Below are positions 1-64,000 of a stretch of 64,000 nucleotides of DNA, one piece after another. The translations under genes were made by a program, and so were the position numbers. The DNA is taken from the NCBI RefSeq assembly GCF_002174305.1, contig NZ_MIJB01000002.1, positions 124,001 through 188,000 on the forward strand, in the 5' to 3' direction. How positions within the stretch are numbered: the first letter of the stretch is position 1; each line of letters begins with the position of its first letter. This DNA comes from Aeromicrobium sp. PE09-221. Its GTDB lineage: Bacteria; Actinomycetota; Actinomycetes; Propionibacteriales; Nocardioidaceae. The notes below the pieces were generated by a model, which was given only the letters and a program-made list of their open reading frames with translations, was not told the DNA's origin and did not search any database.

Positions 1-1043
1 CGATAGACGGTGAGCAGCAGCAGGACCGTCATGGCGGACCCGGCGTAGGCGAACACCAGCGTGTAGACGCTCGACGCGATGTGGTCGCGGCCGATGCGCA
101 TGGCGGACTTGAACAGCTGCGCAGGCCCGGCGCTCGGCTGGAGCCCCCGCATCTCCCAGACCGCCGAGGCCTGCGTGACGGTGACGTCGTTCAGGACGCC
201 GAGACCCGCGATGACCATCGTCGCCGCGACGACTCCCGACAGGCTCATGCCCGGGGCGCTGGCCACGAGCAGGTGGTCGTCCTCACTACCCACACCGGTC
301 AGATGGGCCCAGTTGGTGGCCCAGGCGCCGGCGAGTGCGGTGAATCCGACGCCGAACAGGGTGCCCAACAATGCGGCCGTGGTCCGGATCGACACCCCGT
401 GGGCCAGATACAGCACCACCAGCATGATGACGATCGATCCGACCACGGCGATCGCGAGCGCCGGTCCCCCCGCGAGCAGCGCGGGCAGGATGAACTGCAG
501 CAGCACCAGCATCGCCACGCCGATGCCGAGGAGACCGAAAAGACCGCGCCAGCGGGCGATCGCCACCACGAGGATCGCGAACACCGCGGCCATGACGAAG
601 AGCTGGTTGCCGCGCTGGTAGTCGTAGAACTGGAAGACGACCTCCTGGCCGTCGGGGGCGTCGCGGATCAGCTGGATGGCGTCGCCGTCGTTCATGCCCG
701 CCCCGACATAACGCGTCGGGTCGAGGGTGAACTCGGCGTCCTCGCCGTCATCGGTGGTGGCGGTGATCTGCGCACAGTCGCCCTCGACCATCGGCGTGTT
801 GTCGGGGCCGATGCCGGTGCTTCCGCAGTCGAAGGGTTCGACCCCCGTGACCGTGGCGTCTACGAGCGAGACACCGGGATTCGACAACGGGCCCGCCCCC
901 GTGGGGACGTCGTCGCTGCTGGGCCAGAGCAGGACCATGCCCAGCACCGAGACGACGGCGACGATGCCGACGACGACGGCCAGCGCGGCGGCGAGCCGGG
1001 GACGACGAGGTTCCTCGAAGGAGTGCGCGTGCGAATGTGCCAC
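1..1043 (-). CDS. YibE/F family multi-pass membrane protein (C-terminal part outside window)
   Basis: No stop is reached before the window edge, so about the first 347 residues are visible. A His-rich N-terminus (HSHAHS) leads into a membrane segment near residues 17-37. Then comes a soluble exported region of about 110 residues, followed from about residue 150 by dense hydrophobic helices with the YibE/F-like stretch RWRGLFGLLGIGVAMLV. The family is a conserved membrane protein of unknown function; a transport role is only a guess. The GTG start is 9 nt from the start of the divergent phosphotransferase gene, so the two promoters must overlap in a very short spacer. Confidence 0.85.
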   Translation of the reverse strand, partial: MAHSHAHSFEEPRRPRLAAALAVVVGIVAVVSVLGMVLLWPSSDDVPTGAGPLSNPGVSLVDATVTGVEPFDCGSTGIGPDNTPMVEGDCAQITATTDDGEDAEFTLDPTRYVGAGMNDGDAIQLIRDAPDGQEVVFQFYDYQRGNQLFVMAAVFAILVVAIARWRGLFGLLGIGVAMLVLLQFILPALLAGGPALAIAVVGSIVIMLVVLYLAHGVSIRTTAALLGTLFGVGFTALAGAWATNWAHLTGVGSEDDHLLVASAPGMSLSGVVAATMVIAGLGVLNDVTVTQASAVWEMRGLQPSAGPAQLFKSAMRIGRDHIASSVYTLVFAYAGSAMTVLLLLTVY

Positions 1044-1052
1044 GATGACAGG

Positions 1053-1820
1053 GTGCCATGCGATGACGACACTGCACCCGAACACCTCCCCGGCGGTTCC
1101 GGCGGGGTCTGGAAAGTCGGCCGCACCGTCCGGCGCCCGACCGGACCGTGGACGCCGGCCGTCCACGAGCTGCTGGCCTGGCTGAGCCGCGAGGGTCTCG
1201 GCGGGATCCCGAACGTCGGCGGCATCGACGAGGACGGCCGCGAGGTCGTCTCCTATATCGAGGGGCGGGGCGTCCCCGTCGACGACGAGGTGGTGCTCGA
1301 CGAGGTCCTGGTCGAGGCGGCGACCTGGCTGCGCGACTTCCACGACATCGTCGAGGGCTTCCGCCCGGACGGCCCGCGCACCTGGCGCCAAGCGGGTGAG
1401 GTCGAGCTCGAACCGGGGCAGATCATCTGCCACAACGATCCGGGCGCCTACAACTGGATCATCCAGAGCGGCCACTTCGTCGCCATGATCGACTGGGACC
1501 TCGCCGGCCCCGGCGACCCGATCGACGACCTCGCCTTCCTGTGCTGGACCGGCATCCCGCTCTACCGTGAGATCCCGGTGGAGGACGCCGCCCGGCGGAT
1601 CGACCTCGTCGTCGACGCCTACGGCGAATGGGGCCCGATGACCTTGCTCGACGCGGTGGTCCGCCGCATGACCACCGCGACCGAGCGCATCGCCGCCGGC
1701 ATCGAGCGCGGCGATCCCGGCATGCTCAACCTGCAGCGCAAGGGAGAGCCCCAGCGCACCCGTGACCGCGTCGCGGCCTTCGAGGCGCGACTTCCGGCGC
1801 TGCGCGAGGCCCTTGGCTGA
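1053..1820 (+). CDS. Aminoglycoside phosphotransferase (APH) fold kinase family protein
   Basis: This 255-residue protein carries the APH/choline-kinase signature: a Brenner-type loop ICHNDPGAYNW around residues 128-138, with the catalytic Asp in HND, and a metal-binding segment IDWDLAGPGDP near 148-158. It probably phosphorylates a small molecule; the family name does not imply antibiotic resistance. The GTG start was chosen because coding similarity begins here and a CACGAT hexamer sits 6 nt upstream, which fits leaderless transcription. The much longer reading frame that extends upstream is antisense to the YibE/F gene and is not real. The N-terminal nucleotide-binding lobe is short, as in many actinobacterial members. 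Confidence 0.85.
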   Translation: MPCDDDTAPEHLPGGSGGVWKVGRTVRRPTGPWTPAVHELLAWLSREGLGGIPNVGGIDEDGREVVSYIEGRGVPVDDEVVLDEVLVEAATWLRDFHDIVEGFRPDGPRTWRQAGEVELEPGQIICHNDPGAYNWIIQSGHFVAMIDWDLAGPGDPIDDLAFLCWTGIPLYREIPVEDAARRIDLVVDAYGEWGPMTLLDAVVRRMTTATERIAAGIERGDPGMLNLQRKGEPQRTRDRVAAFEARLPALREALG

Positions 1821-1872
1821 CGGGATCGTCGAAGTCGCCCCGGGAGTGGGCTGAGTCACGTTAGGGTGTGGC

Positions 1873-2754
1873 ATGGATTCGGCGCTCACCACGATCGGAC
1901 TCCCGATCGCCCTGGGCATCATCATGTTCGGGCTGGGACTCTCGCTCACCGTCCAGGACTTCCGCGACGTCAGGCGACAACCGAAAGCGGTCATCGTGGC
2001 CTTGCTGTGTCAGCTCACGCTCCTGCCGGCGGTCTGTTTCGGGTTGGTGATCCTGCTGGATCTGCCGCCGGTCCTGGCGGTGGGGATGATGCTGCTGGCA
2101 GCGTCCCCGGGCGGCACGATCGCTAATCTGTACAGCCACCTGTTCCGGGGCGATGTCGCCTTGAACGTGACCTTGACGGCGGTCAACTCCGTCCTCGCGA
2201 TCATCACCCTTCCCTTCATCACCAACCTCTCGATCAACTACTTCGGGCTGAGCGAGTCGGTTGATCTGCAGTTCCGCAAGGTGGTGGAGGTATTCATCGT
2301 GGTCCTCGGTCCGGTGCTCCTCGGGATGCTCGTGCGCTCGCGACGCCCTGCCTTCGCCGCGAACATGGACCGTCCGGTGCGTACCGCCTCCGCCGTCATC
2401 TTGTCGGTCTTGGTGCTGGGAGTCCTGTTCGACCAGCGAGACCAGGCGCTGGGTTATCTCGGCCAGGTCGGACTCGTCACCACGCTGTTCTGCTTCGCGA
2501 GCTTGCTGGCCGGGTTCTTCGTGCCGCGCGCCCTGGGCGTGACCGACCGTCAGGCGATCGCCTGCTCCTTCGAGATCGGCGTGCACAATGCCACGCTCGC
2601 GATCTACGTCGCGGTCGAGGTGCTGGGCAGCGTCGAGATGTCGATCCCAGGTGCGGTGTACGGGCTGCTGATGTTCGTCTACGCCGCGCTGTGGGGGCTC
2701 ATGCTGACACGCTGGATTCTGCCGCGCCGAAGCGGGCAGCCGAGCGTGCCTTAG
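1873..2754 (+). CDS. Bile acid:sodium symporter (BASS) family transporter
   Basis: A 293-residue hydrophobic protein with about ten membrane helices and the BASS family ASPGGT motif near residue 77, in the region that forms the crossover and sodium site. A second conserved stretch, FEIGVHNATLA, lies near 235. Family members co-transport organic anions such as bile acids, pantoate or keto acids with sodium; the substrate here cannot be read from sequence. The ATG is 5 nt after a TAGGGT hexamer, so the mRNA is probably leaderless. The last 56 nt overlap the convergent DUF2277 gene. Confidence 0.88.
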   Translation: MDSALTTIGLPIALGIIMFGLGLSLTVQDFRDVRRQPKAVIVALLCQLTLLPAVCFGLVILLDLPPVLAVGMMLLAASPGGTIANLYSHLFRGDVALNVTLTAVNSVLAIITLPFITNLSINYFGLSESVDLQFRKVVEVFIVVLGPVLLGMLVRSRRPAFAANMDRPVRTASAVILSVLVLGVLFDQRDQALGYLGQVGLVTTLFCFASLLAGFFVPRALGVTDRQAIACSFEIGVHNATLAIYVAVEVLGSVEMSIPGAVYGLLMFVYAALWGLMLTRWILPRRSGQPSVP

Positions 2755-2989
2755 CCTTCTCGGCCTCGACGGCACGATCCTTCGGCGGAGCGGTGGTGAC
2801 CAGATCGTCGAGGAGATGCCGCGTCACATGGGCGATCTCGCGGACCGCGCGGTCGAAGGCCTCCTGGTTGGCCTTCGACGGCTTGGTGCTTCCGCTGATC
2901 TTGCGGACGTACTGCAGCGCCGCGGCGTCGACCTCGTCGTCAGTGGCAGCTGGTGCGAAATTGTGGAGAGTTCGGATGTTCCGGCACAT
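2699..2989 (-). CDS. DUF2277 family small protein
   Basis: This 96-residue protein starts with the family hallmark MCRNIRTLHNF and has a DDEVDAAALQYVRKISG segment, matching DUF2277. Members are small, soluble and of unknown function; some are annotated as MoxR-associated, which I cannot support here. The charged Ala/Lys-rich C-terminus is encoded opposite the 3' end of the BASS transporter gene, a tail-to-tail overlap of 56 nt, so either the two transcripts interfere or the C-terminus is weakly constrained. The gene follows the ABC-F gene by 3 nt and is probably co-transcribed with it. Confidence 0.8.
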   Translation of the reverse strand: MCRNIRTLHNFAPAATDDEVDAAALQYVRKISGSTKPSKANQEAFDRAVREIAHVTRHLLDDLVTTAPPKDRAVEAEKAKARSAARFGAAESSVSA

Positions 2990-2992
2990 GCC

Positions 2993-4570
2993 TCACTGTA
3001 GATCCACTCGGCGGTCCAAGGCGAGGTCGTCGAGGAACCGTTCGTCGTGGCTCACCACCAGGAGCGCGCCCTCATAGGAGTCGAGAGCCTCCACGAGGTG
3101 GTGGGCGCTGGTGAGGTCGAGGCTATTGGTCGGCTCGTCCAGGATGAGCAGCTGCGGTGCGGGATCGGCCAGCAGCAAGCAGGCCAGGGTCGCACGCCAG
3201 CGTTCACCCCCGGAGAGGGTCGCCGCGGGGTGGTCGGCCGCCCGGCCGCGGAAGAGGAATCGCGCGAGCTGGGACCGAATCGTGGTCTGATCGGCCTCCG
3301 GCGCGAAGCGTCGCACATTGTCGACCACCGACATTCCCGGGTCGAGCAGGCGCAGATCCTGTGGGAGATAGCGCACCGGGACGAATACCCCGCAGGTTCC
3401 CTCCGCGGGCTCGTCCACGCCGACGAGGACGCGGAGCAGCGAGGTCTTCCCGATGCCATTCGGACCGGTCAGCGCGATCCTCTCGGGACCGCGCAGATCG
3501 AGGTGGAGCTCGGCGTCGCCGTGTTCCGCCCGAAGCCCCTCCGCGACCAGCACCCACCGACGTGGAGGTACGCGGGTCGCGGGCAGGTCGACACTGATCT
3601 CCCGGTCGTTGCGTACCCGGCCCTCGGCATCGTCAAGGGTCGATCGGGCTTCTGTCAGGCGATCCTCGTGCAGTCCGCGTAAGCGGCCTGCGGTCACCTC
3701 GGCACGCCGCTTGTACTCATTGGCGACGATCGGCGGGAGGTTGCGATTGTGCTGCCTGCCGTGGCGATCGTGCCGAGCCTGCTTGATCTGCTGGTCGGCG
3801 AGCTCCCGCTGCTGGCGCCGGACATCCGAGGCAGCCGCCGCCACGGCCCGGGAGGCGGCCTCCTGCTCGATCTCGATCGCGGCCTCGTAGTCGCTATAGC
3901 CGCCACCGAACCAGCGCAGCTCACCCTCGCGCAGTTCACCGATGTCGTCCACGCGCTCCAGCAACTCGCGATCGTGGCTGATGACGACGAGGGCGCCGGT
4001 GAAGCCGTCGACGACATCGTAGAGACGCCCGCGCGTCCGGCGATCGAGATTATTGGTGGGCTCGTCGAGCAGCAACACCGACGGTCGGCGCAGCAACAGG
4101 GCAGTGAGTGACAGCAGCACCAGTTCGCCGCCCGAGAGCGTTCCCACGGATCGGTCGAGGCCGAGATGGTCGAGTCCGACGCGACCGAGCGTGGCCTCGA
4201 TCCGTCCGGCGATGTCCCAGTCGTCGCCGACAGCGTCGAAGTGGGCAGGGTCGACCGAACCGGCCTCGATCGCGGCGATGGCCTTGAGCGTCGCCTCGAC
4301 GCCCAGCAGTTCGGCCACGCTCCGCGTGGGATCGACGGCAGGATCCTGGGGCAGGTAGGCGAGCTCGCCGGCGGCCTGCACGTGCCCGGAGCTCGGAGAC
4401 AGCTCCCCGGCCAGGAGCCTCAGCAGGGTCGACTTGCCCGATCCGTTGCGGCCGATGAGTCCGTGCCGGCCGGGGCCGAGCGCGAGGTCGAGATCCGCGA
4501 CGACGGGAGTCCCGTCGGGCCAGGTGAAGGTGAGATGGGTAGCGGTGAGGGAAATGGGGCGCACGGGCAT
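2993..4570 (-). CDS. ABC-F family ATPase (ribosome-associated type, no membrane domain)
   Basis: A 525-residue soluble protein with two ABC domains. Walker A sequences are GRNGSGKS near residue 40 and GPNGIGKT near 373; signature motifs are LSGGE; Walker B regions are LLLDEPTNNLD and LILDEPTNSLD. The domains are joined by a charged linker around residues 225-320, the P-site tRNA interaction motif region of ABC-F proteins. Family members act on the ribosome as translation factors or antibiotic-protection proteins; which one cannot be decided here. A TACACT hexamer at 4733-4738 (minus) suggests a promoter giving an untranslated leader of about 155 nt, long enough for attenuation control as seen for some resistance ABC-F genes. 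No convincing leader peptide was found. Confidence 0.9.
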   Translation of the reverse strand: MPVRPISLTATHLTFTWPDGTPVVADLDLALGPGRHGLIGRNGSGKSTLLRLLAGELSPSSGHVQAAGELAYLPQDPAVDPTRSVAELLGVEATLKAIAAIEAGSVDPAHFDAVGDDWDIAGRIEATLGRVGLDHLGLDRSVGTLSGGELVLLSLTALLLRRPSVLLLDEPTNNLDRRTRGRLYDVVDGFTGALVVISHDRELLERVDDIGELREGELRWFGGGYSDYEAAIEIEQEAASRAVAAAASDVRRQQRELADQQIKQARHDRHGRQHNRNLPPIVANEYKRRAEVTAGRLRGLHEDRLTEARSTLDDAEGRVRNDREISVDLPATRVPPRRWVLVAEGLRAEHGDAELHLDLRGPERIALTGPNGIGKTSLLRVLVGVDEPAEGTCGVFVPVRYLPQDLRLLDPGMSVVDNVRRFAPEADQTTIRSQLARFLFRGRAADHPAATLSGGERWRATLACLLLADPAPQLLILDEPTNSLDLTSAHHLVEALDSYEGALLVVSHDERFLDDLALDRRVDLQ

Positions 4571-4884
4571 CCTCGAAGGGTCCGGAGAGAAGAGGGGACG
4601 CGAGGAGACGCTGCGCGGTGATGAACCGGTCGTGAGCAGAGGTCGACGAGCGCGCCGGCGGATCGCGGCACAGGTCTCGGACCTAGAGCTTCACGGTGAT
4701 GGATACCTCGTGATCGGGAACGGTTCTCGGCCAGTGTAACGGAACCGGCGACGAGGCGTGCCGCGGTTCACCGAGGAGACACCGAAGGTTCGTGCGGACG
4801 TAGGCATGTGGCCCCACCAGGGACACAGGGGCTGACCAGAGTGAGTTCGATCTTTGCCAACCCCTCTCTCTAGGAGCACCCTTC
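4571..4884. promoter_or_regulatory. Divergent intergenic region between ABC-F gene and wall-protein gene
   Basis: This 314-bp stretch has no convincing gene. It contains a minus-strand TACACT -10-like hexamer (4733-4738) facing the ABC-F gene. Facing the other way is a good ribosome binding site, AGGAG (4872-4876), 8 nt before the GTG of the large wall protein. The minus-strand leader between 4571 and about 4725 could hold regulatory structure. A three-codon frame (GTG AAG CTC TAG, minus strand) ends near 4687, but it has no clear Shine-Dalgarno sequence and I do not call it. Confidence 0.5.
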
Positions 4885-7800
4885 GTGTTGTCCCAACGGC
4901 GTGCCGCGGTCCTGGCGTCCGCGGCGGTCCTGATGGCGCTCGTGCCGAGCGTGGCCACCGCCGCGCCGGCCGAGCCTCCGCCACCACCGTCCATCGAGCT
5001 TCCGCCCCCGCCACCGGCAGCCCCGCTGTCAGGTGTCCTCGTCAGCGAGGTCGCCTCCGGCGGGCCGGGCTCGGCGGAGAACTTCATCGAGATCACCAAC
5101 TACGGCACGGCCCCCACGGACGTGTCGGGCTGGAAGATCTTCCGCTGCGGCCAGACCGGTGACGGCTACGGCCCCCAGGCGGTCATCCCCGACGGCACGA
5201 TGCTCGCACCGGGTGAGCAGTTCACCGCCGTGCGAGAGGGCGGAGACCTCGATGACGGCCGTACCGGCGACATCACCTATCCGACGAGTCTGCACTCCTT
5301 CGGGTTCGGTGCCTTCCTGCAGGATGCGCGTGGCCGCACGCTCGACAGGGTCGGCTTCTACCACGAGAACATCGACAGTGACTGCCGCAATCCGGTGAGC
5401 CTGCAGCATCAGGCGAGCTGGGCGCACGGCCAGTCCCATCAGCGGGTCGGGCTCAGTGGTGATGTCACGAAGGACTGGATCGTCGCGGGCCGTACGCCGG
5501 GTGAGAAGAACGCTGCCGAGTGGGAGGACATCACCACCGATGGCGACATCGTCATCAGCGAATACGCGCCGGGCGGGCCGGCCGGCTACAACGACGACTT
5601 CATCGAACTGGCCAATGCCGGCGATCGTCCCGCCGATATCAGCGGCTGGAAGGTGTGGCGCTGCGGGGACAACGCGCAGACCTACGCGCAGTCCAACGGC
5701 CTGCCCGAGGGTACGGTGCTCGAACCGGGGGAGGTCTTCACGCTCGGTCGGTCCGGCTCTCCGACACCGGCGGATCTCCGTTACTCGACCAGCGTGCACT
5801 GGATCAACTCCGGGGCGATGGTGCTCACCCCCGACGAGCGCATCGTGGACCGCTTCAGCATGTACGCGGATCGGGTCTCGCCGTGCACCGACGGCACCGC
5901 GAAGGCGATGGACATCTCGGTCCTGGACGGTGAGAGCTACCAGCGCGTGGGACACACCGGCAACAATGCCGAGGACTTCCGTGCCGCGCAGCGCACACCC
6001 GGTGAGTGGCCGGCCCCCGAGGAGCTCGCGGATGTCGTGATCGCCGATTCTCCGCATGCGGGCTCGCTGCAGATCACGGAGATCACCGGCAGTGGTCCCG
6101 CCGGTGGAAGCGACGAGTTCATCGAGTTGACGAATCTCGGCGCGGCCCCGGTGGATCTCAGCGGATGGCGGCTCCACCGGTGCGAGGGCACCGGCCGCAT
6201 GGCACCCGACCCGCAGGTCGCGGACCTCGGCCGCGTCCTCGCTCCCGGCGAGACCTTCGTCGCGGCGCACCGGTCCTCGACCATCGACGCGCCCGATGCG
6301 ACCTACCAGACCGGACTCAACGAGACCGACGGCTATGGAGCCGTGGTCTTCGATGCCGACGGAGCCCGGGTCGACGGGGTCGGGGTCTACGACACCATCC
6401 GGCAGGATCACTGCGGACGCGGGCTGACCGCTCAGAACAACCTCAAGGCCGACACCGGCGAGACCTATCAGCGCGCCCGTTCGACCGGCGGCAGCTATGA
6501 CGACTTCGTCAAGGCCGAGCGCAGTCCCGGCGAGTACGTCGATCACGTCTGGCATGATCCGGCGACTCCCCGTGCGGGCCAGCTCGATCCCGCCACCGTC
6601 GAGCGCTCCTACCGTCCGGGGACCCCGGTCACCACGGCCGACGGCGCCGAGCCCCAGGAAGACGGCACCCTGCGCACCGCGGTGCGGACGGAGCATGCGA
6701 CCAGTGCCGAGCTCGACGTCAGCTTCCGGTCGGCCACACCCGTCGTCCTCGACACCGCGGCGACGCGTATCTGGGCGGGTACGACGGGCGAGATCCCGCC
6801 GCCGGCCCGGGAGATCGACGGGGAGCGGCAACTCGCGCCGACCGATGAGCTGGTGACCGAGGGCGGCACCGGCGACTATCCCTTCCAACGTTTCGAGATC
6901 GCGGTCGAGGAGGTGCCGGTCGAGGGGCTCGAAGTGGTCTGGAACGGCCGCACACAGGACCGCAACGAGATCCAGCTGTACGGATGGAATCCGTCCGGCG
7001 ATCAGTGGGAGCTGGTGACCGCGGGCGAGCCCTCCGCCGATGGCGATGTGGCGCTCGTCGGCCGCATCCCCGAGGCGATGGTGGTCGAGAACCGCGCCGA
7101 CATCCTGGTGATGGACGGTCCCCGCACGAGCGGCGGTCTGTTCGACGAGGTCAGCGTCACCGACGGCGCCTTCGCCGATCCCGGGATCTACGACGCGGCG
7201 ATCAACCACATGACCGACACGCAGTTCTACTCCGAGGGCTTCGTGGGTGTCTTCACCGACATGGTCGCATGGGTCGTCGCGAATGCCGATGCCCGCAAGA
7301 TCGCCTACAACTCGCTGACCGGCGACATCATCGAGAACTGGATCGGGGGCAACTCCGATCCGGTGCGCGCCCGTCGCGAGTTCGACGACGCGGCGCGGAT
7401 CGTGGGGTTGATGAACACGGCCGGAGTGCCGAACGGCGTGCTGCCGGGCAATCACGACAACCTGTGGGGTCGCAATAACGACCTCTACAACGAGTACTTC
7501 GGCCCGGGGATGTTCGAGGGCCAGCCGTGGTGGGGCAATTCCTGGCGCCCCGGCGACAACAGCGCGCACTACGACTGGTTCGAGCACGACGGAACGAAGT
7601 TCCTCGTCGTGAACCTGCCGTACCGGCCGTCGGACGAGCAGATGTCCTGGGCCTCCTCGGTCGCGCGGGCCAATCCGTCGTACAACGTGGTGCTCGCGAC
7701 CCACTCGTATCTCTACACCGACGGGACGGTCGAGGATGTCGACCGACGTCACACCGCACGGGGGCGTGCCATCTGGGACACCGTCGTGGCACCGAATGAC

Positions 7801-9054
7801 AATGTGTTCCTCGTCATCGGCGGGCACTACCACGGGGTGGCGACCAATCTGGCCGATCCCGTGACCGGCGACCGAGTCGACGTGACAGAGCTCAACGAGT
7901 CCACGGTCGTCGTCGACGGAGTCGGCCAGGGCAAGCGTCGCGTGGTGGAGATGCTGGCCGACTACCAGGGCTACCGCTCCACCCAGCCCGAGGCGCGCAC
8001 GGATCTGCACGATCGCGACACCGGGTTCCAGCGGCTTCTGCAGCTTGACCTCGACGCCGGGCTCATGGGGGTGAACGCCTACTCGCCCACCCTGGAGAGC
8101 TTCGATGCCTGGAAGTACGACGAGCCGGACTTCCGGGGTGAGAACGCGCGCTACGGGCCCGAGGACGACGAGTTCGTCGTGCAGTTGTCGCTGACGCGGC
8201 CCACGTCGTTCTCGACCACGAATTGGCTGGTCCAGGGCACCTCGAGCGAGGAGAGCCGTGAGAAGGTCCGTGCCGGAGAGATCGTGGAGCATGTGTGGGA
8301 GCCGGAGAAGGCTGGCCTGAACTGGTACGCGGTCAGCTCGGTCGCCGAGCGGCAGGCCGAGGGCAGCTCGGCATTCGACGCCCGCGAACGCGCCGCGGAG
8401 GGTGCGCTGCTGGAGGAGCGGGTGGAGGAGCAGATCGTGCCGCTGGCGCAGCCCGATCCGTATCCGGCGCAACGGTCGGCGCTCCCGGCGCCCTCGCAGG
8501 AGGCGGTCCCCGAACCCGAGGCGGCTCCCGAGCCGGAGGCGACGCCTGAGCCCGAGGTGACACCGGAGGCGGAGGCGACGCCTGAGCCCGAGGTGACACC
8601 GGAGGCAGAAGCGACGCCTGAGCCCGAGCCGTCTGCCACGGAGGACGAGCCGGCGGCGCCGGCTGGGTCGGCAGAGGAACGGACGCAGTCTCTGGTGGAA
8701 CCCGCCTCCGCGGCGGGCCCGATCGTGGCCACGGTGCCGCTTCTCCTGGGCACCGACGGTGAGCCCGGACCTCCGGTCGATCCGGGCGTGCCCGGTGAGC
8801 CCGGTGGCCCGGACGATCCCGGACAGGACCCCGGCACGTCAGTCCCCGGCGGTACCGGAGGTCCCGGAGGTCCCGGTGCGACTCCGGCCGCGGATGACAC
8901 AACCGCCGCGGATCGGGCGAGCCGGTCGGGCGAACGGATCGGCGTGCGTGCGCTGCTGCCGGGCACCGGCAGTCCGGTGGGTCCGTTGCTGATCGCGCTG
9001 GGCGTGGGCGCCGTGGGCTGCGGCGCCTGGGCCTGGCGTCGCCGGCAGGCCTGA
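4885..9054 (+). CDS. LPXTG-anchored surface protein: three lamin-tail domains plus metallophosphatase
   Basis: A 1389-residue exported protein. It has a signal peptide (about residues 1-30), a proline-rich spacer, and three lamin-tail-like repeats (about 50-165, 220-340, 395-525), each with an ExxExxNxG(T/D/A)xPxDxSGW pattern. A calcineurin-like metallophosphatase domain covers about 760-1040 and shows LPGNHDN, ATHS and GGHYHG metal-ligand motifs. The C-terminus has Glu-Pro and Gly-Pro rich stalks, the sorting signal LLPGTG, a hydrophobic helix and RRRQA, so sortase should attach it to peptidoglycan. LTD domains bind DNA or surfaces in other secreted enzymes, so an extracellular nuclease/phosphatase for nucleic-acid or phosphate scavenging is a reasonable inference. 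GTG start with AGGAG 8 nt upstream. Confidence 0.87.
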   Translation: MLSQRRAAVLASAAVLMALVPSVATAAPAEPPPPPSIELPPPPPAAPLSGVLVSEVASGGPGSAENFIEITNYGTAPTDVSGWKIFRCGQTGDGYGPQAVIPDGTMLAPGEQFTAVREGGDLDDGRTGDITYPTSLHSFGFGAFLQDARGRTLDRVGFYHENIDSDCRNPVSLQHQASWAHGQSHQRVGLSGDVTKDWIVAGRTPGEKNAAEWEDITTDGDIVISEYAPGGPAGYNDDFIELANAGDRPADISGWKVWRCGDNAQTYAQSNGLPEGTVLEPGEVFTLGRSGSPTPADLRYSTSVHWINSGAMVLTPDERIVDRFSMYADRVSPCTDGTAKAMDISVLDGESYQRVGHTGNNAEDFRAAQRTPGEWPAPEELADVVIADSPHAGSLQITEITGSGPAGGSDEFIELTNLGAAPVDLSGWRLHRCEGTGRMAPDPQVADLGRVLAPGETFVAAHRSSTIDAPDATYQTGLNETDGYGAVVFDADGARVDGVGVYDTIRQDHCGRGLTAQNNLKADTGETYQRARSTGGSYDDFVKAERSPGEYVDHVWHDPATPRAGQLDPATVERSYRPGTPVTTADGAEPQEDGTLRTAVRTEHATSAELDVSFRSATPVVLDTAATRIWAGTTGEIPPPAREIDGERQLAPTDELVTEGGTGDYPFQRFEIAVEEVPVEGLEVVWNGRTQDRNEIQLYGWNPSGDQWELVTAGEPSADGDVALVGRIPEAMVVENRADILVMDGPRTSGGLFDEVSVTDGAFADPGIYDAAINHMTDTQFYSEGFVGVFTDMVAWVVANADARKIAYNSLTGDIIENWIGGNSDPVRARREFDDAARIVGLMNTAGVPNGVLPGNHDNLWGRNNDLYNEYFGPGMFEGQPWWGNSWRPGDNSAHYDWFEHDGTKFLVVNLPYRPSDEQMSWASSVARANPSYNVVLATHSYLYTDGTVEDVDRRHTARGRAIWDTVVAPNDNVFLVIGGHYHGVATNLADPVTGDRVDVTELNESTVVVDGVGQGKRRVVEMLADYQGYRSTQPEARTDLHDRDTGFQRLLQLDLDAGLMGVNAYSPTLESFDAWKYDEPDFRGENARYGPEDDEFVVQLSLTRPTSFSTTNWLVQGTSSEESREKVRAGEIVEHVWEPEKAGLNWYAVSSVAERQAEGSSAFDARERAAEGALLEERVEEQIVPLAQPDPYPAQRSALPAPSQEAVPEPEAAPEPEATPEPEVTPEAEATPEPEVTPEAEATPEPEPSATEDEPAAPAGSAEERTQSLVEPASAAGPIVATVPLLLGTDGEPGPPVDPGVPGEPGGPDDPGQDPGTSVPGGTGGPGGPGATPAADDTTAADRASRSGERIGVRALLPGTGSPVGPLLIALGVGAVGCGAWAWRRRQA
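8539..8640 (+). repeat. In-frame 36-bp tandem repeat encoding a Glu/Pro stalk
   Basis: Two near-identical 36-bp units (8539-8574 and 8575-8610) and a partial third encode the 12-residue period ATPEPEVTPEAE inside the wall-anchored phosphatase. Such Pro-Glu repeats are typical wall-spanning spacers and often vary in copy number between strains. Confidence 0.85.
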
Positions 9055-9120
9055 ACGAGATGGTGGGGGCGGAGCGCGAGACCGCTCCGCCCCCACCGTG
9101 TGTCTCCTACGATCTGGAGC

Positions 9121-9531
9121 ATGACCGATCGTCCTGCCCGCGCCCGCGAACTCGGCCTCGAACCGCATCCGGAGGGCGGTTGGTTCCGCCAGACCTGGAG
9201 GAGCGAGGTCGAGGTGACCTTGCCGGATGGCCGGGTGCGCCCCACCGCGACCTTGATCTGGTTCCTGCTGCCGGCCGGGGAGTCCTCGGCCTGGCATCGA
9301 GTGGCATCCGATGAGATCTGGCTCGCCCATGACGGCATCGTGGAGCTGCAGTTCGGTGGGGACGGCGATCAGCCGGCGGCAGGCGAAGTGGCCCGGGTGT
9401 CCACATCGAGTGAGACCCAGGTGCTCGTGCCGGCCGGCGTCTGGCAGCGGACCCTGCCCGGACCCGCCGAGGCGCTCGTCAGCTGTCTCGTCTCGCCCGG
9501 TTTCGACTTCGAGGACTTCGAGCTCGCATGA
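9121..9531 (+). CDS. Cupin domain protein, DUF985 family
   Basis: A 136-residue single-domain beta-barrel protein. The start (LGLEPHPEGGWFRQTW) and the segment SSAWHRVASDEIWLAHDG are the recognisable DUF985 cupin signatures, with His and Glu residues in the usual metal or ligand pocket. Catalytic activity is unknown for the family. A TACGAT hexamer 7 nt before the ATG indicates a leaderless start, which rules out an upstream ATG at 9100. The stop overlaps the next start by 4 nt (ATGA), so the two genes are translationally coupled. Confidence 0.85.
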   Translation: MTDRPARARELGLEPHPEGGWFRQTWRSEVEVTLPDGRVRPTATLIWFLLPAGESSAWHRVASDEIWLAHDGIVELQFGGDGDQPAAGEVARVSTSSETQVLVPAGVWQRTLPGPAEALVSCLVSPGFDFEDFELA

Positions 9532-9812
9532 CCGAGATCTGGTTCGACGAGCGCGACGACGCCGAGACCTTTCTCGAGGGACTCGAGCTGGAGACTGAGC
9601 CGCGACGTGTTGGGTTCGCCGGCGAGGAGGATGACGAGGACCACGCCTGGGTCGTCCTCCTCGACCATCCTGATGCCGAGGTGATGAAGCGCGCCGATGA
9701 GCTCGGCGGCTGGGTGCCGGAGGCGGAGGTGCCGGTCGCGCCGGCCGAGCCCCTCGACCTCCCCGCCGCGCCCCGACGCCTCAAGAACCCTGACCCCTCC
9801 CGAGGGCGGTGA
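9528..9812 (+). CDS. Small acidic protein of unknown function
   Basis: A 94-residue protein beginning TEIWFDERDDAETFLEGLEL, rich in Asp and Glu, with a Pro/Ala-rich tail. I do not recognise a family. It is coupled to the upstream cupin gene by a 4-nt overlap, so it is translated from the same mRNA and probably works in the same process. Its last codons lie inside a large inverted repeat that also covers the end of the convergent peptidase gene. Confidence 0.7.
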   Translation: MTEIWFDERDDAETFLEGLELETEPRRVGFAGEEDDEDHAWVVLLDHPDAEVMKRADELGGWVPEAEVPVAPAEPLDLPAAPRRLKNPDPSRGR

Positions 9813-9919
9813 CTTACGCACCCCTCGTGTGGGGCGAGCGGTGGGCTACGCACGTCACAGGTGCTGTGAGTGGTGCGTAGCCCACCGCCCACGGCTGTGA
9901 GAGGTGCGTATGTCACCGC
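9806..9919. repeat. Nested long inverted repeat between convergent genes
   Basis: The outer arms are 9806-9822 and 9903-9919 (17 bp, one mismatch). The inner perfect arms are 9838-9853 and 9873-9888 (16 bp, GCGGTGGGCTACGCAC). The innermost hexamers are TCACAG/CTGTGA at 9855-9860 and 9864-9869. The motif GTGCGTA or its complement occurs four times. The element covers the stop codons of both flanking genes. It could serve as a bidirectional transcript end, but it lacks a T-tract and looks more like a dispersed palindromic element. Confidence 0.85.
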
Positions 9920-11994
9920 TCCCGCGCGAGATGCGTGCGCAGGAAGTCGACCTGCAGCAGCTTCAGATTCTCCGCCACGACCTCCTGCGGCGTCATATGC
10001 GTGACCCCCGAGAGCGGTAGTACGGTGTGCGGTTTGCCGGCCGCGAGCAGCGCTGAACTCAGCCGCAGGGTGTGCGCCGCCACGACATTGTCATCGGCGA
10101 GGCCGTGGATGAGCATGAGCGGACGTTCCAGCCGGCCGGCCAGGGGCAGCAGCGAATTGGCGTCGTAGACCTCGGGCCGCGCTGACGGATCGCCGAGGTA
10201 CCGCTCGGTGTAGCAGGTGTCGTAGAGGCGCCACTCGGTCACCGGCGCACCCGCCACGGCGACGTGGAAGACATCGGGACGGGCCAGCACCGCCAGCGCG
10301 GACAGATAGCCGCCGTAGGACCAGCCGGTGATCCCGACCCGCGAGGGGTCGACCCGTTCGCCGTAGCGCTCGGCCACGGCCTGGACGGCGTCGATCTGAT
10401 CGGCGAGGGTCACCTCGGCGAAGGAATCGAGGATCGCCCGGTCCCAGCCGTGGCCGCGCCCACCGGTCCCGCGGCCATCCGCGACCACGACGCAGAATCC
10501 TTGGTCCGCGAGCCACTGGGCTTCGAGGAACATCCGTGCCGAGGCCATCACCCGCTGCGCGTGCGGACCGCCGTACGGGTCCATCAGGATCGGCAGGGCG
10601 GATCCGTCGTGCTCACGAGGGAAGAGGACGGCGGCGCGTAGCTCCCGTTCCCCGAGTCGTACGAGCTCGACCTCGGGATGGAAGGGCGGCTCCTCCATCG
10701 CCACCTCGATACGGCCGGGCGCGTCGGCACCTGCGTGCACGAGGACCTCGGGACGTGTCGAGTCCAGCGACGCGCGGGTGATGACCGTGGTGTCGCCGCC
10801 CACGACCGCACCGTGCACACCCCGGCCCTCCGTCAGCGGTGTGACCGACCCGTCGTAGCCGAAGCGCACGACCTGCACCTCGGTGGGCTCCTGTGAGGCG
10901 GTCGCGATCACGGCATTGTCGTCGAGGCCCACGAGCCCGCGCACCTGCCAGGCGGCATCGCTGATCGGCTCGCCGTCGACGACGATGCGACGCCGGTCCT
11001 CGCGGTCCTCGGCCCAGACCAGCCGTCCGCCCGGCCCGTGTTGGGGAGCGATGGTGAGGTCCACCCACGCGTCGTCCGCGAGTTCGGCCAGTAGCGTCGT
11101 CACGCCGGTCGTGACGTCGACCGACAGGATGTGGCTGCGGCGCTGGTCGCGGCTCAGCAGCTGGATCACCGGGCCGCCGTGCTCGGTCCAGGAGACCCGG
11201 CCGAGGTACTCGAAGGCATCGCGGTCCCACTCGATCGGCGTCCGCGAGCCGCCCAGGTCGATGTGCCACAGGGTCACCTCGGCGTTGGCGGCGCCCGCGG
11301 CCGGGTAGCGCTGCTGAACGGCTGCACGCTCCGGGTGTTCGGGGTCGCCGATGTGCCACACCGGCACCGACGAGTCGTCGAAGCGCTCCACGAGCAGGGA
11401 CTGGCCGTCGGGCGCCCACCAGAAGCCGCGGAAGCGGTCCATCTCCTCGGCGGCGATGAACTCGGCCTGTCCCCAGACCTGCGTGGGAGACTCCGGCTCG
11501 GCGAGCGGACGATCGTCGTCGCCGTCGACGCCGATGACGCGCAGTGATCCCCCCGAGGCGTAGGCGATGCGTCGCCCGGTCGGGTCCAGCCGTGGGTCGA
11601 TGACCGACCCGTGTGCGGGAAGCTCGCGCGTCGATCGGGCACCCAGGTGCGTGGCCCAGAGCCGTCCGGACAGCGGGAAGCACAGCCAGCGGCCGGTCGC
11701 GTCGACGTCGTAGCCGATGATGCCTGCGGCGGACTCGCGGCTGCGCTCACGGCGCGACCTCTCCTCCGCCGACAGCTCCTCGCCTCCGTCGCCGAGCAGC
11801 GCGACCGGGTCGACCAGCAGACTCTCGGTCCGCGTCGCGATGTCGTACTCCCAGATCTGGCCCGTGCGGGTGACGCCATCGGGTGTGCGGACGAAGCGCA
11901 CGGTCCGGCCGTCAGGTGCGACCGTCAGGTTGCGGGGGACGCCGAGGGTGAAGCGGACGGTACGAGCGGCCAGGCGCGGATAGGAGACGGTCAT
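9913..11994 (-). CDS. S9 family prolyl oligopeptidase (dipeptidyl-peptidase IV type)
   Basis: A 693-residue serine peptidase. The N-terminal region forms a beta-propeller of WD40-like blades, and a EEMDRFRGFWW segment supplies the Glu pair typical of DPP4-type enzymes that hold the substrate N-terminus. The C-terminal alpha/beta hydrolase domain has the nucleophile motif GWSYGGY, an Asp in HGLADDN and the catalytic His in SGVTHM. No signal peptide is visible, so it probably trims proline-containing peptides in the cytoplasm. The start was set at the ATG preceded by GGGAGGAT; the upstream in-frame extension runs into an intergenic palindrome. Confidence 0.9.
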   Translation of the reverse strand: MTVSYPRLAARTVRFTLGVPRNLTVAPDGRTVRFVRTPDGVTRTGQIWEYDIATRTESLLVDPVALLGDGGEELSAEERSRRERSRESAAGIIGYDVDATGRWLCFPLSGRLWATHLGARSTRELPAHGSVIDPRLDPTGRRIAYASGGSLRVIGVDGDDDRPLAEPESPTQVWGQAEFIAAEEMDRFRGFWWAPDGQSLLVERFDDSSVPVWHIGDPEHPERAAVQQRYPAAGAANAEVTLWHIDLGGSRTPIEWDRDAFEYLGRVSWTEHGGPVIQLLSRDQRRSHILSVDVTTGVTTLLAELADDAWVDLTIAPQHGPGGRLVWAEDREDRRRIVVDGEPISDAAWQVRGLVGLDDNAVIATASQEPTEVQVVRFGYDGSVTPLTEGRGVHGAVVGGDTTVITRASLDSTRPEVLVHAGADAPGRIEVAMEEPPFHPEVELVRLGERELRAAVLFPREHDGSALPILMDPYGGPHAQRVMASARMFLEAQWLADQGFCVVVADGRGTGGRGHGWDRAILDSFAEVTLADQIDAVQAVAERYGERVDPSRVGITGWSYGGYLSALAVLARPDVFHVAVAGAPVTEWRLYDTCYTERYLGDPSARPEVYDANSLLPLAGRLERPLMLIHGLADDNVVAAHTLRLSSALLAAGKPHTVLPLSGVTHMTPQEVVAENLKLLQVDFLRTHLARER

Positions 11995-12020
11995 GCCCCC
12001 ATCCTCCCGCATCGCCCCTG

Positions 12021-12089
12021 ACCCGTTGAGTGGGACGTTTGGACGGCAGAATCCGGGAATCGACCGTCCAAACGTCCCACTCAACGGGT
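12021..12089. repeat. Perfect 26-bp-arm palindrome (GTTTGGACGG element, copy 1)
   Basis: Left arm 12021-12046 and right arm 12064-12089 are perfect reverse complements (core GTGGGACGTTTGGACGG) around a 17-nt loop. It lies between divergent peptidase and mshB genes, just upstream of the mshB -10 hexamer. A second, interrupted copy occurs near 20.2 kb, so this is a dispersed element and not a gene-specific operator. Confidence 0.92.
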
Positions 12090-12116
12090 GGGGGAGTGCT
12101 CGGTACTCTGGGGTCC

Positions 12117-13025
12117 ATGTCGCTGCCCGACCGCCGCCTTCTGCTCGTCCACGCCCATCCCGATGACGAGTCGATCAACAACGGGGCGACGATGGCCAAG
12201 TACATTGCCGAGGGTGCGCATGTCACGCTCATCACGTGCACGCTCGGCGAGGAGGGCGAGATCCTCACCCCCGAGATCGCGCACTACGCGGCCGATGCCG
12301 AGGACCGGTTGGGCGAGCATCGCATCGGCGAGCTCGCCGATGCGATGAAGGAACTCGGCGTCACCGACCATCGTTTCCTGGGCGGACCGGGCCGGTTCCG
12401 CGACTCGGGCATGGTCTGGGGTGAGGACGGCAATGCCGCCGCGGGCGAAAACGTGCGCCCCGATGCGTTCTGGGCCGCCGATCTGACCGAGGCCGCCAAT
12501 CTGCTGGTCGAGGTCATCCGCGAGGTCCGCCCGCAGGTCCTCGTCACCTACGACGAGTTCGGCAACTACGGACATCCCGATCACATCCAGGCTCACCGCG
12601 TGGCCATGTACGCCGCACAGCTCGCGGGAACCCGCTCCTACCGCCGCGATCTCGGCGCCCGCTGGGAGATCGACAAGATCTACTGGACCGCGATGTCGGC
12701 CTCCCATATGCGCGAGGGCCTCATCCAGCTGCGCGAGAATGGTGAGACGGCCTTCGAGGGCTGGGACCCCGATCAGATGCCGCCCTTCGCACTCGCCGAT
12801 GCCGACCTCGACGCCCGCGTCGACGGCAACCGCTGGGTCGATGCCAAGCTGGCCGCCATGCGGGCGCATGCCTCGCAGATCGCCGTCGACGGTCCCTTCT
12901 TCGCCCTCTCCAATAACATCGGCAACCAGGTCTGGGGCAGCGAGTTCTATCGACTGGCCGTGGGGCAGCGCGGACCCGTCGGCGAAGACGGTTTCGAGGA
13001 CGATCTCTTCGCCGGCATCGAATGA
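12117..13025 (+). CDS. mshB: N-acetyl-1-D-myo-inositol-2-amino-2-deoxyglucoside deacetylase (mycothiol biosynthesis)
   Basis: A 302-residue LmbE-like zinc deacetylase. The metal motif AHPDDE is near residues 11-16 with a third ligand in HPDH near 156-159, and [13 protein letters not shown] is the MshB hallmark. MshB removes acetate from GlcNAc-Ins to give GlcN-Ins, the second step to mycothiol, the main low-molecular-weight thiol of actinobacteria. A TACTCT hexamer lies 7 nt before the ATG, which fixes the start and suggests a leaderless mRNA. The stop overlaps the next gene by 4 nt. Confidence 0.93.
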
Positions 13026-13366
13026 TCGGCCGCGCCGTCGCCGCCGGGCTCGGTGCCTGGGCCGGTGCGATCGGCGTGGTCGTCCATCGTCAGCGTGATG
13101 TGTGGTTCGAGTCGACCGTCCCCTGGGGTGTGCTCGTCGCCTGGTTCGTCCTGCTGGTGGCGGTGCTGGCGGCCGCCGACCTGCTCCCGCTCGGAGCGGC
13201 CTGGGCGGGCGGGGCGTGGATCCTCGTGGTGCTGGTGGTGCAGACGGGACGCGATGTCTGGATCCAGGGTGACGCCCTGGGATGGAGCTTCCTCGGCGGC
13301 GGTCTGGTGATCGGCGCCGTCGTCACGGGGTGGACGGCGTACCGGACGTCAGGTTCCACGCCTTAG
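13022..13366 (+). CDS. Small integral membrane protein coupled to mshB
   Basis: A 114-residue protein with about four hydrophobic helices, starting inside the mshB stop codon (ATGA overlap). It resembles the uncharacterised membrane proteins (DUF6113 type) commonly found next to mshB in actinobacteria; that assignment rests on position, size and topology, not on a firm motif. No catalytic residues are evident. Tight coupling suggests co-expression with mycothiol synthesis, though a direct role is not shown. Confidence 0.75.
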
Positions 13367-13376
13367 GCTGGGTGGC

Positions 13377-13910
13377 GTGTCCACACCCGTCGACCCCAGC
13401 GCATTCCGCGGCGCGCTCTCGCGATTCGCCAGCGGGGTGACGGTGATCTCGACCGTGGTCGACGGTGTCGATCACGCGATGACGGCGAGTGCGTTCACCT
13501 CCGTGTCGCTCGATCCGCCCCTGGTGCTCGTCTGTGTCGACCACCGCAACCGCTTCCACGAAGCCGTCACGCGGGCCCGGGTCTGGGGTGTGTCAATCCT
13601 CGCGGAGGAGGGACGCGAGGACTCCGCCTGGTTCGCGCACCGGGGCCGAGAGCTGGACACGCAGTTCGAGGAGGTCAAGCACCATCGCGGCTCGACGGGC
13701 GTCGTGCTGCTCGATGCCTCGCTCGCGTGGTTGGAGTGCGAAACGGCTGAGACGACGGTCACCGGGGATCACACGATCCTCTTCGGGCGGGTTGTGGATG
13801 CCCGCGTCAACGAGGGACCGGACGACCCGCTGCTCTATTATCGCTCCCACTATGGCACGATCGTGCGATCCTCGGAGTCGGAGAAGTCGGTCTACGGAGG
13901 ACCCCAGTGA
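13377..13910 (+). CDS. Flavin reductase-like (FMN-binding split barrel) protein
   Basis: A 177-residue protein of the flavin reductase-like domain family. Typical stretches are FASGVTVIST, MTASAFTSVSLDPPLVLVC and the C-terminal pattern DPLLYYRSHYGTI. Such proteins bind FMN and use NAD(P)H to supply reduced flavin to a partner monooxygenase, but some act alone; no partner is nearby. GTG start 7 nt after TAGGCT (13364-13369), the clearest leaderless promoter pattern in the window. The stop overlaps the following vanW-like gene by 4 nt. Confidence 0.87.
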   Translation: MSTPVDPSAFRGALSRFASGVTVISTVVDGVDHAMTASAFTSVSLDPPLVLVCVDHRNRFHEAVTRARVWGVSILAEEGREDSAWFAHRGRELDTQFEEVKHHRGSTGVVLLDASLAWLECETAETTVTGDHTILFGRVVDARVNEGPDDPLLYYRSHYGTIVRSSESEKSVYGGPQ

Positions 13911-15643
13911 CGAAGAAGACCACGACCACCGCCTCGACGAAACGTCGCCGCCGGTGGCCCTGGTGGACGCTCGGGGGAGTGTTCGCTCTCCTCGCCGCCG
14001 TTTACATCGCGGGCTACTTCCTGACTGGATCGCGCATGCCGGCCAATACGACCGTGGCGAAGGTCGATGTCGGCGGCAAGACACCCTCGGATGCCGTCGC
14101 GGCTCTGGAGGAAGGGACCGCCGACCGGCTCGACGAACCCCTCGTCGCCTCCCGGGAGGATCAGACCTTCGAGCTCGTCCCCGCCGATGTCGGCCTGGTC
14201 CTCGATGCCGAGGCCAGTATCGAGCGTGCCGGAGGCGGTCGCTCGTGGGATCCGCGACGCATGGTGGCGCTGGTGTTCGGGGATCGCGACTACCACCCCG
14301 TGCTGACGGTCGACGAGGACAAGCTCACGAGCTCCGTCGACACGATCGCCGAGACCGTCGACCGTCCCGTGGTCGAGGCCTTCATCTCCTTCCCCGAGGG
14401 CGCGCCCGAGCCGCGTGAGCCCGAGGCCGGCGAGGTCGTCGAGCGCGAGACCCTGGCCGAGGCGATCCGCGATGCGTACCTGATGAGCGACGATCCCGTC
14501 GACATCCCGGTCGAGACCGTCGAGCCGCAGGTCGACAGCGACGGCCTCGCCGAGGCGATGCGCACGATCGCCGAGCCCGCGGTCAGCGCACCGGTGACAT
14601 TGAATGTCGGGGAGCAGTCGATCGACCTGCCGGTCACCGCGTACACGCCGGCGCTCACCGTGGAGGTCGAGGACGGCGCGATGGTCGCCAAGATCGACGA
14701 GGAGGCCTTGGCCGAGCCATTGACGGACTCCACCACCGGGATCGGCGAGAAGGCCGTGGACGCGGTGATCTCCATCGAGAACGACACGCCCGTGATCACC
14801 CCGAGCCAGCCCGGCCTCGGACTGGATCCGGAGACGATGGCCGCGGAGCTCCTGCCCGTCCTCACCGAGGAGGGCGAGGCCCGGGCGATCACGGTCGAGG
14901 CGACGCCCGTCGAGCCGCAGTTCACCACCGAGGATGCCGAGGCACTCGGCATCACGGAGAAGATCTCCACCTTCAGCACCAATTACCCGCATGCGGACTA
15001 CCGCAACATCAACCAGGGTCGTGCGGCCGAGATCATCGACGGCACGCTGCTGAAGCCGGGGGAAACGTTCAGCTTCAACGACACGGTCGGCGAGCGCACC
15101 ACGGCGAACGGCTTTGCCAGCGGCATCGTCATCAACGGAGGCGTGTTCCGTGAGGAGATGGGCGGCGGCGTCTCCCAGGTGGTGACCACGACCTACAACG
15201 CCGCCTTCTTCGCCGGCCTGGAGGATGTCGAGCACCACCCGCACGCCTTCTACATCGATCGCTATCCGGTCGGTCGCGAGGCGACCGTGTACTACGGAAG
15301 CCTGGATCTGCGGTTCAAAAACTCGCTGGACAACGGCGTTCTGATCCGTTCCTATATCTCACCGAGCGGTCCGGGTTCGCAGGGCACGATCACCGTGGAG
15401 ATGTGGGGCACCAAGCAGTATGACATCGAGGCGGGGGAGTCGCCGCGCCGCAACTTCCGTCAGCCCGGCACGCGCTATGACGACACGGGTGCGTGTGTCG
15501 CGCAAGCACCGGTACAAGGCTTCGACATCGACATCATCCGGATCTTCCGCCAGAACGGCGAGGAAGTGAAGCGGGAGACCAACACCGCCAGGTACCAGGC
15601 GTCCGACCGGGTGGTGTGCGGTCCGAAGCCCGAGGGCGAGTGA
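13907..15643 (+). CDS. VanW family protein with peptidoglycan-binding-like domains
   Basis: A 578-residue membrane-anchored protein. After a Lys/Arg-rich cytoplasmic start there is one transmembrane helix (about residues 20-45), then a large extracytoplasmic region with YoaR-like putative peptidoglycan-binding repeats (about 60-340). The VanW domain lies in the C-terminal half (about 350-490), with FSTNYPHADYRNINQGRAA and a GGGVSQV motif. VanW is linked by context to wall and glycopeptide biology but its biochemical role is unknown. The low similarity among repeats and the acidic composition (many DxxVxxxV periods) fit an extended surface stalk. Coupled to the flavin reductase gene by overlap. 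Confidence 0.87.
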   Translation: MTKKTTTTASTKRRRRWPWWTLGGVFALLAAVYIAGYFLTGSRMPANTTVAKVDVGGKTPSDAVAALEEGTADRLDEPLVASREDQTFELVPADVGLVLDAEASIERAGGGRSWDPRRMVALVFGDRDYHPVLTVDEDKLTSSVDTIAETVDRPVVEAFISFPEGAPEPREPEAGEVVERETLAEAIRDAYLMSDDPVDIPVETVEPQVDSDGLAEAMRTIAEPAVSAPVTLNVGEQSIDLPVTAYTPALTVEVEDGAMVAKIDEEALAEPLTDSTTGIGEKAVDAVISIENDTPVITPSQPGLGLDPETMAAELLPVLTEEGEARAITVEATPVEPQFTTEDAEALGITEKISTFSTNYPHADYRNINQGRAAEIIDGTLLKPGETFSFNDTVGERTTANGFASGIVINGGVFREEMGGGVSQVVTTTYNAAFFAGLEDVEHHPHAFYIDRYPVGREATVYYGSLDLRFKNSLDNGVLIRSYISPSGPGSQGTITVEMWGTKQYDIEAGESPRRNFRQPGTRYDDTGACVAQAPVQGFDIDIIRIFRQNGEEVKRETNTARYQASDRVVCGPKPEGE

Positions 15644-15648
15644 GTGTG

Positions 15649-16611
15649 TCAGGCGGGCGGTCGCAGGTACACGTACGCGTGATGGGTCGTGAAGCCGAGC
15701 GGCGCGTAGAGGGCTAGCGCCGGGGCATTGTCCTGCATGGTCTGCAGGTAGGCCTTGTCCGCCCCGCGTTCGGCCGCCCACGCCAGGCACCCGCGCATCA
15801 GCCGACGCGCGAGGCCGCGGCGCCGATGGCGGGGATCGACCTCCACGGCGGACAGGCCGGCCCAGAGTCCGGTGACGACCACCCGGGCGATGGCGACGTC
15901 GTCCAGGGTCGCGAAGGCGACGCGGTCCGGTCCCTCGAGCACGGTACGGGCGAGTGAGGGATCCTCGACGCGTCCGTAGTGGCGCAGCCAGGTGTCATCC
16001 GCGGTGGATGAGAAGTCGATCGCCGGGTCGTGCTCGACCTCGCCGATATCGGCGACCTGCACGATCGCGCCGGGCCGCGAGCCTCCGATCGGCTCCCATC
16101 CGGCCTCGGCGAACCGTCGTTCCCAGGTCGAGGCCACCACGACCTGCGCGAGCGGGGCGATCTCGTGTCGCACGGCGAAGTCGATCACCCGCGCCGCGGC
16201 CTCGGGGAAGGGGACTCCCGGGTCACCGTGCACGGCCGCGGAGTTGGCGCGTCCGGTGAAGCCGCCGGCGACCCGCAGTTCCCAGTCGCCGAGGGATTCG
16301 CTCACGACGGCCGGCCAGCCCCGTGAGGTGATCCGCGTCAGCTCCTCGGCATCGATCGCCGTCGCCGGCTGGCGGCGGCGCGGGCGCAGGGGCACGGTGC
16401 GCGCCGCGACGATCCGATCGGTGATCAGGCGGATCCGGTGGCCGTCGCGGCGTTCGAGGACCACGCTGTCGGCATCGACCGCCACCAGCACGCCGATCGT
16501 GTCGGTGGCCTCGGGGCCCCCGCTGGGACCCCGGCCCCCTGTGAGACTGCGCACACTGAGGCGCTGTCCGATCTGCTCGCGTCCGAGGGAGTTCCGCACG
16601 GTCCCCACCAT
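15649..16611 (-). CDS. GNAT family N-acetyltransferase with N-terminal extra domain
   Basis: A 320-residue protein. The C-terminal half has the GNAT acetyl-CoA motif VEVDPRHRRRGLARRLM followed by DNAPALALYAPLGF, the usual motif A and B pattern. The N-terminal 70 residues form a small beta-rich domain (GVLVAVDADSVVLERRDGHRIRL, shown in part) that in related actinobacterial proteins precedes a second degenerate GNAT lobe. The substrate is unknown. It ends 5 nt from the convergent vanW-like gene and diverges from fdxA, a pairing often kept in actinobacteria. Confidence 0.85.
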   Translation of the reverse strand: MVGTVRNSLGREQIGQRLSVRSLTGGRGPSGGPEATDTIGVLVAVDADSVVLERRDGHRIRLITDRIVAARTVPLRPRRRQPATAIDAEELTRITSRGWPAVVSESLGDWELRVAGGFTGRANSAAVHGDPGVPFPEAAARVIDFAVRHEIAPLAQVVVASTWERRFAEAGWEPIGGSRPGAIVQVADIGEVEHDPAIDFSSTADDTWLRHYGRVEDPSLARTVLEGPDRVAFATLDDVAIARVVVTGLWAGLSAVEVDPRHRRRGLARRLMRGCLAWAAERGADKAYLQTMQDNAPALALYAPLGFTTHHAYVYLRPPA

Positions 16612-16716
16612 GACAGGCCGGCCTACGTGACCGGCGGGTATCCATTAGGTGGACCTGTGCTGCGGGGCCCATGGCGTCCGCGCGATACTGGTGGGGACTG
16701 TTCCGAAGGAGTTTCC

Positions 16717-17040
16717 GTGACTTACGTGATTGCCCAGCCGTGTGTCGACATCAAGGACCGTGCCTGTGTGGACGAGTGTCCTGTCGACTGCATCTACGAG
16801 GGCAACCGCATGCTCTATATCCACCCCGACGAGTGTGTCGACTGTGGTGCCTGCGAGCCGGTGTGCCCGGTCGAGGCCATCTTCTACGAGGACGACACCC
16901 CGGAGGAGTGGAAGGAGTACTACGACGCGAACGTGCACTTCTTCGACAAGCTCGGATCGCCGGGAGGGGCCGCGAAGATGGGCGTGATCCATGCCGATCA
17001 TCCGTTCATCGAGGCGCTGCCTCCGCAGAACCAGGACTGA
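16717..17040 (+). CDS. fdxA: 7Fe-8S bacterial-type ferredoxin
   Basis: A 107-residue ferredoxin. The first cluster ligands are in CVDIKDRACVDECPVDC, where the spacing fits a 3Fe-4S site, and the second are in CVDCGACEPVCP, a 4Fe-4S site. A C-terminal extension of about 50 residues is typical of the actinobacterial FdxA type. It transfers electrons at low potential to redox partners in the cytoplasm. The GTG start has AAGGAG upstream, so this mRNA is led, with a GATACT -10 candidate at 16685-16690. It is followed after 7 nt by dapC, a linkage conserved across actinobacteria. Confidence 0.93.
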   Translation: MTYVIAQPCVDIKDRACVDECPVDCIYEGNRMLYIHPDECVDCGACEPVCPVEAIFYEDDTPEEWKEYYDANVHFFDKLGSPGGAAKMGVIHADHPFIEALPPQNQD

Positions 17041-17047
17041 TCCCGGG

Positions 17048-18145
17048 GTGCCCGCACCGGTCTCCTCGCGCTTCCCGGACTTCCCCTGGGACACGATCGT
17101 CGATGCCAAGGCGGCTGCCGCGGCGCATCCGGGTGGGATCGTCGATCTCTCGGTCGGCACACCGGTCGATGACGCGCCCCGGCTCGCCCAGGACGCGCTG
17201 TGTTCGGCCTCGAACTCGCCGGGGTACCCCACTGTCCTCGGTCCGGAGTCCCTGCGTCAGGCGGCCGCGGGCTGGCTGGAACGTCGGTTCGCGATCACCG
17301 GGGTGACGCCCGATGCGATCCTGCCGACGGTCGGCTCCAAGGAGTTCATCGGCAATCTGCCGCTGCAGCTGGGCTTCGGTCCCGGTGACACGGTGGCGTT
17401 CCCGACCCTCGCGTATCCGACCTATGAGGTGGGAGCGCGCTACGCCGGGTGTACGCCGGTCGCCGCGGACAGCACCGTCGCGTTCGGGCCGGCGGCGCCG
17501 CAGCTGCTGTACCTCAACTCCCCGGCTAATCCGCACGGACAGGTGCTCGGCACCGAGCATCTGCGCAAGGTCGTCGAGTGGTGCCGGGAGCGTGGCACGC
17601 TGCTGGTCAGCGACGAGTGCTATCTGGAATTCGTCTGGGAGGGCGAGCCGGCCTCGATCCTGCACCCGGAGATCAACGGGGGTTCGCTCGACGGCATCCT
17701 CGCGGTGCACTCGCTGTCCAAGCGCTCGAATCTGGCGGGTTATCGCGACGCCTTCGTCGTGGGAGACCGCGGGATCATCGCCGAGCTGCTGACGCTGCGC
17801 AAGCATCTGGGCTTCATGCTGCCGCGACCGGTGGCTGTGGCGATGGAGGCGGCCCTCGGCGACGACACGCACGTCGACGAGCAGCGTGCGCGTTATGCCG
17901 CGCGCCGCCGGATCCTGCGTGCGGCGTTGGAGGGCGCCGGTTTCGAGATCTCCCATTCGGAGGGCTCGCTGTACCTGTGGGCGACTCGTGGCGAGTCGTG
18001 TCGCAGCACCGTCGGGTGGCTCGCCCAGCGCGGCATCCTCGTCGCGCCCGGGGACTTCTACGGGCCCGCGGGCGCTCAGCACGTGCGGGTCGCCTTCACC
18101 GCGACCGACGAGCGGGTCGCCGCCGCCGCCGAACGTCTCGCCTGA
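17048..18145 (+). CDS. dapC: Succinyldiaminopimelate transaminase
   Basis: A 365-residue class I/II aminotransferase of the actinobacterial DapC type. The PLP lysine lies in SLSKRSNLAGYR, with DECYLEF holding the Asp that contacts the pyridine ring and YLNSPANPHGQ a conserved substrate-side loop. It converts N-succinyl-2-amino-6-ketopimelate to N-succinyl-LL-diaminopimelate, using glutamate, on the lysine and meso-DAP pathway. Together with dapD in this window it shows that the succinylase branch is used. The GTG start follows fdxA by 7 nt. Confidence 0.92.
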   Translation: MPAPVSSRFPDFPWDTIVDAKAAAAAHPGGIVDLSVGTPVDDAPRLAQDALCSASNSPGYPTVLGPESLRQAAAGWLERRFAITGVTPDAILPTVGSKEFIGNLPLQLGFGPGDTVAFPTLAYPTYEVGARYAGCTPVAADSTVAFGPAAPQLLYLNSPANPHGQVLGTEHLRKVVEWCRERGTLLVSDECYLEFVWEGEPASILHPEINGGSLDGILAVHSLSKRSNLAGYRDAFVVGDRGIIAELLTLRKHLGFMLPRPVAVAMEAALGDDTHVDEQRARYAARRRILRAALEGAGFEISHSEGSLYLWATRGESCRSTVGWLAQRGILVAPGDFYGPAGAQHVRVAFTATDERVAAAAERLA

Positions 18146-18187
18146 TGCCGCACTGCGCGACACCGAGACCGTGCCTACGGTGGAGAC

Positions 18188-18403
18188 ATGGCACATCTCA
18201 GTGACGAGCATCTGAAGGCAGCCCAGGCCGTGGTCGAAAGGGTCGGCGCGTACCAGGAGACGGCACCCGACCGCGATACAGCGAAGGAGCTCCGCGACGG
18301 CATGGAAGAGGCCGGCGTGGCCCTGAGCGACGGGGATCTGGCGACGCTGGTCGATGCCATCGACGATCGTGGCGTCGTTGACGTCGCGGAGGTGCTCGGC
18401 TAG
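18188..18403 (+). CDS. Small helical protein of unknown function
   Basis: A 71-residue protein (start AHLSDEHLKAAQAVVERVGA) with heptad-like hydrophobic spacing and many acidic residues; it is probably all-helical. I do not recognise a family. The call as a real gene rests on a TACGGT hexamer 6 nt before the ATG, coding-like third-position GC, and its fit between dapC and the ABC operon. Confidence 0.65.
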   Translation: MAHLSDEHLKAAQAVVERVGAYQETAPDRDTAKELRDGMEEAGVALSDGDLATLVDAIDDRGVVDVAEVLG

Positions 18404-18484
18404 CGCGTCCCGCCCGGCTGTGCTGGTCGCCGTTCTGGACGATAGGGTCGAGACCGCCCCTGGACGACGACCGAAAGGACGCCC

Positions 18485-19396
18485 ATGGCCGCGCCCGCCG
18501 CCGTGACCGTAGATCGACTCAGCAAGCACTTCGGGCAGGTGAAGGCGGTCGATGACCTCTCCTTTGCGGTCCGTCCGGGTGCCGTGACCGGCTTCCTCGG
18601 CCCGAACGGTGCCGGCAAGACCACGACCCTTCGGATGCTGCTGGGCTTGATGCGGCCCACCTCGGGTCGCGCGCTCATCGGCGACCAGAGCTATACCGAG
18701 TTGCGTCACCCCGCGCAGACCGTGGGCGCAACCCTGGAGGCGTCGTCCTTCCATCCCGGCCGGTCCGGCCTGGATCACCTGCGCATATACGCACCGCAGG
18801 TCGGCGTGCCGGACTCCCGCTGCCATGAGCTGCTCGAACTGGTCGGCCTCGCCGAGGCGAAGAAGCGACGAGTCGGCGGCTACTCGATGGGCATGCGCCA
18901 GCGCCTCGCGCTGGCGTACGCGATGCTCGGCGACCCTTCGGTCGTGATCCTCGACGAGCCCGCGAACGGCCTCGACCCGCAGGGGATCGTGTGGCTGCGC
19001 CAGCTGCTGCGGGCCTTCGCCGACGAGGGCAAGACGGTGTTGGTGTCCAGCCACGTGCTGAGCGAGGTGCAGAGCACGGTGGACGATGTCGTCATCGTGG
19101 CCAAGGGACGTCTCGTGCACGAGTCCTCGCTCGCCGGTCTGCGCGATCTCACCGAGACCACGACCGAGATCGTCACGCCCACGCCCGATCGGTTGCGCGA
19201 CCTCGCGCAGCGCCGGCAGTGGAATATCGAGGATACCCAGGGTGCGCTGCGCATTCACGGTGTCGACGAGGCCACGATCGGGGCCGCGGCCTTCGCTGAC
19301 GGCATCGAGCTGCATCGTCTGGCCGACGTAGGTGTCGGCCTGGAGGAGGTCTTCTTGAGACTCACCGGAGAGCCGACGCAAGAGGTGACAGCATGA
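18485..19396 (+). CDS. ABC-2 type transporter, ATP-binding subunit
   Basis: A 303-residue ABC ATPase. Walker A is GPNGAGKTT near residue 39, the signature is YSMGMRQRLALA near 134, and Walker B is VVILDEPANGLDPQG near 155. The C-terminal 80 residues form the regulatory tail seen in CcmA/DrrA-like exporters. Works with the overlapping permease gene as a heteromeric exporter. RBS GAAAGGA precedes the ATG. The Ser-to-Met replacement in the signature (YSMGM rather than LSGGQ) is normal in this exporter subfamily. Confidence 0.9.
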   Translation: MAAPAAVTVDRLSKHFGQVKAVDDLSFAVRPGAVTGFLGPNGAGKTTTLRMLLGLMRPTSGRALIGDQSYTELRHPAQTVGATLEASSFHPGRSGLDHLRIYAPQVGVPDSRCHELLELVGLAEAKKRRVGGYSMGMRQRLALAYAMLGDPSVVILDEPANGLDPQGIVWLRQLLRAFADEGKTVLVSSHVLSEVQSTVDDVVIVAKGRLVHESSLAGLRDLTETTTEIVTPTPDRLRDLAQRRQWNIEDTQGALRIHGVDEATIGAAAFADGIELHRLADVGVGLEEVFLRLTGEPTQEVTA

Positions 19397-20217
19397 CCGC
19401 CGCTATTCGCAGTGAGTTCCGCAAGTTCCTCTCTACGCGCATGTGGTGGATCCTCGCGCTGGGCATGTTCGCCTACCTGGCCTTCATCGGCCTGGTCATG
19501 GCGTTCAGCTTCGCCCAGGCCAGCTCCATGTCGCAGCAGGACCTGGCCGACGCGGCCGAGTCCGGCACGGTGCTGCCCCTCGGCGTCGACGCCGCGAAGA
19601 TGGCCTACTCGGTCACTAGCCCGCTCGGCTATGTGTTCCCGCTGATCATCGGCAGCCTGTTGTTCACCAATGAGTTCCGCCATAAGACGATCACGCCGAC
19701 GCTGCTCGTCGAGCCGCGCCGTACTCTGCTCGTCGCCGCCAAGCTCATCGTGGCGGCGATCTTCGGTCTCGCGATCGGCCTGCTGGCCACCCTCGGCACC
19801 GTCGCGGGCGCTGCGCCGATCCTGTCCCTGCTCGGGGATGGCGCCTATCTGGGATCCGGCGCCGTGTGGGAGTTGTTGGGCTGGTCGGTCGTCGTGATGG
19901 CGATCTGGACGGTCCTGGGAGTCTCGATCGGCGGGCTGCTGACCAATCAGGTGGCGGCGATCATCGTCATCATCGGCTTCACGCAGTTCATCGAGCCGAT
20001 CGCCCGTGTCGTGGCGAGCGCTGTCGACTGGCTCGAGGGCATCGGCGCCTATCTGCCGGGCGCGGCGGCCGATGCGGTACTCGGTACGAGCTTCTTCGGC
20101 GCGATGGGCGAGGGCGACATGCTGCCGCGCTGGGCCGGTGCCCTCGTGCTGGGGATCTACATCGCGGTCTTCGCGGTCGGCTCCCGCCTCATCACCTTGC
20201 GCCGCGACATCGGCTGA
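19393..20217 (+). CDS. ABC-2 type transporter, permease subunit
   Basis: A 274-residue membrane protein with six predicted helices: the first follows a short basic N-terminus (RSEFRKFLSTRMWW), then a luminal loop with SMSQQDLADAAESG, and an ABC-2 core including FTNEFRHKTITPTLLVEPRR. It overlaps the ATPase gene by 4 nt (ATGA), so the subunits should be made in balance. The substrate is unknown; related pairs export lipids, drugs or peptides. Confidence 0.87.
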   Translation: MTAAIRSEFRKFLSTRMWWILALGMFAYLAFIGLVMAFSFAQASSMSQQDLADAAESGTVLPLGVDAAKMAYSVTSPLGYVFPLIIGSLLFTNEFRHKTITPTLLVEPRRTLLVAAKLIVAAIFGLAIGLLATLGTVAGAAPILSLLGDGAYLGSGAVWELLGWSVVVMAIWTVLGVSIGGLLTNQVAAIIVIIGFTQFIEPIARVVASAVDWLEGIGAYLPGAAADAVLGTSFFGAMGEGDMLPRWAGALVLGIYIAVFAVGSRLITLRRDIG

Positions 20218-20221
20218 CGTT

Positions 20222-20320
20222 CCCGTTGAGTGTGACGTTTGGACGGCTGAAACGAGGTTTTCACCGTCCAAACGTTCCCCCTACTCGCTGCGCTCGTGGG
20301 AGGTGCCCCCACACTCAACG
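20222..20320. repeat. Interrupted palindrome (GTTTGGACGG element, copy 2)
   Basis: Left arm 20222-20246 matches copy 1 near 12 kb with one base change (GTGTGACG for GTGGGACG). The right arm begins at 20264 (CCGTCCAAACGT) but is split by about 35 nt (20276-20310, containing CTCGCTGCGCTCGTGGGAGG) before the arm end ACACTCAACG resumes at 20311-20320. This looks like a small element inserted in the palindrome. Confidence 0.85.
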
Positions 20321-20337
20321 TGTTTCGCTGGGTGGGG

Positions 20338-21282
20338 TCAGTTGGCGTGGAGGGCTGAGTTCAGCTCGACGGAGGTCCGTCCTTCGCGGGGACGGGCCTC
20401 GAGGACACCGGTGCGGCTGTCGACGAGGAAGAGGATGCCGTTCGAGCCGGACAGCTCGGCCCCCTTGACCACCGATCCGTCGGGCAGTGTCACCTTGCTG
20501 CCGGCCGTCACATAGGTGCCGGCGGCCACGACGCAGTCATCGCCGAGGGAGATGCCGATACCGGAGTTGGCGCCCAGCAGGCAGCCCTCGCCGACGCTGA
20601 TGGTCTCCTTGCCGCCGCCGGAGAGCGTGCCCATGATGGACGCGCCGCCACCGACATCCGAGCCATTGCCGACGACGACGCCGGCCGAGATGCGACCCTC
20701 CACCATGGCGGTGCCGAGGGTTCCGGCATTGAAGTTCACGAAGCCCTCGTGCATGACCGTGGTGCCCTCGGCGAGGTGTGCCCCGAGGCGGACGCGGTCG
20801 GCATCGCCGATGCGCACACCGGTGGGTACGACGTAGTCGGTCATGCGCGGGAACTTGTCGATGCTGGTGACGCTGACATGGTGTCCGGCCGCGCGCGCAC
20901 GAGCGCGGGTGAGCTCGAAGCCGTCGACGGCGCACGGACCGACAGTGGTCCAGACGACATTGGCGAGCAGACCGAAGATGCCGTCGAGGTTCTGGCCGTG
21001 CGGACGCACGAGGCGGTGCGAGAGCAGGTGGAGTCGCAGGTAGACGTCGTAGGCGTCCTGGGGCGGAGCCTGTAGATCATCGATCTGGGTGAAGACCACG
21101 GCGCGGGTGACCTGACGGATCTCGTCGTCGCCCGTGGCGCGCGTGAGTTCCTCTGGCTCGCTCAGCGCGTCCGGAGCCGCACCGAGCTGCGGCTCCGGGT
21201 ACCAGACATCGAGGACAGTGCCGTCGGGGGTCACGGTGGCGAGGCCGTAGCCGAACGCGCCGGGATGCTCGGGAGTCGTCAT
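20338..21282 (-). CDS. dapD: 2,3,4,5-tetrahydropyridine-2,6-dicarboxylate N-succinyltransferase
   Basis: A 314-residue enzyme of the actinobacterial DapD type. The N-terminal part is helical, the middle and C-terminal parts are left-handed beta-helix hexapeptide repeats ([42 protein letters not shown]), and NAG/GGG turns form the succinyl-CoA groove. It succinylates tetrahydrodipicolinate in lysine/meso-DAP synthesis, upstream of DapC. A TAGATT hexamer (21290-21295, minus) lies 7 nt before the ATG and selects this start over a TTG three codons upstream. Confidence 0.92.
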
Positions 21283-21317
21283 GTCCACCAATCTAGCGGG
21301 CCGCCCGGTGCAAGTTC

Positions 21318-21366
21318 TGCCGGGTTCTGGCCCTTTCTGGCGCCGCAGGAGGGCCAGAACCCGGCA
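21318..21366. repeat. Perfect 17-bp-arm palindrome downstream of trmL and upstream of dapD
   Basis: Arms 21318-21334 (TGCCGGGTTCTGGCCCT) and 21350-21366 are perfect complements around a 15-nt loop. It sits between the dapD promoter and the trmL 3' end. It could end trmL transcripts, but there is no T-run. It resembles the other intergenic palindromes here in design, not in sequence. Confidence 0.88.
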
Positions 21367-21378
21367 AAAGTCGGGAGA

Positions 21379-21840
21379 TCAGATGCCGTCGGCGAAATCG
21401 TGCTGGCGCCAGGCCTCATACACCGCGATCGATGCGCAGTTGGCGAGATTCATCGACCGACGCGATGCCAGCATCGGCAGGCGCAGCTGGTCGGTGACCC
21501 GGGCGTCGTCGAGCACCTCGGCGGGCAGACCCGTCGGCTCGGGCCCGAACATCAGGATGTCGCCGGGCACGTAGGAGATGTCGGTGTACCGCGTCGTGGC
21601 CTGGGTGGTGAATGCGAAGAGCCTGGCAGGGAGGAGCTGATCGAGGGCGGCGTCGAGGGTCTGGTGCACCGTCACCACCGCCAGGTCGTGATAGTCCAGC
21701 CCGGCGCGCTTGAGCTTGGTGTCCTCGAGATCGAAGAGCGGATCGACCAGATGCAGCTCGGAGCCCGTGGCCGCCGCGAGGCGGATCGCGTTACCGGTGT
21801 TGCCGGCGATACGCGGCTCGAAGAACAGGATGCGGAACAC
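21379..21840 (-). CDS. trmL: tRNA (cytidine/uridine-34-2'-O)-methyltransferase, SPOUT family
   Basis: A 153-residue SPOUT methyltransferase, the usual TrmL length. Family motifs are EPRIAGNTGNAIRLAA (motif 1), DILMFGPEPTGLP (motif 2) and LRLPMLASRRSMNLANCASIAVYEA (motif 3 and trefoil knot, given in part). TrmL uses SAM to methylate the wobble ribose of tRNA-Leu isoacceptors. A tRNA-Leu gene lies nearby but is not linked by transcription. The GTG start is 16 nt after the DrrB-like permease stop, so it is probably the last gene of that operon. Confidence 0.88.
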   Translation of the reverse strand: MFRILFFEPRIAGNTGNAIRLAAATGSELHLVDPLFDLEDTKLKRAGLDYHDLAVVTVHQTLDAALDQLLPARLFAFTTQATTRYTDISYVPGDILMFGPEPTGLPAEVLDDARVTDQLRLPMLASRRSMNLANCASIAVYEAWRQHDFADGI

Positions 21841-21856
21841 CCCGGCAGCCTACGCC

Positions 21857-22645
21857 TCAGCGCCGCCCGGCCTTGCGTCGGAACAGCCAGCTGCCCCAGG
21901 CGACCGCGATCGCCAGGGCGACCACGCACCAGGCGATGGCCCACCAGGGCTGGTCGTCCAGCGGGGTCCCGGTCAGTAGACCGCGGATGGTGTCGATGAT
22001 CGGAGTCAGCGGCTGGTGTTCGGCTATCGGCTGCAGCCAGGCGGGCATGGTCTCCACCGGAACGAAACCGCTCGACAGATAAGGCAGGAACAGCAGCAAG
22101 AAGCCGTAGCCATTGGCGGCCTCGGGGCTGGAGGCCGCCAGCCCGATCGCGGCGAACAGGTAGGTGAGCGCGAGGATGTACAGGGTGATGAGGCCGGTCA
22201 TCAGCAGCCATGCGGGCAGACTGGCGGTAGGCCGGAACCCGACCAGCAGAGCCACCGCGATCACCACCGCGGTGGCGACCAGATTGCGGATCAGGCTCGC
22301 GATCACGTGGCCGGTCAACACCGCACCGGTGCGCAGCGGCATCGTCCGGAACCGATCGATGATGCCGGTCTGCATGTCACCGGCGACCTGCACGGCCGCT
22401 GACGAGGCGCCGAATCCGGCACAGGTGAGGATGATGGCCGGTACCACGAAATCGACATAGGCGCCGGTGCCGTCGATCGCGCCGCCGAACACCCAAGTGA
22501 ACGCCAACATCATGAAGATCGGCAACAGGATCGCCATCAGCAGGGATTCGCCGTCGCGTAGCGAATGGCGCAGGCTGCGGCTGATGAAGACGCTCTCGGC
22601 GGTGAGCCCGCTCAGCCGGGGGCGTGGCTGGATCGTGGTAGTCAT
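21857..22645 (-). CDS. DrrB-like ABC-2 permease
   Basis: A 262-residue membrane protein with six helices. The stretch ESLLMAILLPIFMMLAFTWVFGG near residues 35-57 (shown in part) and GVIDRFRTMPLRTGAVLTGH-like loop (here TGIIDRFRTMPLR) identify the daunorubicin-resistance DrrB type. It pairs with the overlapping ATPase gene to export an amphipathic compound or drug. Its start overlaps the ATPase stop by 4 nt. Confidence 0.88.
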   Translation of the reverse strand: MTTTIQPRPRLSGLTAESVFISRSLRHSLRDGESLLMAILLPIFMMLAFTWVFGGAIDGTGAYVDFVVPAIILTCAGFGASSAAVQVAGDMQTGIIDRFRTMPLRTGAVLTGHVIASLIRNLVATAVVIAVALLVGFRPTASLPAWLLMTGLITLYILALTYLFAAIGLAASSPEAANGYGFLLLFLPYLSSGFVPVETMPAWLQPIAEHQPLTPIIDTIRGLLTGTPLDDQPWWAIAWCVVALAIAVAWGSWLFRRKAGRR

Positions 22646-23544
22646 CGCTGCTCCTGAAGGTCTGGTCCAGTGGTCTGGGTGAGGGCAAGGAAGACATCGT
22701 CGAGGGTGGGCTGGTGGAGCGATACCGTCCCGGCGGCGCCGGATTCGTCGAGCTGATCTAGTGCCGCGCGCAGGTCGGAGATCGTGCCGTCGGTGGGGAC
22801 CTCCCGCAGCAGCGTGCCGTCGGCATCGTGCAGCCGCACGCTGTCACCGCCGACCTGGGCTTTGAGCTCGTCCGCCGTGCCGAGGCCGACGATGCGGCCC
22901 TGATGAAGCACGGCGATGCGATCGGCGAGCTGATCGGCTTCCTCCAGATACTGGGTGGTCAGAAAGACCGTCGTCCCGGCCTCCACCAGGGTCCGGATGA
23001 CCTCCCATAGCCCGCGACGGCTGCGGGTGTCCAGGCCGGTGGTCGGTTCGTCGAGGAACAGCACCTCGGGGACGAGGACGAAACTGAGTGCGAGGTCGAG
23101 GCGACGGCGCATCCCGCCGGAGAAGGTGCGGACCCGGCGTCCGGCCGCCTCGGTCAGGTCGAAACGCGCCAGGAGCTCCGTGGCGCGGCTGGCGGCGCCG
23201 CGACGTCCCAGTCCGGCGAGCCGGCCGAACATCACCAGGTTCTCGGTCGCCGACAGTGCCTCATCGACCGCGGCCGCTTGCCCGGTGAGACTGATCCGTC
23301 GCTTGATCTCGTCCGGCTCGGCGACCACGTCGTAGCCGGCGATCGTGGCCTCACCGCGGTCCGGGCGGATCAAGGTGGTGAGCACGTTGATCGTGGTGGT
23401 CTTGCCCGAGCCATTGGGCCCGAGCAGCGCGAAGACCTCGCCTCGTCGCACGGTCAGGTCGAGCGCGTCGAGCACTGTGTGTTGACCGGAGTTTTTGCCG
23501 ATCGATCGCAGCGTGATGATGTCGTCGGAGGCAGTTGTGGTCAC
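22642..23544 (-). CDS. DrrA-like ABC exporter ATPase
   Basis: A 300-residue ABC ATPase: Walker A GPNGSGKTT near residue 38, signature FSGGMRRRLDLA near 139, Walker B VLFLDEPTTGLD near 161, and the DrrA-type C-terminal region (LRAALDQLDESGAAGTVSLH, followed by PTLDDVFLALT). It powers export by the adjoining permease. GTG start with AGAAGGAG upstream. The promoter faces that of the divergent TetR gene across an 85-bp AT-rich spacer, so the exporter is probably induced by a ligand of that regulator. Confidence 0.9.
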   Translation of the reverse strand: MTTTASDDIITLRSIGKNSGQHTVLDALDLTVRRGEVFALLGPNGSGKTTTINVLTTLIRPDRGEATIAGYDVVAEPDEIKRRISLTGQAAAVDEALSATENLVMFGRLAGLGRRGAASRATELLARFDLTEAAGRRVRTFSGGMRRRLDLALSFVLVPEVLFLDEPTTGLDTRSRRGLWEVIRTLVEAGTTVFLTTQYLEEADQLADRIAVLHQGRIVGLGTADELKAQVGGDSVRLHDADGTLLREVPTDGTISDLRAALDQLDESGAAGTVSLHQPTLDDVFLALTQTTGPDLQEQR

Positions 23545-23573
23545 GGCGGCTCCTTCTGTGTATGCATAAAACT

Positions 23574-23600
23574 GTTTACGACAGTAACAAATTGTTTATG
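23574..23600. promoter_or_regulatory. Candidate TetR operator in the exporter/regulator divergent spacer
   Basis: The spacer is strikingly AT-rich for this genome. It holds two copies of GTTTA(C/T)G at 23574-23580 and 23594-23600, exactly 20 bp apart (two helical turns), flanked by CATAAAA and TTATAC. This is a good candidate binding site for the divergent TetR protein controlling both directions. Confidence 0.6.
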
Positions 23601-23629
23601 GCTTATACAAATGGCCTACGATGGGGAAT

Positions 23630-24547
23630 ATGCCAGATGAACAGCTACCCGAGCTTCCCCGTGGAATCGCGCTGGCCTGGGGGATCGCTGCGGCCCCCCA
23701 ACGGGGGCCCAAACGCGAGATGAGCGTCGAACGGATCGTGGAGACCGCGGTGGAGTTGGCCGATGTCGAGGGAATCGGGGCGGTGTCGATGTCGGCGGTG
23801 GCCTCTCGGCTGGGTTTCACGCCGATGTCGCTCTATCGGTATGTCAGCGCCAAAGACGATCTGCTGCTGTTGATGCAGGAGGAGGCCACGGGCTTGCCGC
23901 CGGAGGAATTTCGCGCCGAGGGGGGTTGGCGGGCGCGGCTGGGTGTGCTCTTCGGGGCGCAGGTGGAGATCTACTTGCGCCATCCGTGGATTCTGTCGCT
24001 GCCGATCTCCGGCTCGCCGATCACGCCGAATAGCTCGGCGTGGTTGGATGCCCTGCTCGAATCGCTCGCCGGGACACCGCTGAGTCAGGAGGAGCGCATC
24101 GCCGTGTCGCTACTGGTGTCTGGTCATGCGCGCTGGTACGGCACGGTGCTCGCCGGCTACAGTGAGGCGGCCCGAGAGGGCGGCGCATCGGCGGAGGAGA
24201 TCTCCGAACGAGAAAGTGCCCTGTATGACCTGGTGATCGTGGCCGATGAGTTTCCGGCGCTGCGCCGCGCGATCGATGCGGGGGTGTTCGTGAGTGTCAG
24301 TGATCCGTTCCTCTTCGGGATCGAGCGGATCTTCGACGGTGTGGAGCACTATATCGCCGGTCTCGACGCCGGTGCATCGCATGAAGAGAAGGCAGGTGGG
24401 GTGATACTCGATGACGTCGAAGTGGCTGGCGACCAGCGTTATCGGGAGGCCCAGCGCGCCGTGCTCCAGGCGGAGAAGGCGCTTCGCGCCGCCCGCAAGG
24501 CCGAGCGCCAGGCGCTACGCGAGGCTCGCGAACGACTCCAGGGATGA
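23630..24547 (+). CDS. TetR family transcriptional regulator of the divergent ABC exporter
   Basis: A 305-residue regulator. The N-terminal HTH region contains IVETAVELADVEGIGAVSMS and LGFTPMSLYRYVSAKDDLL, the canonical TetR recognition helix. A large ligand-binding domain follows, then a long charged coiled-coil tail (KALRAARKAERQALREARER, about residues 280-300), unusual for the family. The ATG at 23630 was chosen because TACGAT (23617-23622) lies 7 nt upstream; an in-frame ATG at 23621 overlaps that hexamer. Divergent position next to drrAB-like genes indicates local repression. Confidence 0.88.
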   Translation: MPDEQLPELPRGIALAWGIAAAPQRGPKREMSVERIVETAVELADVEGIGAVSMSAVASRLGFTPMSLYRYVSAKDDLLLLMQEEATGLPPEEFRAEGGWRARLGVLFGAQVEIYLRHPWILSLPISGSPITPNSSAWLDALLESLAGTPLSQEERIAVSLLVSGHARWYGTVLAGYSEAAREGGASAEEISERESALYDLVIVADEFPALRRAIDAGVFVSVSDPFLFGIERIFDGVEHYIAGLDAGASHEEKAGGVILDDVEVAGDQRYREAQRAVLQAEKALRAARKAERQALREARERLQG

Positions 24548-24623
24548 ATATGCGCAACGACGTCGACATCGCCGGTGTGGCGCTTGTTCTACGGAGCAAC
24601 ATCGTCGTCTCGATCGAGTAGCC

Positions 24624-24690
24624 GCGGTAGCTCGGGACCGGCGATACGTCATCAACGTCATCGCAGGCGATGACGTTGATGGACTACCGC
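24624..24690. terminator. Strong hairpin between tetR and tRNA-Leu
   Basis: A perfect 15-bp inverted repeat (CATCAACGTCATCGC at 24650-24664 and its complement at 24667-24681) with a 2-nt centre is nested in an outer GCGGTAG/CTACCGC pair (24624-24630, 24684-24690). It lies between the convergent tetR gene and tRNA-Leu and could terminate both. It has no T-tract and may instead be a dispersed palindrome. Confidence 0.75.
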
Positions 24691-24700
24691 TGCAATCGGG

Positions 24701-24782
24701 TGCCGGTGACAGGACTCGAACCTGCACGTCCGAAGACACAGGAACCTAAATCCTGCGTGTCTACCAGTTCCACCACACCGGC
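24701..24782 (-). tRNA. tRNA-Leu (anticodon TAG)
   Basis: The minus strand folds as an 82-nt class II tRNA: acceptor GCCGGTG pairs with CACCGGC, anticodon stem CAGGA/TCCTG encloses loop TTTAGGT with anticodon TAG, the variable arm is short, and the T-loop is GGTTCGAGTCC. The discriminator is A and CCA is not encoded. It reads CUA and other CUN codons. Confidence 0.95.
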
Positions 24783-24802
24783 CCGAACCCAAGAATAGGC
24801 GA

Positions 24803-24827
24803 GGTGCCACCAGGGACTGGTGGCACC
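24803..24827. terminator. Hairpin between bcp and tRNA-Leu
   Basis: GGTGCCACCAG (24803-24813) and its perfect complement (24817-24827) enclose a 3-nt loop. It lies downstream of the minus-strand peroxiredoxin gene and upstream of tRNA-Leu, so it may end the bcp transcript. The rest of the 24548-24949 gap holds tRNA-Leu and the 24.65-kb hairpin and nothing else I can support. Confidence 0.5.
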
Positions 24828-24949
24828 GTCACCCATCTGGGTCTGAGGCGACGTACCGGCACAAGGGGAGCCGCGCGAAATCCCCGTAGATCGCTGCGAC
24901 GATCGCGAGACGATGGTCGCTCGCTGAGCGTGTGCTGCGGGCGAGAGAT

Positions 24950-25420
24950 TCAGTCCAGGCCGAGGTCGCGGCGCAGCTTGGCGACGTGGCCGGTGGCCTT
25001 GACGTTGTACTGGGCGAGCTCGATCGTGCCCTCGGGGTCGATGACGAAGGTCGAGCGGATGACGCCCTCGACGACCTTGCCGTACAGTTTCTTCTCGCCG
25101 AAGGCCCCGTACTCGGTGAGCACCGTCTTGTCCGGGTCCGAGAGAAGGGTGATCGTCAGGCCGTCGCGCTCACGGAACTTCGCCAGCTTCTCGGGCTTGT
25201 CCGGGGAGATGCCCAGCACCTCGAATCCCTCCGAGCGCAGCCGCTCGATGGAATCGCTGAAGTCGCATGCCTGCTTGGTGCAGCCCGGCGTCATGGCGGC
25301 GGGGTAGAAGTACACGATCACGCGCCGACCCCGCAGCGATGAGAGCGTCACCTCCTCGCCGGTATCGGACGGGAGGGTGAAATCGGGTGCGGCGTCACCG
25401 GGCTGCAGGCGGGTACTCAT
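24950..25420 (-). CDS. bcp: Thioredoxin-dependent thiol peroxidase (Bcp/PrxQ peroxiredoxin)
   Basis: A 156-residue peroxiredoxin. The peroxidatic Cys is in TPGCTKQAC and the resolving Cys is five residues on, the intramolecular arrangement of Bcp/PrxQ. It reduces H2O2 and organic hydroperoxides with electrons from thioredoxin. The active-site Thr is present (M-T-P-G-C). The start is placed at ATG 25420; a GTG two codons upstream is also possible. The divergent DUF3618 gene begins 17 nt away, so the two promoters overlap. Confidence 0.92.
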   Translation of the reverse strand: MSTRLQPGDAAPDFTLPSDTGEEVTLSSLRGRRVIVYFYPAAMTPGCTKQACDFSDSIERLRSEGFEVLGISPDKPEKLAKFRERDGLTITLLSDPDKTVLTEYGAFGEKKLYGKVVEGVIRSTFVIDPEGTIELAQYNVKATGHVAKLRRDLGLD

Positions 25421-25437
25421 GGGCACTATCCTGACTC

Positions 25438-25716
25438 ATGACTGATGGACCGAACGAGAGGCATGACGTGTCCGAGGCCAGCCCCGACCAGCTCGTCGAC
25501 GAGATCGAGGACATCCGGATCCGACTCGCCGGCACCATCGATGAGCTCATCGATCGGTCCAATCCGAAGAATGTGGCACGCCGCCAGCTCGCCAAGGTGA
25601 AGGCCCGCTTCGTTGCGCCGGATGGATCGGTGCGCGTCGAGAATGTCGTGCCGGTCGTGGCGATCACGGTGGCGGTCGTCGGCGGCATCGTCGTGGTCCG
25701 TCGACTGCTGAGCTGA
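25438..25716 (+). CDS. DUF3618 family membrane-associated protein
   Basis: A 92-residue protein with the DUF3618 signature (ASPDQLVDEIEDIRIRLAGT, then IDELIDRSNPKNVARRQL) and one C-terminal membrane helix (about residues 70-88) ending RRLLS. Members are small actinobacterial membrane proteins of unknown function. TATCCT lies 5 nt before the ATG. The next gene follows 2 nt after the stop. Confidence 0.87.
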   Translation: MTDGPNERHDVSEASPDQLVDEIEDIRIRLAGTIDELIDRSNPKNVARRQLAKVKARFVAPDGSVRVENVVPVVAITVAVVGGIVVVRRLLS

Positions 25717-25718
25717 CG

Positions 25719-26042
25719 ATGTCCGAGGCCAAGCTCCCCATCCGGATGCTGCACGACCGGCTGCTCGTGGCGCTCGACAACGAGGCCGGTGACAGGCGCT
25801 CGTCCGGCGGTATCGTCATCCCTGCCACGGCCGCGATGGGTCGCCGGCTCGCCTGGGCCCGTGTCGAGGCCGCCGGCTCCCAGGTGCGGGCCGTCGAGGT
25901 CGGTGATCGCGTCCTCTTCGATCCGGAGGATCGGGGCGAGGTCGAGCTGCGCGGGGAGAGTTTCGTGCTGTTGCGCGAGCGGGACCTGCACGCCGTCGCG
26001 GCCGAGCGGCTCGATGAGGGGCAGACTGGACTCTACCTGTGA
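25719..26042 (+). CDS. GroES-like co-chaperone family protein
   Basis: A 107-residue GroES-fold protein: IRMLHDRLLVALD and SSGGIVIPATAA match the Cpn10 start and mobile-loop region, and VGDRVLFDPEDRGEVEL matches the barrel. The mobile loop and C-terminus differ from canonical GroES, and no groEL is adjacent. This is the paralogue found in many actinobacteria beside bcp-type genes; whether it caps GroEL is unknown. The stop overlaps the FUSC gene start. Confidence 0.8.
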   Translation: MSEAKLPIRMLHDRLLVALDNEAGDRRSSGGIVIPATAAMGRRLAWARVEAAGSQVRAVEVGDRVLFDPEDRGEVELRGESFVLLRERDLHAVAAERLDEGQTGLYL

Positions 26043-27148
26043 GAGAGGTGCCGTTCCGGCGCCTGCGGATGCCCCGTCCGCAGACGACCTTCGCCGACCG
26101 GGTCCGATCGCTGAGGCACCAGTGGCGCATGATCCTGCGCATCGGCGTGGCCACCGGCGGAGCCTTCGGCTTCGCCACGCATGTGTTGGGGCACCAGCAG
26201 GCCTTTTTCGCGCCGATCGCGGCGGTGCTGGCGATCATGGCCGGTCCCGGTCTCCGGGCGCGTGTCGCCTTCGAGATCGTCCTGGGCGTCGCGGTGGGCG
26301 TGCTCGTCGGGGAGCTCCTGATCCTCGGCATCGGGCGAGGGGCCTGGCAGATCACCCTGGTCGCGGCGTTGATGGTCATCGTCTCGACGCTGGTCGGCAT
26401 CAAGGGCATGGCCATGACCCAGGCCATCAACTCGGGGGTCCTGCTGGCGGCGGTGGTGCCCCTGCCGGGGGCGACCGATCCCGCCCTGACCCGCTTCCTC
26501 GACTCGCTCGTCGGCGGCCTCTTCGGGTTGGCGGTCGTGCTGCTTCTCCCGCGCAATCCGGTGCGCGATATCGACGGCGACGTGCAGAAGCTGCTCCGCC
26601 GTCTCGGTGGCGTCCTCAGCCGCATCGCCCAGGCCCTGCGGACCGATGATCCCTCGCTGGCCGATCTCGCCCTGGAGGAGGCACGGGCCACGCAGGGGCT
26701 CATCGATTCCGTCTCGGAGACCGCCTCGAATGTCGCCGAGATCGCGCGCATGTCGCCGATGCGCTGGCGGCAGCGCAGCGATGTGGCGCGTTATGTCTCC
26801 TCGGTCACCGATCTCGACAATGCGATGCGCGACGCCCGCGTGCTCGCGCGGCGGGTTGCGGCGATGCTGCGTCATCACGAGACCGCGCCCCCGGGCCTCG
26901 ACGAGGCCGTCGACCGGCTCGTGGTGGCGGTGGGCACCTTCTCGGATGATCTCTCCCAGGACGCCGATTTCGAGAACGCCCGCGAAGAGCTGGTCGAGGC
27001 GACCCGGATCGCGATGGCCTCGCTGCCGGAGATCATCACGGTCAACACCGCCTCGGTGGTAGCGCAGATCCGCTCCCTCTCGGCCGATCTGATGCTCGCC
27101 AGCGGGGCGAGCCGGGCGGAGCTGGACAAACGCCTCGACGTCGATTGA
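26039..27148 (+). CDS. FUSC family / aromatic acid exporter-type membrane protein
   Basis: A 369-residue protein. The N-terminal half has about six hydrophobic helices (residues 30-175) with QAFFAPIAAVLAIMAGPGLR, typical of FUSC/ArAE proteins. The C-terminal half is a soluble, mostly helical cytoplasmic domain (about 180-365). Related proteins export aromatic acids or anions; substrate and direction are not determined here. GTG start overlapping the GroES-like stop, third gene of the DUF3618-GroES-FUSC operon. Confidence 0.82.
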   Translation: MREVPFRRLRMPRPQTTFADRVRSLRHQWRMILRIGVATGGAFGFATHVLGHQQAFFAPIAAVLAIMAGPGLRARVAFEIVLGVAVGVLVGELLILGIGRGAWQITLVAALMVIVSTLVGIKGMAMTQAINSGVLLAAVVPLPGATDPALTRFLDSLVGGLFGLAVVLLLPRNPVRDIDGDVQKLLRRLGGVLSRIAQALRTDDPSLADLALEEARATQGLIDSVSETASNVAEIARMSPMRWRQRSDVARYVSSVTDLDNAMRDARVLARRVAAMLRHHETAPPGLDEAVDRLVVAVGTFSDDLSQDADFENAREELVEATRIAMASLPEIITVNTASVVAQIRSLSADLMLASGASRAELDKRLDVD

Positions 27149-27163
27149 TCGCAAAGTTGTAGA

Positions 27164-27196
27164 AATTACGTAATTCCGTCATTCTGGATTAATGAC
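27164..27196. promoter_or_regulatory. AT-rich palindromic operator region of the ArsR-family gene
   Basis: A perfect 12-bp palindrome AATTACGTAATT (27164-27175) is followed by an inverted repeat GTCATT/AATGAC (27178-27183 and 27191-27196) that overlaps the start codon at 27192. This local AT island in a GC-rich genome is the probable promoter and autoregulatory operator of the regulator gene. Confidence 0.6.
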
Positions 27197-27680
27197 GATC
27201 GAGGAACGCCTGGCTGCCGTCGAACGGCGGCTGACCGAGCTGGAGGCGGCGCGGTCGACCTCCCCGTCGCCGTCGAGCGGCGATCTCTGGGTGCTCGACG
27301 GGCTGCGGCCGGCCGCCGAGGGTACGGAGGGCATCGTGCTCTGGGCCGGCACCGTACGGACGGCTGAGGGGCCCGTCGACTGGCAGATGGGCCGGATGGC
27401 CGATGAGCTGCTGCACGCCGACGACCTCGATATCGCGGCCGACCGGCTCGCCGCGCTCGGACACCCGGTGCGTCTGGCGCTGCTTGTGGCGGTCATCCGG
27501 GGGACTACCAAGGTCACCGACCTGGCCGAGCACCTCGAGCTCGCCTCGACCGGGCAGGTCTACCACCACATCAAGGCACTCAGTGCCGCCGGATGGCTGC
27601 GTCAGGCGGCGCGCGGCCACGTCACGGTGCCACCCGAGCGCGTCGTGCCCGTCCTCGTCGCCATGGGGGTCACGATATGA
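27192..27680 (+). CDS. ArsR/HTH-family winged-helix regulator
   Basis: A 162-residue protein. An N-terminal coiled-coil start (EERLAAVERRLTELEAAR) is followed by a winged-helix domain with LGHPVRLALLVAVIRGTTKVTDLAEHL (given in part) and VYHHIKALSAAGWLRQ, the ArsR recognition-helix pattern. No cysteine metal-site motif is present, so this is not an arsenic sensor. It overlaps the following serine hydrolase gene by 4 nt and probably regulates this operon. Confidence 0.85.
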   Translation: MTIEERLAAVERRLTELEAARSTSPSPSSGDLWVLDGLRPAAEGTEGIVLWAGTVRTAEGPVDWQMGRMADELLHADDLDIAADRLAALGHPVRLALLVAVIRGTTKVTDLAEHLELASTGQVYHHIKALSAAGWLRQAARGHVTVPPERVVPVLVAMGVTI

Positions 27681-28747
27681 GACGAAGCGTCGTCGTCACG
27701 GTCATCACTGCCGCTGCCGCCGGTCTGGTCCTCGGGGCGTGGCTGCGTCCCGGGGCGGGGTCGATCGGAGCGGGCAGCCCCGCGCACGGGGACGAGACCT
27801 TGGCGCGCAATGCCGCCGAGCGGCTCCCGGCGACAGGTGTTCATGCTCTGTCGGTCGCCGTCGTCGGACCCGATGGCGGGCGGACGGCGACCGTCGGCGC
27901 GCCGCTGGATGCCACCTTCGAGATCGGATCGATCACCAAGGGCATCACCGGGATGATCTATGCGGACATGGTGGAGCGCGGGGAGACCCGCCCAGATGCC
28001 CGTATCGGCGAGCTGCTCGATATCGGCGACGTCCCGGCCGCGGACATCACCCTCGAAGAGCTGGCCCAGCAGCGCTCGGGTCTCCCGCGGCTGGGCGGTG
28101 GGGCGAGCATGTTCGTGCGTGCCGCGATCTCCTCACTGCTCGCCCGCAATCCCTACCGGGACAGTGTCGAGGAGACGATCGCCGCGCTCGCCGAGGTCGA
28201 GCTCGGGGAGAAGGAGCCGCTCTACTCGAATCTCGGCTTCGCGGTGCTCGGCCACGCTCTCGCCGCGGCGGCGGACACGACCTACCCCGAGCTGGTGCGC
28301 GACCGCATCGCCGAGCCCCTCGGCCTCGAGTCGCTCACCGTGCCTTCATCGGCCGATGAGCTGGGACCGCACGCCATGCAGGGTCGCGACGCCGCGGGAC
28401 GAGCGCAGGAGGCGTGGGCCGATCCCGGCTCGGCGCCCGCCGGCGGGATCCGGGCGAGCGCTGCGGACATGGCGCGGTTGGCGACCGCGATCCTCAGGGG
28501 ACAGGCACCGGGCATGACGGCGCTCGACCCGGCCGCCGACTTCACGGACGGTCAGCGCATCGGCGCGGCGTGGATCACCGAGGAGATCGACGGACGGGCC
28601 ATCACCTGGCACAACGGCGGTACCGGCGGCTTCCGCAGCTGGATCGGCTTCGATCGCGAACGTGGCACCGCCGCCTATGTCGCCGGTGCCACGTCCGCCG
28701 ATCTCGACGCGATCGGCCTGGCCCTCCTGAAAGAGGCCGGCCAATGA
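27677..28747 (+). CDS. Serine hydrolase of the beta-lactamase/penicillin-binding (class C) fold, exported
   Basis: A 356-residue protein with an N-terminal signal or anchor helix (RRSVVVTVITAAAAGLVLG). The three active-site motifs are SITK (SxxK) near residue 90, YSN (YxN) near 179 and HNGGTGG (HxG) near 313. Enzymes of this fold cleave beta-lactams, D-amino-acid peptides or esters; the substrate cannot be told. It acts outside the membrane. The start is fixed by a 4-nt overlap with the ArsR gene. The downstream membrane gene overlaps too, so the three form one operon. Confidence 0.88.
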   Translation: MRRSVVVTVITAAAAGLVLGAWLRPGAGSIGAGSPAHGDETLARNAAERLPATGVHALSVAVVGPDGGRTATVGAPLDATFEIGSITKGITGMIYADMVERGETRPDARIGELLDIGDVPAADITLEELAQQRSGLPRLGGGASMFVRAAISSLLARNPYRDSVEETIAALAEVELGEKEPLYSNLGFAVLGHALAAAADTTYPELVRDRIAEPLGLESLTVPSSADELGPHAMQGRDAAGRAQEAWADPGSAPAGGIRASAADMARLATAILRGQAPGMTALDPAADFTDGQRIGAAWITEEIDGRAITWHNGGTGGFRSWIGFDRERGTAAYVAGATSADLDAIGLALLKEAGQ

Positions 28748-29103
28748 GCACCGTCATCGTCGTGGCCCTGAGCCTCTGGCTGACTATCGAGGTGGTGTCC
28801 CTGATCAGGGCGGGTCTCGGCGCGCCGCACGCCCCCTCGCGGATGCGGCTCGCCGTGGTGGCCGTGGAGGCTGTCATGGTGGTCATCGTGACGCGGGCCC
28901 TCGTCCCCTGGAATCACCTCACGCAATGGATCTGGGTCGTCGCCGTCACCGGCACGGCCGCGGGGCTGGCGCTCGCGGCCCACCGCTGGTCCCGGCTCCC
29001 GGCGGTCCAGCCGGGTGTCAGTGCCACCAGGACGGTGGCCTCGGGGATCCAGCTCATGGTTCTCGTGGGCATCGGCGTGCTGGTCGCGTCGACATTCCGG
29101 TGA
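28744..29103 (+). CDS. Small four-helix membrane protein in the serine hydrolase operon
   Basis: A 119-residue protein with four hydrophobic helices (near 4-22, 33-50, 58-77 and 98-117) and short basic loops. I do not recognise a family. The start overlaps the serine hydrolase stop (ATGA), so it is translationally coupled. Similar regulator-hydrolase-membrane triplets resemble BlaI/BlaR-like logic only in outline; no such function is claimed. Confidence 0.7.
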   Translation: MSTVIVVALSLWLTIEVVSLIRAGLGAPHAPSRMRLAVVAVEAVMVVIVTRALVPWNHLTQWIWVVAVTGTAAGLALAAHRWSRLPAVQPGVSATRTVASGIQLMVLVGIGVLVASTFR

Positions 29104-29133
29104 GGGTGTTCGACATCGTCGTGCGACATCCGA

Positions 29134-29139
29134 TAGTGT
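29134..29139 (+). promoter_or_regulatory. Candidate -10 element for the leader ORF
   Basis: TAGTGT matches the TAnnnT pattern, with a weak TTCGAC -35 candidate 19 bp upstream. The transcript would start with a hairpin (GTCCGCAC/GTGCGGAC at 29145-29161) and then GGAGG before the small ORF at 29192. Confidence 0.5.
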
Positions 29140-29191
29140 TCCGGAGTCCGCACGGTGCGGACGTACAGATGACTCGACGGAGGTGAACCCC

Positions 29192-29281
29192 ATGGCGACG
29201 TTCTTCACGAACACGGCGGCCCGTAGCCGCAGCTTCGTCACGGTTCACCGCGCCGAGAGTCCCGTCTGTCATCGCACGTGA
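29192..29281 (+). CDS. Putative 29-aa leader peptide
   Basis: A short ORF (MATFFTNTAARSRSFVTVHR, then nine residues ending CHRT) has a good ribosome binding site, CGGAGG, 9 nt upstream. It ends 28 nt before an intrinsic terminator that separates it from the next gene. A stretch GCCGAGAG within it (29252-29259) could pair with the 5' arm of that terminator, as an antiterminator would. It is not rich in one amino acid, so what stalls the ribosome, if anything, is not obvious. It could also be an independent micro-protein. Confidence 0.5.
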   Translation: MATFFTNTAARSRSFVTVHRAESPVCHRT

Positions 29282-29309
29282 TCAGCCTTCGCTGAGCACA
29301 CGTCATCAC

Positions 29310-29345
29310 AGCCTCTCCGGCCCGAGCCGGAGAGGCTTTCTCTTT
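29310..29345 (+). terminator. Intrinsic terminator / attenuator
   Basis: AGCCTCTCCGGC (29310-29321) pairs perfectly with GCCGGAGAGGCT (29326-29337) around a 4-nt loop and is followed by TTCTCTTT. It is the most canonical rho-independent terminator in the window. It lies between a short ORF and a coding gene on the same strand, an attenuator-like position. Confidence 0.85.
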
Positions 29346-29382
29346 GTCATCCCACCCGTTTACGCAGAAAGGAGGCGCGCAC

Positions 29383-29658
29383 ATGATCACCCTGAACGAC
29401 ACCGACCAGATGCCCGCAACGATCGATTCCGACCTTTTCGACTCCCTCTCGACTCCGGCGACACCGGCCACCCCGGCCGCTCGCCACGAGGCCCGAGGGG
29501 AGGTGAATGCGATGAAGTTCCGGGAACGTCGTCGCCGTGAGCGCGACCTCGTCGAGCGGGAGCTGGATCGAGAGATCGTCATCGAGGCGGTGCGCCGCAG
29601 TCGGGCCGTCCAACGGTCGGTGTATGAACAGATCTACCGCGCGCGGTTGATGCGCTGA
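29383..29658 (+). CDS. 91-aa protein of unknown function with basic-acidic helix
   Basis: The protein has a low-complexity N-terminus (DSLSTPATPATPAARHEA) and a strongly charged C-terminal helix (KFRERRRRERDLVERELDRE, about residues 45-64). I do not recognise a family; the C-terminal helix could bind nucleic acid or form a coiled coil. The start is the ATG 9 nt after AAAGGAGG, the strongest Shine-Dalgarno sequence nearby. Expression may depend on read-through of the terminator just upstream. The next structure is the palindrome preceding eutB. Confidence 0.65.
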   Translation: MITLNDTDQMPATIDSDLFDSLSTPATPATPAARHEARGEVNAMKFRERRRRERDLVERELDREIVIEAVRRSRAVQRSVYEQIYRARLMR

Positions 29659-29682
29659 GGTGAGCCACCTCATGTCCGGCGG

Positions 29683-29724
29683 GGGCCGGCGCTTTACCTG
29701 ACCGTAAAGCGCCGGCCCTAGGCT
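29683..29724. promoter_or_regulatory. 36-bp palindrome abutting the eutB -10 element
   Basis: GGGCCGGCGCTTTAC (29683-29697) and its perfect complement (29704-29718) enclose CTGACC. The -10 hexamer TAGGCT follows at once (29719-29724), 8 nt before the eutB ATG. The palindrome occupies the -35 region, so it could be an operator or activator site. As RNA it could also terminate the upstream 91-aa gene. Confidence 0.8.
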
Positions 29725-29732
29725 GGTGGGCC

Positions 29733-31145
29733 ATGTCTCGATATCGCCAGATCCTCGCCGATCGCACCTACGAGTTCGACGGGTTGGCGGAGGTGATGGC
29801 CAAGGCCACCCCGCTGCGCTCGGGCGACGTGCTCGCCGGGTGCGCCGCGCACACCGATGCCGAGCGAGTCGCGGCACAGTGGATCCTGGCCGATCTCCCG
29901 CTGGCCACCTTCCTGACCGAGCACCTCATCGATCCCGATGTCGATGAGGTGTCGCGGCTGATCCTCGACTCGCACGATGCTGCTGCCTTCGCCGAGATCA
30001 GCACCTTCACGGTCGGCGGACTGCGGGACTGGCTGCTGGACTGTGTGACGCGTTCCGATGCTGCCACGCGGTTGAGGGAGCTCGGACCGGGACTGACGGC
30101 CGAGATGGTCGCGGCGGTCAGCAAGCTGATGCGCAATCAGGACCTGATCGCCGTGGCCCGCGCCTGCGAGGTCACCAGCCGTTTCCGCACCACCGTCGGG
30201 CAGCCGGGCCGGCTGGCGACGCGGCTGCAACCCAATCATCCCACCGATGATCCACGCGGGGTCAGCGCCGCGATCCTCGATGGACTCCTGCTCGGCGCCG
30301 GCGACGCGGTCATCGGCATCAATCCGGCCTCCGACTCGGTCCACGCGACCGGGGAGCTGCTGCGTCTGGTCGATGAGATCCGTACACGCTACGAGATCCC
30401 CACCCAGTCTTGCGTCCTCAGCCATGTGACGACCACGATCGAGCTGTGCGAGAAGGGAGCGCCGGTTGACCTCGTCTTCCAGTCCATCGCCGGAAGCCAG
30501 GCGGCGAACGAGGGATTCGGAGTCGACCTGGCGGTCCTCCAGGAGGGGATGGAGGCCGGCCGGTCGCTCGGCCGGGGGACCATCGGCGATCAGGTGATGT
30601 ACTTCGAGACCGGCCAGGGATCGGCCCTCAGCGCCGACGCCCATCGGGGCATCGGCGGTGTGCCCATCGATCAACAGACGCTGGAGACACGTGCCTATGC
30701 CGTGGCTCGCGCCTTCGACCCGTTCCTGGTCAACACGGTGGTCGGGTTCATCGGACCGGAGTACCTCTACGACGGGAAGCAGATCATGCGCGCCGGTCTG
30801 GAGGACCACTTCTGCGCCAAGCTCATGGGACTGCCCATGGGCGTCGACGTCTGCTACACCAATCACGCCGAGGCCGATCAGGACGACATGGACGCGCTGC
30901 TGACGCTCCTGGGGGTCGCAGGAGCCGCTTTCGTGATCGCGGTCCCTGGGGCCGATGACGTCATGCTGGGCTATCAGAGTCTGTCCTTCCACGACGTCCT
31001 CTACGCACGTCGGGCGCTAGGGCTGCGGCCCGCTCCCGAGTTCGAGCGGTGGCTGATCCAGCAGGGCATGGCTGACGCCGAAGGCCGGGTCCAGCCGCGG
31101 GATATCGATCACTCGGTGTTGCGCGGGCTTGGGGCGAGCGCGTGA
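29733..31145 (+). CDS. eutB: Ethanolamine ammonia-lyase large subunit
   Basis: A 470-residue TIM-barrel enzyme matching EutB in length and motifs: LMRNQDLIAVARACEV, FRTTVGQPGRLATRLQPNHP, INPASDSV, FQSIAGSQAANEGFG and GLPMGVDVCYTNHAEADQDD (shown in parts). With EutC and adenosylcobalamin it converts ethanolamine to acetaldehyde and ammonia. No other eut or microcompartment genes are present, so this is the minimal cytosolic system typical of actinobacteria. Leaderless start from TAGGCT. The stop overlaps the eutC start (GTGA). Confidence 0.95.
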   Translation: MSRYRQILADRTYEFDGLAEVMAKATPLRSGDVLAGCAAHTDAERVAAQWILADLPLATFLTEHLIDPDVDEVSRLILDSHDAAAFAEISTFTVGGLRDWLLDCVTRSDAATRLRELGPGLTAEMVAAVSKLMRNQDLIAVARACEVTSRFRTTVGQPGRLATRLQPNHPTDDPRGVSAAILDGLLLGAGDAVIGINPASDSVHATGELLRLVDEIRTRYEIPTQSCVLSHVTTTIELCEKGAPVDLVFQSIAGSQAANEGFGVDLAVLQEGMEAGRSLGRGTIGDQVMYFETGQGSALSADAHRGIGGVPIDQQTLETRAYAVARAFDPFLVNTVVGFIGPEYLYDGKQIMRAGLEDHFCAKLMGLPMGVDVCYTNHAEADQDDMDALLTLLGVAGAAFVIAVPGADDVMLGYQSLSFHDVLYARRALGLRPAPEFERWLIQQGMADAEGRVQPRDIDHSVLRGLGASA

Positions 31146-31868
31146 GCACCTGGGACCACGTGCGGACGGTCACCCAGGCGCGCATCGGGCAGCCGCGGGT
31201 CGGTGAGACGGTCAGGATCGATGAGGTGCTGCGCTTTCGGGCCGCGCACGCGGCGGCTCGCGACGCCGTCCACCTGCCACTGGAGAGCGAGAGCCTGGCT
31301 GAGCGGATCGCCTCGCTGGGAAACGAGGTAGGGGGGCGTCGTGGACAGCAGGGTGTCGGACCGCGCCGAGTTCCTTCGGCGTCCGGATCTGGGGCGAGAG
31401 CCGCGCACGCTGGCCCATATTCCCGCCGGGTCGGGAGCCGACATCGGCATCGTGGTGGCGGACGGACTGTCGACCACGGCGGTGGCAGCACACGCGGTGC
31501 CCATGATCGAGGCTCTCAACGAGGTGTTCGACAGCCGGCTCGCCATCGCGCCGGTCGTGATCGCACGTCAAGCGCGCGTCGCGATCGGTGATGCGATCGG
31601 TCACCATCTCGGGGTGACGGCGGTGCTCGTGCTCGTCGGCGAGCGGCCGGGGCTGTCGGTCGATGACAGCCTGGGGGCCTATCTGACGCACCGTCCACGT
31701 CCCGGTCGTCGCGACAGCGACCGCAACTGTGTCTCGAACATCCATCCCCCTGAGGGCCTCGGGTACCGCGCCGCGGCTCGCACCCTGGCTGCCCTGGTGG
31801 ACGGTGCCCGCACGCTCGGTGCATCCGGTGTACGTCTCAAGGACGGCTCACATTCCCTGCCCGGCTGA
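31142..31868 (+). pseudogene. eutC: Ethanolamine ammonia-lyase small subunit, frameshifted
   Basis: Two frames together make a normal EutC. The first (from GTG 31142) has RIDEVLRFRAAHAAARDAVH and the B12-side helix region. The second carries DSRVSDRAEFLRRPDLGR, GADIGIVVADGLSTTAV and RPRPGRRDSDRNCVSNIHPP. They are offset by one base at a run of six G (31331-31336). Deleting one G restores a 241-residue frame reading EVGGVVDSRV across the join. Either the gene is newly inactivated, the run slips in vivo, or it is a sequencing error. A GTG at 31341 could restart translation but would miss about 66 N-terminal residues. Confidence 0.88.
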
Positions 31869-31897
31869 GGGTCCGCGTTGACGGTAGCCTGTCAGCC

Positions 31898-32818
31898 ATG
31901 CCCAGACTCGACGTCGATGCTCTGTCCAAGTCCTATGGCACTGTGCAGGCTCTGACCGGCACCACGTTCTCGGTCGCCGCGGGGGAGGTCTTCGGCTTCG
32001 TCGGCTCCAATGGATCGGGCAAGACCACCACCATGCGCATCATCCTGGGCGTCCTGACCGCCGATGACGGCGAGGTGCGCTGGGACGGACAGCCGGTCGA
32101 CGCAGCGGTGCGTCGTCGGATCGGGTACATGCCCGAGGAGCGCGGCCTGTACCCGAAGATGAAAGTCGGCGACCAGCTCACCTATCTCGCCCGGCTCTAC
32201 GGACTCAGCGGTGCGGACGCGAAGGAGGCCATGGCCCGGTGGACCGAGCGACTCGGTGTCGCAGAGCGGGTCGACGACGAGGTCCAGAAGCTCTCCCTCG
32301 GCAATCAGCAGCGCGTGCAGCTCGCCGCGGCACTCACCCACTCGCCGGATCTCCTCGTGCTCGATGAGCCCTTCTCGGGACTCGACCCGGTCGCGGTGGA
32401 GGTCATGAGCCACGTTCTGGCCGAGGAGTCCGAGCGCGGAGCGCCGGTGCTGTTCTCCTCGCATCAGCTCGACCTCGTGGAGCGCCTGTGCGACCGGGTC
32501 GGCATCATCAAGAACGGCCGCATGGTGGCCGTCGGCACGCTCGACGAGCTGCGCCGCACCGACAAACCTCGGTGGATCATCGACGGACCACCCGGTGACG
32601 ACTGGCTCGGCGAGGTGCGGCGAGCACGGATCGTGTCGCGGGAGGGCACCCGCACGGTCGTCGAGGTCGAGGCCGACGGGGATGAGCAGCCGGTGCTGCA
32701 GGCTGCCCTGAGGCTCGGTCCGGTTCGCGAGTTCAGCCTCTCGCGTCCGTCGTTGACCGACCTGTATCGCCATGTCGTCAGCTCCGAGGACCCCGGGGAA
32801 GGGGAGGGGACCCGATGA
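31898..32818 (+). CDS. ABC-2 exporter ATPase (NatA type)
   Basis: A 306-residue ABC ATPase: Walker A GSNGSGKTT near residue 37, signature LSLGNQQRVQLAAAL near 131, Walker B LVLDEPFSGLDPVA near 153, and a DUF4162-like C-terminal domain (LRRTDKPRWIIDG to the end). Its partner permease overlaps by 4 nt. The NatA/NatB type exports sodium in Bacillus, but homologues also export drugs or peptides. TAGCCT (31885-31890) 7 nt before ATG marks a leaderless start, so this is a separate unit from eutBC. Confidence 0.9.
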   Translation: MPRLDVDALSKSYGTVQALTGTTFSVAAGEVFGFVGSNGSGKTTTMRIILGVLTADDGEVRWDGQPVDAAVRRRIGYMPEERGLYPKMKVGDQLTYLARLYGLSGADAKEAMARWTERLGVAERVDDEVQKLSLGNQQRVQLAAALTHSPDLLVLDEPFSGLDPVAVEVMSHVLAEESERGAPVLFSSHQLDLVERLCDRVGIIKNGRMVAVGTLDELRRTDKPRWIIDGPPGDDWLGEVRRARIVSREGTRTVVEVEADGDEQPVLQAALRLGPVREFSLSRPSLTDLYRHVVSSEDPGEGEGTR

Positions 32819-34011
32819 AGCAGTCAGCCTGGTCGATGATCGCGCTCGTCGCGAGCCGTGAGATCCGCACCCGCATCTACTCCAAGGTCTTCGTCCTCAC
32901 CTCGGGCCTCTTCATCGTGGCGATCGTCGGTGGCGGCGCCTTCTTCCACTTCTTCGCGCCCGATGGACAGAACGAGCAGACTGTGGGCGTCACCAGCGAG
33001 GTCACGCCCCTCGCGCTGACGATCGAGGCCGTGGGCGACGGTCTCGGCACGGACATCACGGTGAGCGAGGTGGATCGCGAGCAGGGCGAGAAGCAGGTGT
33101 CCGACGGTGACCTCGACGCGCTCGTCGACGGTCCCCTCCCGAATGTCGAGGTGGTGGTCGAGGACGAGCTCGACGGCACTCTGCGGACCGTCATCACGAC
33201 CGTGGTGCAGCAGGAGGCGCTTGGTGAGCAGATCAGCGACCTCGGCGGCGACCCCGCCGCAGTAGCCCAACAGGTCGCCGGAGCCGAACCTCAGGTGACG
33301 TCGCTCGACGGCGGCGAGGAGCGGGATCCGGCCCAGATCATCGCCGGATTCGTGTCCGGCATCCTCATCTTCATCGCCCTGATGGGCGGTGGTCAGCGTG
33401 TGGCGCAGGGGGTCGTGGAGGAGAAGGCGAGCCGGGTCGTGGAGCTGCTGCTCGCGACGATGCGTCCGTGGCAGCTGATGGCCGGCAAGGTGCTCGGCAA
33501 TATCGTCGTCGGCGTCCTCGAGGTGGGCATCATCGCCGCGGCGGCGGTGGGCACCGCGTGGGGTTTCGAGCTGCTCGACACGAGTTCGCTGGCCGTGGGA
33601 ACCGTCGCTCTCTGGGTGCTGGTGTGGTTCCTGGTCGGCTTCGTGATGTACGCGCTGGTCCTGGCGAGCCTGGCCGCGCTCGTGTCGCGTCAGGAGGACG
33701 TGGGATCGGTGATCTCGCCGGTCATCGGCATCATGATGGTGCCCTACATCATCGGTGTCTCGATCGCTCCGTGGGACCCGGAGAGCACGCTCGTCGAGAC
33801 TTTGTCGTATATCCCGTTCTGCTCGCCGTTCATCATGCCGATCCGCATCGCCCTCGGCACGGCCACGATGCCGGAGGTGCTGCTCTCGATCGGACTCTCG
33901 GTGGTGCTGATCCCGCTGCTGATCTGGCTGGCCGGGCGCATCTACTCCGGCGCCATTTTGCGCACCGGCGCCCGTGTCTCCCTCCGCCAGGCCCTCAAGG
34001 CCGACACCTGA
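32815..34011 (+). CDS. ABC-2 exporter permease (NatB type)
   Basis: A 398-residue permease. One N-terminal helix (about 24-44) is followed by a large extracytoplasmic domain (about 45-180) and then five or six helices from about 182, with QRVAQGVVEEKASRVVELLL, the NatB signature. It forms a heteromeric exporter with the overlapping ATPase. The substrate is unknown. Confidence 0.88.
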   Translation: MKQSAWSMIALVASREIRTRIYSKVFVLTSGLFIVAIVGGGAFFHFFAPDGQNEQTVGVTSEVTPLALTIEAVGDGLGTDITVSEVDREQGEKQVSDGDLDALVDGPLPNVEVVVEDELDGTLRTVITTVVQQEALGEQISDLGGDPAAVAQQVAGAEPQVTSLDGGEERDPAQIIAGFVSGILIFIALMGGGQRVAQGVVEEKASRVVELLLATMRPWQLMAGKVLGNIVVGVLEVGIIAAAAVGTAWGFELLDTSSLAVGTVALWVLVWFLVGFVMYALVLASLAALVSRQEDVGSVISPVIGIMMVPYIIGVSIAPWDPESTLVETLSYIPFCSPFIMPIRIALGTATMPEVLLSIGLSVVLIPLLIWLAGRIYSGAILRTGARVSLRQALKADT

Positions 34012-34026
34012 CCGTGAGGGTGGGGC

Positions 34027-34902
34027 TCAGCGGGCGCTGAGAGCCTCGTGGAATGCGAGGATGCGCTGTGCGTCGCGGATGTGCAGCTCCTCGACCATCT
34101 TGCCGTTGTAGGTGACGACACCCTTGCCCGCGGCCTTGGCCTCGTTGAAGGTCTCGATCATCTCGGCGGCGCGGGTGACGTCCTCCTCGGAGGGGGAGAA
34201 GGCCAGATTGGCCGGCTCGACCTGGCTCGGGTGGATGAGGGTCTTGCCGTCGAAGCCCATCTCACGGCCCTGCCGGGCCTCGGCGTCGAAGCCCTCGGCG
34301 TCCTTGACGTTGTTGTAGACGCCGTCGATGATGACCTTGCCGGCCGCGCGGACGGCAAGCAGGGTCCACGAGAGCGCTGTGAGCACGAGCGGGTTACGCC
34401 CGGGGACGTGCAGACCGAAGGTCTCGTTGACGATGTCATTGGTGCCCATGACGATGACCGTCAGGCGCTCGTGCGCGGCGGCGATCTCCTCGGCGTGGAG
34501 CAGCGCGACCGGTGTCTCGATCATCGCCCACAGCTGGGTGGAGGCCGGAGCCCCGGCCTCGTCGAGCGCCGCCACGAGCGAACGGACCTGCTCGGCGGAC
34601 TCGACCTTCGGTACGAGGATCGCGTCCGGTCCCGCCGTCGCGGCGGCGCGGATGTCGTCGTCGTGCCATTGCGTGCCGATCGAGTTGACCCGGATGGCCA
34701 GCTCACGGTGTCCGTACTCGCCCGAGCGGACGGCCGCGCAGACGTTCTCGCGGCCCTGCTCCTTGGCATCGGGGGAGACGGAGTCCTCCAGGTCGAGGAT
34801 GAGCGCATCGGCGGCGATCGTCTTGGCCTTCTCCAGGGCACGCTCGTTGGCGCCGGGCATGTAGAGGACGGAGCGGCGCGGGCGCAGGGTGGTGTCGGTC
34901 AT
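34027..34902 (-). CDS. CitE-like HpcH/HpaI family CoA-ester lyase
   Basis: A 291-residue CitE-fold protein. It has the substrate-side stretch VLYMPGANERALEKAK, metal-binding Glu and Asp in DLEDSV and MIETPVAL, and the C-terminal GFDGKTLIHPSQVEPAN. Relatives include free-standing CitE proteins and (S)-citramalyl-CoA lyases that cleave 3-hydroxy acyl-CoA esters to acetyl-CoA plus an oxo acid. No citrate lyase alpha or gamma subunit is present, so it is not classical citrate lyase. Its start is 11 nt from the stop of the upstream lyase gene with GAGGAG as RBS, so they are co-transcribed. Confidence 0.88.
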   Translation of the reverse strand: MTDTTLRPRRSVLYMPGANERALEKAKTIAADALILDLEDSVSPDAKEQGRENVCAAVRSGEYGHRELAIRVNSIGTQWHDDDIRAAATAGPDAILVPKVESAEQVRSLVAALDEAGAPASTQLWAMIETPVALLHAEEIAAAHERLTVIVMGTNDIVNETFGLHVPGRNPLVLTALSWTLLAVRAAGKVIIDGVYNNVKDAEGFDAEARQGREMGFDGKTLIHPSQVEPANLAFSPSEEDVTRAAEMIETFNEAKAAGKGVVTYNGKMVEELHIRDAQRILAFHEALSAR

Positions 34903-34912
34903 ATCGGTCTCC

Positions 34913-35977
34913 TCAGAGGTCGTAGGCCGCGGCCAGCTCGGGATCGCTGGCGGCCAGCTCGCGGGCGAGGTCCAGCATCACGATGCACTGTTTGCAGGAA
35001 GCGTCGTCCTCCATCTTGCCGTCGATCATGACGGCTCCGGAACCGTCGCCCATCGCCTCGACGACCCGCTTGGCGTGCGCGACATCCTCGGGGCTGGGGG
35101 AGAAGACCTTCTTGGCGATGTCGATCTGCACGGGGTGCAGGCTCCAGGCGCCGACGCAGCCGAGGAGGAAGGCGTTGCGGAACTGGTCCTCACAGGCCAC
35201 GACGTCCTTGATGTCTCCGAAGGGACCGTAGAAGGGGAGGATGTCGTTCATCGCGCAGGCGTCGACCATGCGCGCGATGGTGTAGTGCCAGAGGTCCTGC
35301 TGGTAGGTGGTACGTCCTTCGGTGAGGTCCTCGCCCGTGGGGTCCTGGCGCACGAGATAGCCGGGGTGACCGCCCCCGACGCGGGTGGTCTTCATCCGGC
35401 GGCTGGCGGCAAGGTCGGCCGGGCCGAGGCTGATGCCCTGCATGCGCGGGCTGGCCGCGGCGATCTGTTCGACATTGGCGACGCCCTCGGCGGTCTCGAG
35501 GATCGCGTGCACGAGGATCGGGCGGTCCAGTCCGGCGCGCGCCTCCAGCTGGGCGAGCAACCGGTCGACGTAGTGGATGTCCTGCGGTCCCTCGACCTTG
35601 GGCACCATGATGACGTCGAGCTGGTGGCCGATCTCGGTGACGAGGGTGATGAGGTCGTCGAGCACCCAGGGGGAGTCGAGGCTGTTGACGCGGGTCCAGA
35701 GCTGGGTGTCGCCGCCATGCCCGAACAGGCCGGCATTGGCCTTCGCGATGTCGACGAGGCCCTGACGCGCCGCCTCCTTCTTCTCGGTCTTGACCGCGTC
35801 CTCGAGGTTGCCCAGGAGGATGTCGACCTTGGCCGCGATGTCCGGGACCTTGGCCGCCATCTTCTCGTTGCTCGGATCGAAGAAGTGGATCATCCGGCTG
35901 GGGCGGAACGGGACATCGGTGGCGGGCGCCGGGGCGCCGACGGCGAGAGGACGGAAGAACGCTCGGGGACTACGCAC
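34913..35977 (-). CDS. Malyl-CoA / beta-methylmalyl-CoA / citramalyl-CoA lyase (Mcl type)
   Basis: A 354-residue CitE-superfamily lyase that resembles, from memory of the family, the Chloroflexus Mcl enzyme of the 3-hydroxypropionate bicycle. The features are the [11 protein letters not shown] start, [57 protein letters not shown] and [10 protein letters not shown]. The expected reactions are reversible cleavage of malyl-CoA, methylmalyl-CoA or citramalyl-CoA to acetyl- or propionyl-CoA plus glyoxylate or pyruvate. GTG start with AGAAGGG 6 nt upstream; the longer upstream frame is not coding. It sits between a dicarboxylate transporter and a second lyase. Confidence 0.85.
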
Positions 35978-36059
35978 GTTGAACCCTTCTGGAGTCGTCT
36001 GATTACCGCTCAGTATGCCCAAGTGGCTCCGCGGGCGGAGCCGGTCCCCCTCGGGAGCA

Positions 36060-37625
36060 TCACCCGATGCCGAGCAGGGAGGCCATCGCGGTGACTCCGG
36101 TGACGATGATGACGATCCCGACGAGGTCGAAGACGATGCCCGATCGCACCATCTTGGTGATCGGGACCATGCCGGTGCCGTAGACGATGGCATTCGGCGG
36201 CGTGGACACCGGCAGCATGAAGCCGAAGGAGGCACCGAAGATGGCGGCGAGCACCGGCACGGCAGGATTGACGTCGACGGCGAGTGCCAGTTGTGCGGCG
36301 ATCGGCGCGACCACCACGACGCTCGCGGTGTTGCTGGTGGTCTCGCTGATGATGACGGCGATGACGGTGGCGAGGATCGTGATGCTCAGCAGCTGGCTCG
36401 CGCCGAGGAGGTCCGACAGCGAGGTGCCCATCGTTGCGGCCAGTCCCGTGGACGAGAGCAGCCCGCCGAGGGTGATGCCGCTGCCGAAGAGGATGATCGT
36501 GCCCCAGTCGATCTTGGTCGCGTCGTTCCAGGTCAGCGTGAACGAGCGCTCTGACCAGTTCGTGGGAAGCAGGAACAGCAGGGAGGCCGCCACGATGGCG
36601 ACAGCGCCCTCGTCGAGCCGGCTCAGCGTGGCGTCGTAGAAGGAGGACTCGCCACCGGTCACGAGTCCCACGGCGCCGGGGAAGATCCAGAGGGTGACGG
36701 CGACGCCGAAGGCGATGAGGGTGTTGCGTCCTCCCGCACCCATCCGTCCGAGCTTGTCGCGCTCCTCCTTGATGTAGCCGTCGACTCCCTCGACCCGCTT
36801 CACCTCGGGACGGTTCAGGCGCACCAGCAGCAGGCACAGGACCGCGAACATCACGATGACCAGGGGGAAGGCGAGCACCATCCACTGGAAGAAGGGCACG
36901 ATGATGTCGAGCTCCTCCTCCAGATATGCCCTGCCGATGAGGTTCGGTGGGCTGCCGACGGGGGTGAGGAGCCCGCCGATGCTGGCCCCATAGGCGACCA
37001 TCAGCATGAGCGCGGTGGCGAAGTGGAGCCGCTGGGGGTCCACCTCCTCCTCGGCGTCGCGGCTGAGCGCCGAGGCGAGGAAGCCGACGATGCCGGCGGC
37101 GATCGGCATCATCATCGCCGCCGTGGCGGTGTTCGACACGAAGCCGCTCAGCAGGGCGGTGATGGCACCGAAGGCGATGATGATGCGGGTCGTCGAGCGG
37201 GCGACGCCGGGCAGGCTGAGGATGCCGAAGGCGAAGCGGCGGTCCAGGCCGTGCTTGCGCATCGCCTCGGCGATGATGAAGCCACCGATGAACACGAAGA
37301 TCGTGCTGTTGCCGAAGGCGCCGAAGACCTCCTCCGCGCCTGCGATGTCCATCATGATGGTCGCGGCCATGGCGGCCATGGCGGTGACGGGGATCGGGAT
37401 GGCCTCGCTGATCCAGTAGACGACGACCCAGGCCAGGAGGCCGGCGAGCCGCTGGGCGGGCTCGTCGAGGGGTGCGCACAGCAGATAGGTCACGATGCCG
37501 ATGACCGGTCCGGCGAAGAGGCCGATCGTGCGACGGCCGCGCTCGAAGCGCTGCTCGGCCGGACTCAGGGTCTCCTTGACCTCGTCGAAGGTGCGGTAGG
37601 TCGCCGGACGGCGCGGTTCGGACAT
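36060..37625 (-). CDS. DASS (SLC13) family dicarboxylate:sodium symporter
   Basis: A 521-residue membrane protein with about 12 helices. It has two SNT motifs, [15 protein letters not shown] near residue 141 and [17 protein letters not shown] near 429, which form the sodium and carboxylate sites of DASS/SLC13 carriers. It imports succinate, malate, fumarate, itaconate or similar diacids. It is first in an operon with two CoA-ester lyases, which points to a C4 or C5 dicarboxylate whose CoA ester is cleaved. RBS AAGGGGG precedes the ATG. Confidence 0.9.
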
Positions 37626-37684
37626 GGAATCCCCCTTGGATCGTGATGTATGTCACATCCTAAGGGGGAGTTGGCGGTGATCGG

Positions 37685-38005
37685 TCAACCGAAGGGCAGC
37701 TCGTCCTGTTCGTCGTCATCACTGGAGGAGAGGTGCCGGTGGGCCGAGAGCAGCTCGATCTCGGGCCGGTCGGCCATGAAACGCTCCACCGAGTCGAGGA
37801 CCTCGATCACATGGTGACGATCGATCGAGACGAGACTGCCGCCGATCCCGGCGCGTCGATAGAGATCGACGCTGTCGGTCTCGGCGGCAGCCAGTGCGAA
37901 ACGACGCTGCAGCTCGGCGACGATCGGCCGGACGATGCTGCGCTTCTCCTTCAGCGAATGGACATCGCCGAGGCGGATGTCGAACTCGATCCAGCCGATC
38001 CACAT
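37685..38005 (-). CDS. DUF503 family protein
   Basis: A 106-residue protein with the DUF503 signature WIGWIEFDIRLGDVHSLKEK followed by RSIVRPIVAELQRRF; the acidic C-terminal tail is SSSDDDEQDELPFG. Family members are small ferredoxin-fold proteins of unknown role, often near ribosome maturation genes, which are absent here. The ATG lies 7 nt after CAGACT (38013-38018, minus), consistent with leaderless transcription; the in-frame extension upstream is not supported. Confidence 0.85.
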   Translation of the reverse strand: MWIGWIEFDIRLGDVHSLKEKRSIVRPIVAELQRRFALAAAETDSVDLYRRAGIGGSLVSIDRHHVIEVLDSVERFMADRPEIELLSAHRHLSSSDDDEQDELPFG

Positions 38006-38111
38006 GCCCGGTAGTCTGCCATGTTCGTCAGGCCACCCAGCGCATCGTGTCAGGGACCGCGAGGGCGGCATGCGACTCGGCACTGGGCAGGGGATCTGCG
38101 AATCGTCTGCG

Positions 38112-38966
38112 TCAGCCGGCGCTGGTGAAGGTCGGGTCCTCGATGAGCGGCGGGTGCACGGGGCTCCATCCGAGAGCCTCGCGGGTCCGCGTGGAGTCGG
38201 CGATCTGGTCGAGCAGCAGCGCACCGGCGAAGTCGGCGCCCAGTCGGGCGCGGGAGGCGTCCGCGGTCTCGTGGGCGACCCTCTTGCCGAGCGCGGTGCC
38301 GAGCTCGCTCACGGTGGGGGAACCGTCATCGGTTCCGAGGTAGATCGCTCCCGCGGTGCCGTGCTGGAGGGCGAGCAGATACAGCTCGGCGAGATCGTCG
38401 ACATGGACGGTGGTCCAGTGCTGTTCGCCTCCCGGGACGAGCAGAGCGCCGGAGTCGTCGCGGGGCCCGTTCGCGAGCAGGGCGGGGATCCCCTGGCCGT
38501 GGCCGTAGACGATGCCGGGACGGATCGCGATCCCCCGTGCGGCGTCATCAAGGAGCCGGTGCTCCAAGGGCACGCGCCAGCGGGTGAGGGCCGGAGGATC
38601 GTCGGGGGAGTCCTCGACGATGGCGGTGTTGTCGCCATAGGTCCAGATGCCGCCGGTGAGGATGAAGGGCTTATCCGTGCCGGCGAAGGCCTCTATGGCG
38701 GCATCGACGACCGCGGTGTTCATCGCGGGGTCGGTGCCGTCGCCCGCAGCTGCGGCATGGACGGCGGCATCGACACCGCGTAGAGACGCGACCAGCCAGT
38801 CCTCATCGCGGAGATCACCGAGCAGGCCGGTCGCGCCAGCCTCGGTGACGGCATGTTCCGATCTCTGCGATCGCACGACCGCGAGCACCTCGTGGCCGGC
38901 CTCGCGCAGGCGGCGCAGTACGGCCGCTCCGATGAAACCGGTTCCTCCGGTGAGCAAGACGCGCAT
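38112..38966 (-). CDS. NAD-dependent epimerase/dehydratase family protein
   Basis: A 284-residue extended-SDR protein. The dinucleotide motif GGTGFIGAAVLRRL is at residues 7-20. The usual YxxxK is not present in its standard place: a tyrosine in GGIWTYGDN and later residues (VYGHG) occupy this region, so it may be an NAD(P)H-binding reductase or a binding-only homologue. The substrate is unknown. It follows the tetR gene by 28 nt on the same strand and is probably under its control. Confidence 0.83.
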   Translation of the reverse strand: MRVLLTGGTGFIGAAVLRRLREAGHEVLAVVRSQRSEHAVTEAGATGLLGDLRDEDWLVASLRGVDAAVHAAAAGDGTDPAMNTAVVDAAIEAFAGTDKPFILTGGIWTYGDNTAIVEDSPDDPPALTRWRVPLEHRLLDDAARGIAIRPGIVYGHGQGIPALLANGPRDDSGALLVPGGEQHWTTVHVDDLAELYLLALQHGTAGAIYLGTDDGSPTVSELGTALGKRVAHETADASRARLGADFAGALLLDQIADSTRTREALGWSPVHPPLIEDPTFTSAG

Positions 38967-38994
38967 GTCCGGTTAACGTGGTCAGGTCGTCGTG

Positions 38995-39525
38995 CTATTC
39001 CGGCACGATGAGCCGGCCCATGACGATCGCGACATCGCGCAGGGGAGTGACGCTACGCTCCACGCGGGCCTGCATGATCGCGCCCTCGAAGGCGCTCACG
39101 AGCACTCCCGCGAGCAGCTCGGGATCGGCGACGCCGTCGAGGCGCAGGGCGGAGGCCAGGTCCTCGCGCCAGGTGGCGAACACCTCCCGAGCGGCCCGTG
39201 TGCTGGCGGGACAATCCGGACCGGCCAACGCGGCCGCGGCGACCGGGCAGCCGATGTCGTAGTCGTGCTCGATCAGTGTGCGCTCCCACCACGCGAGGAG
39301 TGCATCGACGTGACCCCCCTGGGCGACCCGCCGGACATGCTCACCGGCCGCCTGAGTCGCGGCGGCGACGAGCTCGTCCTTGCCGTCGGGGAAGTGGTGA
39401 TAGATCGATTGACGGGCGACTCCCGACTCCCGGAGCACGTCGGCGATGCCGGTGCCGTGGACCCCGTGTCGACGCAGCAGGTCGATCGTGCTGGTCAGCA
39501 GGCGCTGTCGAACCGGTGCGGCCAT
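38995..39525 (-). CDS. TetR family regulator of the epimerase/thioesterase divergon
   Basis: A 176-residue TetR/LmrA-YxaF-like protein. The HTH is visible as TGIADVLRESGVARQSIYHH, followed by FPDGKDELV, and the C-terminal domain has DIGCPVAAAALAG. A perfect operator-like palindrome lies 12 nt upstream of its start, in the spacer it shares with the divergent thioesterase gene, so it very likely represses itself, the epimerase and the thioesterase. Confidence 0.9.
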   Translation of the reverse strand: MAAPVRQRLLTSTIDLLRRHGVHGTGIADVLRESGVARQSIYHHFPDGKDELVAAATQAAGEHVRRVAQGGHVDALLAWWERTLIEHDYDIGCPVAAAALAGPDCPASTRAAREVFATWREDLASALRLDGVADPELLAGVLVSAFEGAIMQARVERSVTPLRDVAIVMGRLIVPE

Positions 39526-39536
39526 GATCCCTCCCC

Positions 39537-39552
39537 TAGACCGAACGGTCTA
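39537..39552. promoter_or_regulatory. TetR operator palindrome
   Basis: TAGACCGAACGGTCTA is a perfect inverted repeat (7-bp arms, AA centre) of the common TetR operator form. It abuts TATATT (39551-39556), a good -10 for the thioesterase gene, and lies upstream of tetR on the other strand. Confidence 0.88.
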
Positions 39553-39585
39553 TATTGGCCTCAGTCTATCCGAGAGGACCCCGTG

Positions 39586-40035
39586 ATGACCACGACCGAT
39601 CCCCGCGAGATGTCCGGTCTGGAGCTCCTGCGCTATGCCACGGCGTTGCCGGCGGCCGAGCGCGCACCGATCATCGGCGATCTGTTCAAGTTCTCGATCG
39701 ACGAGATCGAGCACGGCCGGGTCGTGTTCTCCTTGCCGTCCGACCCGGCCTTCGCGAATCCGCTCGGCTCGCTGCACGGTGGAACCTGCGCCACGCTGCT
39801 GGACTCGGTGATGGGTTGCGCAGTGCACACGACGCTCGACGCCGGGGTGGGCTACGGGACGCTGGAGCTCAAGGTCAACTACATCCGCACCGTGCCCGTC
39901 GACGGCCGGAGACTGAGCGGTACCGGCACCACGATCCATGTGGGACGTCAGGTCGCGACGGCCGAGGGGAAGGTCGTGGACGCCGAGGGCCGTCTCGTTG
40001 CCCACGCGACCACGACCTGCATGATCTACCGCTAG
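39586..40035 (+). CDS. PaaI-type hotdog thioesterase
   Basis: A 149-residue hotdog-fold protein. The active-site loop NPLGSLHGGTCATLLDSVMG follows the PaaI pattern (HGG, then Asp/Ser). It should hydrolyse an acyl-CoA, perhaps aromatic or short-chain, to free CoA. ATG chosen 8 nt after GAGAGG; a GTG one codon upstream is also possible. The stop shares the bases CTAG with the stop of the convergent amidase gene. Confidence 0.88.
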   Translation: MTTTDPREMSGLELLRYATALPAAERAPIIGDLFKFSIDEIEHGRVVFSLPSDPAFANPLGSLHGGTCATLLDSVMGCAVHTTLDAGVGYGTLELKVNYIRTVPVDGRRLSGTGTTIHVGRQVATAEGKVVDAEGRLVAHATTTCMIYR

Positions 40036-41141
40036 AGCATGGCGTCGAGGTCGGCGCGCAGGCCGTTGCCGGCATCGAGCCAGTCCTGGCCGTACTGGCC
40101 GGGGCATGCGGTCGCGAGCCAGTTGCGGTGGCCGGAGACGCGGAACTCGGTCTGCCCGTTGAGGGCGAGTGTCTGCAGCGGGCGCAGGCCGTAGTCGTCG
40201 AGTCGCCAGGCGATGAGTCGGGTAGTGGCATCGCGCAGTGTGTCCCACTCGGTGTTCCAGATGTTCGAGCTCTCGAAATTGCCCATCATCGCGACGCCGG
40301 TGGTGTTGTCGTTGACCTCGCGTACGCCCGCGTGGGCGCCGCGGACGTGGTCATCGAGGCTGCCGGCGCGTCCCTCGAAGATCTGCCCGTACTTGTCGAC
40401 CAGGAAGTTGTAACCGAGATCGCACCAGTCGTTGGTGACCATGTGCATCGTCTGATAGGAGCGGACGATGCCAGCGGACTCTTCCTTGGAGTAGGAATTG
40501 GCTCCCGCCGTGTGATGCAGGACAACGCCCTGCATCGAGCCGATGGTGGCATCGCAGGATTCCGCGGGCGCGGCGCCCCAGCCGCTGCGCGGAATGATGT
40601 CGGGTTGACCGGCCGCATACGACTGCGCGCCGGGTGGCTCGGATGACTCGCCCGGATCGACCGTAACGATCCTCAGTCCCTCGGGCGCGGCCTGCCCCGA
40701 GCCGAGGCGGATGGCGACGGCATCGGCGGCGTCGCTGGACCACATCGGCTCGGTCGAACGCGGCGCGTCCTCACCATCGGTCCGTTCGAGCGGCTGCCAT
40801 TCGCCCCACCCGTCGCCGGTACGGAGGCGCAGTTCCAGCCCGGCCTCCGGATCGAACTCGCCCTCCCAGGTCACGGCTGCCATGTGGAAGGCGCTGAGCG
40901 CGGTCTGTTCGATCTCGGTGGGTTCGCCGGAGTAGGCCGTCAGGCCGGCTCCGAGGTCGGTCTGCTCGACGGAGACATCGTCGCCGAAGCGGGCATCGGT
41001 GAGCGGCTCCGCAGCGGGCGGGCCGGGGGCTGTGGGCTCGGCCGCTGCCGGCCCGGCGGCGACGAATGGTGCGGTCAGCGCCACGGCCGAGGCGGCGATG
41101 GCGAAGGTCGTGGGCGAGAGGCGAGATCGGGCAGGACGCAT
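40032..41141 (-). CDS. Secreted N-acetylmuramoyl-L-alanine amidase (PGRP domain)
   Basis: A 369-residue exported protein with a signal peptide (about residues 1-34, cleavage after AAA). Its middle region resembles the acidic beta-domain of actinobacterial amidases (WEGEFDPEAGLELRLRTGDG). A C-terminal PGRP/amidase_2 domain has zinc ligands in VVLHHTAG, SGHRNW and TACPGQYG. It cleaves the lactyl-L-Ala bond of peptidoglycan during wall turnover or division. The start is placed at the Met beginning RPARSRLSPTTFA, which gives a proper signal peptide. Confidence 0.9.
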   Translation of the reverse strand: MRPARSRLSPTTFAIAASAVALTAPFVAAGPAAAEPTAPGPPAAEPLTDARFGDDVSVEQTDLGAGLTAYSGEPTEIEQTALSAFHMAAVTWEGEFDPEAGLELRLRTGDGWGEWQPLERTDGEDAPRSTEPMWSSDAADAVAIRLGSGQAAPEGLRIVTVDPGESSEPPGAQSYAAGQPDIIPRSGWGAAPAESCDATIGSMQGVVLHHTAGANSYSKEESAGIVRSYQTMHMVTNDWCDLGYNFLVDKYGQIFEGRAGSLDDHVRGAHAGVREVNDNTTGVAMMGNFESSNIWNTEWDTLRDATTRLIAWRLDDYGLRPLQTLALNGQTEFRVSGHRNWLATACPGQYGQDWLDAGNGLRADLDAML

Positions 41142-41219
41142 GTCTTGAGTCCACAATGTCCGCGTGCTCCTGTCCACGCGAGGATCGGTGTGACCCTGCG
41201 ACACGCCTCGGCTCCCGGA

Positions 41220-41507
41220 TCAAATTCGTGCCGTCCCGAGACGGGTTCGTCCGTCTACTCGATCGGTGCCGACGGCCCGTGCCGCGCATGGGCTCCCGAA
41301 CACGCTGAACCAGCCGTTGCTCGATGCGATCCGCCACGCCTCGTCGGCCAGCAGTCGATGCCCGAACTCCGGTTCATCTCGGTGCGCGTCGGTGAGGGGA
41401 TTCGCCAGCCACCGGTAGTAAGGCTGGCGGGAGAGCTTGAGCACCCGACACGACCGCTCGGCGGATCGCGTGGCGGACGACCGGTGACGCCCACGTGCGC
41501 AGGTCAC
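41220..41507 (-). pseudogene. IS3-family transposase (OrfB) remnant
   Basis: A 95-codon frame contains CRVLKLSRQPYYRWLANPLT, then DAHRDEPEFGHRLLADEAWR and NGWFSVFG, which is the N-terminal HTH part of IS3-group OrfB. About ten residues are missing in the middle compared with typical OrfB, the DDE catalytic core is absent, and the end runs into unrelated sequence. No inverted repeats were seen. This is a dead insertion-sequence fragment just upstream of the amidase gene. Confidence 0.8.
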
Positions 41508-41616
41508 TCATGCTTGCTGCCTCTCGTGTTGGTCGGCGCGGTTTTTCCTGTTCATCGTGCAGGGGGCGTCGAGTTGGGGTAGGAAGGGTGGAAAGTCGTA
41601 TCTGGAGGAATCAGTC

Positions 41617-41823
41617 ATGTTATGGATTCGTCGCATTGCAACCGTCCTCACGATCATCGGCGGCCTGAATTGGGGCCTCGTGGGCGCTTTCGAGTGGAAT
41701 CTCGTCGATGAGCTTTTTGGCGAGGGAAGCGCGCTCTCGCGGACCGTATACGTGCTCGTCGGCATTTCCGCAGTCATCGCGATCTGGAATCTCTTCGTGG
41801 TGGATGAGCGCGAGCGCGCCTAG
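41617..41823 (+). CDS. DUF378 family small membrane protein
   Basis: A 68-residue protein with two helices and the DUF378 hallmark TIIGGLNWGLVGAFEWNLVD near residues 11-30, plus GISAVIAIWNLF. Function is unknown. RBS GGAGG lies 8 nt upstream of the ATG. The codon use is less GC-biased than its neighbours and it sits between two decayed mobile-element genes, so it may be part of acquired DNA. Confidence 0.85.
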   Translation: MLWIRRIATVLTIIGGLNWGLVGAFEWNLVDELFGEGSALSRTVYVLVGISAVIAIWNLFVVDERERA

Positions 41824-41889
41824 CTGCTCACGCGTCGGCGGGTAGCCGGTCGGCTCGTCACTCATCGGACTCCGCCTTTTCGGTGATAG

Positions 41890-42157
41890 GTCGTCCCGCG
41901 CCGGGCGGAAGTTGCACCAGAGGACCTTGGTGCGGTCGCCGGCGCCGTTGTAGGCCTGTCCTGTCCATCCGGTGATCTCATGGTCGTGCCGCCCGGTCGG
42001 GCGGAGCTGCCCGCCGCGCCCCTGCGAGAGCTTCACCCAGGTGCGTCGGGCGCGTTCCAGGTCGTCCACGTCATCGGGGATCGGTCAGGCTCGAGGTTCT
42101 GTGGGCGTTCGCGGAGCACCGCCACCAGACCATCAGGTCACGGTCGAGGTCATTGAA
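41890..42157 (-). pseudogene. Decayed D12-class DNA adenine methylase
   Basis: In one frame the minus strand reads FNDLDRDLMVWWR, the start of D12/Dam-type methylases after their first glycine motif. In the next frame it reads DDVDDLERARRTWVKLSQGR and then, after an apparent internal deletion, DRTKVLWCNF, resembling the C-terminal ERTEVLWSN of actinobacterial enzymes. The DPPY catalytic motif is gone. Frame changes and deletion mark it as a pseudogene. Such methylases are common in prophages, and it lies directly 3' of tRNA-Lys. The rest of 41824-42199 holds nothing else I can support apart from the hairpin at 42165. Confidence 0.6.
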
Positions 42158-42164
42158 ACGGGAA

Positions 42165-42190
42165 CGGCCCCGGTCGATGGACCGGGGCCG
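42165..42190 (-). terminator. Hairpin terminator of tRNA-Lys
   Basis: Perfect 11-bp arms CGGCCCCGGTC (42165-42175) and GACCGGGGCCG (42180-42190) enclose a 4-nt loop, 9 nt downstream of the tRNA 3' end. Read on the minus strand it is followed by TTCCCGTTTC, a weak T-tract. Confidence 0.75.
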
Positions 42191-42199
42191 GATGGAGAG

Positions 42200-42272
<73 letters not shown>

Positions 42273-42330
42273 AGTGCGCTGTGCGCGAGATAGAACACTA
42301 CCGCATCGCGCCAACGCCATGCCAATCGGG

Positions 42331-43197
42331 TCAGCCCGTGTGATCGTCCAGCCACGCGAGGATGTCGCGGGTCACTTCGTCGCGATTGGTCTCGTTCAGG
42401 ATCTCGTGTCGGGCACCGGGATAGAGGATGACGGTGACGTCCTGGAGACCTGCCTCGCGATAGCGGGAGCCGATCAGCTCGATGAGGTCACCGCCACCCG
42501 CGAGGGGGTCGTCGGAGCCCGATGCGATGAGCAGCGGCAGGTCCGGGCGGATGTGTCCGAGCACCTCGGGATCGGCCAGGTGTGATCCACCGGCGAAGAG
42601 CGCGGGCACCGTCGTCTCAGGCAGATCGAAGCCGCACAGCGGGTCCGCCACGTAGAGGTCGACCTCCGCCTCGTCACGGCTCAGCCACTCGTAGCCGGTG
42701 CGGTGCTCGAAGGCGGCATTGAAGACGCTGAGGTCACCCGCCGGAGCACCGGCCATCCCGGCAGCGATCACGTCGATCGCGGTCGACCCCGACAGGATGA
42801 CCCCGTCGTACAGGTCCGAGCGTTCGACGAGAACGTGCTGGCCGGCGAAGGAGCCCATCGAATGGCCGAAGAGGAAGACCGGGAGCCCCGTGTACTCCGC
42901 ACGGATGCCCTCACCGAGCTGGACGACATCGCGCCACAGCCCTTCGAAGCCCGCCTCGCCGAAGTCACCGGGCACATCGGCGATGGTGCGTCCGTGTCCG
43001 CGGTGATCGGAGCCGACCACATGGAAGCCGGCGGCGTTGAGCGCCTCGGCGAATCGCCCGTAGCGGGCCACGTGTTCGGCGAGTCCGTGGGAGATCTGCA
43101 CCACACCGCGGGGCCGGTCGGCCCCCGTGGTCCACGTGGTGGTGGCGACCCGCAGGCCGTCCTGATCGGAGAGAAAGCTGGAGGTCAATGGGCTCAC
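42331..43197 (-). CDS. Alpha/beta hydrolase, monoacylglycerol lipase-like
   Basis: A 288-residue serine hydrolase of the Hydrolase_4 type. It has SHGLAEHVARYGRFAEAL and GSDHRGHGRT near the oxyanion site, nucleophile motif FGHSMGS near residue 113, the catalytic Asp in ASGSDDPLAGG, and His in YPGARHEILNE. It probably hydrolyses monoacylglycerols or lysophospholipids, which fits its neighbour glpD, the next step for released glycerol. The GTG start lies 6 nt after TACTTT (43204-43209, minus), indicating a leaderless transcript; the long upstream frame overlaps glpD and is rejected. Confidence 0.88.
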   Translation of the reverse strand: MSPLTSSFLSDQDGLRVATTTWTTGADRPRGVVQISHGLAEHVARYGRFAEALNAAGFHVVGSDHRGHGRTIADVPGDFGEAGFEGLWRDVVQLGEGIRAEYTGLPVFLFGHSMGSFAGQHVLVERSDLYDGVILSGSTAIDVIAAGMAGAPAGDLSVFNAAFEHRTGYEWLSRDEAEVDLYVADPLCGFDLPETTVPALFAGGSHLADPEVLGHIRPDLPLLIASGSDDPLAGGGDLIELIGSRYREAGLQDVTVILYPGARHEILNETNRDEVTRDILAWLDDHTG

Positions 43198-43234
43198 ACC
43201 GACAAAGTAGCCGATTCCTGGTTCACTGGAGGGC

Positions 43235-44962
43235 ATGCGATCGGTTGCCTTGTCCCCCCAGCAGCGACGTGATGCGATCCGCGCGATGGCGGAGGAACCG
43301 CTGGACGTGTTGGTGATCGGTGGAGGTGTCGTCGGCGGCGGTGCGGCCCTGGATGCCGCCACTCGCGGTCTGAGCGTGGGCCTGGTCGAGGCCCGCGACT
43401 TCGCCTCCGGCACCTCGAGCCGTTCCAGCAAGCTCATCCACGGCGGCCTGCGCTACTTGGAGATGCTCGACTTCCGCCTCGTCGCTGAGGCGCTCGCGGA
43501 GCGAGGACTGCTCATCGAGCGTCTCGCGCCGCATCTGGTCAAGCCCGTGCCCTTCATCTACCCGCTCACGCATCACGTGTGGGAGCGGGTGTACGCGGGG
43601 ACCGGCGTCCTCATGTACGACTCGATGGCCGCGCTGTCGGGCCGCTCGCGGGGCGTGCCGCACCACACCCACCTGACCCGGCGCGGTGCCCGCAAGCGGA
43701 TGCCCGCGCTGCGCAAGGACGCGCTCGTCGGTGCCCTCCACTACTACGACGGCCAGGTCGACGATGCCCGGCACACCATGTTCCTCTCCCGCACGGCCGC
43801 GGCTTACGGCGCGCACGTCGCCAGCCGGACCCGCGTAGTCGACCTCGTACGCGAGGGTGACCGGGTTGTGGGGGCTCACATCAAGGACCTGGAGAGTGGC
43901 GAGACGCACGAGGCGCGCGCCAAGCAGATCATCAACGCCACCGGTGTGTGGACCGACGAGACCCAGGGCATGGCGGGGGAGCGCGGCCAGTTCCACGTTC
44001 GGGCGAGCAAGGGCATCCACCTCGTGGTGCCTCGCGACCGCATCCGCGGCGAATCGGGGTTGATCCTGCGCACCGAGACCTCGGTGCTCTTCGTCATCCC
44101 GTGGGGACGGCACTGGATCATTGGCACCACCGATACCGACTGGGACCTCAGCAAGGACCATCCGGCCGCGAGCGCCAAGGACATCGACTACCTGCTCGAG
44201 CACGTCAACCGGGTCCTGGTCGAGCCGCTCACTCACGATGATGTCGAGGGCGTCTACGCGGGCCTGCGCCCACTGTTGGCCGGCGAGTCCGATGCTACGA
44301 GCAAGCTCTCGCGTGAGCATGCGGTGTCGACCGCCACCAAGGGTCTCGTCGTCATCGCGGGCGGCAAGTACACGACCTATCGCGTCATGGCGAAGGACGC
44401 CGTCGACGCCGCGGTCGATGCGATGGCGGTGCAATTGGATCGCAAGGTGCCCGCCAGCTGCACCGAGGACGTGCCGCTGCTCGGGGCGGACGGCTATGAG
44501 GCGATGTGGAACCAGCGCACGGCGCTTGCCGCTCGACACGGTATCGGCGTCGGACGTATCGAGCACTTGTTGAACCGCTACGGGTCGCTGACTTTGGAGG
44601 TCCTCGACCTGATCGCCGAGCGGCCCGATCTCGGCCAGGCGTTGACCGGCGGCGACGACTATCTGCGGGCCGAGGTCGTCTACGGGGTCACCCATGAGGG
44701 CGCCCGGCACCTGGACGACATCATCGCGCGTCGTACTCGGTTGTCGATCGAGACCTTCGACCGCGGCACAGGGGTCGCGGAAGAGGTCGCCGAGCTCATG
44801 GGCGAGGAGCTCGGCTGGAGCGCCGAGCAGCGAGAGCGCGAGGTCGACCACTACGTCAAGCGGGTCGAGGCCGAGCGCGAGAGTCAGACGATGCCCGATG
44901 ACGAGACGGCCGATGCCGCGCGCAAGGGCGCACCCGACGTCGTTCCGGTCGTCGAGCGCTGA
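43235..44962 (+). CDS. glpD: Glycerol-3-phosphate dehydrogenase (FAD-dependent)
   Basis: A 575-residue GlpD. The FAD Rossmann motif VIGGGVVGGGAALDAATRG is near residues 28-46, with SSRSSKLIHGGLRYLE and GRHWIIGTTDTDW as family landmarks, and a C-terminal DAO domain. It oxidises sn-glycerol-3-phosphate to dihydroxyacetone phosphate at the membrane and passes electrons to quinone. It diverges from the lipase-like hydrolase across 37 nt, suggesting shared control of glycerolipid use. TTCACT 7 nt before ATG is a weak -10. Confidence 0.94.
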   Translation: MRSVALSPQQRRDAIRAMAEEPLDVLVIGGGVVGGGAALDAATRGLSVGLVEARDFASGTSSRSSKLIHGGLRYLEMLDFRLVAEALAERGLLIERLAPHLVKPVPFIYPLTHHVWERVYAGTGVLMYDSMAALSGRSRGVPHHTHLTRRGARKRMPALRKDALVGALHYYDGQVDDARHTMFLSRTAAAYGAHVASRTRVVDLVREGDRVVGAHIKDLESGETHEARAKQIINATGVWTDETQGMAGERGQFHVRASKGIHLVVPRDRIRGESGLILRTETSVLFVIPWGRHWIIGTTDTDWDLSKDHPAASAKDIDYLLEHVNRVLVEPLTHDDVEGVYAGLRPLLAGESDATSKLSREHAVSTATKGLVVIAGGKYTTYRVMAKDAVDAAVDAMAVQLDRKVPASCTEDVPLLGADGYEAMWNQRTALAARHGIGVGRIEHLLNRYGSLTLEVLDLIAERPDLGQALTGGDDYLRAEVVYGVTHEGARHLDDIIARRTRLSIETFDRGTGVAEEVAELMGEELGWSAEQREREVDHYVKRVEAERESQTMPDDETADAARKGAPDVVPVVER

Positions 44963-44985
44963 CCGCTGACACGCTGGCTCGTCCG

Positions 44986-45687
44986 ATGGGAGCCGAGGCC
45001 CACCGCTTCGAGCCCTTCGGCGTGGAGCATCAGATCGCCTTAGCACTCTTCCTGATCGGCGCGCTGTCCGTCGTCTGGTGCGGTCGGCAATGGCGCGGAC
45101 GGCCAGTCGAGGACGTGGTCAGCCGCGCAGCAGCGGTGACGATTCTCCTGCTGGGAGTCCCTCTCCAGTTGCTGCAGTTCACCCCCGCCGAGTGGGACCT
45201 GCAGACCTCGCTGCCGCTCCATCTGTGCGACAGCGGTTGGGTGGTCGCCGTCGTGGCTCTCTGGACGCGGCACCGGACGTGGGCCGCTATCACCTTCTTG
45301 TGGGGGATCGTGCTCACCACGCAGGCGATGATCACGCCGGACCTGGCGGCGCCTTTCCCTGAGCCCCGGTTCCTCATGTTCTGGCTCATGCATTGGCTCG
45401 TCGTCTGGGCCGGGCTCTTCCTGGTGCTTGGTCTCGGCATCCGGCCGCGCTGGCGTGACTATGCGATCACGGTGGCCGCGACGATCGTCTGGGCTGTGGT
45501 CACGGCCGGTGCCAATGCGGTACTCGGCACGAACTACGGCTATCTCAATGCCAAGCCGTCGGGAGGCTCGCTGCTGGACCTCCTGGGCCCCTGGCCGTTC
45601 TACGTGCTGGCCGAAGCCGTCATCATCGCCGGCGTGTGGGCGCTCATGGTCTGGCCTTTCGAGCGCTCCCGGCGAGCGAGGACATGA
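44986..45687 (+). CDS. TIGR02206 family membrane protein (YwaF type)
   Basis: A 233-residue protein with seven or eight hydrophobic helices and the family motifs LPLHLCDSGW, LMHWLVVWAGLFLV, NYGYLNAKPSGGSLLDLLGP and WPFYVLAEA. Function is unknown; YwaF-like proteins are sometimes grouped with wall or envelope genes. It starts 23 nt after glpD without a clear ribosome binding site. Conserved Cys and His residues in the first motif could bind a ligand. Confidence 0.85.
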   Translation: MGAEAHRFEPFGVEHQIALALFLIGALSVVWCGRQWRGRPVEDVVSRAAAVTILLLGVPLQLLQFTPAEWDLQTSLPLHLCDSGWVVAVVALWTRHRTWAAITFLWGIVLTTQAMITPDLAAPFPEPRFLMFWLMHWLVVWAGLFLVLGLGIRPRWRDYAITVAATIVWAVVTAGANAVLGTNYGYLNAKPSGGSLLDLLGPWPFYVLAEAVIIAGVWALMVWPFERSRRART

Positions 45688-45716
45688 CGCCGTCAGCGAC
45701 CGGCTAACGTGTCGGG

Positions 45717-46253
45717 GTGACGACTCTCGTGGTGGCCGCTCTCGCGTCCGAGGCGGCCCATGTTCCCCCAGGAATCCCGCTCGCCATCACCGGCATCGGC
45801 AAGGTCGAGGCGGCCTCGGCCACCGCGCAGGCGATCGCTCAGCATCGCCCGAGCTGCATCGTCAATATCGGCACCGCCGGGGCACTGCACACCGGACTGA
45901 GCGGCATCCACCTGCCCTCGCTGGCGATCAACCACGATCTCGATGCGCCGTCCATCCGTGCTCTCGGCGCCGAGGCGGTCGACGAGATCGCGATCGAGGA
46001 CGGCGACGGCACGGTGCTGGCCACCGGTGACCGCTTCGTCTCCGATGCGGTCCTTCGCGATGTGCTCGCCCAGAGAGCGTCGCTGGTGGACATGGAGGGA
46101 TTCGCCGTGGCGCGCACCGCGGCGGTGATGGGAGTCCCGGTCCGGCTCGTCAAGGTCATCAGCGATACCGCCGACGAGAGTGCCCTGGAGTGGCCGCAGG
46201 TCGTCGAACGCTGTGCCCGGCAGCTCGGCGAATGGTTGCGCACGAACCTCTGA
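45717..46253 (+). CDS. Nucleosidase of the MTA/SAH-nucleosidase superfamily
   Basis: A 178-residue phosphorylase/nucleosidase-fold protein. GIGKVEAASATAQAI and NIGTAGAL match the N-terminal MtnN motifs, and DMEGFAVARTAAV holds the Met-Glu pair that binds the ribose. The segment VKVISDTADE carries the catalytic Asp. It is shorter than E. coli MtnN, as is usual for the actinobacterial nucleosidases. The natural nucleoside is uncertain. TAACGT 6 nt before the GTG indicates leaderless transcription. Confidence 0.85.
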   Translation: MTTLVVAALASEAAHVPPGIPLAITGIGKVEAASATAQAIAQHRPSCIVNIGTAGALHTGLSGIHLPSLAINHDLDAPSIRALGAEAVDEIAIEDGDGTVLATGDRFVSDAVLRDVLAQRASLVDMEGFAVARTAAVMGVPVRLVKVISDTADESALEWPQVVERCARQLGEWLRTNL

Positions 46254-46285
46254 GACGGCATCGGAAGCTGAGTCCGCGGAGACGA

Positions 46286-46333
46286 GGCGGCGAACCGCCG
46301 GCCGATACTCGCGTCGGCCGACGGCTCGCCGCC
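46286..46333. terminator. Stem-loop between convergent nucleosidase and symporter genes
   Basis: GGCGGCGA (46286-46293) pairs with TCGCCGCC (46326-46333), and GGCCGA (46300-46305) pairs with TCGGCC (46314-46319), giving a two-level stem. It lies in the gap between convergent genes, so it can end transcripts from both sides. Confidence 0.65.
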
Positions 46334-46349
46334 GTCAGGTGCCAGAGAG

Positions 46350-46481
46350 TCAGATGAGGTCCTGACCGGAGCGTCGCGCCTCGCGCCATTCGGCGAAGAA
46401 CGCGCGCCCGATCACTCCCATCACGATGAGCACCACCAGGGGCCAGACGAGGACATAGACGGTGAGTGCGAGCGTGGTCAT
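46350..46481 (-). CDS. 43-aa single-helix partner protein of the symporter (putative transporter small subunit)
   Basis: The frame encodes a basic-tailed one-helix peptide: helix LALTVYVLVWPLVVLIVMGV, then GRAFFAEWREARRSGQDLI. Its ATG overlaps the symporter stop (TGATG) and has AAGGAGG just upstream, so it is translated with the symporter. Short one-helix proteins named putative transporter small subunit are known beside actinobacterial SSS symporters, and this one fits by size, place and topology. It was probably missed by length-limited gene finding. Confidence 0.82.
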   Translation of the reverse strand: MTTLALTVYVLVWPLVVLIVMGVIGRAFFAEWREARRSGQDLI

Positions 46482-48160
46482 CACGCCTCCTTCGCAGGTT
46501 CGGGGGTGGGGTCGCGACGAGGATCGTCATCATCGAAGTCGCCGGTGCGCTGACGGATCAGCGCGAAGTCGAAGCGTTCGGTCTGCCCGACCGACATCGC
46601 CCAGCAGACCACCGTGCTGACGGCGTACGCGACCAGCGAGGCGCTGAGTGTCGCGTAGTCGTGCAGGAAGCCGATGACGAACGGTGCGGACACCAGCGCG
46701 GCGACCACGCCGACGATCTTCCCGACCCGGATCCCGAAGAAACCGAAGGCCATCAGGCCGAGCACCACGCCGATGCCGATGACCGAAAGGATGTCGACGA
46801 TCAAGCCGATCCCGCCGGACATGGGGATCCACCCGAAGCGCACCGGGAGGAACAGGGCGAGTGCGGCGACCACGGCGGTGGTGAAGGCCTTGTTGGTGAC
46901 CTTGTCCCAGTAGAAGCTCGCGAGCACCGGGAACACCAGCGCACCCCACAGTGCTCCGACGAAGACCAGCAGATCGAGGATGTTCAGCTGCAGGCTCGCG
47001 AAGGCGACTGCCGCCGCGGTGGCGACGACCATCGTGATGCGCCCGACGAGCAGCATCGTCTTCGGATTCGCCTTCCCCTTGCCGGCGATGTTCTGGCCGT
47101 AGACGTCGGCCATCATGATCGACGACAGCGCGGCGAGATCGGAGTCCGCCGTGGAGGACAGCGCGCCGATGATCATGATGAAGAAGACGGCCAGCAGGAT
47201 CGCCGGCAGGTAGGTCGCGGCCATCTCGGGGATGAGATTGTTGATGTCGCCGTCGGTGGGTTCGAAGCCGAGGTAGAGGGCGAGCACACCGAGCATGCCG
47301 ACGCCGATGACCATCGCGCCGTAGCCGATGGTGGCGGTGATGAACGTCGGCTTGATGAGGTCCTCGCGCACGGCGAACAGGCGTTGCGCGATGGTCTGAT
47401 TGCCGATCGCATAGGCGAGCACGGCGGCGATATAGGGAGCTCCCTGGCCGAGGAAGGCGTCGCTGGAGAAGAAGTTGCCCTGCTGGGGAGTCAGATTCGC
47501 GGCGCCGCTCTCGAAGACCGCGGGGAATCCGGCGGCGAAGAAGATGACGGGCACGATGATGGCGACGGCACCGAGCATCGCCATCACCTGGACGAAGTCG
47601 GTGAGCACGGAGGCGCGGAAGCCCGACCAGAGCGAGTACAGCAGCACACCGCCGGCGACCGCGATCACACCCTGGATGAAGGTGAAGGGGGAGAGCATCG
47701 CGATGAGCACACCGCCCGCGATGAAGTTCGACATCAGGCTGATGACGCTGCCGACGACATTGGAGCCCGCGAGCATGAGCTGGCTCGAGCGGCCGTGCCG
47801 GGCGTGCATGACCTCGGCCAGGGTGTGGGCCTTCGGCGCGACCGAGCGGATCCGCTTGCCGAAGGGGTAGATGAACAGGATCATCAGGGCGCCCCACAGG
47901 CCGTAGTGGATGGGCCCGGAGATGCCGTACGTGTAACCCGAGGCCGCCGATGCGTACATCGACGAGGCCCAGATCCACGTGGCGGTCATGCTGGCCGCGG
48001 AGATCCCGAAGCCGATCTTGTTGCCGGCGGTCATATAGCCGTCGGCATTCTCCTGCTTCTTGCCGATGCGGGTCGAGATGTAGAACGTTCCCCCGTAGAA
48101 GAACACCAGCAATCCAACGATGATCACGGCGCTGAACTGCACCGAGTCGAGGTCATTCAC
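46481..48160 (-). CDS. Sodium:solute symporter (SSS) family transporter
   Basis: A 559-residue LeuT-fold transporter with about 13 helices. Family stretches are GYMTAGNKIGFGISAASMTA, SGYTYGISGPIHYGLWGALM (both near the first repeat), ALSSTADSDLAALSS (the Na2 site helix 8 region) and NFIAGGVLIAML. It resembles urea/DUR3 and related SSS carriers rather than PutP, but the solute is not determined. An acidic tail (DFDDDDPRRDPTPE) is cytoplasmic. It is followed in overlap by a 43-residue partner. The gene is preceded by more than 500 bp without a clear gene. Confidence 0.9.
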   Translation of the reverse strand: MNDLDSVQFSAVIIVGLLVFFYGGTFYISTRIGKKQENADGYMTAGNKIGFGISAASMTATWIWASSMYASAASGYTYGISGPIHYGLWGALMILFIYPFGKRIRSVAPKAHTLAEVMHARHGRSSQLMLAGSNVVGSVISLMSNFIAGGVLIAMLSPFTFIQGVIAVAGGVLLYSLWSGFRASVLTDFVQVMAMLGAVAIIVPVIFFAAGFPAVFESGAANLTPQQGNFFSSDAFLGQGAPYIAAVLAYAIGNQTIAQRLFAVREDLIKPTFITATIGYGAMVIGVGMLGVLALYLGFEPTDGDINNLIPEMAATYLPAILLAVFFIMIIGALSSTADSDLAALSSIMMADVYGQNIAGKGKANPKTMLLVGRITMVVATAAAVAFASLQLNILDLLVFVGALWGALVFPVLASFYWDKVTNKAFTTAVVAALALFLPVRFGWIPMSGGIGLIVDILSVIGIGVVLGLMAFGFFGIRVGKIVGVVAALVSAPFVIGFLHDYATLSASLVAYAVSTVVCWAMSVGQTERFDFALIRQRTGDFDDDDPRRDPTPEPAKEA

Positions 48161-48685
48161 GCGCCACCTCCTTATGCGACGAAGTCATGGAATCCGCACG
48201 GACACCGACATGCGTGCTCACCGGTGCCGTGCTGTGCACGTCCGGCCACGCGGGGGCGCCTCCGCGGGCTCTCAGATGTCGACGCGCCGATGCCCTCGGT
48301 CGATGGACCACATCCCCTCGTTCCTTCGCGTCACCGCCGCGTCGATCACCGGCCCGTGGGCAGGCCGGAGCGGGGCATGTGTGCATGCCCTCGATCGATC
48401 AGCCGGACGTGGGCGGCAGCATCGGCGCCCATCGTCCGGGGCCCGGGCTCGACGGCGCCGAGGAAGCGCGGAGCGGGCCGAGGTGCGCGTCATGGCGAGT
48501 CTCCTCGCTCGGCGCGTCCCGACGGTGCTGCGGGCCTGTGCCCGCAGACGGTCCATGACATTAACACAGTCGCTCGGGAGTTCTTCATGGTGTGGTGAGG
48601 CGCGTGTCCCCACGCCTCGGCCAACTCGCGGCGTGACAATGGACCGAAGCCCGTCCAGCGCACCGCCGGAGCGCCGCGTCGCGCA
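48161..48685. other. 525-bp region without a supported gene, upstream of the symporter
   Basis: It holds a minus-strand -10 candidate (TGTTAATGT, 48558-48566) which would give a leader of about 390 nt for the symporter. It also holds a 73-codon minus-strand frame (48272-48493) with a good GAGGAG ribosome site but Arg/Pro/Cys-rich composition (RRCCRPRPADRSRACTHAP) unlike a folded protein. The frame may be chance. The leader may be a regulatory RNA, for example one controlling symporter expression. No known riboswitch pattern was recognised. Confidence 0.4.
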
Positions 48686-49450
48686 TCACCCACCGTGCGG
48701 GTCGCGGTGATTGAGGGCGGCGACCACGTCGTCGTAGTCGCCGCGGGCCTCGCCATAGCGCAGGAACTTCACATTCTCGACCTGGATCTCGCGCGCCTCC
48801 GGCTGAGCATCGAGCAGCGCCATGACCTCGTCCGTGAAGTCGTCGAGGGGCATGGCGAACTCGTTCTCGCTGTGGCCGGGCATCAGATCGGTGCGGACCG
48901 CGGGCGGGACGAGTTCGACGACTCGGACCGTCGTGTCCGCGAGCTGCAGACGCAGCGACTCGCTGAGCTGGTGGACCGCCGCCTTGGTGGCGTTATAGGT
49001 CGGTGTGGCCCGCAGGGGTGCGAAGGCGAGGCCGGAGGAGACGGTCATGATCGTCGCCGCCGGCCGGGTGCGAAGGTGCTCGATGAAGGCACCGATGAGA
49101 CGGATGGTGCCGAGCAGATTCGTCGTGACGGTCTCCTCGGCGGTGGTCATGAACCCTTCCGGGGTGGTCCAGTCCTCCACGCGCATGACTCCGGCCATCG
49201 TGACGAGGACGTTCAGTCCCGGGTGCGCACCGAGCACCTGCACCGCAGCGCGCTGGATGTCAGCCGGATCGGTGACGTCGACCTCGACCGCATGGAGATG
49301 CGGGTGGGCCGCGATGATCTCGTCGAGCTTTCCCCTGCGCCGGCCGCCGATGATGACGGTATTGCCCTTCTCCTGCAGTCGCAGCGCGAGGGCGAGCCCG
49401 ATACCGCTGGTGGCGCCGGGGATGAAGACGGTATTTCCTGAGATGTCCAT
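48686..49450 (-). CDS. Short-chain dehydrogenase/reductase (DltE-like)
   Basis: A 254-residue SDR. The cofactor motif is PGATSGIGLALALRLQ, the Arg pair GGRRRGK suggests NADPH, the catalytic Ser lies in MTVSSGLAF and YNATK is the YxxxK motif. The N-terminal TGxxxGxG is changed to PGATSGIG, seen in DltE-like members. The substrate is unknown. It diverges from an XRE/MmyB regulator gene, the usual arrangement in which that regulator represses the SDR gene. Confidence 0.88.
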   Translation of the reverse strand: MDISGNTVFIPGATSGIGLALALRLQEKGNTVIIGGRRRGKLDEIIAAHPHLHAVEVDVTDPADIQRAAVQVLGAHPGLNVLVTMAGVMRVEDWTTPEGFMTTAEETVTTNLLGTIRLIGAFIEHLRTRPAATIMTVSSGLAFAPLRATPTYNATKAAVHQLSESLRLQLADTTVRVVELVPPAVRTDLMPGHSENEFAMPLDDFTDEVMALLDAQPEAREIQVENVKFLRYGEARGDYDDVVAALNHRDPHGG

Positions 49451-49551
49451 GCCTGAAGTCTTCGCCCTGCAGCGCGGTCGTTCCAGGGACCGTTCTGAGG
49501 GGGATCACCGGTCCCTGGTTGCCGACGGGACCCCGGGGCGATACTGCTGGG

Positions 49552-50418
49552 GTGGACCGTGATGCCCTCGCCGACTTCCTCCTGCGGCGCCGTGCCGCCC
49601 TCCAACCCGCCGATGTCGGTCTGAGCGCGGGTCCGCGGCGGCGGACGGCCGGATTGCGGCGCGAGGAGGTGGCGCAGCTGGCGGCGATGTCGACCGACTA
49701 CTACACGCGGCTGGAGCAGCGGCGTGGTCCCCAGCCGAGCACGCAGATGCTCGCCTCGGTCGCGCGGGCCCTCCGCCTGACGGCGGATGAACGGGATTAC
49801 CTGTACCGGGTCGCGGGCCACGATGCCCCCGATCGAGCCGCGCGGACCGATCACATCGCGCCAGGCCTGCTGCGGGTGCTCGACCGGTTGACGGACACGC
49901 CGGCGTTGATTCTCTCGGCCCTCGGCGAGACCCTCGTCCAGAACGGGCCGGCGCGGGCCTTGTTCGGTGACGTGAGCCGGCTGACCGGGATGGAACGCAG
50001 CAACATCTACCGCTGGTTCGTCTATCCCGACCAGGAACGCCAGCGGTATCCCGCACCTGACCGCGACCGGCAGAGTCGCGCTCAGGTGGCATCGCTGCGA
50101 GTGGCTTATGGGCGGCTCGGGCCCGCATCACGAGCTGGAGAACTGGTGAGGGAGCTGAGCCGCCGCAGTGAGGAGTTCGCCCGGTTGTGGGACGAGCATG
50201 AGGTCAGGCGCCGTTTCGACGATCACAAGGTGTTGGTCCATCCCGAGCTGGGGGACATCGAGGTGGACTGTCAGGCCCTTTTCACCGAGGACGAGTCGCA
50301 GGTGCTGCTCGTCCTTACCGCGGCACCGCGCACCGAGGCCGCGAGCAAGCTCGAACTGCTCGCGGTGCTCGGCACCCAGGACCTCGTCGCGGGGGCTAGG
50401 GGTCGGTCCGTGGGATGA
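49552..50418 (+). CDS. XRE-family regulator with MmyB-like ligand domain
   Basis: A 288-residue regulator. The N-terminal HTH has FLLRRRAALQPADVGL, RRTAGLRREEVAQLAAMSTD and YYTRLEQRRGPQPS, the hallmark of this large actinobacterial family. The C-terminal MmyB PAS-like domain (about residues 100-275) probably binds a fatty acid or other hydrophobic ligand. It likely controls the divergent SDR gene. The GTG start was chosen because GATACT (49540-49545) lies 6 nt upstream. Confidence 0.9.
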   Translation: MDRDALADFLLRRRAALQPADVGLSAGPRRRTAGLRREEVAQLAAMSTDYYTRLEQRRGPQPSTQMLASVARALRLTADERDYLYRVAGHDAPDRAARTDHIAPGLLRVLDRLTDTPALILSALGETLVQNGPARALFGDVSRLTGMERSNIYRWFVYPDQERQRYPAPDRDRQSRAQVASLRVAYGRLGPASRAGELVRELSRRSEEFARLWDEHEVRRRFDDHKVLVHPELGDIEVDCQALFTEDESQVLLVLTAAPRTEAASKLELLAVLGTQDLVAGARGRSVG

Positions 50419-50424
50419 TGCGGG

Positions 50425-50991
50425 ATGTCCTCCGCTCAGACCCTCGACGATGCCGACCGACGGACCGTCGCGCGGTGGGCGGCCGCATGTGCCGAGCGTG
50501 TCCTACCGCTGTTCACCGCCGAGATCCCCGATGATGAGCGAATCCCCGAGGCGATCGCCCGCACCCGCGCCTACGCCCTCGGCGAGAGCACCGCCGCCGA
50601 GGAGATCCGCCAACGCATGATCGCCGTGAAGGCCGCCGGTGCCGCGACCTCCGCGGCTGGCGCGGCGGCCGCCCGAGCGGCGGCGCAGGCGTCCGCGGTC
50701 GCGCACATGGGTGCCCACGCACTGGGTGCGGCGGCCTATGCCGCCAAGGCTGTCTCCCTTGCCTCACCCGAGGGGCCCGACGCCGTCCGGAATGAGGTCC
50801 GCTGGCAGCTCGACCAGCTGACGGATGCCGAGCGGACGGCGCTGCGGCAGCTGCCCGCGGTGGGCCAGTCCTCGGGCGGCCCGCTCGGGCCCGGCCTGCT
50901 GACCAGCGGCGTCCTCGGCGATGTCATCCGGGAGATCCAGGCGGACATCGGCTGCTCGTGGCGGCGTCGTAGGCGGAGGGGAGTGCGCTGA
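50425..50991 (+). CDS. Orphan Imm5-like putative immunity protein
   Basis: A 188-residue Ala-rich helical protein resembling the putative immunity protein Imm-5 family: RIPEAIARTRAYALGESTAA, then repeated AGAAAARAAAQASAVAHMGA segments. The C-terminus ([11 protein letters not shown]) lies in a 68-nt overlap with the convergent hydrolase gene. No cognate polymorphic toxin or secretion gene is adjacent, so it would be an orphan immunity gene. The family call rests on pattern only. Confidence 0.65.
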   Translation: MSSAQTLDDADRRTVARWAAACAERVLPLFTAEIPDDERIPEAIARTRAYALGESTAAEEIRQRMIAVKAAGAATSAAGAAAARAAAQASAVAHMGAHALGAAAYAAKAVSLASPEGPDAVRNEVRWQLDQLTDAERTALRQLPAVGQSSGGPLGPGLLTSGVLGDVIREIQADIGCSWRRRRRRGVR

Positions 50992-51517
50992 TCCCGTCGG
51001 TGGCGAGAAAGTGTCCTGCGCCGGGGACGATCTGTGCGGGGACGCCGAGCAGTCCGGCCAGGCGGTCGGTCAGCGCGGGTGGCACGAGGGGATCGTCATC
51101 GGACCGGATGACGACGAGGCGATCGATGTGGTCGTCGAGATCGGTGAGGTTCAGTCTGTCGCCGATGAACTCGTCGAGTTCGGGCAGTGCCGGCAGTCGG
51201 TCGACGAAGCCTGCAACGAGCACCAGGGTGTTCAGGTGCCAGGCGGCGGAGAGAGAGTGTAGGTACCGCAGTGTCGCGAGGCAACCGAGGCTGTGGGCGA
51301 CGACGGTCGTCTGCTTGTCGGGGACTCCCAGGGTCTCGCCGATGGTTCGCCCCCAGCGGTGAGGATCAGGGTCGAGGGGGTCGGGGAGCGCAGGGATCGT
51401 CGTCGTGATGCCGTCCTCGCGGAGCCGGTCGGCGAGCCAGCCGAACCAGTGATCATCGGGGGTGGCGCCGTAGCCGTGGAAGATGACGGCGCGCTGGCGC
51501 GTTGTCTCTGAGGTCAT
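50924..51517 (-). CDS. RBBP9/YdeN-type alpha/beta hydrolase
   Basis: A 197-residue hydrolase: AVIFHGYGATPDDHWFGWLA near the start, nucleophile VVAHSLGC near residue 74, Asp in IRSDDDPLVPP and His in VPGAGHFLATDGI. It probably cleaves an ester or acts as a chaperone-like serine hydrolase as in the RBBP9 group. The ATG start was chosen because it follows a MerR-type promoter and gives the normal length. The C-terminal 22 residues (SSRCPPGSPG end) overlap the Imm5-like gene. Confidence 0.85.
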   Translation of the reverse strand: MTSETTRQRAVIFHGYGATPDDHWFGWLADRLREDGITTTIPALPDPLDPDPHRWGRTIGETLGVPDKQTTVVAHSLGCLATLRYLHSLSAAWHLNTLVLVAGFVDRLPALPELDEFIGDRLNLTDLDDHIDRLVVIRSDDDPLVPPALTDRLAGLLGVPAQIVPGAGHFLATDGISALPSAYDAATSSRCPPGSPG

Positions 51518-51526
51518 GTACACGGG

Positions 51527-51558
51527 ACGGTAGGGGTTCACGCTGGCGTGAAGGTCAA
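51527..51558 (-). promoter_or_regulatory. MerR-type promoter of the hydrolase gene
   Basis: On the minus strand -35 TTGACC (51553-51558) and -10 TACCGT (51527-51532) are separated by 20 bp, longer than the optimal 17. The spacer holds the perfect inverted repeat TTCACGC-CA-GCGTGAA (51537-51552). Long spacers with a central dyad are the signature of promoters that MerR proteins twist into activity. The divergent gene is a MerR regulator. Confidence 0.85.
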
Positions 51559-51578
51559 GCCGAGCGGAGGAGCGGACC

Positions 51579-51929
51579 ATGCGGATCGGCGAACTCGCCG
51601 CGTTGACGGGAGTGAGTGCACGAGCACTGCGCCACTATGAGGACTGTGGGCTGTTGCTTCCGGCTCGCACCAGCGGCGGCTACCGTGACTATGCCGATGA
51701 GGACGTGACCCGCGTGGCGCAGATCACCGCGATGATCGCGGCGGGAGTGGGAACCGCGACGATCAAATGTTATCTCGACTGCGTCCGAGTGGGGGAGCAC
51801 GGCGCGTCCCTGAAGATGTGCCCGGACCTCCGCGCCGAGCTCGACTTGCTGGGGCGTCGTCTCGATGCGAGACAGGCCGAGCTCCAGGAGACACAACAGC
51901 GGTTGAACGAGCTCACGTCCGCCCGCTGA
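51579..51929 (+). CDS. MerR family transcriptional regulator
   Basis: A 116-residue regulator with the MerR winged helix MRIGELAALTGVSARALRHY and EDCGLLLPARTSGGYRDY, then a coiled-coil dimer helix near residues 75-115. Cysteines at about 64 and 78 are not in a metal-site pattern known to me. RBS GGAGGAG. It diverges from the RBBP9-like hydrolase whose promoter carries its probable operator, so it is likely the activator of that gene and its own regulator. Confidence 0.9.
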   Translation: MRIGELAALTGVSARALRHYEDCGLLLPARTSGGYRDYADEDVTRVAQITAMIAAGVGTATIKCYLDCVRVGEHGASLKMCPDLRAELDLLGRRLDARQAELQETQQRLNELTSAR

Positions 51930-51940
51930 CGCGCTTCGGT

Positions 51941-53037
51941 TCAGCTGGCGTGGGCGAGGTGCCGGCGTCGTCGGTGGTGTGGGTGGCTTGCGGGCAGGGT
52001 CCGGTGGTGTCGGTCGGTGAATTCGTGGGTGACCGGGTCGATGACCAGACTCCCGGCATGCACGTGTCGGTGGCATCGGGGACATAAGCCGATCAGATTC
52101 GCGAGGTCCGTCGTGCCGCCGTGGGACCACCAGATCACGTGATGGATGTGGACGACGGGTGCCCGACATCCCGGGGAGGCGCATTGGTGTCCCTGCCGGG
52201 CCAGGACCGCGGCGCGTTGTCGTGGTGTGGCGAGTCGACTCGATCTGCCGACGTCGAGGATTCCGGTTTTGCCTGCGGTGGCGATGGGGGTGAGGTCGGC
52301 TTCGCAGAGCATCTCCTGCAGCTGCCGTGTCCCGATGTTCCCGAATCCGATGAGTTCGCCGGTCCCGGCATCATCCATCAGAGTGCTCGCGTCGACGGTG
52401 AGGGTCAGGTGCGGGCGGACGCCCTTGTCCCCGGGCAGGCCATTGCTCAGCACCGAGTCCAAGAGTCGCTCGAGGCCGTCAACGCGGCGTTGCGCGCCCG
52501 TGCGCGGATCCTCCGCACCGGCAGGTGCGGAGAGAGACTGCAAGAGCGTGTTGAGCTTGGCGCCGGTGGTCGAGTTAACGAACCCGTTGATGTGCCAGCC
52601 GTCGAGGACGGGGTTGACCTGAATATCCTCACGCGCCATCCCATCGATCCACGCCTGATCGAGTTCATCGGGATAGACAGCGTCACGAAGAGTCCGGACC
52701 ACCTGCCGCAGAGCCGAGGGTTCATTCGTGACGGCCACGTCGAGGAGTTGAGGCAGCAGGTCGCGTGTGCGAGGGACCGACATGGGTCACTGCGTAGGAC
52801 AGGTGTTTGACGTGTTCCAACGACATCTTGACTGCTTCGGCGAGCTCGGCGGCCTCGGGGATCTGTTTCAGCCTCGTGGTCGAGGGTCTCGGACATCTCG
52901 GTCACGAGCTGGGCCTTGGCGGCATCGATCGCATTGCTCGCCTCTTCGAGCGCCCGCAGAGCATTCGTACTCGAAGGGAATGCATCCAGCAGTGCTGCGG
53001 TGTCCCGTAGCCGCTGCGCCAGATCCCCCGAACTCAT
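51941..53037 (-). pseudogene. DUF222 / 13E12-family HNH endonuclease, degraded
   Basis: Three frames carry pieces of one gene. The first is an N-terminal part from ATG 53037 (ALEEASNAIDAAKAQLVTEM, then SETLDHE). The second is a short middle part in the next frame (EAVKMSLEHVKHLSYAVTHV). The third is a C-terminal part with RTLRDAVYPDELDQAWIDGM and the HNH motif VHIHHVIWWSHGGTTD, LCPRCHRHVHAG. Two frame changes, near 52870 and 52780, and a probable loss of roughly 40 residues after the first block mark it as a pseudogene. A LexA-type SOS box precedes it. Confidence 0.85.
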
Positions 53038-53043
53038 ACCCCC

Positions 53044-53065
53044 ATCCTATCGAACACATGTTCGA
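53044..53065 (-). promoter_or_regulatory. SOS (LexA) box over a leaderless promoter
   Basis: TCGAACACATGTTCGA (53050-53065) matches the actinobacterial LexA consensus TCGAAC-N4-GTTCGA exactly. On the minus strand it abuts TAGGAT (53044-53049), a -10 hexamer 6 nt before the DUF222/HNH ATG. LexA bound here would block the promoter. Confidence 0.88.
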
Positions 53066-53241
53066 GAGGGTGGAATGACACGCCCGTGGTCGTGTCATGT
53101 CTCGGAAGAGCTCAGTGAAGCATCGGGGACGATGAGCGGTCAGAAACCAGTAGAAACACGGGGTGATAGTTCTTCCAGGTGGTGAAGATGAGCTCGCCGT
53201 GGTCACCGTGATCACCCTAGCCATGCAGCAAGGAGACACCA

Positions 53242-53445
53242 ATGAAGTCGAAGTCCGTGGGAGTGCTCGCACCGCTCGTCGTCATCGGCGGGCTGTCGTT
53301 CGCGGGAGGGACCGTGACATCCGCTGCCGCGCCGTCGACGTCGACGGGAGGCGCGACGGTCCAGGCGGCGATCTACAGCTGCGGCCCCAGCTGCTACACC
53401 GACGATCCGACCTGGAAGCCGGGCAAGAAGCGCTCCCAGTACTGA
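53242..53445 (+). CDS. Small secreted peptide with a CGPSC motif
   Basis: A 67-residue precursor: KSKSVGVLAPLVVIGGLSFA starts a clear signal peptide, with cleavage likely after the AAA near residue 30. The mature part of about 35-38 residues carries YSCGPSCYTDD and a basic end KPGKKRSQY. RBS AAGGAG lies 7 nt before the ATG and an intrinsic-like hairpin follows the gene. The two cysteines could form a disulphide. I do not recognise a family; a bacteriocin or signalling peptide is possible, but nothing beside it (no modification or export genes) supports that. Confidence 0.7.
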   Translation: MKSKSVGVLAPLVVIGGLSFAGGTVTSAAAPSTSTGGATVQAAIYSCGPSCYTDDPTWKPGKKRSQY

Positions 53446-53494
53446 CCCGCTCGGCGCGAAGGCGGCTTCAGAGCCTTCCGGCCGTCTCAACCGG

Positions 53495-53525
53495 TGACCC
53501 CGTCAGCATGACGCTGGCGGGGTCA
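53495..53525 (+). terminator. Terminator-like hairpin after the secreted peptide gene
   Basis: TGACCCCGTCAGC (53495-53507) pairs with GCTGGCGGGGTCA (53513-53525), with one G-T pair, around a 5-nt loop, followed by TCTCGT. It lies 50 nt after the peptide stop and can end that transcript. Confidence 0.7.
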
Positions 53526-53562
53526 TCTCGTACGGACTCCCCGGACTGGCCGGGAAAGTAAT

Positions 53563-53590
53563 GAACCCCAGCGTTGGAACGCTGGGGTTC
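53563..53590 (-). terminator. Terminator of tRNA-His
   Basis: A perfect 13-bp inverted repeat (GAACCCCAGCGTT at 53563-53575, complement at 53578-53590) begins 8 nt beyond the tRNA 3' end. On the minus strand it is followed by ATTACTTTCC, an imperfect T-tract. Confidence 0.8.
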
Positions 53591-53598
53591 ACATCTGG

Positions 53599-53672
53599 GG
53601 TGGACGACGGGACTTGAACCCGCGACCACCGGCACCACAAGCCGGGGCTCTACCAACTGAGCTACGCCCACC
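53599..53672 (-). tRNA. tRNA-His (anticodon GTG)
   Basis: A 74-nt cloverleaf including the extra G at -1 paired to C73. Anticodon stem CCGGC/GCCGG holds loop TTGTGGT (anticodon GTG). T-loop GGTTCAAGTCC. CCA is not encoded. The G-1:C73 pair is the identity element of tRNA-His. Confidence 0.95.
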
Positions 53673-53727
53673 ATCGCTGCCTGCGCCAGGGGCGTGAACA
53701 GCGAGAGTAATCCTAGCGCAGAGTGCC

Positions 53728-54345
53728 TCAGGCGGTCGCGGAGGGGGTGGACTTCCCGGTGATCTCCGCGGCGATGGCGCGAGCCGACTCTGAGTCGATG
53801 CCCGGGGGAGGGGTGAAGACCGCGCGGCGGTAGTAGCGCAGCTCCTCGATGCTCTCGCGGATGTCGGCCAGAGCGCGATGATTGCCGCCCTTCTCGGGTG
53901 CGGCGAAATAGGCCCGCGGGAACCAGTGGCGTGCCAGCTCCTTGATGCTCGACACGTCGACGACGCGGTAATGCAGATGCTCCTCCAACTCGTGCATGTC
54001 GCGCGCGATGAAGCCACGGTCCGTGCCGATCGAATTGCCGGCCAGGGGTGCCTTGCGAGGCTCGGGGACGTGCTCGCGCACGTACTCCAAAAGCCGCTCC
54101 TCCGCCTCGCGCAATGAGATGCCCGCATCGAGCTCGGTCAGCAGGCCCGACGCGGTGTGCATCTGCGTGACGATCTCGTTCATCTGCTCCAGCGCCTCCT
54201 GCGGCGGCTTGATGACCAGATCGACGCCCTCGCCGAGCACCTCGAGGTCGTAGTCGGTCACCAGCGCCGCCACCTCGATGAGAGCGTCGTGCTCCAGCGA
54301 CAGGCCGGTCATCTCACAGTCGATCCACACCAGTCTTTCGTTCAC
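53728..54345 (-). CDS. orn: Oligoribonuclease
   Basis: A 205-residue DEDDh exonuclease. The motifs are WIDCEMTGL (Asp/Glu pair near residues 9-11), SIGTDRGFI (Asp) and NHRALADI (His/Asp). It degrades 2-5-nt RNAs and pGpG to mononucleotides, finishing RNA decay. The C-terminus extends about 20 residues past the fold. The GTG start is 6 nt after TAAGGT (54352-54357, minus), so it is leaderless. A 16-bp palindrome sits just upstream, shared with the divergent dsbA-like gene. Confidence 0.94.
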   Translation of the reverse strand: MNERLVWIDCEMTGLSLEHDALIEVAALVTDYDLEVLGEGVDLVIKPPQEALEQMNEIVTQMHTASGLLTELDAGISLREAEERLLEYVREHVPEPRKAPLAGNSIGTDRGFIARDMHELEEHLHYRVVDVSSIKELARHWFPRAYFAAPEKGGNHRALADIRESIEELRYYRRAVFTPPPGIDSESARAIAAEITGKSTPSATA

Positions 54346-54359
54346 CCGGACACCTTACG

Positions 54360-54375
54360 TCGGATGATCATCCGA
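54360..54375. promoter_or_regulatory. Perfect 16-bp palindrome between orn and the dsbA-like gene
   Basis: TCGGATGATCATCCGA is fully self-complementary. It begins 3 nt upstream of the orn -10 hexamer (minus) and lies 20 nt upstream of TAGGCT (54395-54400), the probable -10 of the divergent gene, so it overlaps both -35 regions. It is a candidate operator for a dimeric regulator. Confidence 0.7.
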
Positions 54376-54431
54376 TCTGCTCGGACCGACTCGCTAGGCT
54401 TTCGGCGGACTTGTCGACTGAGGAGCCGAGA

Positions 54432-55190
54432 GTGACGAACGACCGCAAGAACCGGGCCGCACGTGCCGAACAGATGCGCAAGGAGCGCGAGAAGGCCGAA
54501 CGCCGTCAGCGCAACATCATCTCCGTGGCGATCGTCGCCGTGGTCGTGGTGCTCGTCGGCATCGGCGGCTGGGCCATCATGAACGAGCGCGACAAGAACG
54601 AGCGCCAGACCGAGGTCGTCCAGCCGGCCAACACCACCGACGACTACGGCATCGTCTATCAGCCCGCGGACGGCTCCGAGCCCGCCGAGGACGCGCCGGT
54701 CGTGCAACTGTACGAGGACTTCCTCTGCCCCGCCTGCGGACAGTTCGAGGCCGCCAACGGACAGCAGATCCGCGAGCTCGCCGACAGCGGTGAGATCCAG
54801 CTCGTCTACCAGCCCTACTCCTTCCTCGACCAGATGGGCGGCAGCACCAACGAGTACTCGCTGCGCGCGACCAATATCGCCATGTGCGTGCTCGACGAGG
54901 GTGGCCCCGAGGCCTTCAGCACGGCCCACGACGTGCTGTTCGCTAACCAGCCCTCCGAGGGTGGCGCCGGCCCCTCAGATGCCGAGATCACCGGGTGGCT
55001 CGAGGACGCTGGCGTGACCGTCGACGAGTCCTGTGTCCGCACGCAGAACTTCGGGGAGTGGGTCAAGGAGGCGCAGTCCTTCGGTCAGTCCGAGAAGGGT
55101 GTCACCGGCACGCCGACGATTCTCATCGACGGTGAACCCCTCGAGGACCGCAGCATGGCGGGCATCCTCGCCGCCATCGGCAACGACTGA
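54432..55190 (+). CDS. Membrane-anchored DsbA-like thiol-disulphide oxidoreductase
   Basis: A 252-residue protein with a charged cytoplasmic N-terminus, one transmembrane helix (about residues 30-52) and an exported thioredoxin-like domain. The CPAC active site is in YEDFLCPACGQFE near residue 100, with the cis-Pro in GVTGTPTILIDG. It is the actinobacterial DsbA/DsbG-like type that makes or reshuffles disulphides outside the membrane. GTG start with GAGGAG 8 nt upstream and TAGGCT (54395-54400) as -10. A strong terminator follows. Confidence 0.9.
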   Translation: MTNDRKNRAARAEQMRKEREKAERRQRNIISVAIVAVVVVLVGIGGWAIMNERDKNERQTEVVQPANTTDDYGIVYQPADGSEPAEDAPVVQLYEDFLCPACGQFEAANGQQIRELADSGEIQLVYQPYSFLDQMGGSTNEYSLRATNIAMCVLDEGGPEAFSTAHDVLFANQPSEGGAGPSDAEITGWLEDAGVTVDESCVRTQNFGEWVKEAQSFGQSEKGVTGTPTILIDGEPLEDRSMAGILAAIGND

Positions 55191-55209
55191 GCGCACGCGC
55201 TGCCCGCAT

Positions 55210-55250
55210 CACGACGGCGCCCCGGCTGCGAAAGCCGGGGCGCCGTCGTG
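55210..55250 (+). terminator. Strong hairpin terminator of the dsbA-like gene
   Basis: Perfect 18-bp arms (CACGACGGCGCCCCGGCT at 55210-55227, complement at 55233-55250) enclose the loop GCGAA, followed by TGTCCTG. It starts 20 nt after the stop. Confidence 0.85.
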
Positions 55251-55287
55251 TGTCCTGATGACGTGAGGCTCTGGCATGCTCGATGGC

Positions 55288-56439
55288 ATGGGGATGCGCA
55301 GGTTCGTGGCAGCACTCGCCGTGCCGCTGGTGACCGTCGCGCCCCTCGCGGCCTGCGACCCCGGCTCTTCCTCCGAGCCGGACGGCGAGCCGACTCCCAG
55401 CAGCGCCCCCGAATCGTGTGGCGAGGACTACCTGGAGGATCTGGACGATCGCGACCGTCTCGCACAGCTGCTGATGGTCGGCGTCAGGGGGAGTGAGGAC
55501 GCGATCACGGTGGTCCGCGAGCACCACATCGGCGGTGTCTTCATCGGCGGCTGGACGGATGTCTCCTTCCTCGACGACGGCCCGATCGGCGCTATGCAGG
55601 CGGCCAGCCGGATCCCGGTCATGGTCGCCATCGACGAGGAGGGCGGCCGTGTCTCTCGGGTCGCCGGACTGTTCGGTGCCATCCCGTCGGCTCGCGAGAG
55701 TGCACGCACGATGTCTCCGCACGAGGTGCGAGCGCTCGGGCGCGAGCGCGGCGAACAGCTGGCGGGTCTCGGGATCACGGTCGACTTCGCGCCGGTCGTG
55801 GACGTCTCCGAGCAGCCGGACGGGGGAGTGATCGGCGATCGCTCCTATAGCGACGACCCGCAGACAGTCACCGAGTACGCCACCGCCTTCGCCGCGGGCC
55901 TGGACGAGGCAGGTGTGCTGCCGGTGATCAAGCACTTTCCCGGGCACGGCCGGGCCAGCGGCGACTCGCACAGCGGACTCGCCACCACACCGCCGCTGGA
56001 GTCCCTGCGCGAGGACGAGTTCCTTCCCTACGAGCAGATGATCGGCACCCTGCCGCTCGGTGTGATGACCGGGCACCTCGAGGTCCCCGGCCTGACCCCC
56101 GCGGGAGAGCCCGCGAGCCTCAGCCCCCAGGTCATCGACGTGCTCCGCTCGGGCGACGGCGGGCGATGGGCCGGGCACGACGGTGTCGTCTTCACCGATG
56201 ATCTGAGCGGCATGAAGGCGATCACGGACCGACATCCGGTGCCGGAGGCCGTCGAACTCGCCCTCGCCGCAGGCAATGACATCGCCCTCTGGCTGACTAC
56301 CGACGAGGTGCCCGAGGTGCTCGACCATCTGCAGGCCGCCCTGAACTCCGGAGATCTCGATGCCGAGCAGATCAACCGCTCGGTGTTACGCGTCGCGGAG
56401 GCCAAAGGACTGCTCGACTGCGATCCGAGCAGCCCCTGA
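55288..56439 (+). CDS. Glycoside hydrolase family 3 lipoprotein (NagZ-like beta-N-acetylhexosaminidase)
   Basis: A 383-residue protein with a lipoprotein signal (lipobox LAAC near residue 24), then a GH3 TIM barrel. It shows MVAIDEEGGRVSR, PVIKHFPGHGRASGDSH (the NagZ loop with catalytic His/Asp dyad) and VFTDDLSGMKAI, which contains the nucleophile Asp. It removes N-acetylglucosamine from wall fragments outside the membrane. CATGCT lies 7 nt before this ATG, selecting it over one four codons upstream. It ends before a repeat region and tRNA-Arg. Confidence 0.9.
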   Translation: MGMRRFVAALAVPLVTVAPLAACDPGSSSEPDGEPTPSSAPESCGEDYLEDLDDRDRLAQLLMVGVRGSEDAITVVREHHIGGVFIGGWTDVSFLDDGPIGAMQAASRIPVMVAIDEEGGRVSRVAGLFGAIPSARESARTMSPHEVRALGRERGEQLAGLGITVDFAPVVDVSEQPDGGVIGDRSYSDDPQTVTEYATAFAAGLDEAGVLPVIKHFPGHGRASGDSHSGLATTPPLESLREDEFLPYEQMIGTLPLGVMTGHLEVPGLTPAGEPASLSPQVIDVLRSGDGGRWAGHDGVVFTDDLSGMKAITDRHPVPEAVELALAAGNDIALWLTTDEVPEVLDHLQAALNSGDLDAEQINRSVLRVAEAKGLLDCDPSSP

Positions 56440-56465
56440 TCTTGGTTCCCCGCCTCTCCGAGCGT

Positions 56466-56546
56466 CCCGCGAGTGGTGCAGATTCGCCCTCGAATCGAGG
56501 TATCGACGACGAACATGCGCCACTCGCGGGCGAGATGGCACCACTC
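56466..56546. repeat. Composite inverted repeat beside tRNA-Arg
   Basis: CCCGCGAGTGG (56466-56476) and its complement (56520-56530) form one pair. Overlapping GAGTGGTGC (56471-56479) and GCACCACTC (56538-56546) form another, so two alternative hairpins are possible. The element starts 26 nt after the GH3 stop and ends 5 nt from the tRNA-Arg 3' end. It may terminate both or belong to the dispersed palindromes. Confidence 0.7.
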
Positions 56547-56551
56547 AGAAG

Positions 56552-56625
56552 CGCCCCCGGCAGGATTCGAACCTGCGACCGTCGGATTAGAAGGCCGATG
56601 CTCTATCCAGCTGAGCTACGGAGGC
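56552..56625 (-). tRNA. tRNA-Arg (anticodon TCT)
   Basis: A 74-nt cloverleaf on the minus strand. Acceptor GCCTCCG pairs with CGGGGGC through one T-G pair, the D-arm is TAGCTCAGCTGGATAGAGCA, anticodon loop CTTCTAA has anticodon TCT, and T-loop is GGTTCGAATCC. It reads AGA and AGG codons, rare in this GC-rich genome. CCA is not encoded. The remaining 160 bp to the next gene hold only its probable promoter. Confidence 0.93.
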
Positions 56626-56783
56626 CGGGCGTCAACAGATTACGCGGTCGGCGAGGAGATCGGAGGCACGAGGCCCAGATCGATGGCCGCCGAGTATCTG
56701 CGTGCGCGGTCGCCATGACAGCCACCCATGCGCATCCCCCGTCCACGAAGTGAGGGACGGGGTGCTCATCTAGGCTTGCGGGC

Positions 56784-57953
56784 GTGACCGTGTACACGCC
56801 GCCGGCTCCGCCGCGTTCGCGCTATCGACCTCAGCGTGGACGGCTCGTCCTGGTGGTGCTCACCTGGATCACCGCTGTGCTCGGGGCCGTGGCGGCGGTG
56901 TTCTTCGCCGCCCAGGCCGGGGACGTCCCGGGAGCCACCCTCGCCATCGTCTTCGCCCTGCTCCCGCTTCCGCTCGTGCTGTGGGCGTACTGGTGGCTGG
57001 ATCGGGTCGAACCCGAGCCCTTCCGTTACAAGGGCGCCGCCTTCGTCTGGGGCGCCGTCGTCGCGGTCGCCATCTCGCTGGCGTTGGAGTCCGCCGCGTC
57101 GATCTGGTTGGACGTCTCCGATGAGGTGCTCACCGCCGTCGTCGCCCCCGTCGTCGAGGAGAGCGCCAAGGGTCTGTTCCTCGTGCTCACCCTGCTGCGT
57201 GCGCGCCGGATCATCGACGGCGTGCTCGACGGTCTGATCGTCTCCGGTCTCGTCGCGATCGGATTCGCCGCCGTCGAGAACATCGGATACTACGCCATCA
57301 GCTATCTCGGCATCGGCGACGGTCCGCAGCAGCTCGCCGGCCCGGGCGGCGCCACCGCTACCTTCGTCGTACGCGGGCTCTTCAGCCCCTTCGCGCATCC
57401 GCTGTTCACCTCCGCGATCGGGATCGCGATGGGTCTCGCCGTCGGCCGCCGCAGTCGCGCCGTCCGCATCCTGCTCATGGTCGGCGGTCTGCTGGCCAGC
57501 ATCGCGCTCCACGCGCTGTGGAACGGATCGTTGGTGATCGGCGGCGGTGTCGGCTTCCTGCTCGTCTACCTCGTGCTCGCCGCGCTGTTGGTGGGCCTCG
57601 GGGTCCTGGCCATCGTACTGCGCCAAGGTCAGCTGGCGACGCTTTGGAAGTCGCTCTCCTATGCCGCGTCCCATCGAGGCTGGCTGCACCCGGCCGAGGT
57701 TCCCTTCCTGGTCAGCTTCAGCCGTCGCCGCGCCGCTCGCACCTATGCCAAGATCCATCGCGGCAAGCGCGGCGCGCAGGCCGTCGGCGAGTACCAGCGG
57801 CTCGCGACGCGTCTCGGCTTCCTGCACGATCAGGTGATGCGGGGCAAGGCTCCAGCTGACGGTGTCGACCGCGTCTACGCGGTGCTCGACGCGATGGACG
57901 CGATCCGCCCCCAGGTACTGCTTCCTCCGGCGCTGCCGCCGGGTATGCGCTGA
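56784..57953 (+). CDS. PrsW family intramembrane metalloprotease
   Basis: A 389-residue protein with about eight helices in the first 290 residues. Metalloprotease motifs are [12 protein letters not shown] (EExxK) near residue 124, [10 protein letters not shown] near 161, HPLFTSAIG near 209, and LHALWNGS near 238. PrsW in Bacillus cuts an anti-sigma factor; the target here is unknown. A soluble C-terminal region (about 290-389) is basic and helical. TAGGCT (56771-56776) 7 nt before the GTG indicates leaderless transcription. Confidence 0.9.
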
Positions 57954-57991
57954 TTGTCCTTCTGTGGGGGTCCCTCGTTACGATGGCCATC

Positions 57992-59422
57992 ATGGATTAC
58001 CGCGTCGCAGACCTGTCACTGGCCGATTACGGCCGCGCTGAGATCACCCTCGCCGAGAACGAGATGCCGGGCCTCATGGCCATGCGCGAGCGGTACGGTG
58101 CGAGCAAGCCGCTGGCCGGTGCGCGGATCGCTGGATCGCTGCACATGACGATCCAGACCGCGGTGCTCATCGAGACCCTCGTCGAGCTCGGCGCCGAGGT
58201 GCGCTGGGCGAGCTGCAATATCTTCTCCACGCAGGACCACGCCGCCGCGGCCGTCGTCGTCGGCAAGGACGGCACCCCCGAGAACCCGCAGGGCGTCCCG
58301 GTCTTCGCCTGGAAGGGCGAGACCCTCGCCGAGTACTGGGACCTCGCCGAGCAGATCCTGGTCTGGCCCGGCGATGAGCTGCCCAACATGATCCTCGACG
58401 ACGGCGGCGACGCCACGCTCCTGCTGCACAAGGGCGTCGAGTTCGAGAAGGCCGGCGCCGTCCCGTCGCCCGACACCACGGACAATGCGGAGTTCAAGGA
58501 GGTCCTGCGGGTCCTCGGCCGCGCCCTCGAGAACGATCCGGGCCGCTGGACCAAGATCGCCGAGAGCGTCCAGGGCGTCACGGAGGAGACCACCACCGGT
58601 GTGCTGCGCCTGTACGAGCGTTTCCGCGAGGGTACGCTGCTCTTCCCGGCCATCAACGTCAACGACTCGGTCACCAAGTCCAAGTTCGACAACAAGTACG
58701 GCTGCCGCCATTCGCTCATCGACGGCATCAACCGCGCCACCGATGTCCTCATCGGCGGCAAGGTCGCCGTGGTCTGCGGCTACGGCGATGTCGGCAAGGG
58801 TTGCGCGGAGTCGCTGCGCGGCCAGGGTGCCCGCGTCATCGTCACCGAGATCGATCCGATCTGCGCGCTGCAGGCCGCGATGGACGGTTACCAGGTTGCG
58901 CGTCTCGAGTCGGTCGTCGAGACCGCCGACATCTTCATCACCACGACGGGCAACTTCGACGTCATCCGCGTCGAGCACTTCGAGAAGATGAAGCACCAGG
59001 CGATCGTCGGCAATATCGGCCACTTCGATAACGAGATCGACATGGCCGGCCTGGAGAAGGTCGATGGCATCGTCAAGACCGAGATCAAGCCCCAGGTCCA
59101 CACGTGGACCTTCCCCGACGGCCGCGCGATCATCGTGCTGTCCGAGGGCCGTCTGCTGAACCTCGGCAACGCGACGGGCCACCCGTCCTTCGTCATGAGC
59201 AACTCCTTCACCAACCAGGTGTTGGCGCAGATCGAGCTGTTCACCAAGGCCGATCAGTACGAGTTGGGCGTGCACGTGCTGCCCAAGCACCTCGACGAGG
59301 AGGTCGCCCGCCTGCACCTCGCCGCCCTCGGGGTCGAGCTCACCGAGCTGAGCAAGGAGCAGGCCGAGTACCTCGGCGTCGATGTGGCGGGTCCGTACAA
59401 GTCGGACCACTACCGCTACTGA
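57992..59422 (+). CDS. sahH: S-adenosyl-L-homocysteine hydrolase
   Basis: A 476-residue enzyme of the actinobacterial SahH type. [20 protein letters not shown] begins the substrate domain, [20 protein letters not shown] is the NAD-binding Rossmann motif, and the family C-terminus is [10 protein letters not shown]. It converts S-adenosylhomocysteine to adenosine and homocysteine, relieving product inhibition of methylation. TACGAT (57979-57984) covers an upstream in-frame ATG, so the start is placed at the next ATG, 7 nt after the hexamer. mtrA begins 2 nt after the stop. Confidence 0.95.
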
Positions 59423-59424
59423 CG

Positions 59425-60141
59425 ATGGCCACCTCGAGCGGGAGCTTCCGCCGGTCGAAGCGTGACCGGGTTCTCATCGTCGACGACGACCCTGCCCTGG
59501 CCGAGATGCTGGGCATCGTCCTCGACGGTGAGGGCCTCCGCTCGGAGGTCGTCTCGAGCGGCACCGAGGTCCTGACGGCCTTCGAGCGGTTCCGTCCCGA
59601 TCTCGTGCTGCTCGATCTCATGCTCCCGGGCATGGACGGCATGCGCGTGTGCCAGCAGATCCGGCAGACCTCCGAGGTGCCGATCATCATGCTGACGGCC
59701 AAGGCCGACACCCCCGATGTCGTCGCAGGGCTCGAGGCCGGGGCCGATGACTACATCACCAAGCCCTTCCGCAATGTCGAGCTGGTCGCGCGCATCCGGG
59801 CCCGGCTCCGGCGTGTCGGCCCGGCCACACAGCCGATCGAATTCGGCGACATCCGCGTCGATCCCGTATCCCACCAGGCCACGCGGTCCGGCAAGCCGTT
59901 GCCGCTCACTCCCTTGGAGTTCGACCTGCTGGCGTGCCTGCTGAGCGACCCCTCGCAGGTCTTCACCCGAGAGGTGCTGCTGGAGCGGGTATGGGGATAT
60001 CACCATCCCGGTGACACGAAACTCGTCAATGTCCACATGACCCGGCTGCGTTCCAAGATCGAGGATGATGCGGACAATCCCCGCATCATCCGGACGGTGC
60101 GCGGCGTCGGCTACCAGGCGATCGACCCGACCGAGGGGTAG
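59425..60141 (+). CDS. mtrA: Response regulator MtrA
   Basis: A 238-residue OmpR-type regulator. The receiver domain has the acidic pocket VLIVDDDP (residues 17-23), the phosphorylated Asp64 in LVLLDLMLPGMDGM and Lys in ITKPF. The C-terminal winged helix ends RTVRGVGYQAIDP. MtrA with MtrB controls wall turnover, division and osmotic responses in actinobacteria. It starts 2 nt after sahH without a clear ribosome site, so it is probably translated by coupling. Confidence 0.95.
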   Translation: MATSSGSFRRSKRDRVLIVDDDPALAEMLGIVLDGEGLRSEVVSSGTEVLTAFERFRPDLVLLDLMLPGMDGMRVCQQIRQTSEVPIIMLTAKADTPDVVAGLEAGADDYITKPFRNVELVARIRARLRRVGPATQPIEFGDIRVDPVSHQATRSGKPLPLTPLEFDLLACLLSDPSQVFTREVLLERVWGYHHPGDTKLVNVHMTRLRSKIEDDADNPRIIRTVRGVGYQAIDPTEG

Positions 60142-60144
60142 AGC

Positions 60145-61683
60145 GTGGCTCCCCGCCCGCGGATCCTGGGGCTCTGGCGGCGATCGATCCGCTTCCGTGT
60201 GGTCGTCAGCACCCTGATCCTCACCTCGGCGATCGTCATCCTCACCGGATGGGCGCTGCTCGGCGCGATCGCCGAGGGTCTGGCGGAGAGCCGCAAGGAC
60301 ATCGCGGTCGCCGAAGCGCGGGCCGGATTCGACCTGGCGCAGTCCGAACTCGATGCCTCCGTCGACGCCGATGCCACAGCACAGTCGCAGACGCTCACCC
60401 AGCTGGTCGACGGGCTTGCCGCGACCCGCGGTGAGAGCCGCACCTACGAGCTGGTGCTCGAGGGCCCGCTGACCGCTGACGAACAGGATGCCCCGGTCAG
60501 GACATCGGGTGCCATCGCGCTGAGTGACCTGCCCGCGCCGCTCGTGGAGCGTGTCCGCTCTGCACCCGGGATGGCCTGGCAGTACGAGGAGCTGCCGCTG
60601 CTGGGCCAGGGACCGACGCCGACGGTCGTGGTCGGCAGCCAGCTGGCCGTTCCCGGTTCCGGCGACAGCTATGCGCTGTTCTACGTCTTCTCGATGCGCG
60701 AACAGCAGCAGACCCTCGGTCTGGTGGGTGGGGCGTTGCTCGCGGGCGGCAGCATCATGGTGCTCATGGTGGGCTTCGTCGCCTGGCTGGTAGCCCGCCA
60801 GGTGGTCGACCCGCTTCGGCTCGCCCGACGTACGGCCGAGCGATTCGCCGCCGGACACCTCGAACAGCGTATGCACGTGCACGGCAAGGACGACATCGCC
60901 CGTCTCACCAAGTCCTTCAACCAGATGGCCGAGAGCCTCCAGAGCCAGATCCGTCGTCTCGAGAACCTCTCGCGGGTCCAGCAGCGGTTCGTGTCCGACG
61001 TGTCGCACGAGTTGCGGACACCGCTCACCACCGTGCAGATGGCCGGCGACATCCTCTACAGCGCGCGCTGGCGCTTCGATGCCCAGAGCCGCCGATCCGC
61101 CGAGCTCCTGCACGCAGAGCTTGAACGATTCGAGTCCCTGCTATCGGACCTGCTCGATCTCAGCCGCTTCGACGCCGGGGCCGCGCAACTGGAGCTGAGC
61201 CGGGTGGATCTCAGCGATTTCGCCTGGACGGCGTCACAGGACGAGAGTTTCGCCCGCGCCGGCATCGCGGTGGCACCCCGTGGGCACGAGGTGCCCGCCC
61301 TCGTGCCGGCCGACCCCCGGCGGGTGGACCGCATCGTCCGCAATCTGGTGGCGAATGCGGTCAAGTACAGCGGTGCCGACCGGGTCGACATCATCGTCGC
61401 GCAGAACGACGATGTCGTCTCCCTGTCGGTCCGCGACAACGGCGTGGGCCTGGATCCGGAGGGTGTCCGCCGGGTCTTCGACCGTTTCTGGCGCGCCGAC
61501 CCGGCGCGCGCCCAGGGCGGGACCGGTCTGGGGCTGGCGATCGCGCGTGAGGACGCCGCGTTGCACGGCGGAGTCCTCGAGGTGTGGTCGCAGCCCGGCG
61601 AAGGGGCGGAGTTCATCCTCACGCTGCCCAAGGAGGGCCGCATCGTCCGGGAGGCGGCGCTGACGTCGGTGTTCGACCGATGA
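60145..61683 (+). CDS. mtrB: Sensor histidine kinase MtrB
   Basis: A 512-residue membrane kinase. Helices at about 20-43 and 190-213 flank an extracytoplasmic domain. HAMP follows (about 214-266), then HisKA with the phospho-acceptor His288 in FVSDVSHELRTPLT, and the ATPase with NAVKYS (N box), VRDNGVGLDPEG (G1) and GGTGLGLAIA (G2). It phosphorylates MtrA. The gene is 3 nt downstream of mtrA and overlaps lpqB by 4 nt. Confidence 0.95.
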   Translation: MAPRPRILGLWRRSIRFRVVVSTLILTSAIVILTGWALLGAIAEGLAESRKDIAVAEARAGFDLAQSELDASVDADATAQSQTLTQLVDGLAATRGESRTYELVLEGPLTADEQDAPVRTSGAIALSDLPAPLVERVRSAPGMAWQYEELPLLGQGPTPTVVVGSQLAVPGSGDSYALFYVFSMREQQQTLGLVGGALLAGGSIMVLMVGFVAWLVARQVVDPLRLARRTAERFAAGHLEQRMHVHGKDDIARLTKSFNQMAESLQSQIRRLENLSRVQQRFVSDVSHELRTPLTTVQMAGDILYSARWRFDAQSRRSAELLHAELERFESLLSDLLDLSRFDAGAAQLELSRVDLSDFAWTASQDESFARAGIAVAPRGHEVPALVPADPRRVDRIVRNLVANAVKYSGADRVDIIVAQNDDVVSLSVRDNGVGLDPEGVRRVFDRFWRADPARAQGGTGLGLAIAREDAALHGGVLEVWSQPGEGAEFILTLPKEGRIVREAALTSVFDR

Positions 61684-63359
61684 GCCGGCGTCGACTGCTC
61701 GTGGCCGTCCTGCTGGGGATGGTCCTCACCGCTGGCTGCGCGGGCATCCCCAGGACCGGGCCGGTGCACGAGGTCGAAGGCGATCAGGGGCTCGGCGAGA
61801 GCACGGCCCGCTACATTCCGGCCGGACCCGCGCCGGGCGGAGATCCCGAGCAGATCGTCAGCGGCTACCTGGAGGCGATGCTCGCCTATCCGGTCAGCTA
61901 TTCGACCGCGAGCGAGTTCCTGACCAGCGAGGCTGCCGAGAAATGGCGCCCGTCCGAGCGGACCGTCGTCTACGGTGAGCCGCGCCTCTCGCAGTCCCGC
62001 GCTGGACCGGCGGGCTCCGGCGTAGTCTCCTCCAGTTGGAAGAATGTCGCCGAGCTCGACCGGCGAGGGCATTTCTCGGCGGGAGAGGGGCGGGCCGACT
62101 TCGAGTGGCACCTGATCCTCGAGGAGGGGGAGTGGCGCATCACCGACCCACCCTCAGGAACTCTGGTGACCCAGCGCTACTTCGAGGACTACTTCCGGCC
62201 CTTTGACATCTACTTCCTGGATGCCTCGGGTACGCGCGTCGTGCCCGATCCGGTCTTCCGCGTGGTGGGCGATCAGCTGGCCACCGGCCTACTGACGAGC
62301 CTGGCGCAGGGGCCCGAGGACACCATCGCCGCGGAGGTCCAGTCGCGAGTCCCGGGTGTGGAACGTACGCGTCGATCGGTGCCGATCGACTCCGACCGGG
62401 TTGCCGAGGTGGAGTTCACGATCGGACTGCGGGATCTCTCGACGGAGGAACGTGCGCAGTTGGGCGCCCAGCTGGCGTGGACGTTGAGCGAGGCTCCCCG
62501 CGTCGGAGCCGTGCGCATCGTGGGCTCCGACGGTGCCCTGGCGATCGGTGGAGAGGTGAGGCAGTCCACGAGCGGGTTCGGAGGTTTCGCCCCGGCAGCG
62601 GGAGACGCGCGTGTCGCGGTCGTCGCCGACGGCCGCCTGCGTCGCGTGGATGCCGACTCCCAGCGGGCGATCGCAGGTGTGAGCGATATCGGCGAGGCGG
62701 TCGCGGTCGCTGCCACCAGCGAGCTCGCCGCGGTCGTCGATCCGGACCGGACGGCGATGCGGATCCTCGGCTCGGGCGAGCCACGGACGGTCGCCAGCGG
62801 TGAAGGGTTCCTGGCGCCGGTGGTCGACCGGGACGGCCGCGTCTGGGCCGCCGATGCGGCGGGTGTCAGGCTCGTGACCGGTGACGAGACCCAGGCGGTC
62901 GCGGCCCCTGGATGGCCCGCGGATGTGACCTCCTTCGCGGTGTCGCCCGACGGAGCGCGCTACGCTCTGACGGCCGGCACCGGCCAGGACGCTCGCATGC
63001 TGGTCGGCGCCGTGGTCGAGGACGGTGACACCACGAGGCTGGGTGCCCCGGAACCCGTGAGGATGGCCGAGGTCTCGCAGATGCGCTCGGTCCAGTGGGT
63101 CACCGGGACCCGGTTGGCGATGCTCGCCGACGGTACCGCGGGTGAGCAGGTCTACTCGGTGCGGATCGACGGATCCGGCCTGACGCCCTCGCTGCCGGGT
63201 CTGCCGACGCTGTTGCCGAGGATCGAGCCGGTGGCGCTCGCTACCTCCACCGACAGCGATCCGCGTGTGTACGTCCTCGATGAGGGCGGCGAGGTGAGGG
63301 TGCTGACGCCCCGTGGCTGGACGAAGGTTCCCATCGAGGATGTCGTCGCCATCGGCTGA
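61680..63359 (+). CDS. lpqB: Lipoprotein LpqB
   Basis: A 559-residue lipoprotein with lipobox LTAGC near residue 19. A GerMN-like domain lies around 200-320 (LLTSLAQGPEDTIAAEVQSR, shown only in part) and a beta-propeller-like C-terminal half with SPDGARYAL and DSDPRVYVLDEGGEV. LpqB interacts with the extracytoplasmic domain of MtrB and modulates its activity. The order mtrA-mtrB-lpqB is the standard actinobacterial operon. Its start overlaps the mtrB stop (ATGA). Confidence 0.94.
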   Translation: MSRRRLLVAVLLGMVLTAGCAGIPRTGPVHEVEGDQGLGESTARYIPAGPAPGGDPEQIVSGYLEAMLAYPVSYSTASEFLTSEAAEKWRPSERTVVYGEPRLSQSRAGPAGSGVVSSSWKNVAELDRRGHFSAGEGRADFEWHLILEEGEWRITDPPSGTLVTQRYFEDYFRPFDIYFLDASGTRVVPDPVFRVVGDQLATGLLTSLAQGPEDTIAAEVQSRVPGVERTRRSVPIDSDRVAEVEFTIGLRDLSTEERAQLGAQLAWTLSEAPRVGAVRIVGSDGALAIGGEVRQSTSGFGGFAPAAGDARVAVVADGRLRRVDADSQRAIAGVSDIGEAVAVAATSELAAVVDPDRTAMRILGSGEPRTVASGEGFLAPVVDRDGRVWAADAAGVRLVTGDETQAVAAPGWPADVTSFAVSPDGARYALTAGTGQDARMLVGAVVEDGDTTRLGAPEPVRMAEVSQMRSVQWVTGTRLAMLADGTAGEQVYSVRIDGSGLTPSLPGLPTLLPRIEPVALATSTDSDPRVYVLDEGGEVRVLTPRGWTKVPIEDVVAIG

Positions 63360-63540
63360 CGCACAGCCTTGGGCGGTGGGTGGGCGTCCGTTCTCGGTGT
63401 CGGCCGGTGGGTCAGCGCCCGTTCGCCGAAGTGGAATGGACGCTGAGGCACCGCCCGCGGGACGCCCCAGCGCGCTATCCTCTGCGAGTTGTCCACACGA
63501 GCCGGTCGACAGCGCGGCGAACTGTCCGGATGATGGCCAG

Positions 63541-64000
63541 ATGCGTGTCGGATGGGGCGCGGCGTTGGCCGACCTGGTGATCGGCGCGGACTGCCCGGGG
63601 TGTGGACGAGTGACACTCGGCCTGTGCCCCACCTGTCGGCGCATGCTGCGTCCGCGACCTGCCGTCGTCCCGCTCGAGCCCGACGACCTGACCGTGATCG
63701 CCTCCGCCGCGTACAGCGGTACCGCCGAGCGCGTGGTACGGCGCTGGAAGGACCTCGGCCATGCGCAGACCGCGAGGTGGGCGGCGCACGCTCTCGCCGC
63801 CTCGGTCGCGTTCCACGGCGTCCAGGATCCTCTGCTGATACCGGTCCCCGCGACACGGCGCTCCCGACGGCGACGCGGTGGATGGCTCGTCTCCGAGCTG
63901 GCCACCGGCGCGACCTCGGTGCTCGCCGGCATCGGAGTGCGAGCGGAGGTCGCGCCGCTGGTCCGACTGGTTCGCCAACCGGCCGACCAACGCCGGCTCG
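63541..64000 (+). CDS. ComF family phosphoribosyltransferase-like protein (C-terminal part outside window)
   Basis: About 153 residues are visible before the window edge. A zinc-ribbon-like pair, CPGCG and CPTC, is near residues 18-37 of the start LADLVIGADCPGCGR. AAYSGTAERVVRRWKDLGH and LIPVPATRRSRRRRGG then match the ComF pattern in which the PRPP loop would follow outside the window. ComF-type proteins are linked to DNA uptake in some bacteria but are widespread in non-competent actinobacteria. The gene is downstream of lpqB by 181 nt with TATCCT (63476-63481) as a candidate -10. Confidence 0.88.
   Translation, partial: MRVGWGAALADLVIGADCPGCGRVTLGLCPTCRRMLRPRPAVVPLEPDDLTVIASAAYSGTAERVVRRWKDLGHAQTARWAAHALAASVAFHGVQDPLLIPVPATRRSRRRRGGWLVSELATGATSVLAGIGVRAEVAPLVRLVRQPADQRRL

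Follow-up and report, generated by a model that had tools for sequence, protein, structure and literature searches.

The apparent malate synthase of Rhodobacter sphaeroides and Paracoccus, part of the ethylmalonyl-CoA (EMC) pathway, is reportedly divided between two proteins, Mcl1 and Mcl2, a lyase and a thioesterase. The Mcl of Chloroflexus aurantiacus belongs to the 3-hydroxypropionate bi-cycle, whose markers are malonyl-CoA reductase, propionyl-CoA synthase, and mesaconyl-CoA C1-C4 transferase and which is not known to use such a thioesterase. According to excerpts of published work, mcl-1 (Pden_0799) and mcl-2 (Pden_0563) lie apart in Paracoccus (PMC10370305), and the ccr1-ecm-mml-mch-mcd operon of Streptomyces tsukubaensis is needed for growth on acetate (PMC4606968). 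According to PMC3832036, the superfamily deviates from its conserved catalytic Asp (Asp299 of MCLR) in a single group, that of the R. sphaeroides malyl-CoA thioesterase, where Glu takes its place; the paper leaves open the question of why lyases of this kind do not hydrolyse thioesters.

The window analysed here comprises 64,000 nucleotides from Aeromicrobium sp. PE09-221 and contains, at positions 34027-37625, the three open reading frames of the original prediction, all of them on the minus strand. They correspond to a DASS sodium-coupled anion symporter gene (36060..37625, 521 aa, ATG start), a malyl-CoA/beta-methylmalyl-CoA lyase, Mcl, of the Chloroflexus (MCLC) subtype (34913..35977, 354 aa, GTG start), and a probable (3S)-malyl-CoA thioesterase (Mcl2-like) of the CitE-like superfamily (34027..34902, 291 aa, ATG start); the profile search places the last two in the same family, PF03328 HpcH_HpaI. 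In the window sequence, 82 nt separate the DASS gene from Mcl and 10 nt separate Mcl from the CitE-like gene, so that of the predicted spacing of 11-82 nt the upper value stands and the lower one is corrected. We consider it likely, from sequence comparisons, that the segment 35977-34027 is a two-gene unit of Mcl and a malyl-CoA thioesterase that completes the EMC pathway of acetyl-CoA assimilation. The division of labour would be the same as in R. sphaeroides and Paracoccus, with a second protein carrying the Glu signature, whereas the lyase here is of the Chloroflexus subtype and the thioesterase gene is adjacent to it. The Rfam scan of positions 28000-43000 found one tRNA, and the promoter scan one site, on the opposite strand.

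Loci were compared using the best 80 of 576 confirmed relatives, with flanks of up to 10 kb. The best PDB match of the 354-aa protein is 4l7z (474 bits, E 3e-141, 214 identical positions over query residues 6-354), and 6kin scores 470 bits (E 8e-140), whereas the Rhodobacter enzyme 4l9y lies far below, at 189 bits. The active-site equivalents Asn58, Glu60, Asp61, Arg92, Glu157, Asp184, and Asp318 are kept in all of the best 80 loci; the hallmark residues of MCLC, including Asn58 replacing Asp, are taken from the excerpt of PMC3832036. By both sequence criteria, the protein is thus assigned to the malyl-CoA lyases of the Chloroflexus subtype, as had been predicted, with its catalytic residues present and the Chloroflexus enzyme closer than the Rhodobacter one. 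It shares subtype, length, and active-site residues with the Mcl of Chloroflexus aurantiacus, but its context, with crotonyl-CoA carboxylase/reductase (Ccr), ethylmalonyl-CoA mutase (Ecm), and a thioesterase-like partner, differs. The Chloroflexus enzyme cleaves (S)-citramalyl-CoA, according to the excerpt of PMC3832036, and by analogy Mcl may cleave citramalyl-CoA as well.

A second CitE-like protein (PF03328, CitE-like superfamily) does stand beside Mcl, as predicted, but its designation as a lyase was not borne out. Glu271, the residue of the malyl-CoA thioesterase subgroup, replaces the catalytic Asp in this protein and in all 79 homologues readable at that position among the best 80 of 576 relatives. 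Because it has this Glu instead of the lyase Asp, the protein is probably a hydrolase, a (3S)-malyl-CoA thioesterase; the exchange is a mark of the subgroup and no proof of hydrolysis. CLYBL, citrate lyase CitE, and RipC share the CitE-like superfamily with the proteins studied here, but CLYBL (5vxc) and a plasmid CitE have Asp where the CitE-like protein has Glu. Its sequence is 47% identical to that of a Ruegeria CoA ester lyase encoded three genes from a MaoC dehydratase, and the excerpt of PMC10370305 gives the same three-gene spacing for Paracoccus mcl-2 (Pden_0563) and mch (Pden_0566). The tree was built from 14 of the 443 plasmid records matching the CitE-like protein, 8 of the 80 loci, L112, the lyase of L110, and five proteins of the Aeromicrobium sp. 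PE09-221 genome. It places the protein in a clade of 20 Glu-bearing sequences among the 29, with an SH-like support of 0.91 and several weak inner nodes; the clade includes the protein of the Ruegeria mcl2-like locus, in a tree without R. sphaeroides or Paracoccus Mcl2. Citrate lyase was rejected as an assignment, since the two lyase-like proteins score 110.2 and 205.1 bits, below the TIGR01588 citE cut-off of 443.4 bits, and the neighbours in the window are Mcl and an ABC transporter gene.

The order of Mcl and the CitE-like gene is kept in 79 of the best 80 of 576 loci, and their adjacency is therefore more than chance; the remaining locus, L036, reaches the end of its contig within the second gene, of whose product the N-terminal 69 residues can be read. 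The carrier adjoins Mcl in only one of these 80 loci. Its protein scores 297.2 bits with TIGR00785, above the cut-off of 198.6, and its PDB relatives are VcINDY and SLC13 transporters. Between the carrier and Mcl, 40 nt upstream of the Mcl start, lies the conserved promoter-like motif CATACTG (36011..36017, minus strand). In the window and in 17 of the best 80 loci, this motif is found no more than 200 bases upstream; the 17 comprise every Aeromicrobium-like locus and none of the other 63. The background is 22 sites in total in 734 kb on both strands, these 18 included, or 0.006 per 200 bases. A GC-rich inverted repeat after the DASS stop (36025..36042, minus strand) has no T run, is poorly kept in the A. 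piscarium locus, and is doubtful in view of its sequence, fold, and comparison, and the terminator scan found no terminator-like site. Because of its presence in one of 80 loci and the motif that separates it from Mcl, the carrier is probably an accessory neighbour and not a conserved part of the unit, and the predicted single operon with the lyases did not hold up as a conserved arrangement. The count of neighbour families in the best 80 of 576 loci found no group beyond the two lyase-like proteins in more than 36 of them. In 13 of these 80 loci, the pair is followed downstream by a homologue, with at least 70% identity, of the methylsuccinyl-CoA dehydrogenase (Mcd) candidate, and homologues of Ccr, Ecm, and mesaconyl-CoA hydratase (Mch) were not found in them within flanks of up to 10 kb. 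A neighbour arrangement of MgtE, an Mcd-like protein, and a stress protein was also traced in the locus comparison.

Other genes of the EMC pathway are present in the Aeromicrobium sp. PE09-221 genome, a draft of 111 contigs. The genome search found Ccr (597 bits), Ecm, and an Mcd candidate, which have counterparts with 80, 75, and 74% identity, respectively, in one operon of another genome (G039); the gene order of this operon matches that of the S. tsukubaensis operon. The lyase of the G039 operon is only 36% identical to Mcl, and its MaoC is small, whereas the pathway steps here are spread over three contigs (C40, C44, and C106). The Mcd candidate, whose G039 counterpart occupies the mcd place, matches the structures of FadE3 with 392 bits and 6es9 with 271 bits, generic acyl-CoA dehydrogenases scoring at least as high as 6es9, and it is without the N-terminal extension of Paracoccus Mcd described in the excerpt of PMC5798300. 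The search for Mch that the prediction had suggested was successful: the protein is 68% identical to the MaoC of Ruegeria, a member of the Rhodobacterales, and scores 64 bits with PF19315 (cut-off 26.5); its structure matches are 4e3e (E 1e-135) and, at E 1e-127, 8hgn, which bears the name beta-methylmalyl-CoA dehydratase. In the same genome search, no malate synthase was found at E 1e-10, and the best scores for isocitrate lyase (58 bits, TIGR01346 cut-off 275.9) and glyoxylate carboligase (382 bits, cut-off 711.2) were below threshold. A methylmalonyl-CoA mutase-like gene lies on contig C49.

In the proposed pathway, two acetyl-CoA would yield crotonyl-CoA, from which Ccr would form ethylmalonyl-CoA; successive conversions would then give methylsuccinyl-CoA (by Ecm), mesaconyl-CoA (by Mcd), and beta-methylmalyl-CoA (by Mch). 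Mcl would split the latter into glyoxylate and propionyl-CoA and would then join glyoxylate with another acetyl-CoA to form malyl-CoA, whose hydrolysis to malate by the thioesterase would pull the reversible aldol step forward. Mcl and the thioesterase together would stand in for malate synthase, and the earlier suggestion that the two proteins act in sequence was judged right. Since the EMC pathway would make the substrate as a CoA ester, a CoA-transferase would not be needed; the unit indeed has no activating enzyme, as the prediction stated, but activation from elsewhere would not be required. We infer the enzyme activities, their direction, co-transcription, and the physiological role of the pair from its presence, subtype, residues, and conservation and from the other EMC genes, with malate synthase, isocitrate lyase, and glyoxylate carboligase below the thresholds.

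In the role originally predicted, the cell would take up and break down itaconate, citramalate, or mesaconate: the DASS carrier would import the acid, a CoA-transferase encoded elsewhere would activate it, and the lyases would cleave citramalyl-CoA to acetyl-CoA and pyruvate. A dicarboxylate-type carrier adjoining Mcl and the citramalyl-CoA activity of the Chloroflexus enzyme of the same subtype are in its favour, but the unit is without a CoA-transferase, the two proteins score 124.6 and 161.8 bits against a RipC cut-off of 375 bits, and another CitE-like gene of the same genome (L004), with the lyase Asp, fits the role better. That gene adjoins one that resembles a class III CoA-transferase and has a TRAP carrier nearby (L021). 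Given the missed RipC and citE cut-offs, the Glu signature, and the carrier found beside Mcl in one of the best 80 loci, this catabolism was rejected as the main reading, and we consider it improbable. Just as improbable is a genuine operon of all three genes, whose carrier would supply C4-dicarboxylates with which the pair would balance glyoxylate and malate: the shared strand, the gaps of 82 and 10 nt, and the same order in A. piscarium suggest it, but it is weakened by the 79 of the best 80 loci in which the pair has no adjoining carrier and by CATACTG inside the 82-nt gap, a motif kept in 16 Aeromicrobium-like loci without the carrier.

The 3-hydroxypropionate bi-cycle, or its second half, in which glyoxylate and propionyl-CoA would be converted into pyruvate and acetyl-CoA with the trifunctional Mcl used twice, seems very improbable. 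It would agree with the Mcl subtype, with the matches of Mch to 4e3e and 8hgn, which we take to be Chloroflexus proteins, and with the class III CoA-transferase-like gene, which weakly resembles 2-methylfumaryl-CoA isomerase (85.6 bits, cut-off 725). However, Mch, being 68% identical to the Ruegeria enzyme, gives no indication of the bi-cycle; Ecm and Ccr are encoded in the genome, and one member of the pair is a predicted thioesterase.

The reading that we prefer, a lyase and a thioesterase of the EMC pathway, is of modest novelty: the division of labour is already known, the lyase subtype has been described from the bi-cycle, and in many actinobacteria the two would form a constant two-gene unit. 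Our literature search, which covered few subscription papers, found no report on an actinobacterial lyase-thioesterase pair of this kind. The pair would predict a route for growth on acetate in actinobacteria without detected isocitrate lyase and malate synthase and would serve as a simple genomic marker for this EMC variant, and apparent CoA ester lyase pairs of this kind probably combine a lyase with a hydrolase. It also offers a clean test of whether an Asp-to-Glu exchange helps turn a lyase scaffold into a thioesterase.

Among 158 genomes of the class, the thioesterase is present in 18 of the 19 with a Chloroflexus-subtype Mcl versus 2 of the 139 others, and Ecm in 17 of 19 versus 51 of 139. 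In these counts, the 87 genomes whose best match has at most 41% identity are not scored as having the subtype, and G043, G047, and G116, which match the CitE-like protein at 38-39% identity, are not scored as having the thioesterase. Ten of the 19 subtype genomes are without malate synthase, and all ten have Ecm and the thioesterase; the other nine also have malate synthase, and its absence shows no significant link to the Mcl subtype (p = 0.21). Among 27 Ecm-positive genomes without malate synthase, 17 are without a Chloroflexus-subtype Mcl. Isocitrate lyase was judged by TIGR01346 only, in 21 chosen genomes; PF00463 at E 1e-60, applied to the 158 genomes, was set aside as too strict, since the model splits ordinary enzymes and missed the Corynebacterium control. 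The pair coexists with malate synthase in genomes G022 and G088, where none of the 7 Ecm candidates scored per genome reached E 1e-200, and with both malate synthase and isocitrate lyase in G026. Its presence in these three would be explained if it were a portable bipartite malate synthase built on a trifunctional Chloroflexus-type lyase, perhaps physically associated and also serving glyoxylate and propionyl-CoA assimilation or citramalyl-CoA cleavage, which we regard as a rather unlikely extension. At E 1e-40, 11 of the 19 subtype genomes are without an Mch of the type found here, and in G053 and G085 the distance between an Mch of this type and a Rhodobacter-like Mcl is at most 4 kb.

The window covers positions 124001-188000 of contig C40, and its source genome is a 4.0 Mb draft of 111 contigs, with a completeness rated at 99.99%. 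The gene pair claimed by the original prediction is real: on the minus strand, the gene of the lyase Mcl (P0001, 35977-34913), which starts with GTG, is followed after 10 nt by that of a CitE-like protein (P0002, 34902-34027), and is preceded, with a gap of 82 nt, by the gene of a DASS carrier (37625-36060, minus strand). The closest named relative of this Mcl among the matches listed, from Aeromicrobium piscarium, is 96% identical. In comparisons with PDB entries, P0001 scores 474 bits against 4l7z, 470 against 6kin, which we take to be from Roseiflexus, and only 189 against 4l9y. According to PMC3832036, 4L7Z is the Chloroflexus enzyme and 4L9Y the Rhodobacter enzyme, and so the lyase had been correctly named as Chloroflexus-type. 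Asn58 of P0001 and the catalytic set listed there are retained in all 80 loci compared, which are the best 80 of 576 relatives and are skewed to Aeromicrobium and Pseudonocardiales.

The second protein carries a different signature. The same paper (PMC3832036) describes one Asp, residue 299 in the Rhodobacter enzyme (Asp299), as constant across the CitE-like superfamily except in one group, which contains the R. sphaeroides malyl-CoA thioesterase and in which Glu replaces it. P0002 has Glu271 at this site, as do 79 of the 79 homologues readable there among the best 80 of 576 relatives, the 80th locus being left out because its contig stops before that residue. In an alignment of 29 sequences picked by us, all 20 Glu-bearing sequences have Asn preceding the metal-binding Asp, a position occupied by Ala in the two Mcl proteins and by Glu, Gly or Ser in the remaining seven; in the tree of the same 29, these 20 form a single clade with an SH-like support of 0.91, several inner nodes being weak. 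Asp is retained in the three other CitE-like proteins of the genome that were compared, and two further superfamily matches are on contigs C73 and C48. Judging by these residues, P0002 is probably not a lyase.

A CoA ester lyase encoded on the megaplasmid of Ruegeria sp. TM1040 is 47% identical to P0002, and its gene is followed by those of NnrU, DUF1737 and a MaoC dehydratase. The same spacing is found in Paracoccus denitrificans, where PMC10370305 gives mcl-2 as Pden_0563 and mch as Pden_0566, and we infer that the two loci are orthologous. DUF1737 also adjoins the P0002-related gene in two rhizobial relatives.

Genes of the ethylmalonyl-CoA (EMC) pathway are found elsewhere in the genome. 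Three crotonyl-CoA carboxylase/reductase (Ccr) genes score above the family cut-off; the best lies in the same stretch as ethylmalonyl-CoA mutase (Ecm), 3-hydroxybutyryl-CoA dehydrogenase, a thiolase and MeaB, while L009 (C51:199881-201056) and L010 (C91:60871-62049) are on contigs other than that of Ecm. The mesaconyl-CoA hydratase (Mch) P0004, on contig C44, is 68% identical to the Ruegeria MaoC protein and matches PDB entries 4e3e (E 1e-135) and 8hgn (E 1e-127); the acyl-CoA dehydrogenase P0007, a candidate methylsuccinyl-CoA dehydrogenase, is encoded about 8 kb away on C44, and a methylmalonyl-CoA mutase-like gene is on C49. Ccr, Ecm and P0007 are 80%, 75% and 74% identical to the products of another genome (G039), where the gene order is Ccr, Ecm, Rhodobacter-like lyase, small MaoC and acyl-CoA dehydrogenase. 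This is the order of the ccr1-ecm-mml-mch-mcd operon of Streptomyces tsukubaensis, which is required for growth on acetate according to PMC4606968.

Malate synthase has zero matches in the genome at E 1e-10, and isocitrate lyase and glyoxylate carboligase have a single match each, of 58 bits (cut-off 275.9) and 382 bits (cut-off 711.2), respectively; carboligase matches at E 1e-100 or better occur in all 19 genomes searched, above the cut-off in G048 only. Since none of the three enzymes passed these thresholds, glyoxylate from the EMC pathway would have no other detected route to C4 acids among them. The proposed role in uptake and breakdown of itaconate, citramalate, mesaconate or malate is not borne out; the pair is better explained as the last part of the EMC pathway, where it would serve as a split malate synthase. 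Rhodobacter is a known case of both the EMC pathway and the division of work between lyase and thioesterase. With their Chloroflexus-type lyase and two-gene arrangement, the actinobacteria have a variant of that scheme which we did not meet in the literature searched.

Mcl matches at E 1e-20 are present in 106 of the 158 genomes of the class: 19 have a match of at least 65% identity (E 2e-143 or better), and in 87 the best match has at most 41% (E 3e-49 or weaker), with both kinds in three of the 19 (G009, G078 and G088). The 19 differ from the other 139 genomes in the thioesterase (at least 58% identity; 18 vs 2, the latter G038 and G066) and in Ecm at E 1e-200 (17 vs 51), contrasts whose Fisher values overstate independence because the 158 genomes are related to one another. 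The P0004 type of Mch occurs in 8 of the 19 and 4 of the 139. The thioesterase adjoins Mcl in 17 of the 19 and is on a separate contig in G122; G009 has no match at E 1e-45. In G009 (C28:3440-5629), the Chloroflexus-type Mcl (65%) stands beside a Rhodobacter-like lyase (38%) on the opposite strand, and in G053 and G085 a P0004-type Mch lies less than 4 kb from a Rhodobacter-like Mcl. Malate synthase is absent from 10 of the 19 and 50 of the 139, a difference that is not significant; all ten possess both Ecm and the thioesterase. Isocitrate lyase is above the cut-off in two of the 19 (G026 and G122). Three genomes speak against one uniform role: the pair occurs with malate synthase but without an Ecm match at E 1e-200 in G022 and G088, and together with Ecm, malate synthase and isocitrate lyase in G026.

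Among the best 80 of 576 relatives, the pair is retained in 79 loci, its start being readable in the 80th, and the DASS carrier adjoins it in one. A P0007 homologue (at least 70% identity) lies downstream of the pair in 13 of these 80, where relatives of an MgtE-like protein and of a stress protein are encoded as well. In the genome of the window, the genes of P0007 and the MgtE-like protein are about 1 kb apart on C44, and the one for the stress protein adjoins that of P0004 on this contig, about 8 kb away. No homologues of Ccr, Ecm or P0004 were found in the 80 loci, which include at most 10 kb of flanking sequence. This arrangement points to an ancestral cluster from which the pair split off in Aeromicrobium, the direction of change being putative.

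Within the 82 nt that separate the carrier gene from Mcl lies the motif CATACTG (36011-36017), which is also found upstream of Mcl in 17 of the best 80 loci, comprising every Aeromicrobium-like one, some of them MAGs, and is absent there from the remaining 63. In these 18 sequences it lies 12 to 83 nt, mostly about 40, 5' of the aligned Mcl start, with variable flanks. The motif is rare in these GC-rich sequences, with 22 sites in 734 kb on both strands, the 18 included (0.006 per 200 bases). We read it as resembling a -10 element, and it may be either part of a promoter or the site of a regulator; given its position inside the gap, the pair can probably be transcribed independently of the carrier.

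Other genes of the window include those of ethanolamine ammonia-lyase (29733-31868, plus strand), with EutB of 470 aa and EutC. The match to EutC is spread over two ORFs that overlap but are read in different frames (31142-31591 for its start, 31341-31868 for the rest), so there seems to be either a frame disruption or an assembly error. Ethanolamine would supply acetyl-CoA to the EMC pathway. Upstream of these genes is one for a PF00144 beta-lactamase/esterase family protein (27593-28747, plus strand; 130 bits), and a TetR-family regulator (38995-39525, minus strand) weakly matches the acrylate regulator AcuR (39.5 bits, cut-off 247). On contig C54, in the locus L021 (7733-13752), the CitE-like gene L004, whose product has the Asp of lyases, adjoins a class III CoA-transferase-like gene that is below every NCBIfam cut-off; a TRAP carrier subunit lies nearby, with dctM above the cut-off, and inspection by eye alone points to a ligase and an enoyl-CoA hydratase. 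This gene group is a better candidate for organic acid uptake and cleavage than the carrier and the pair in the window.
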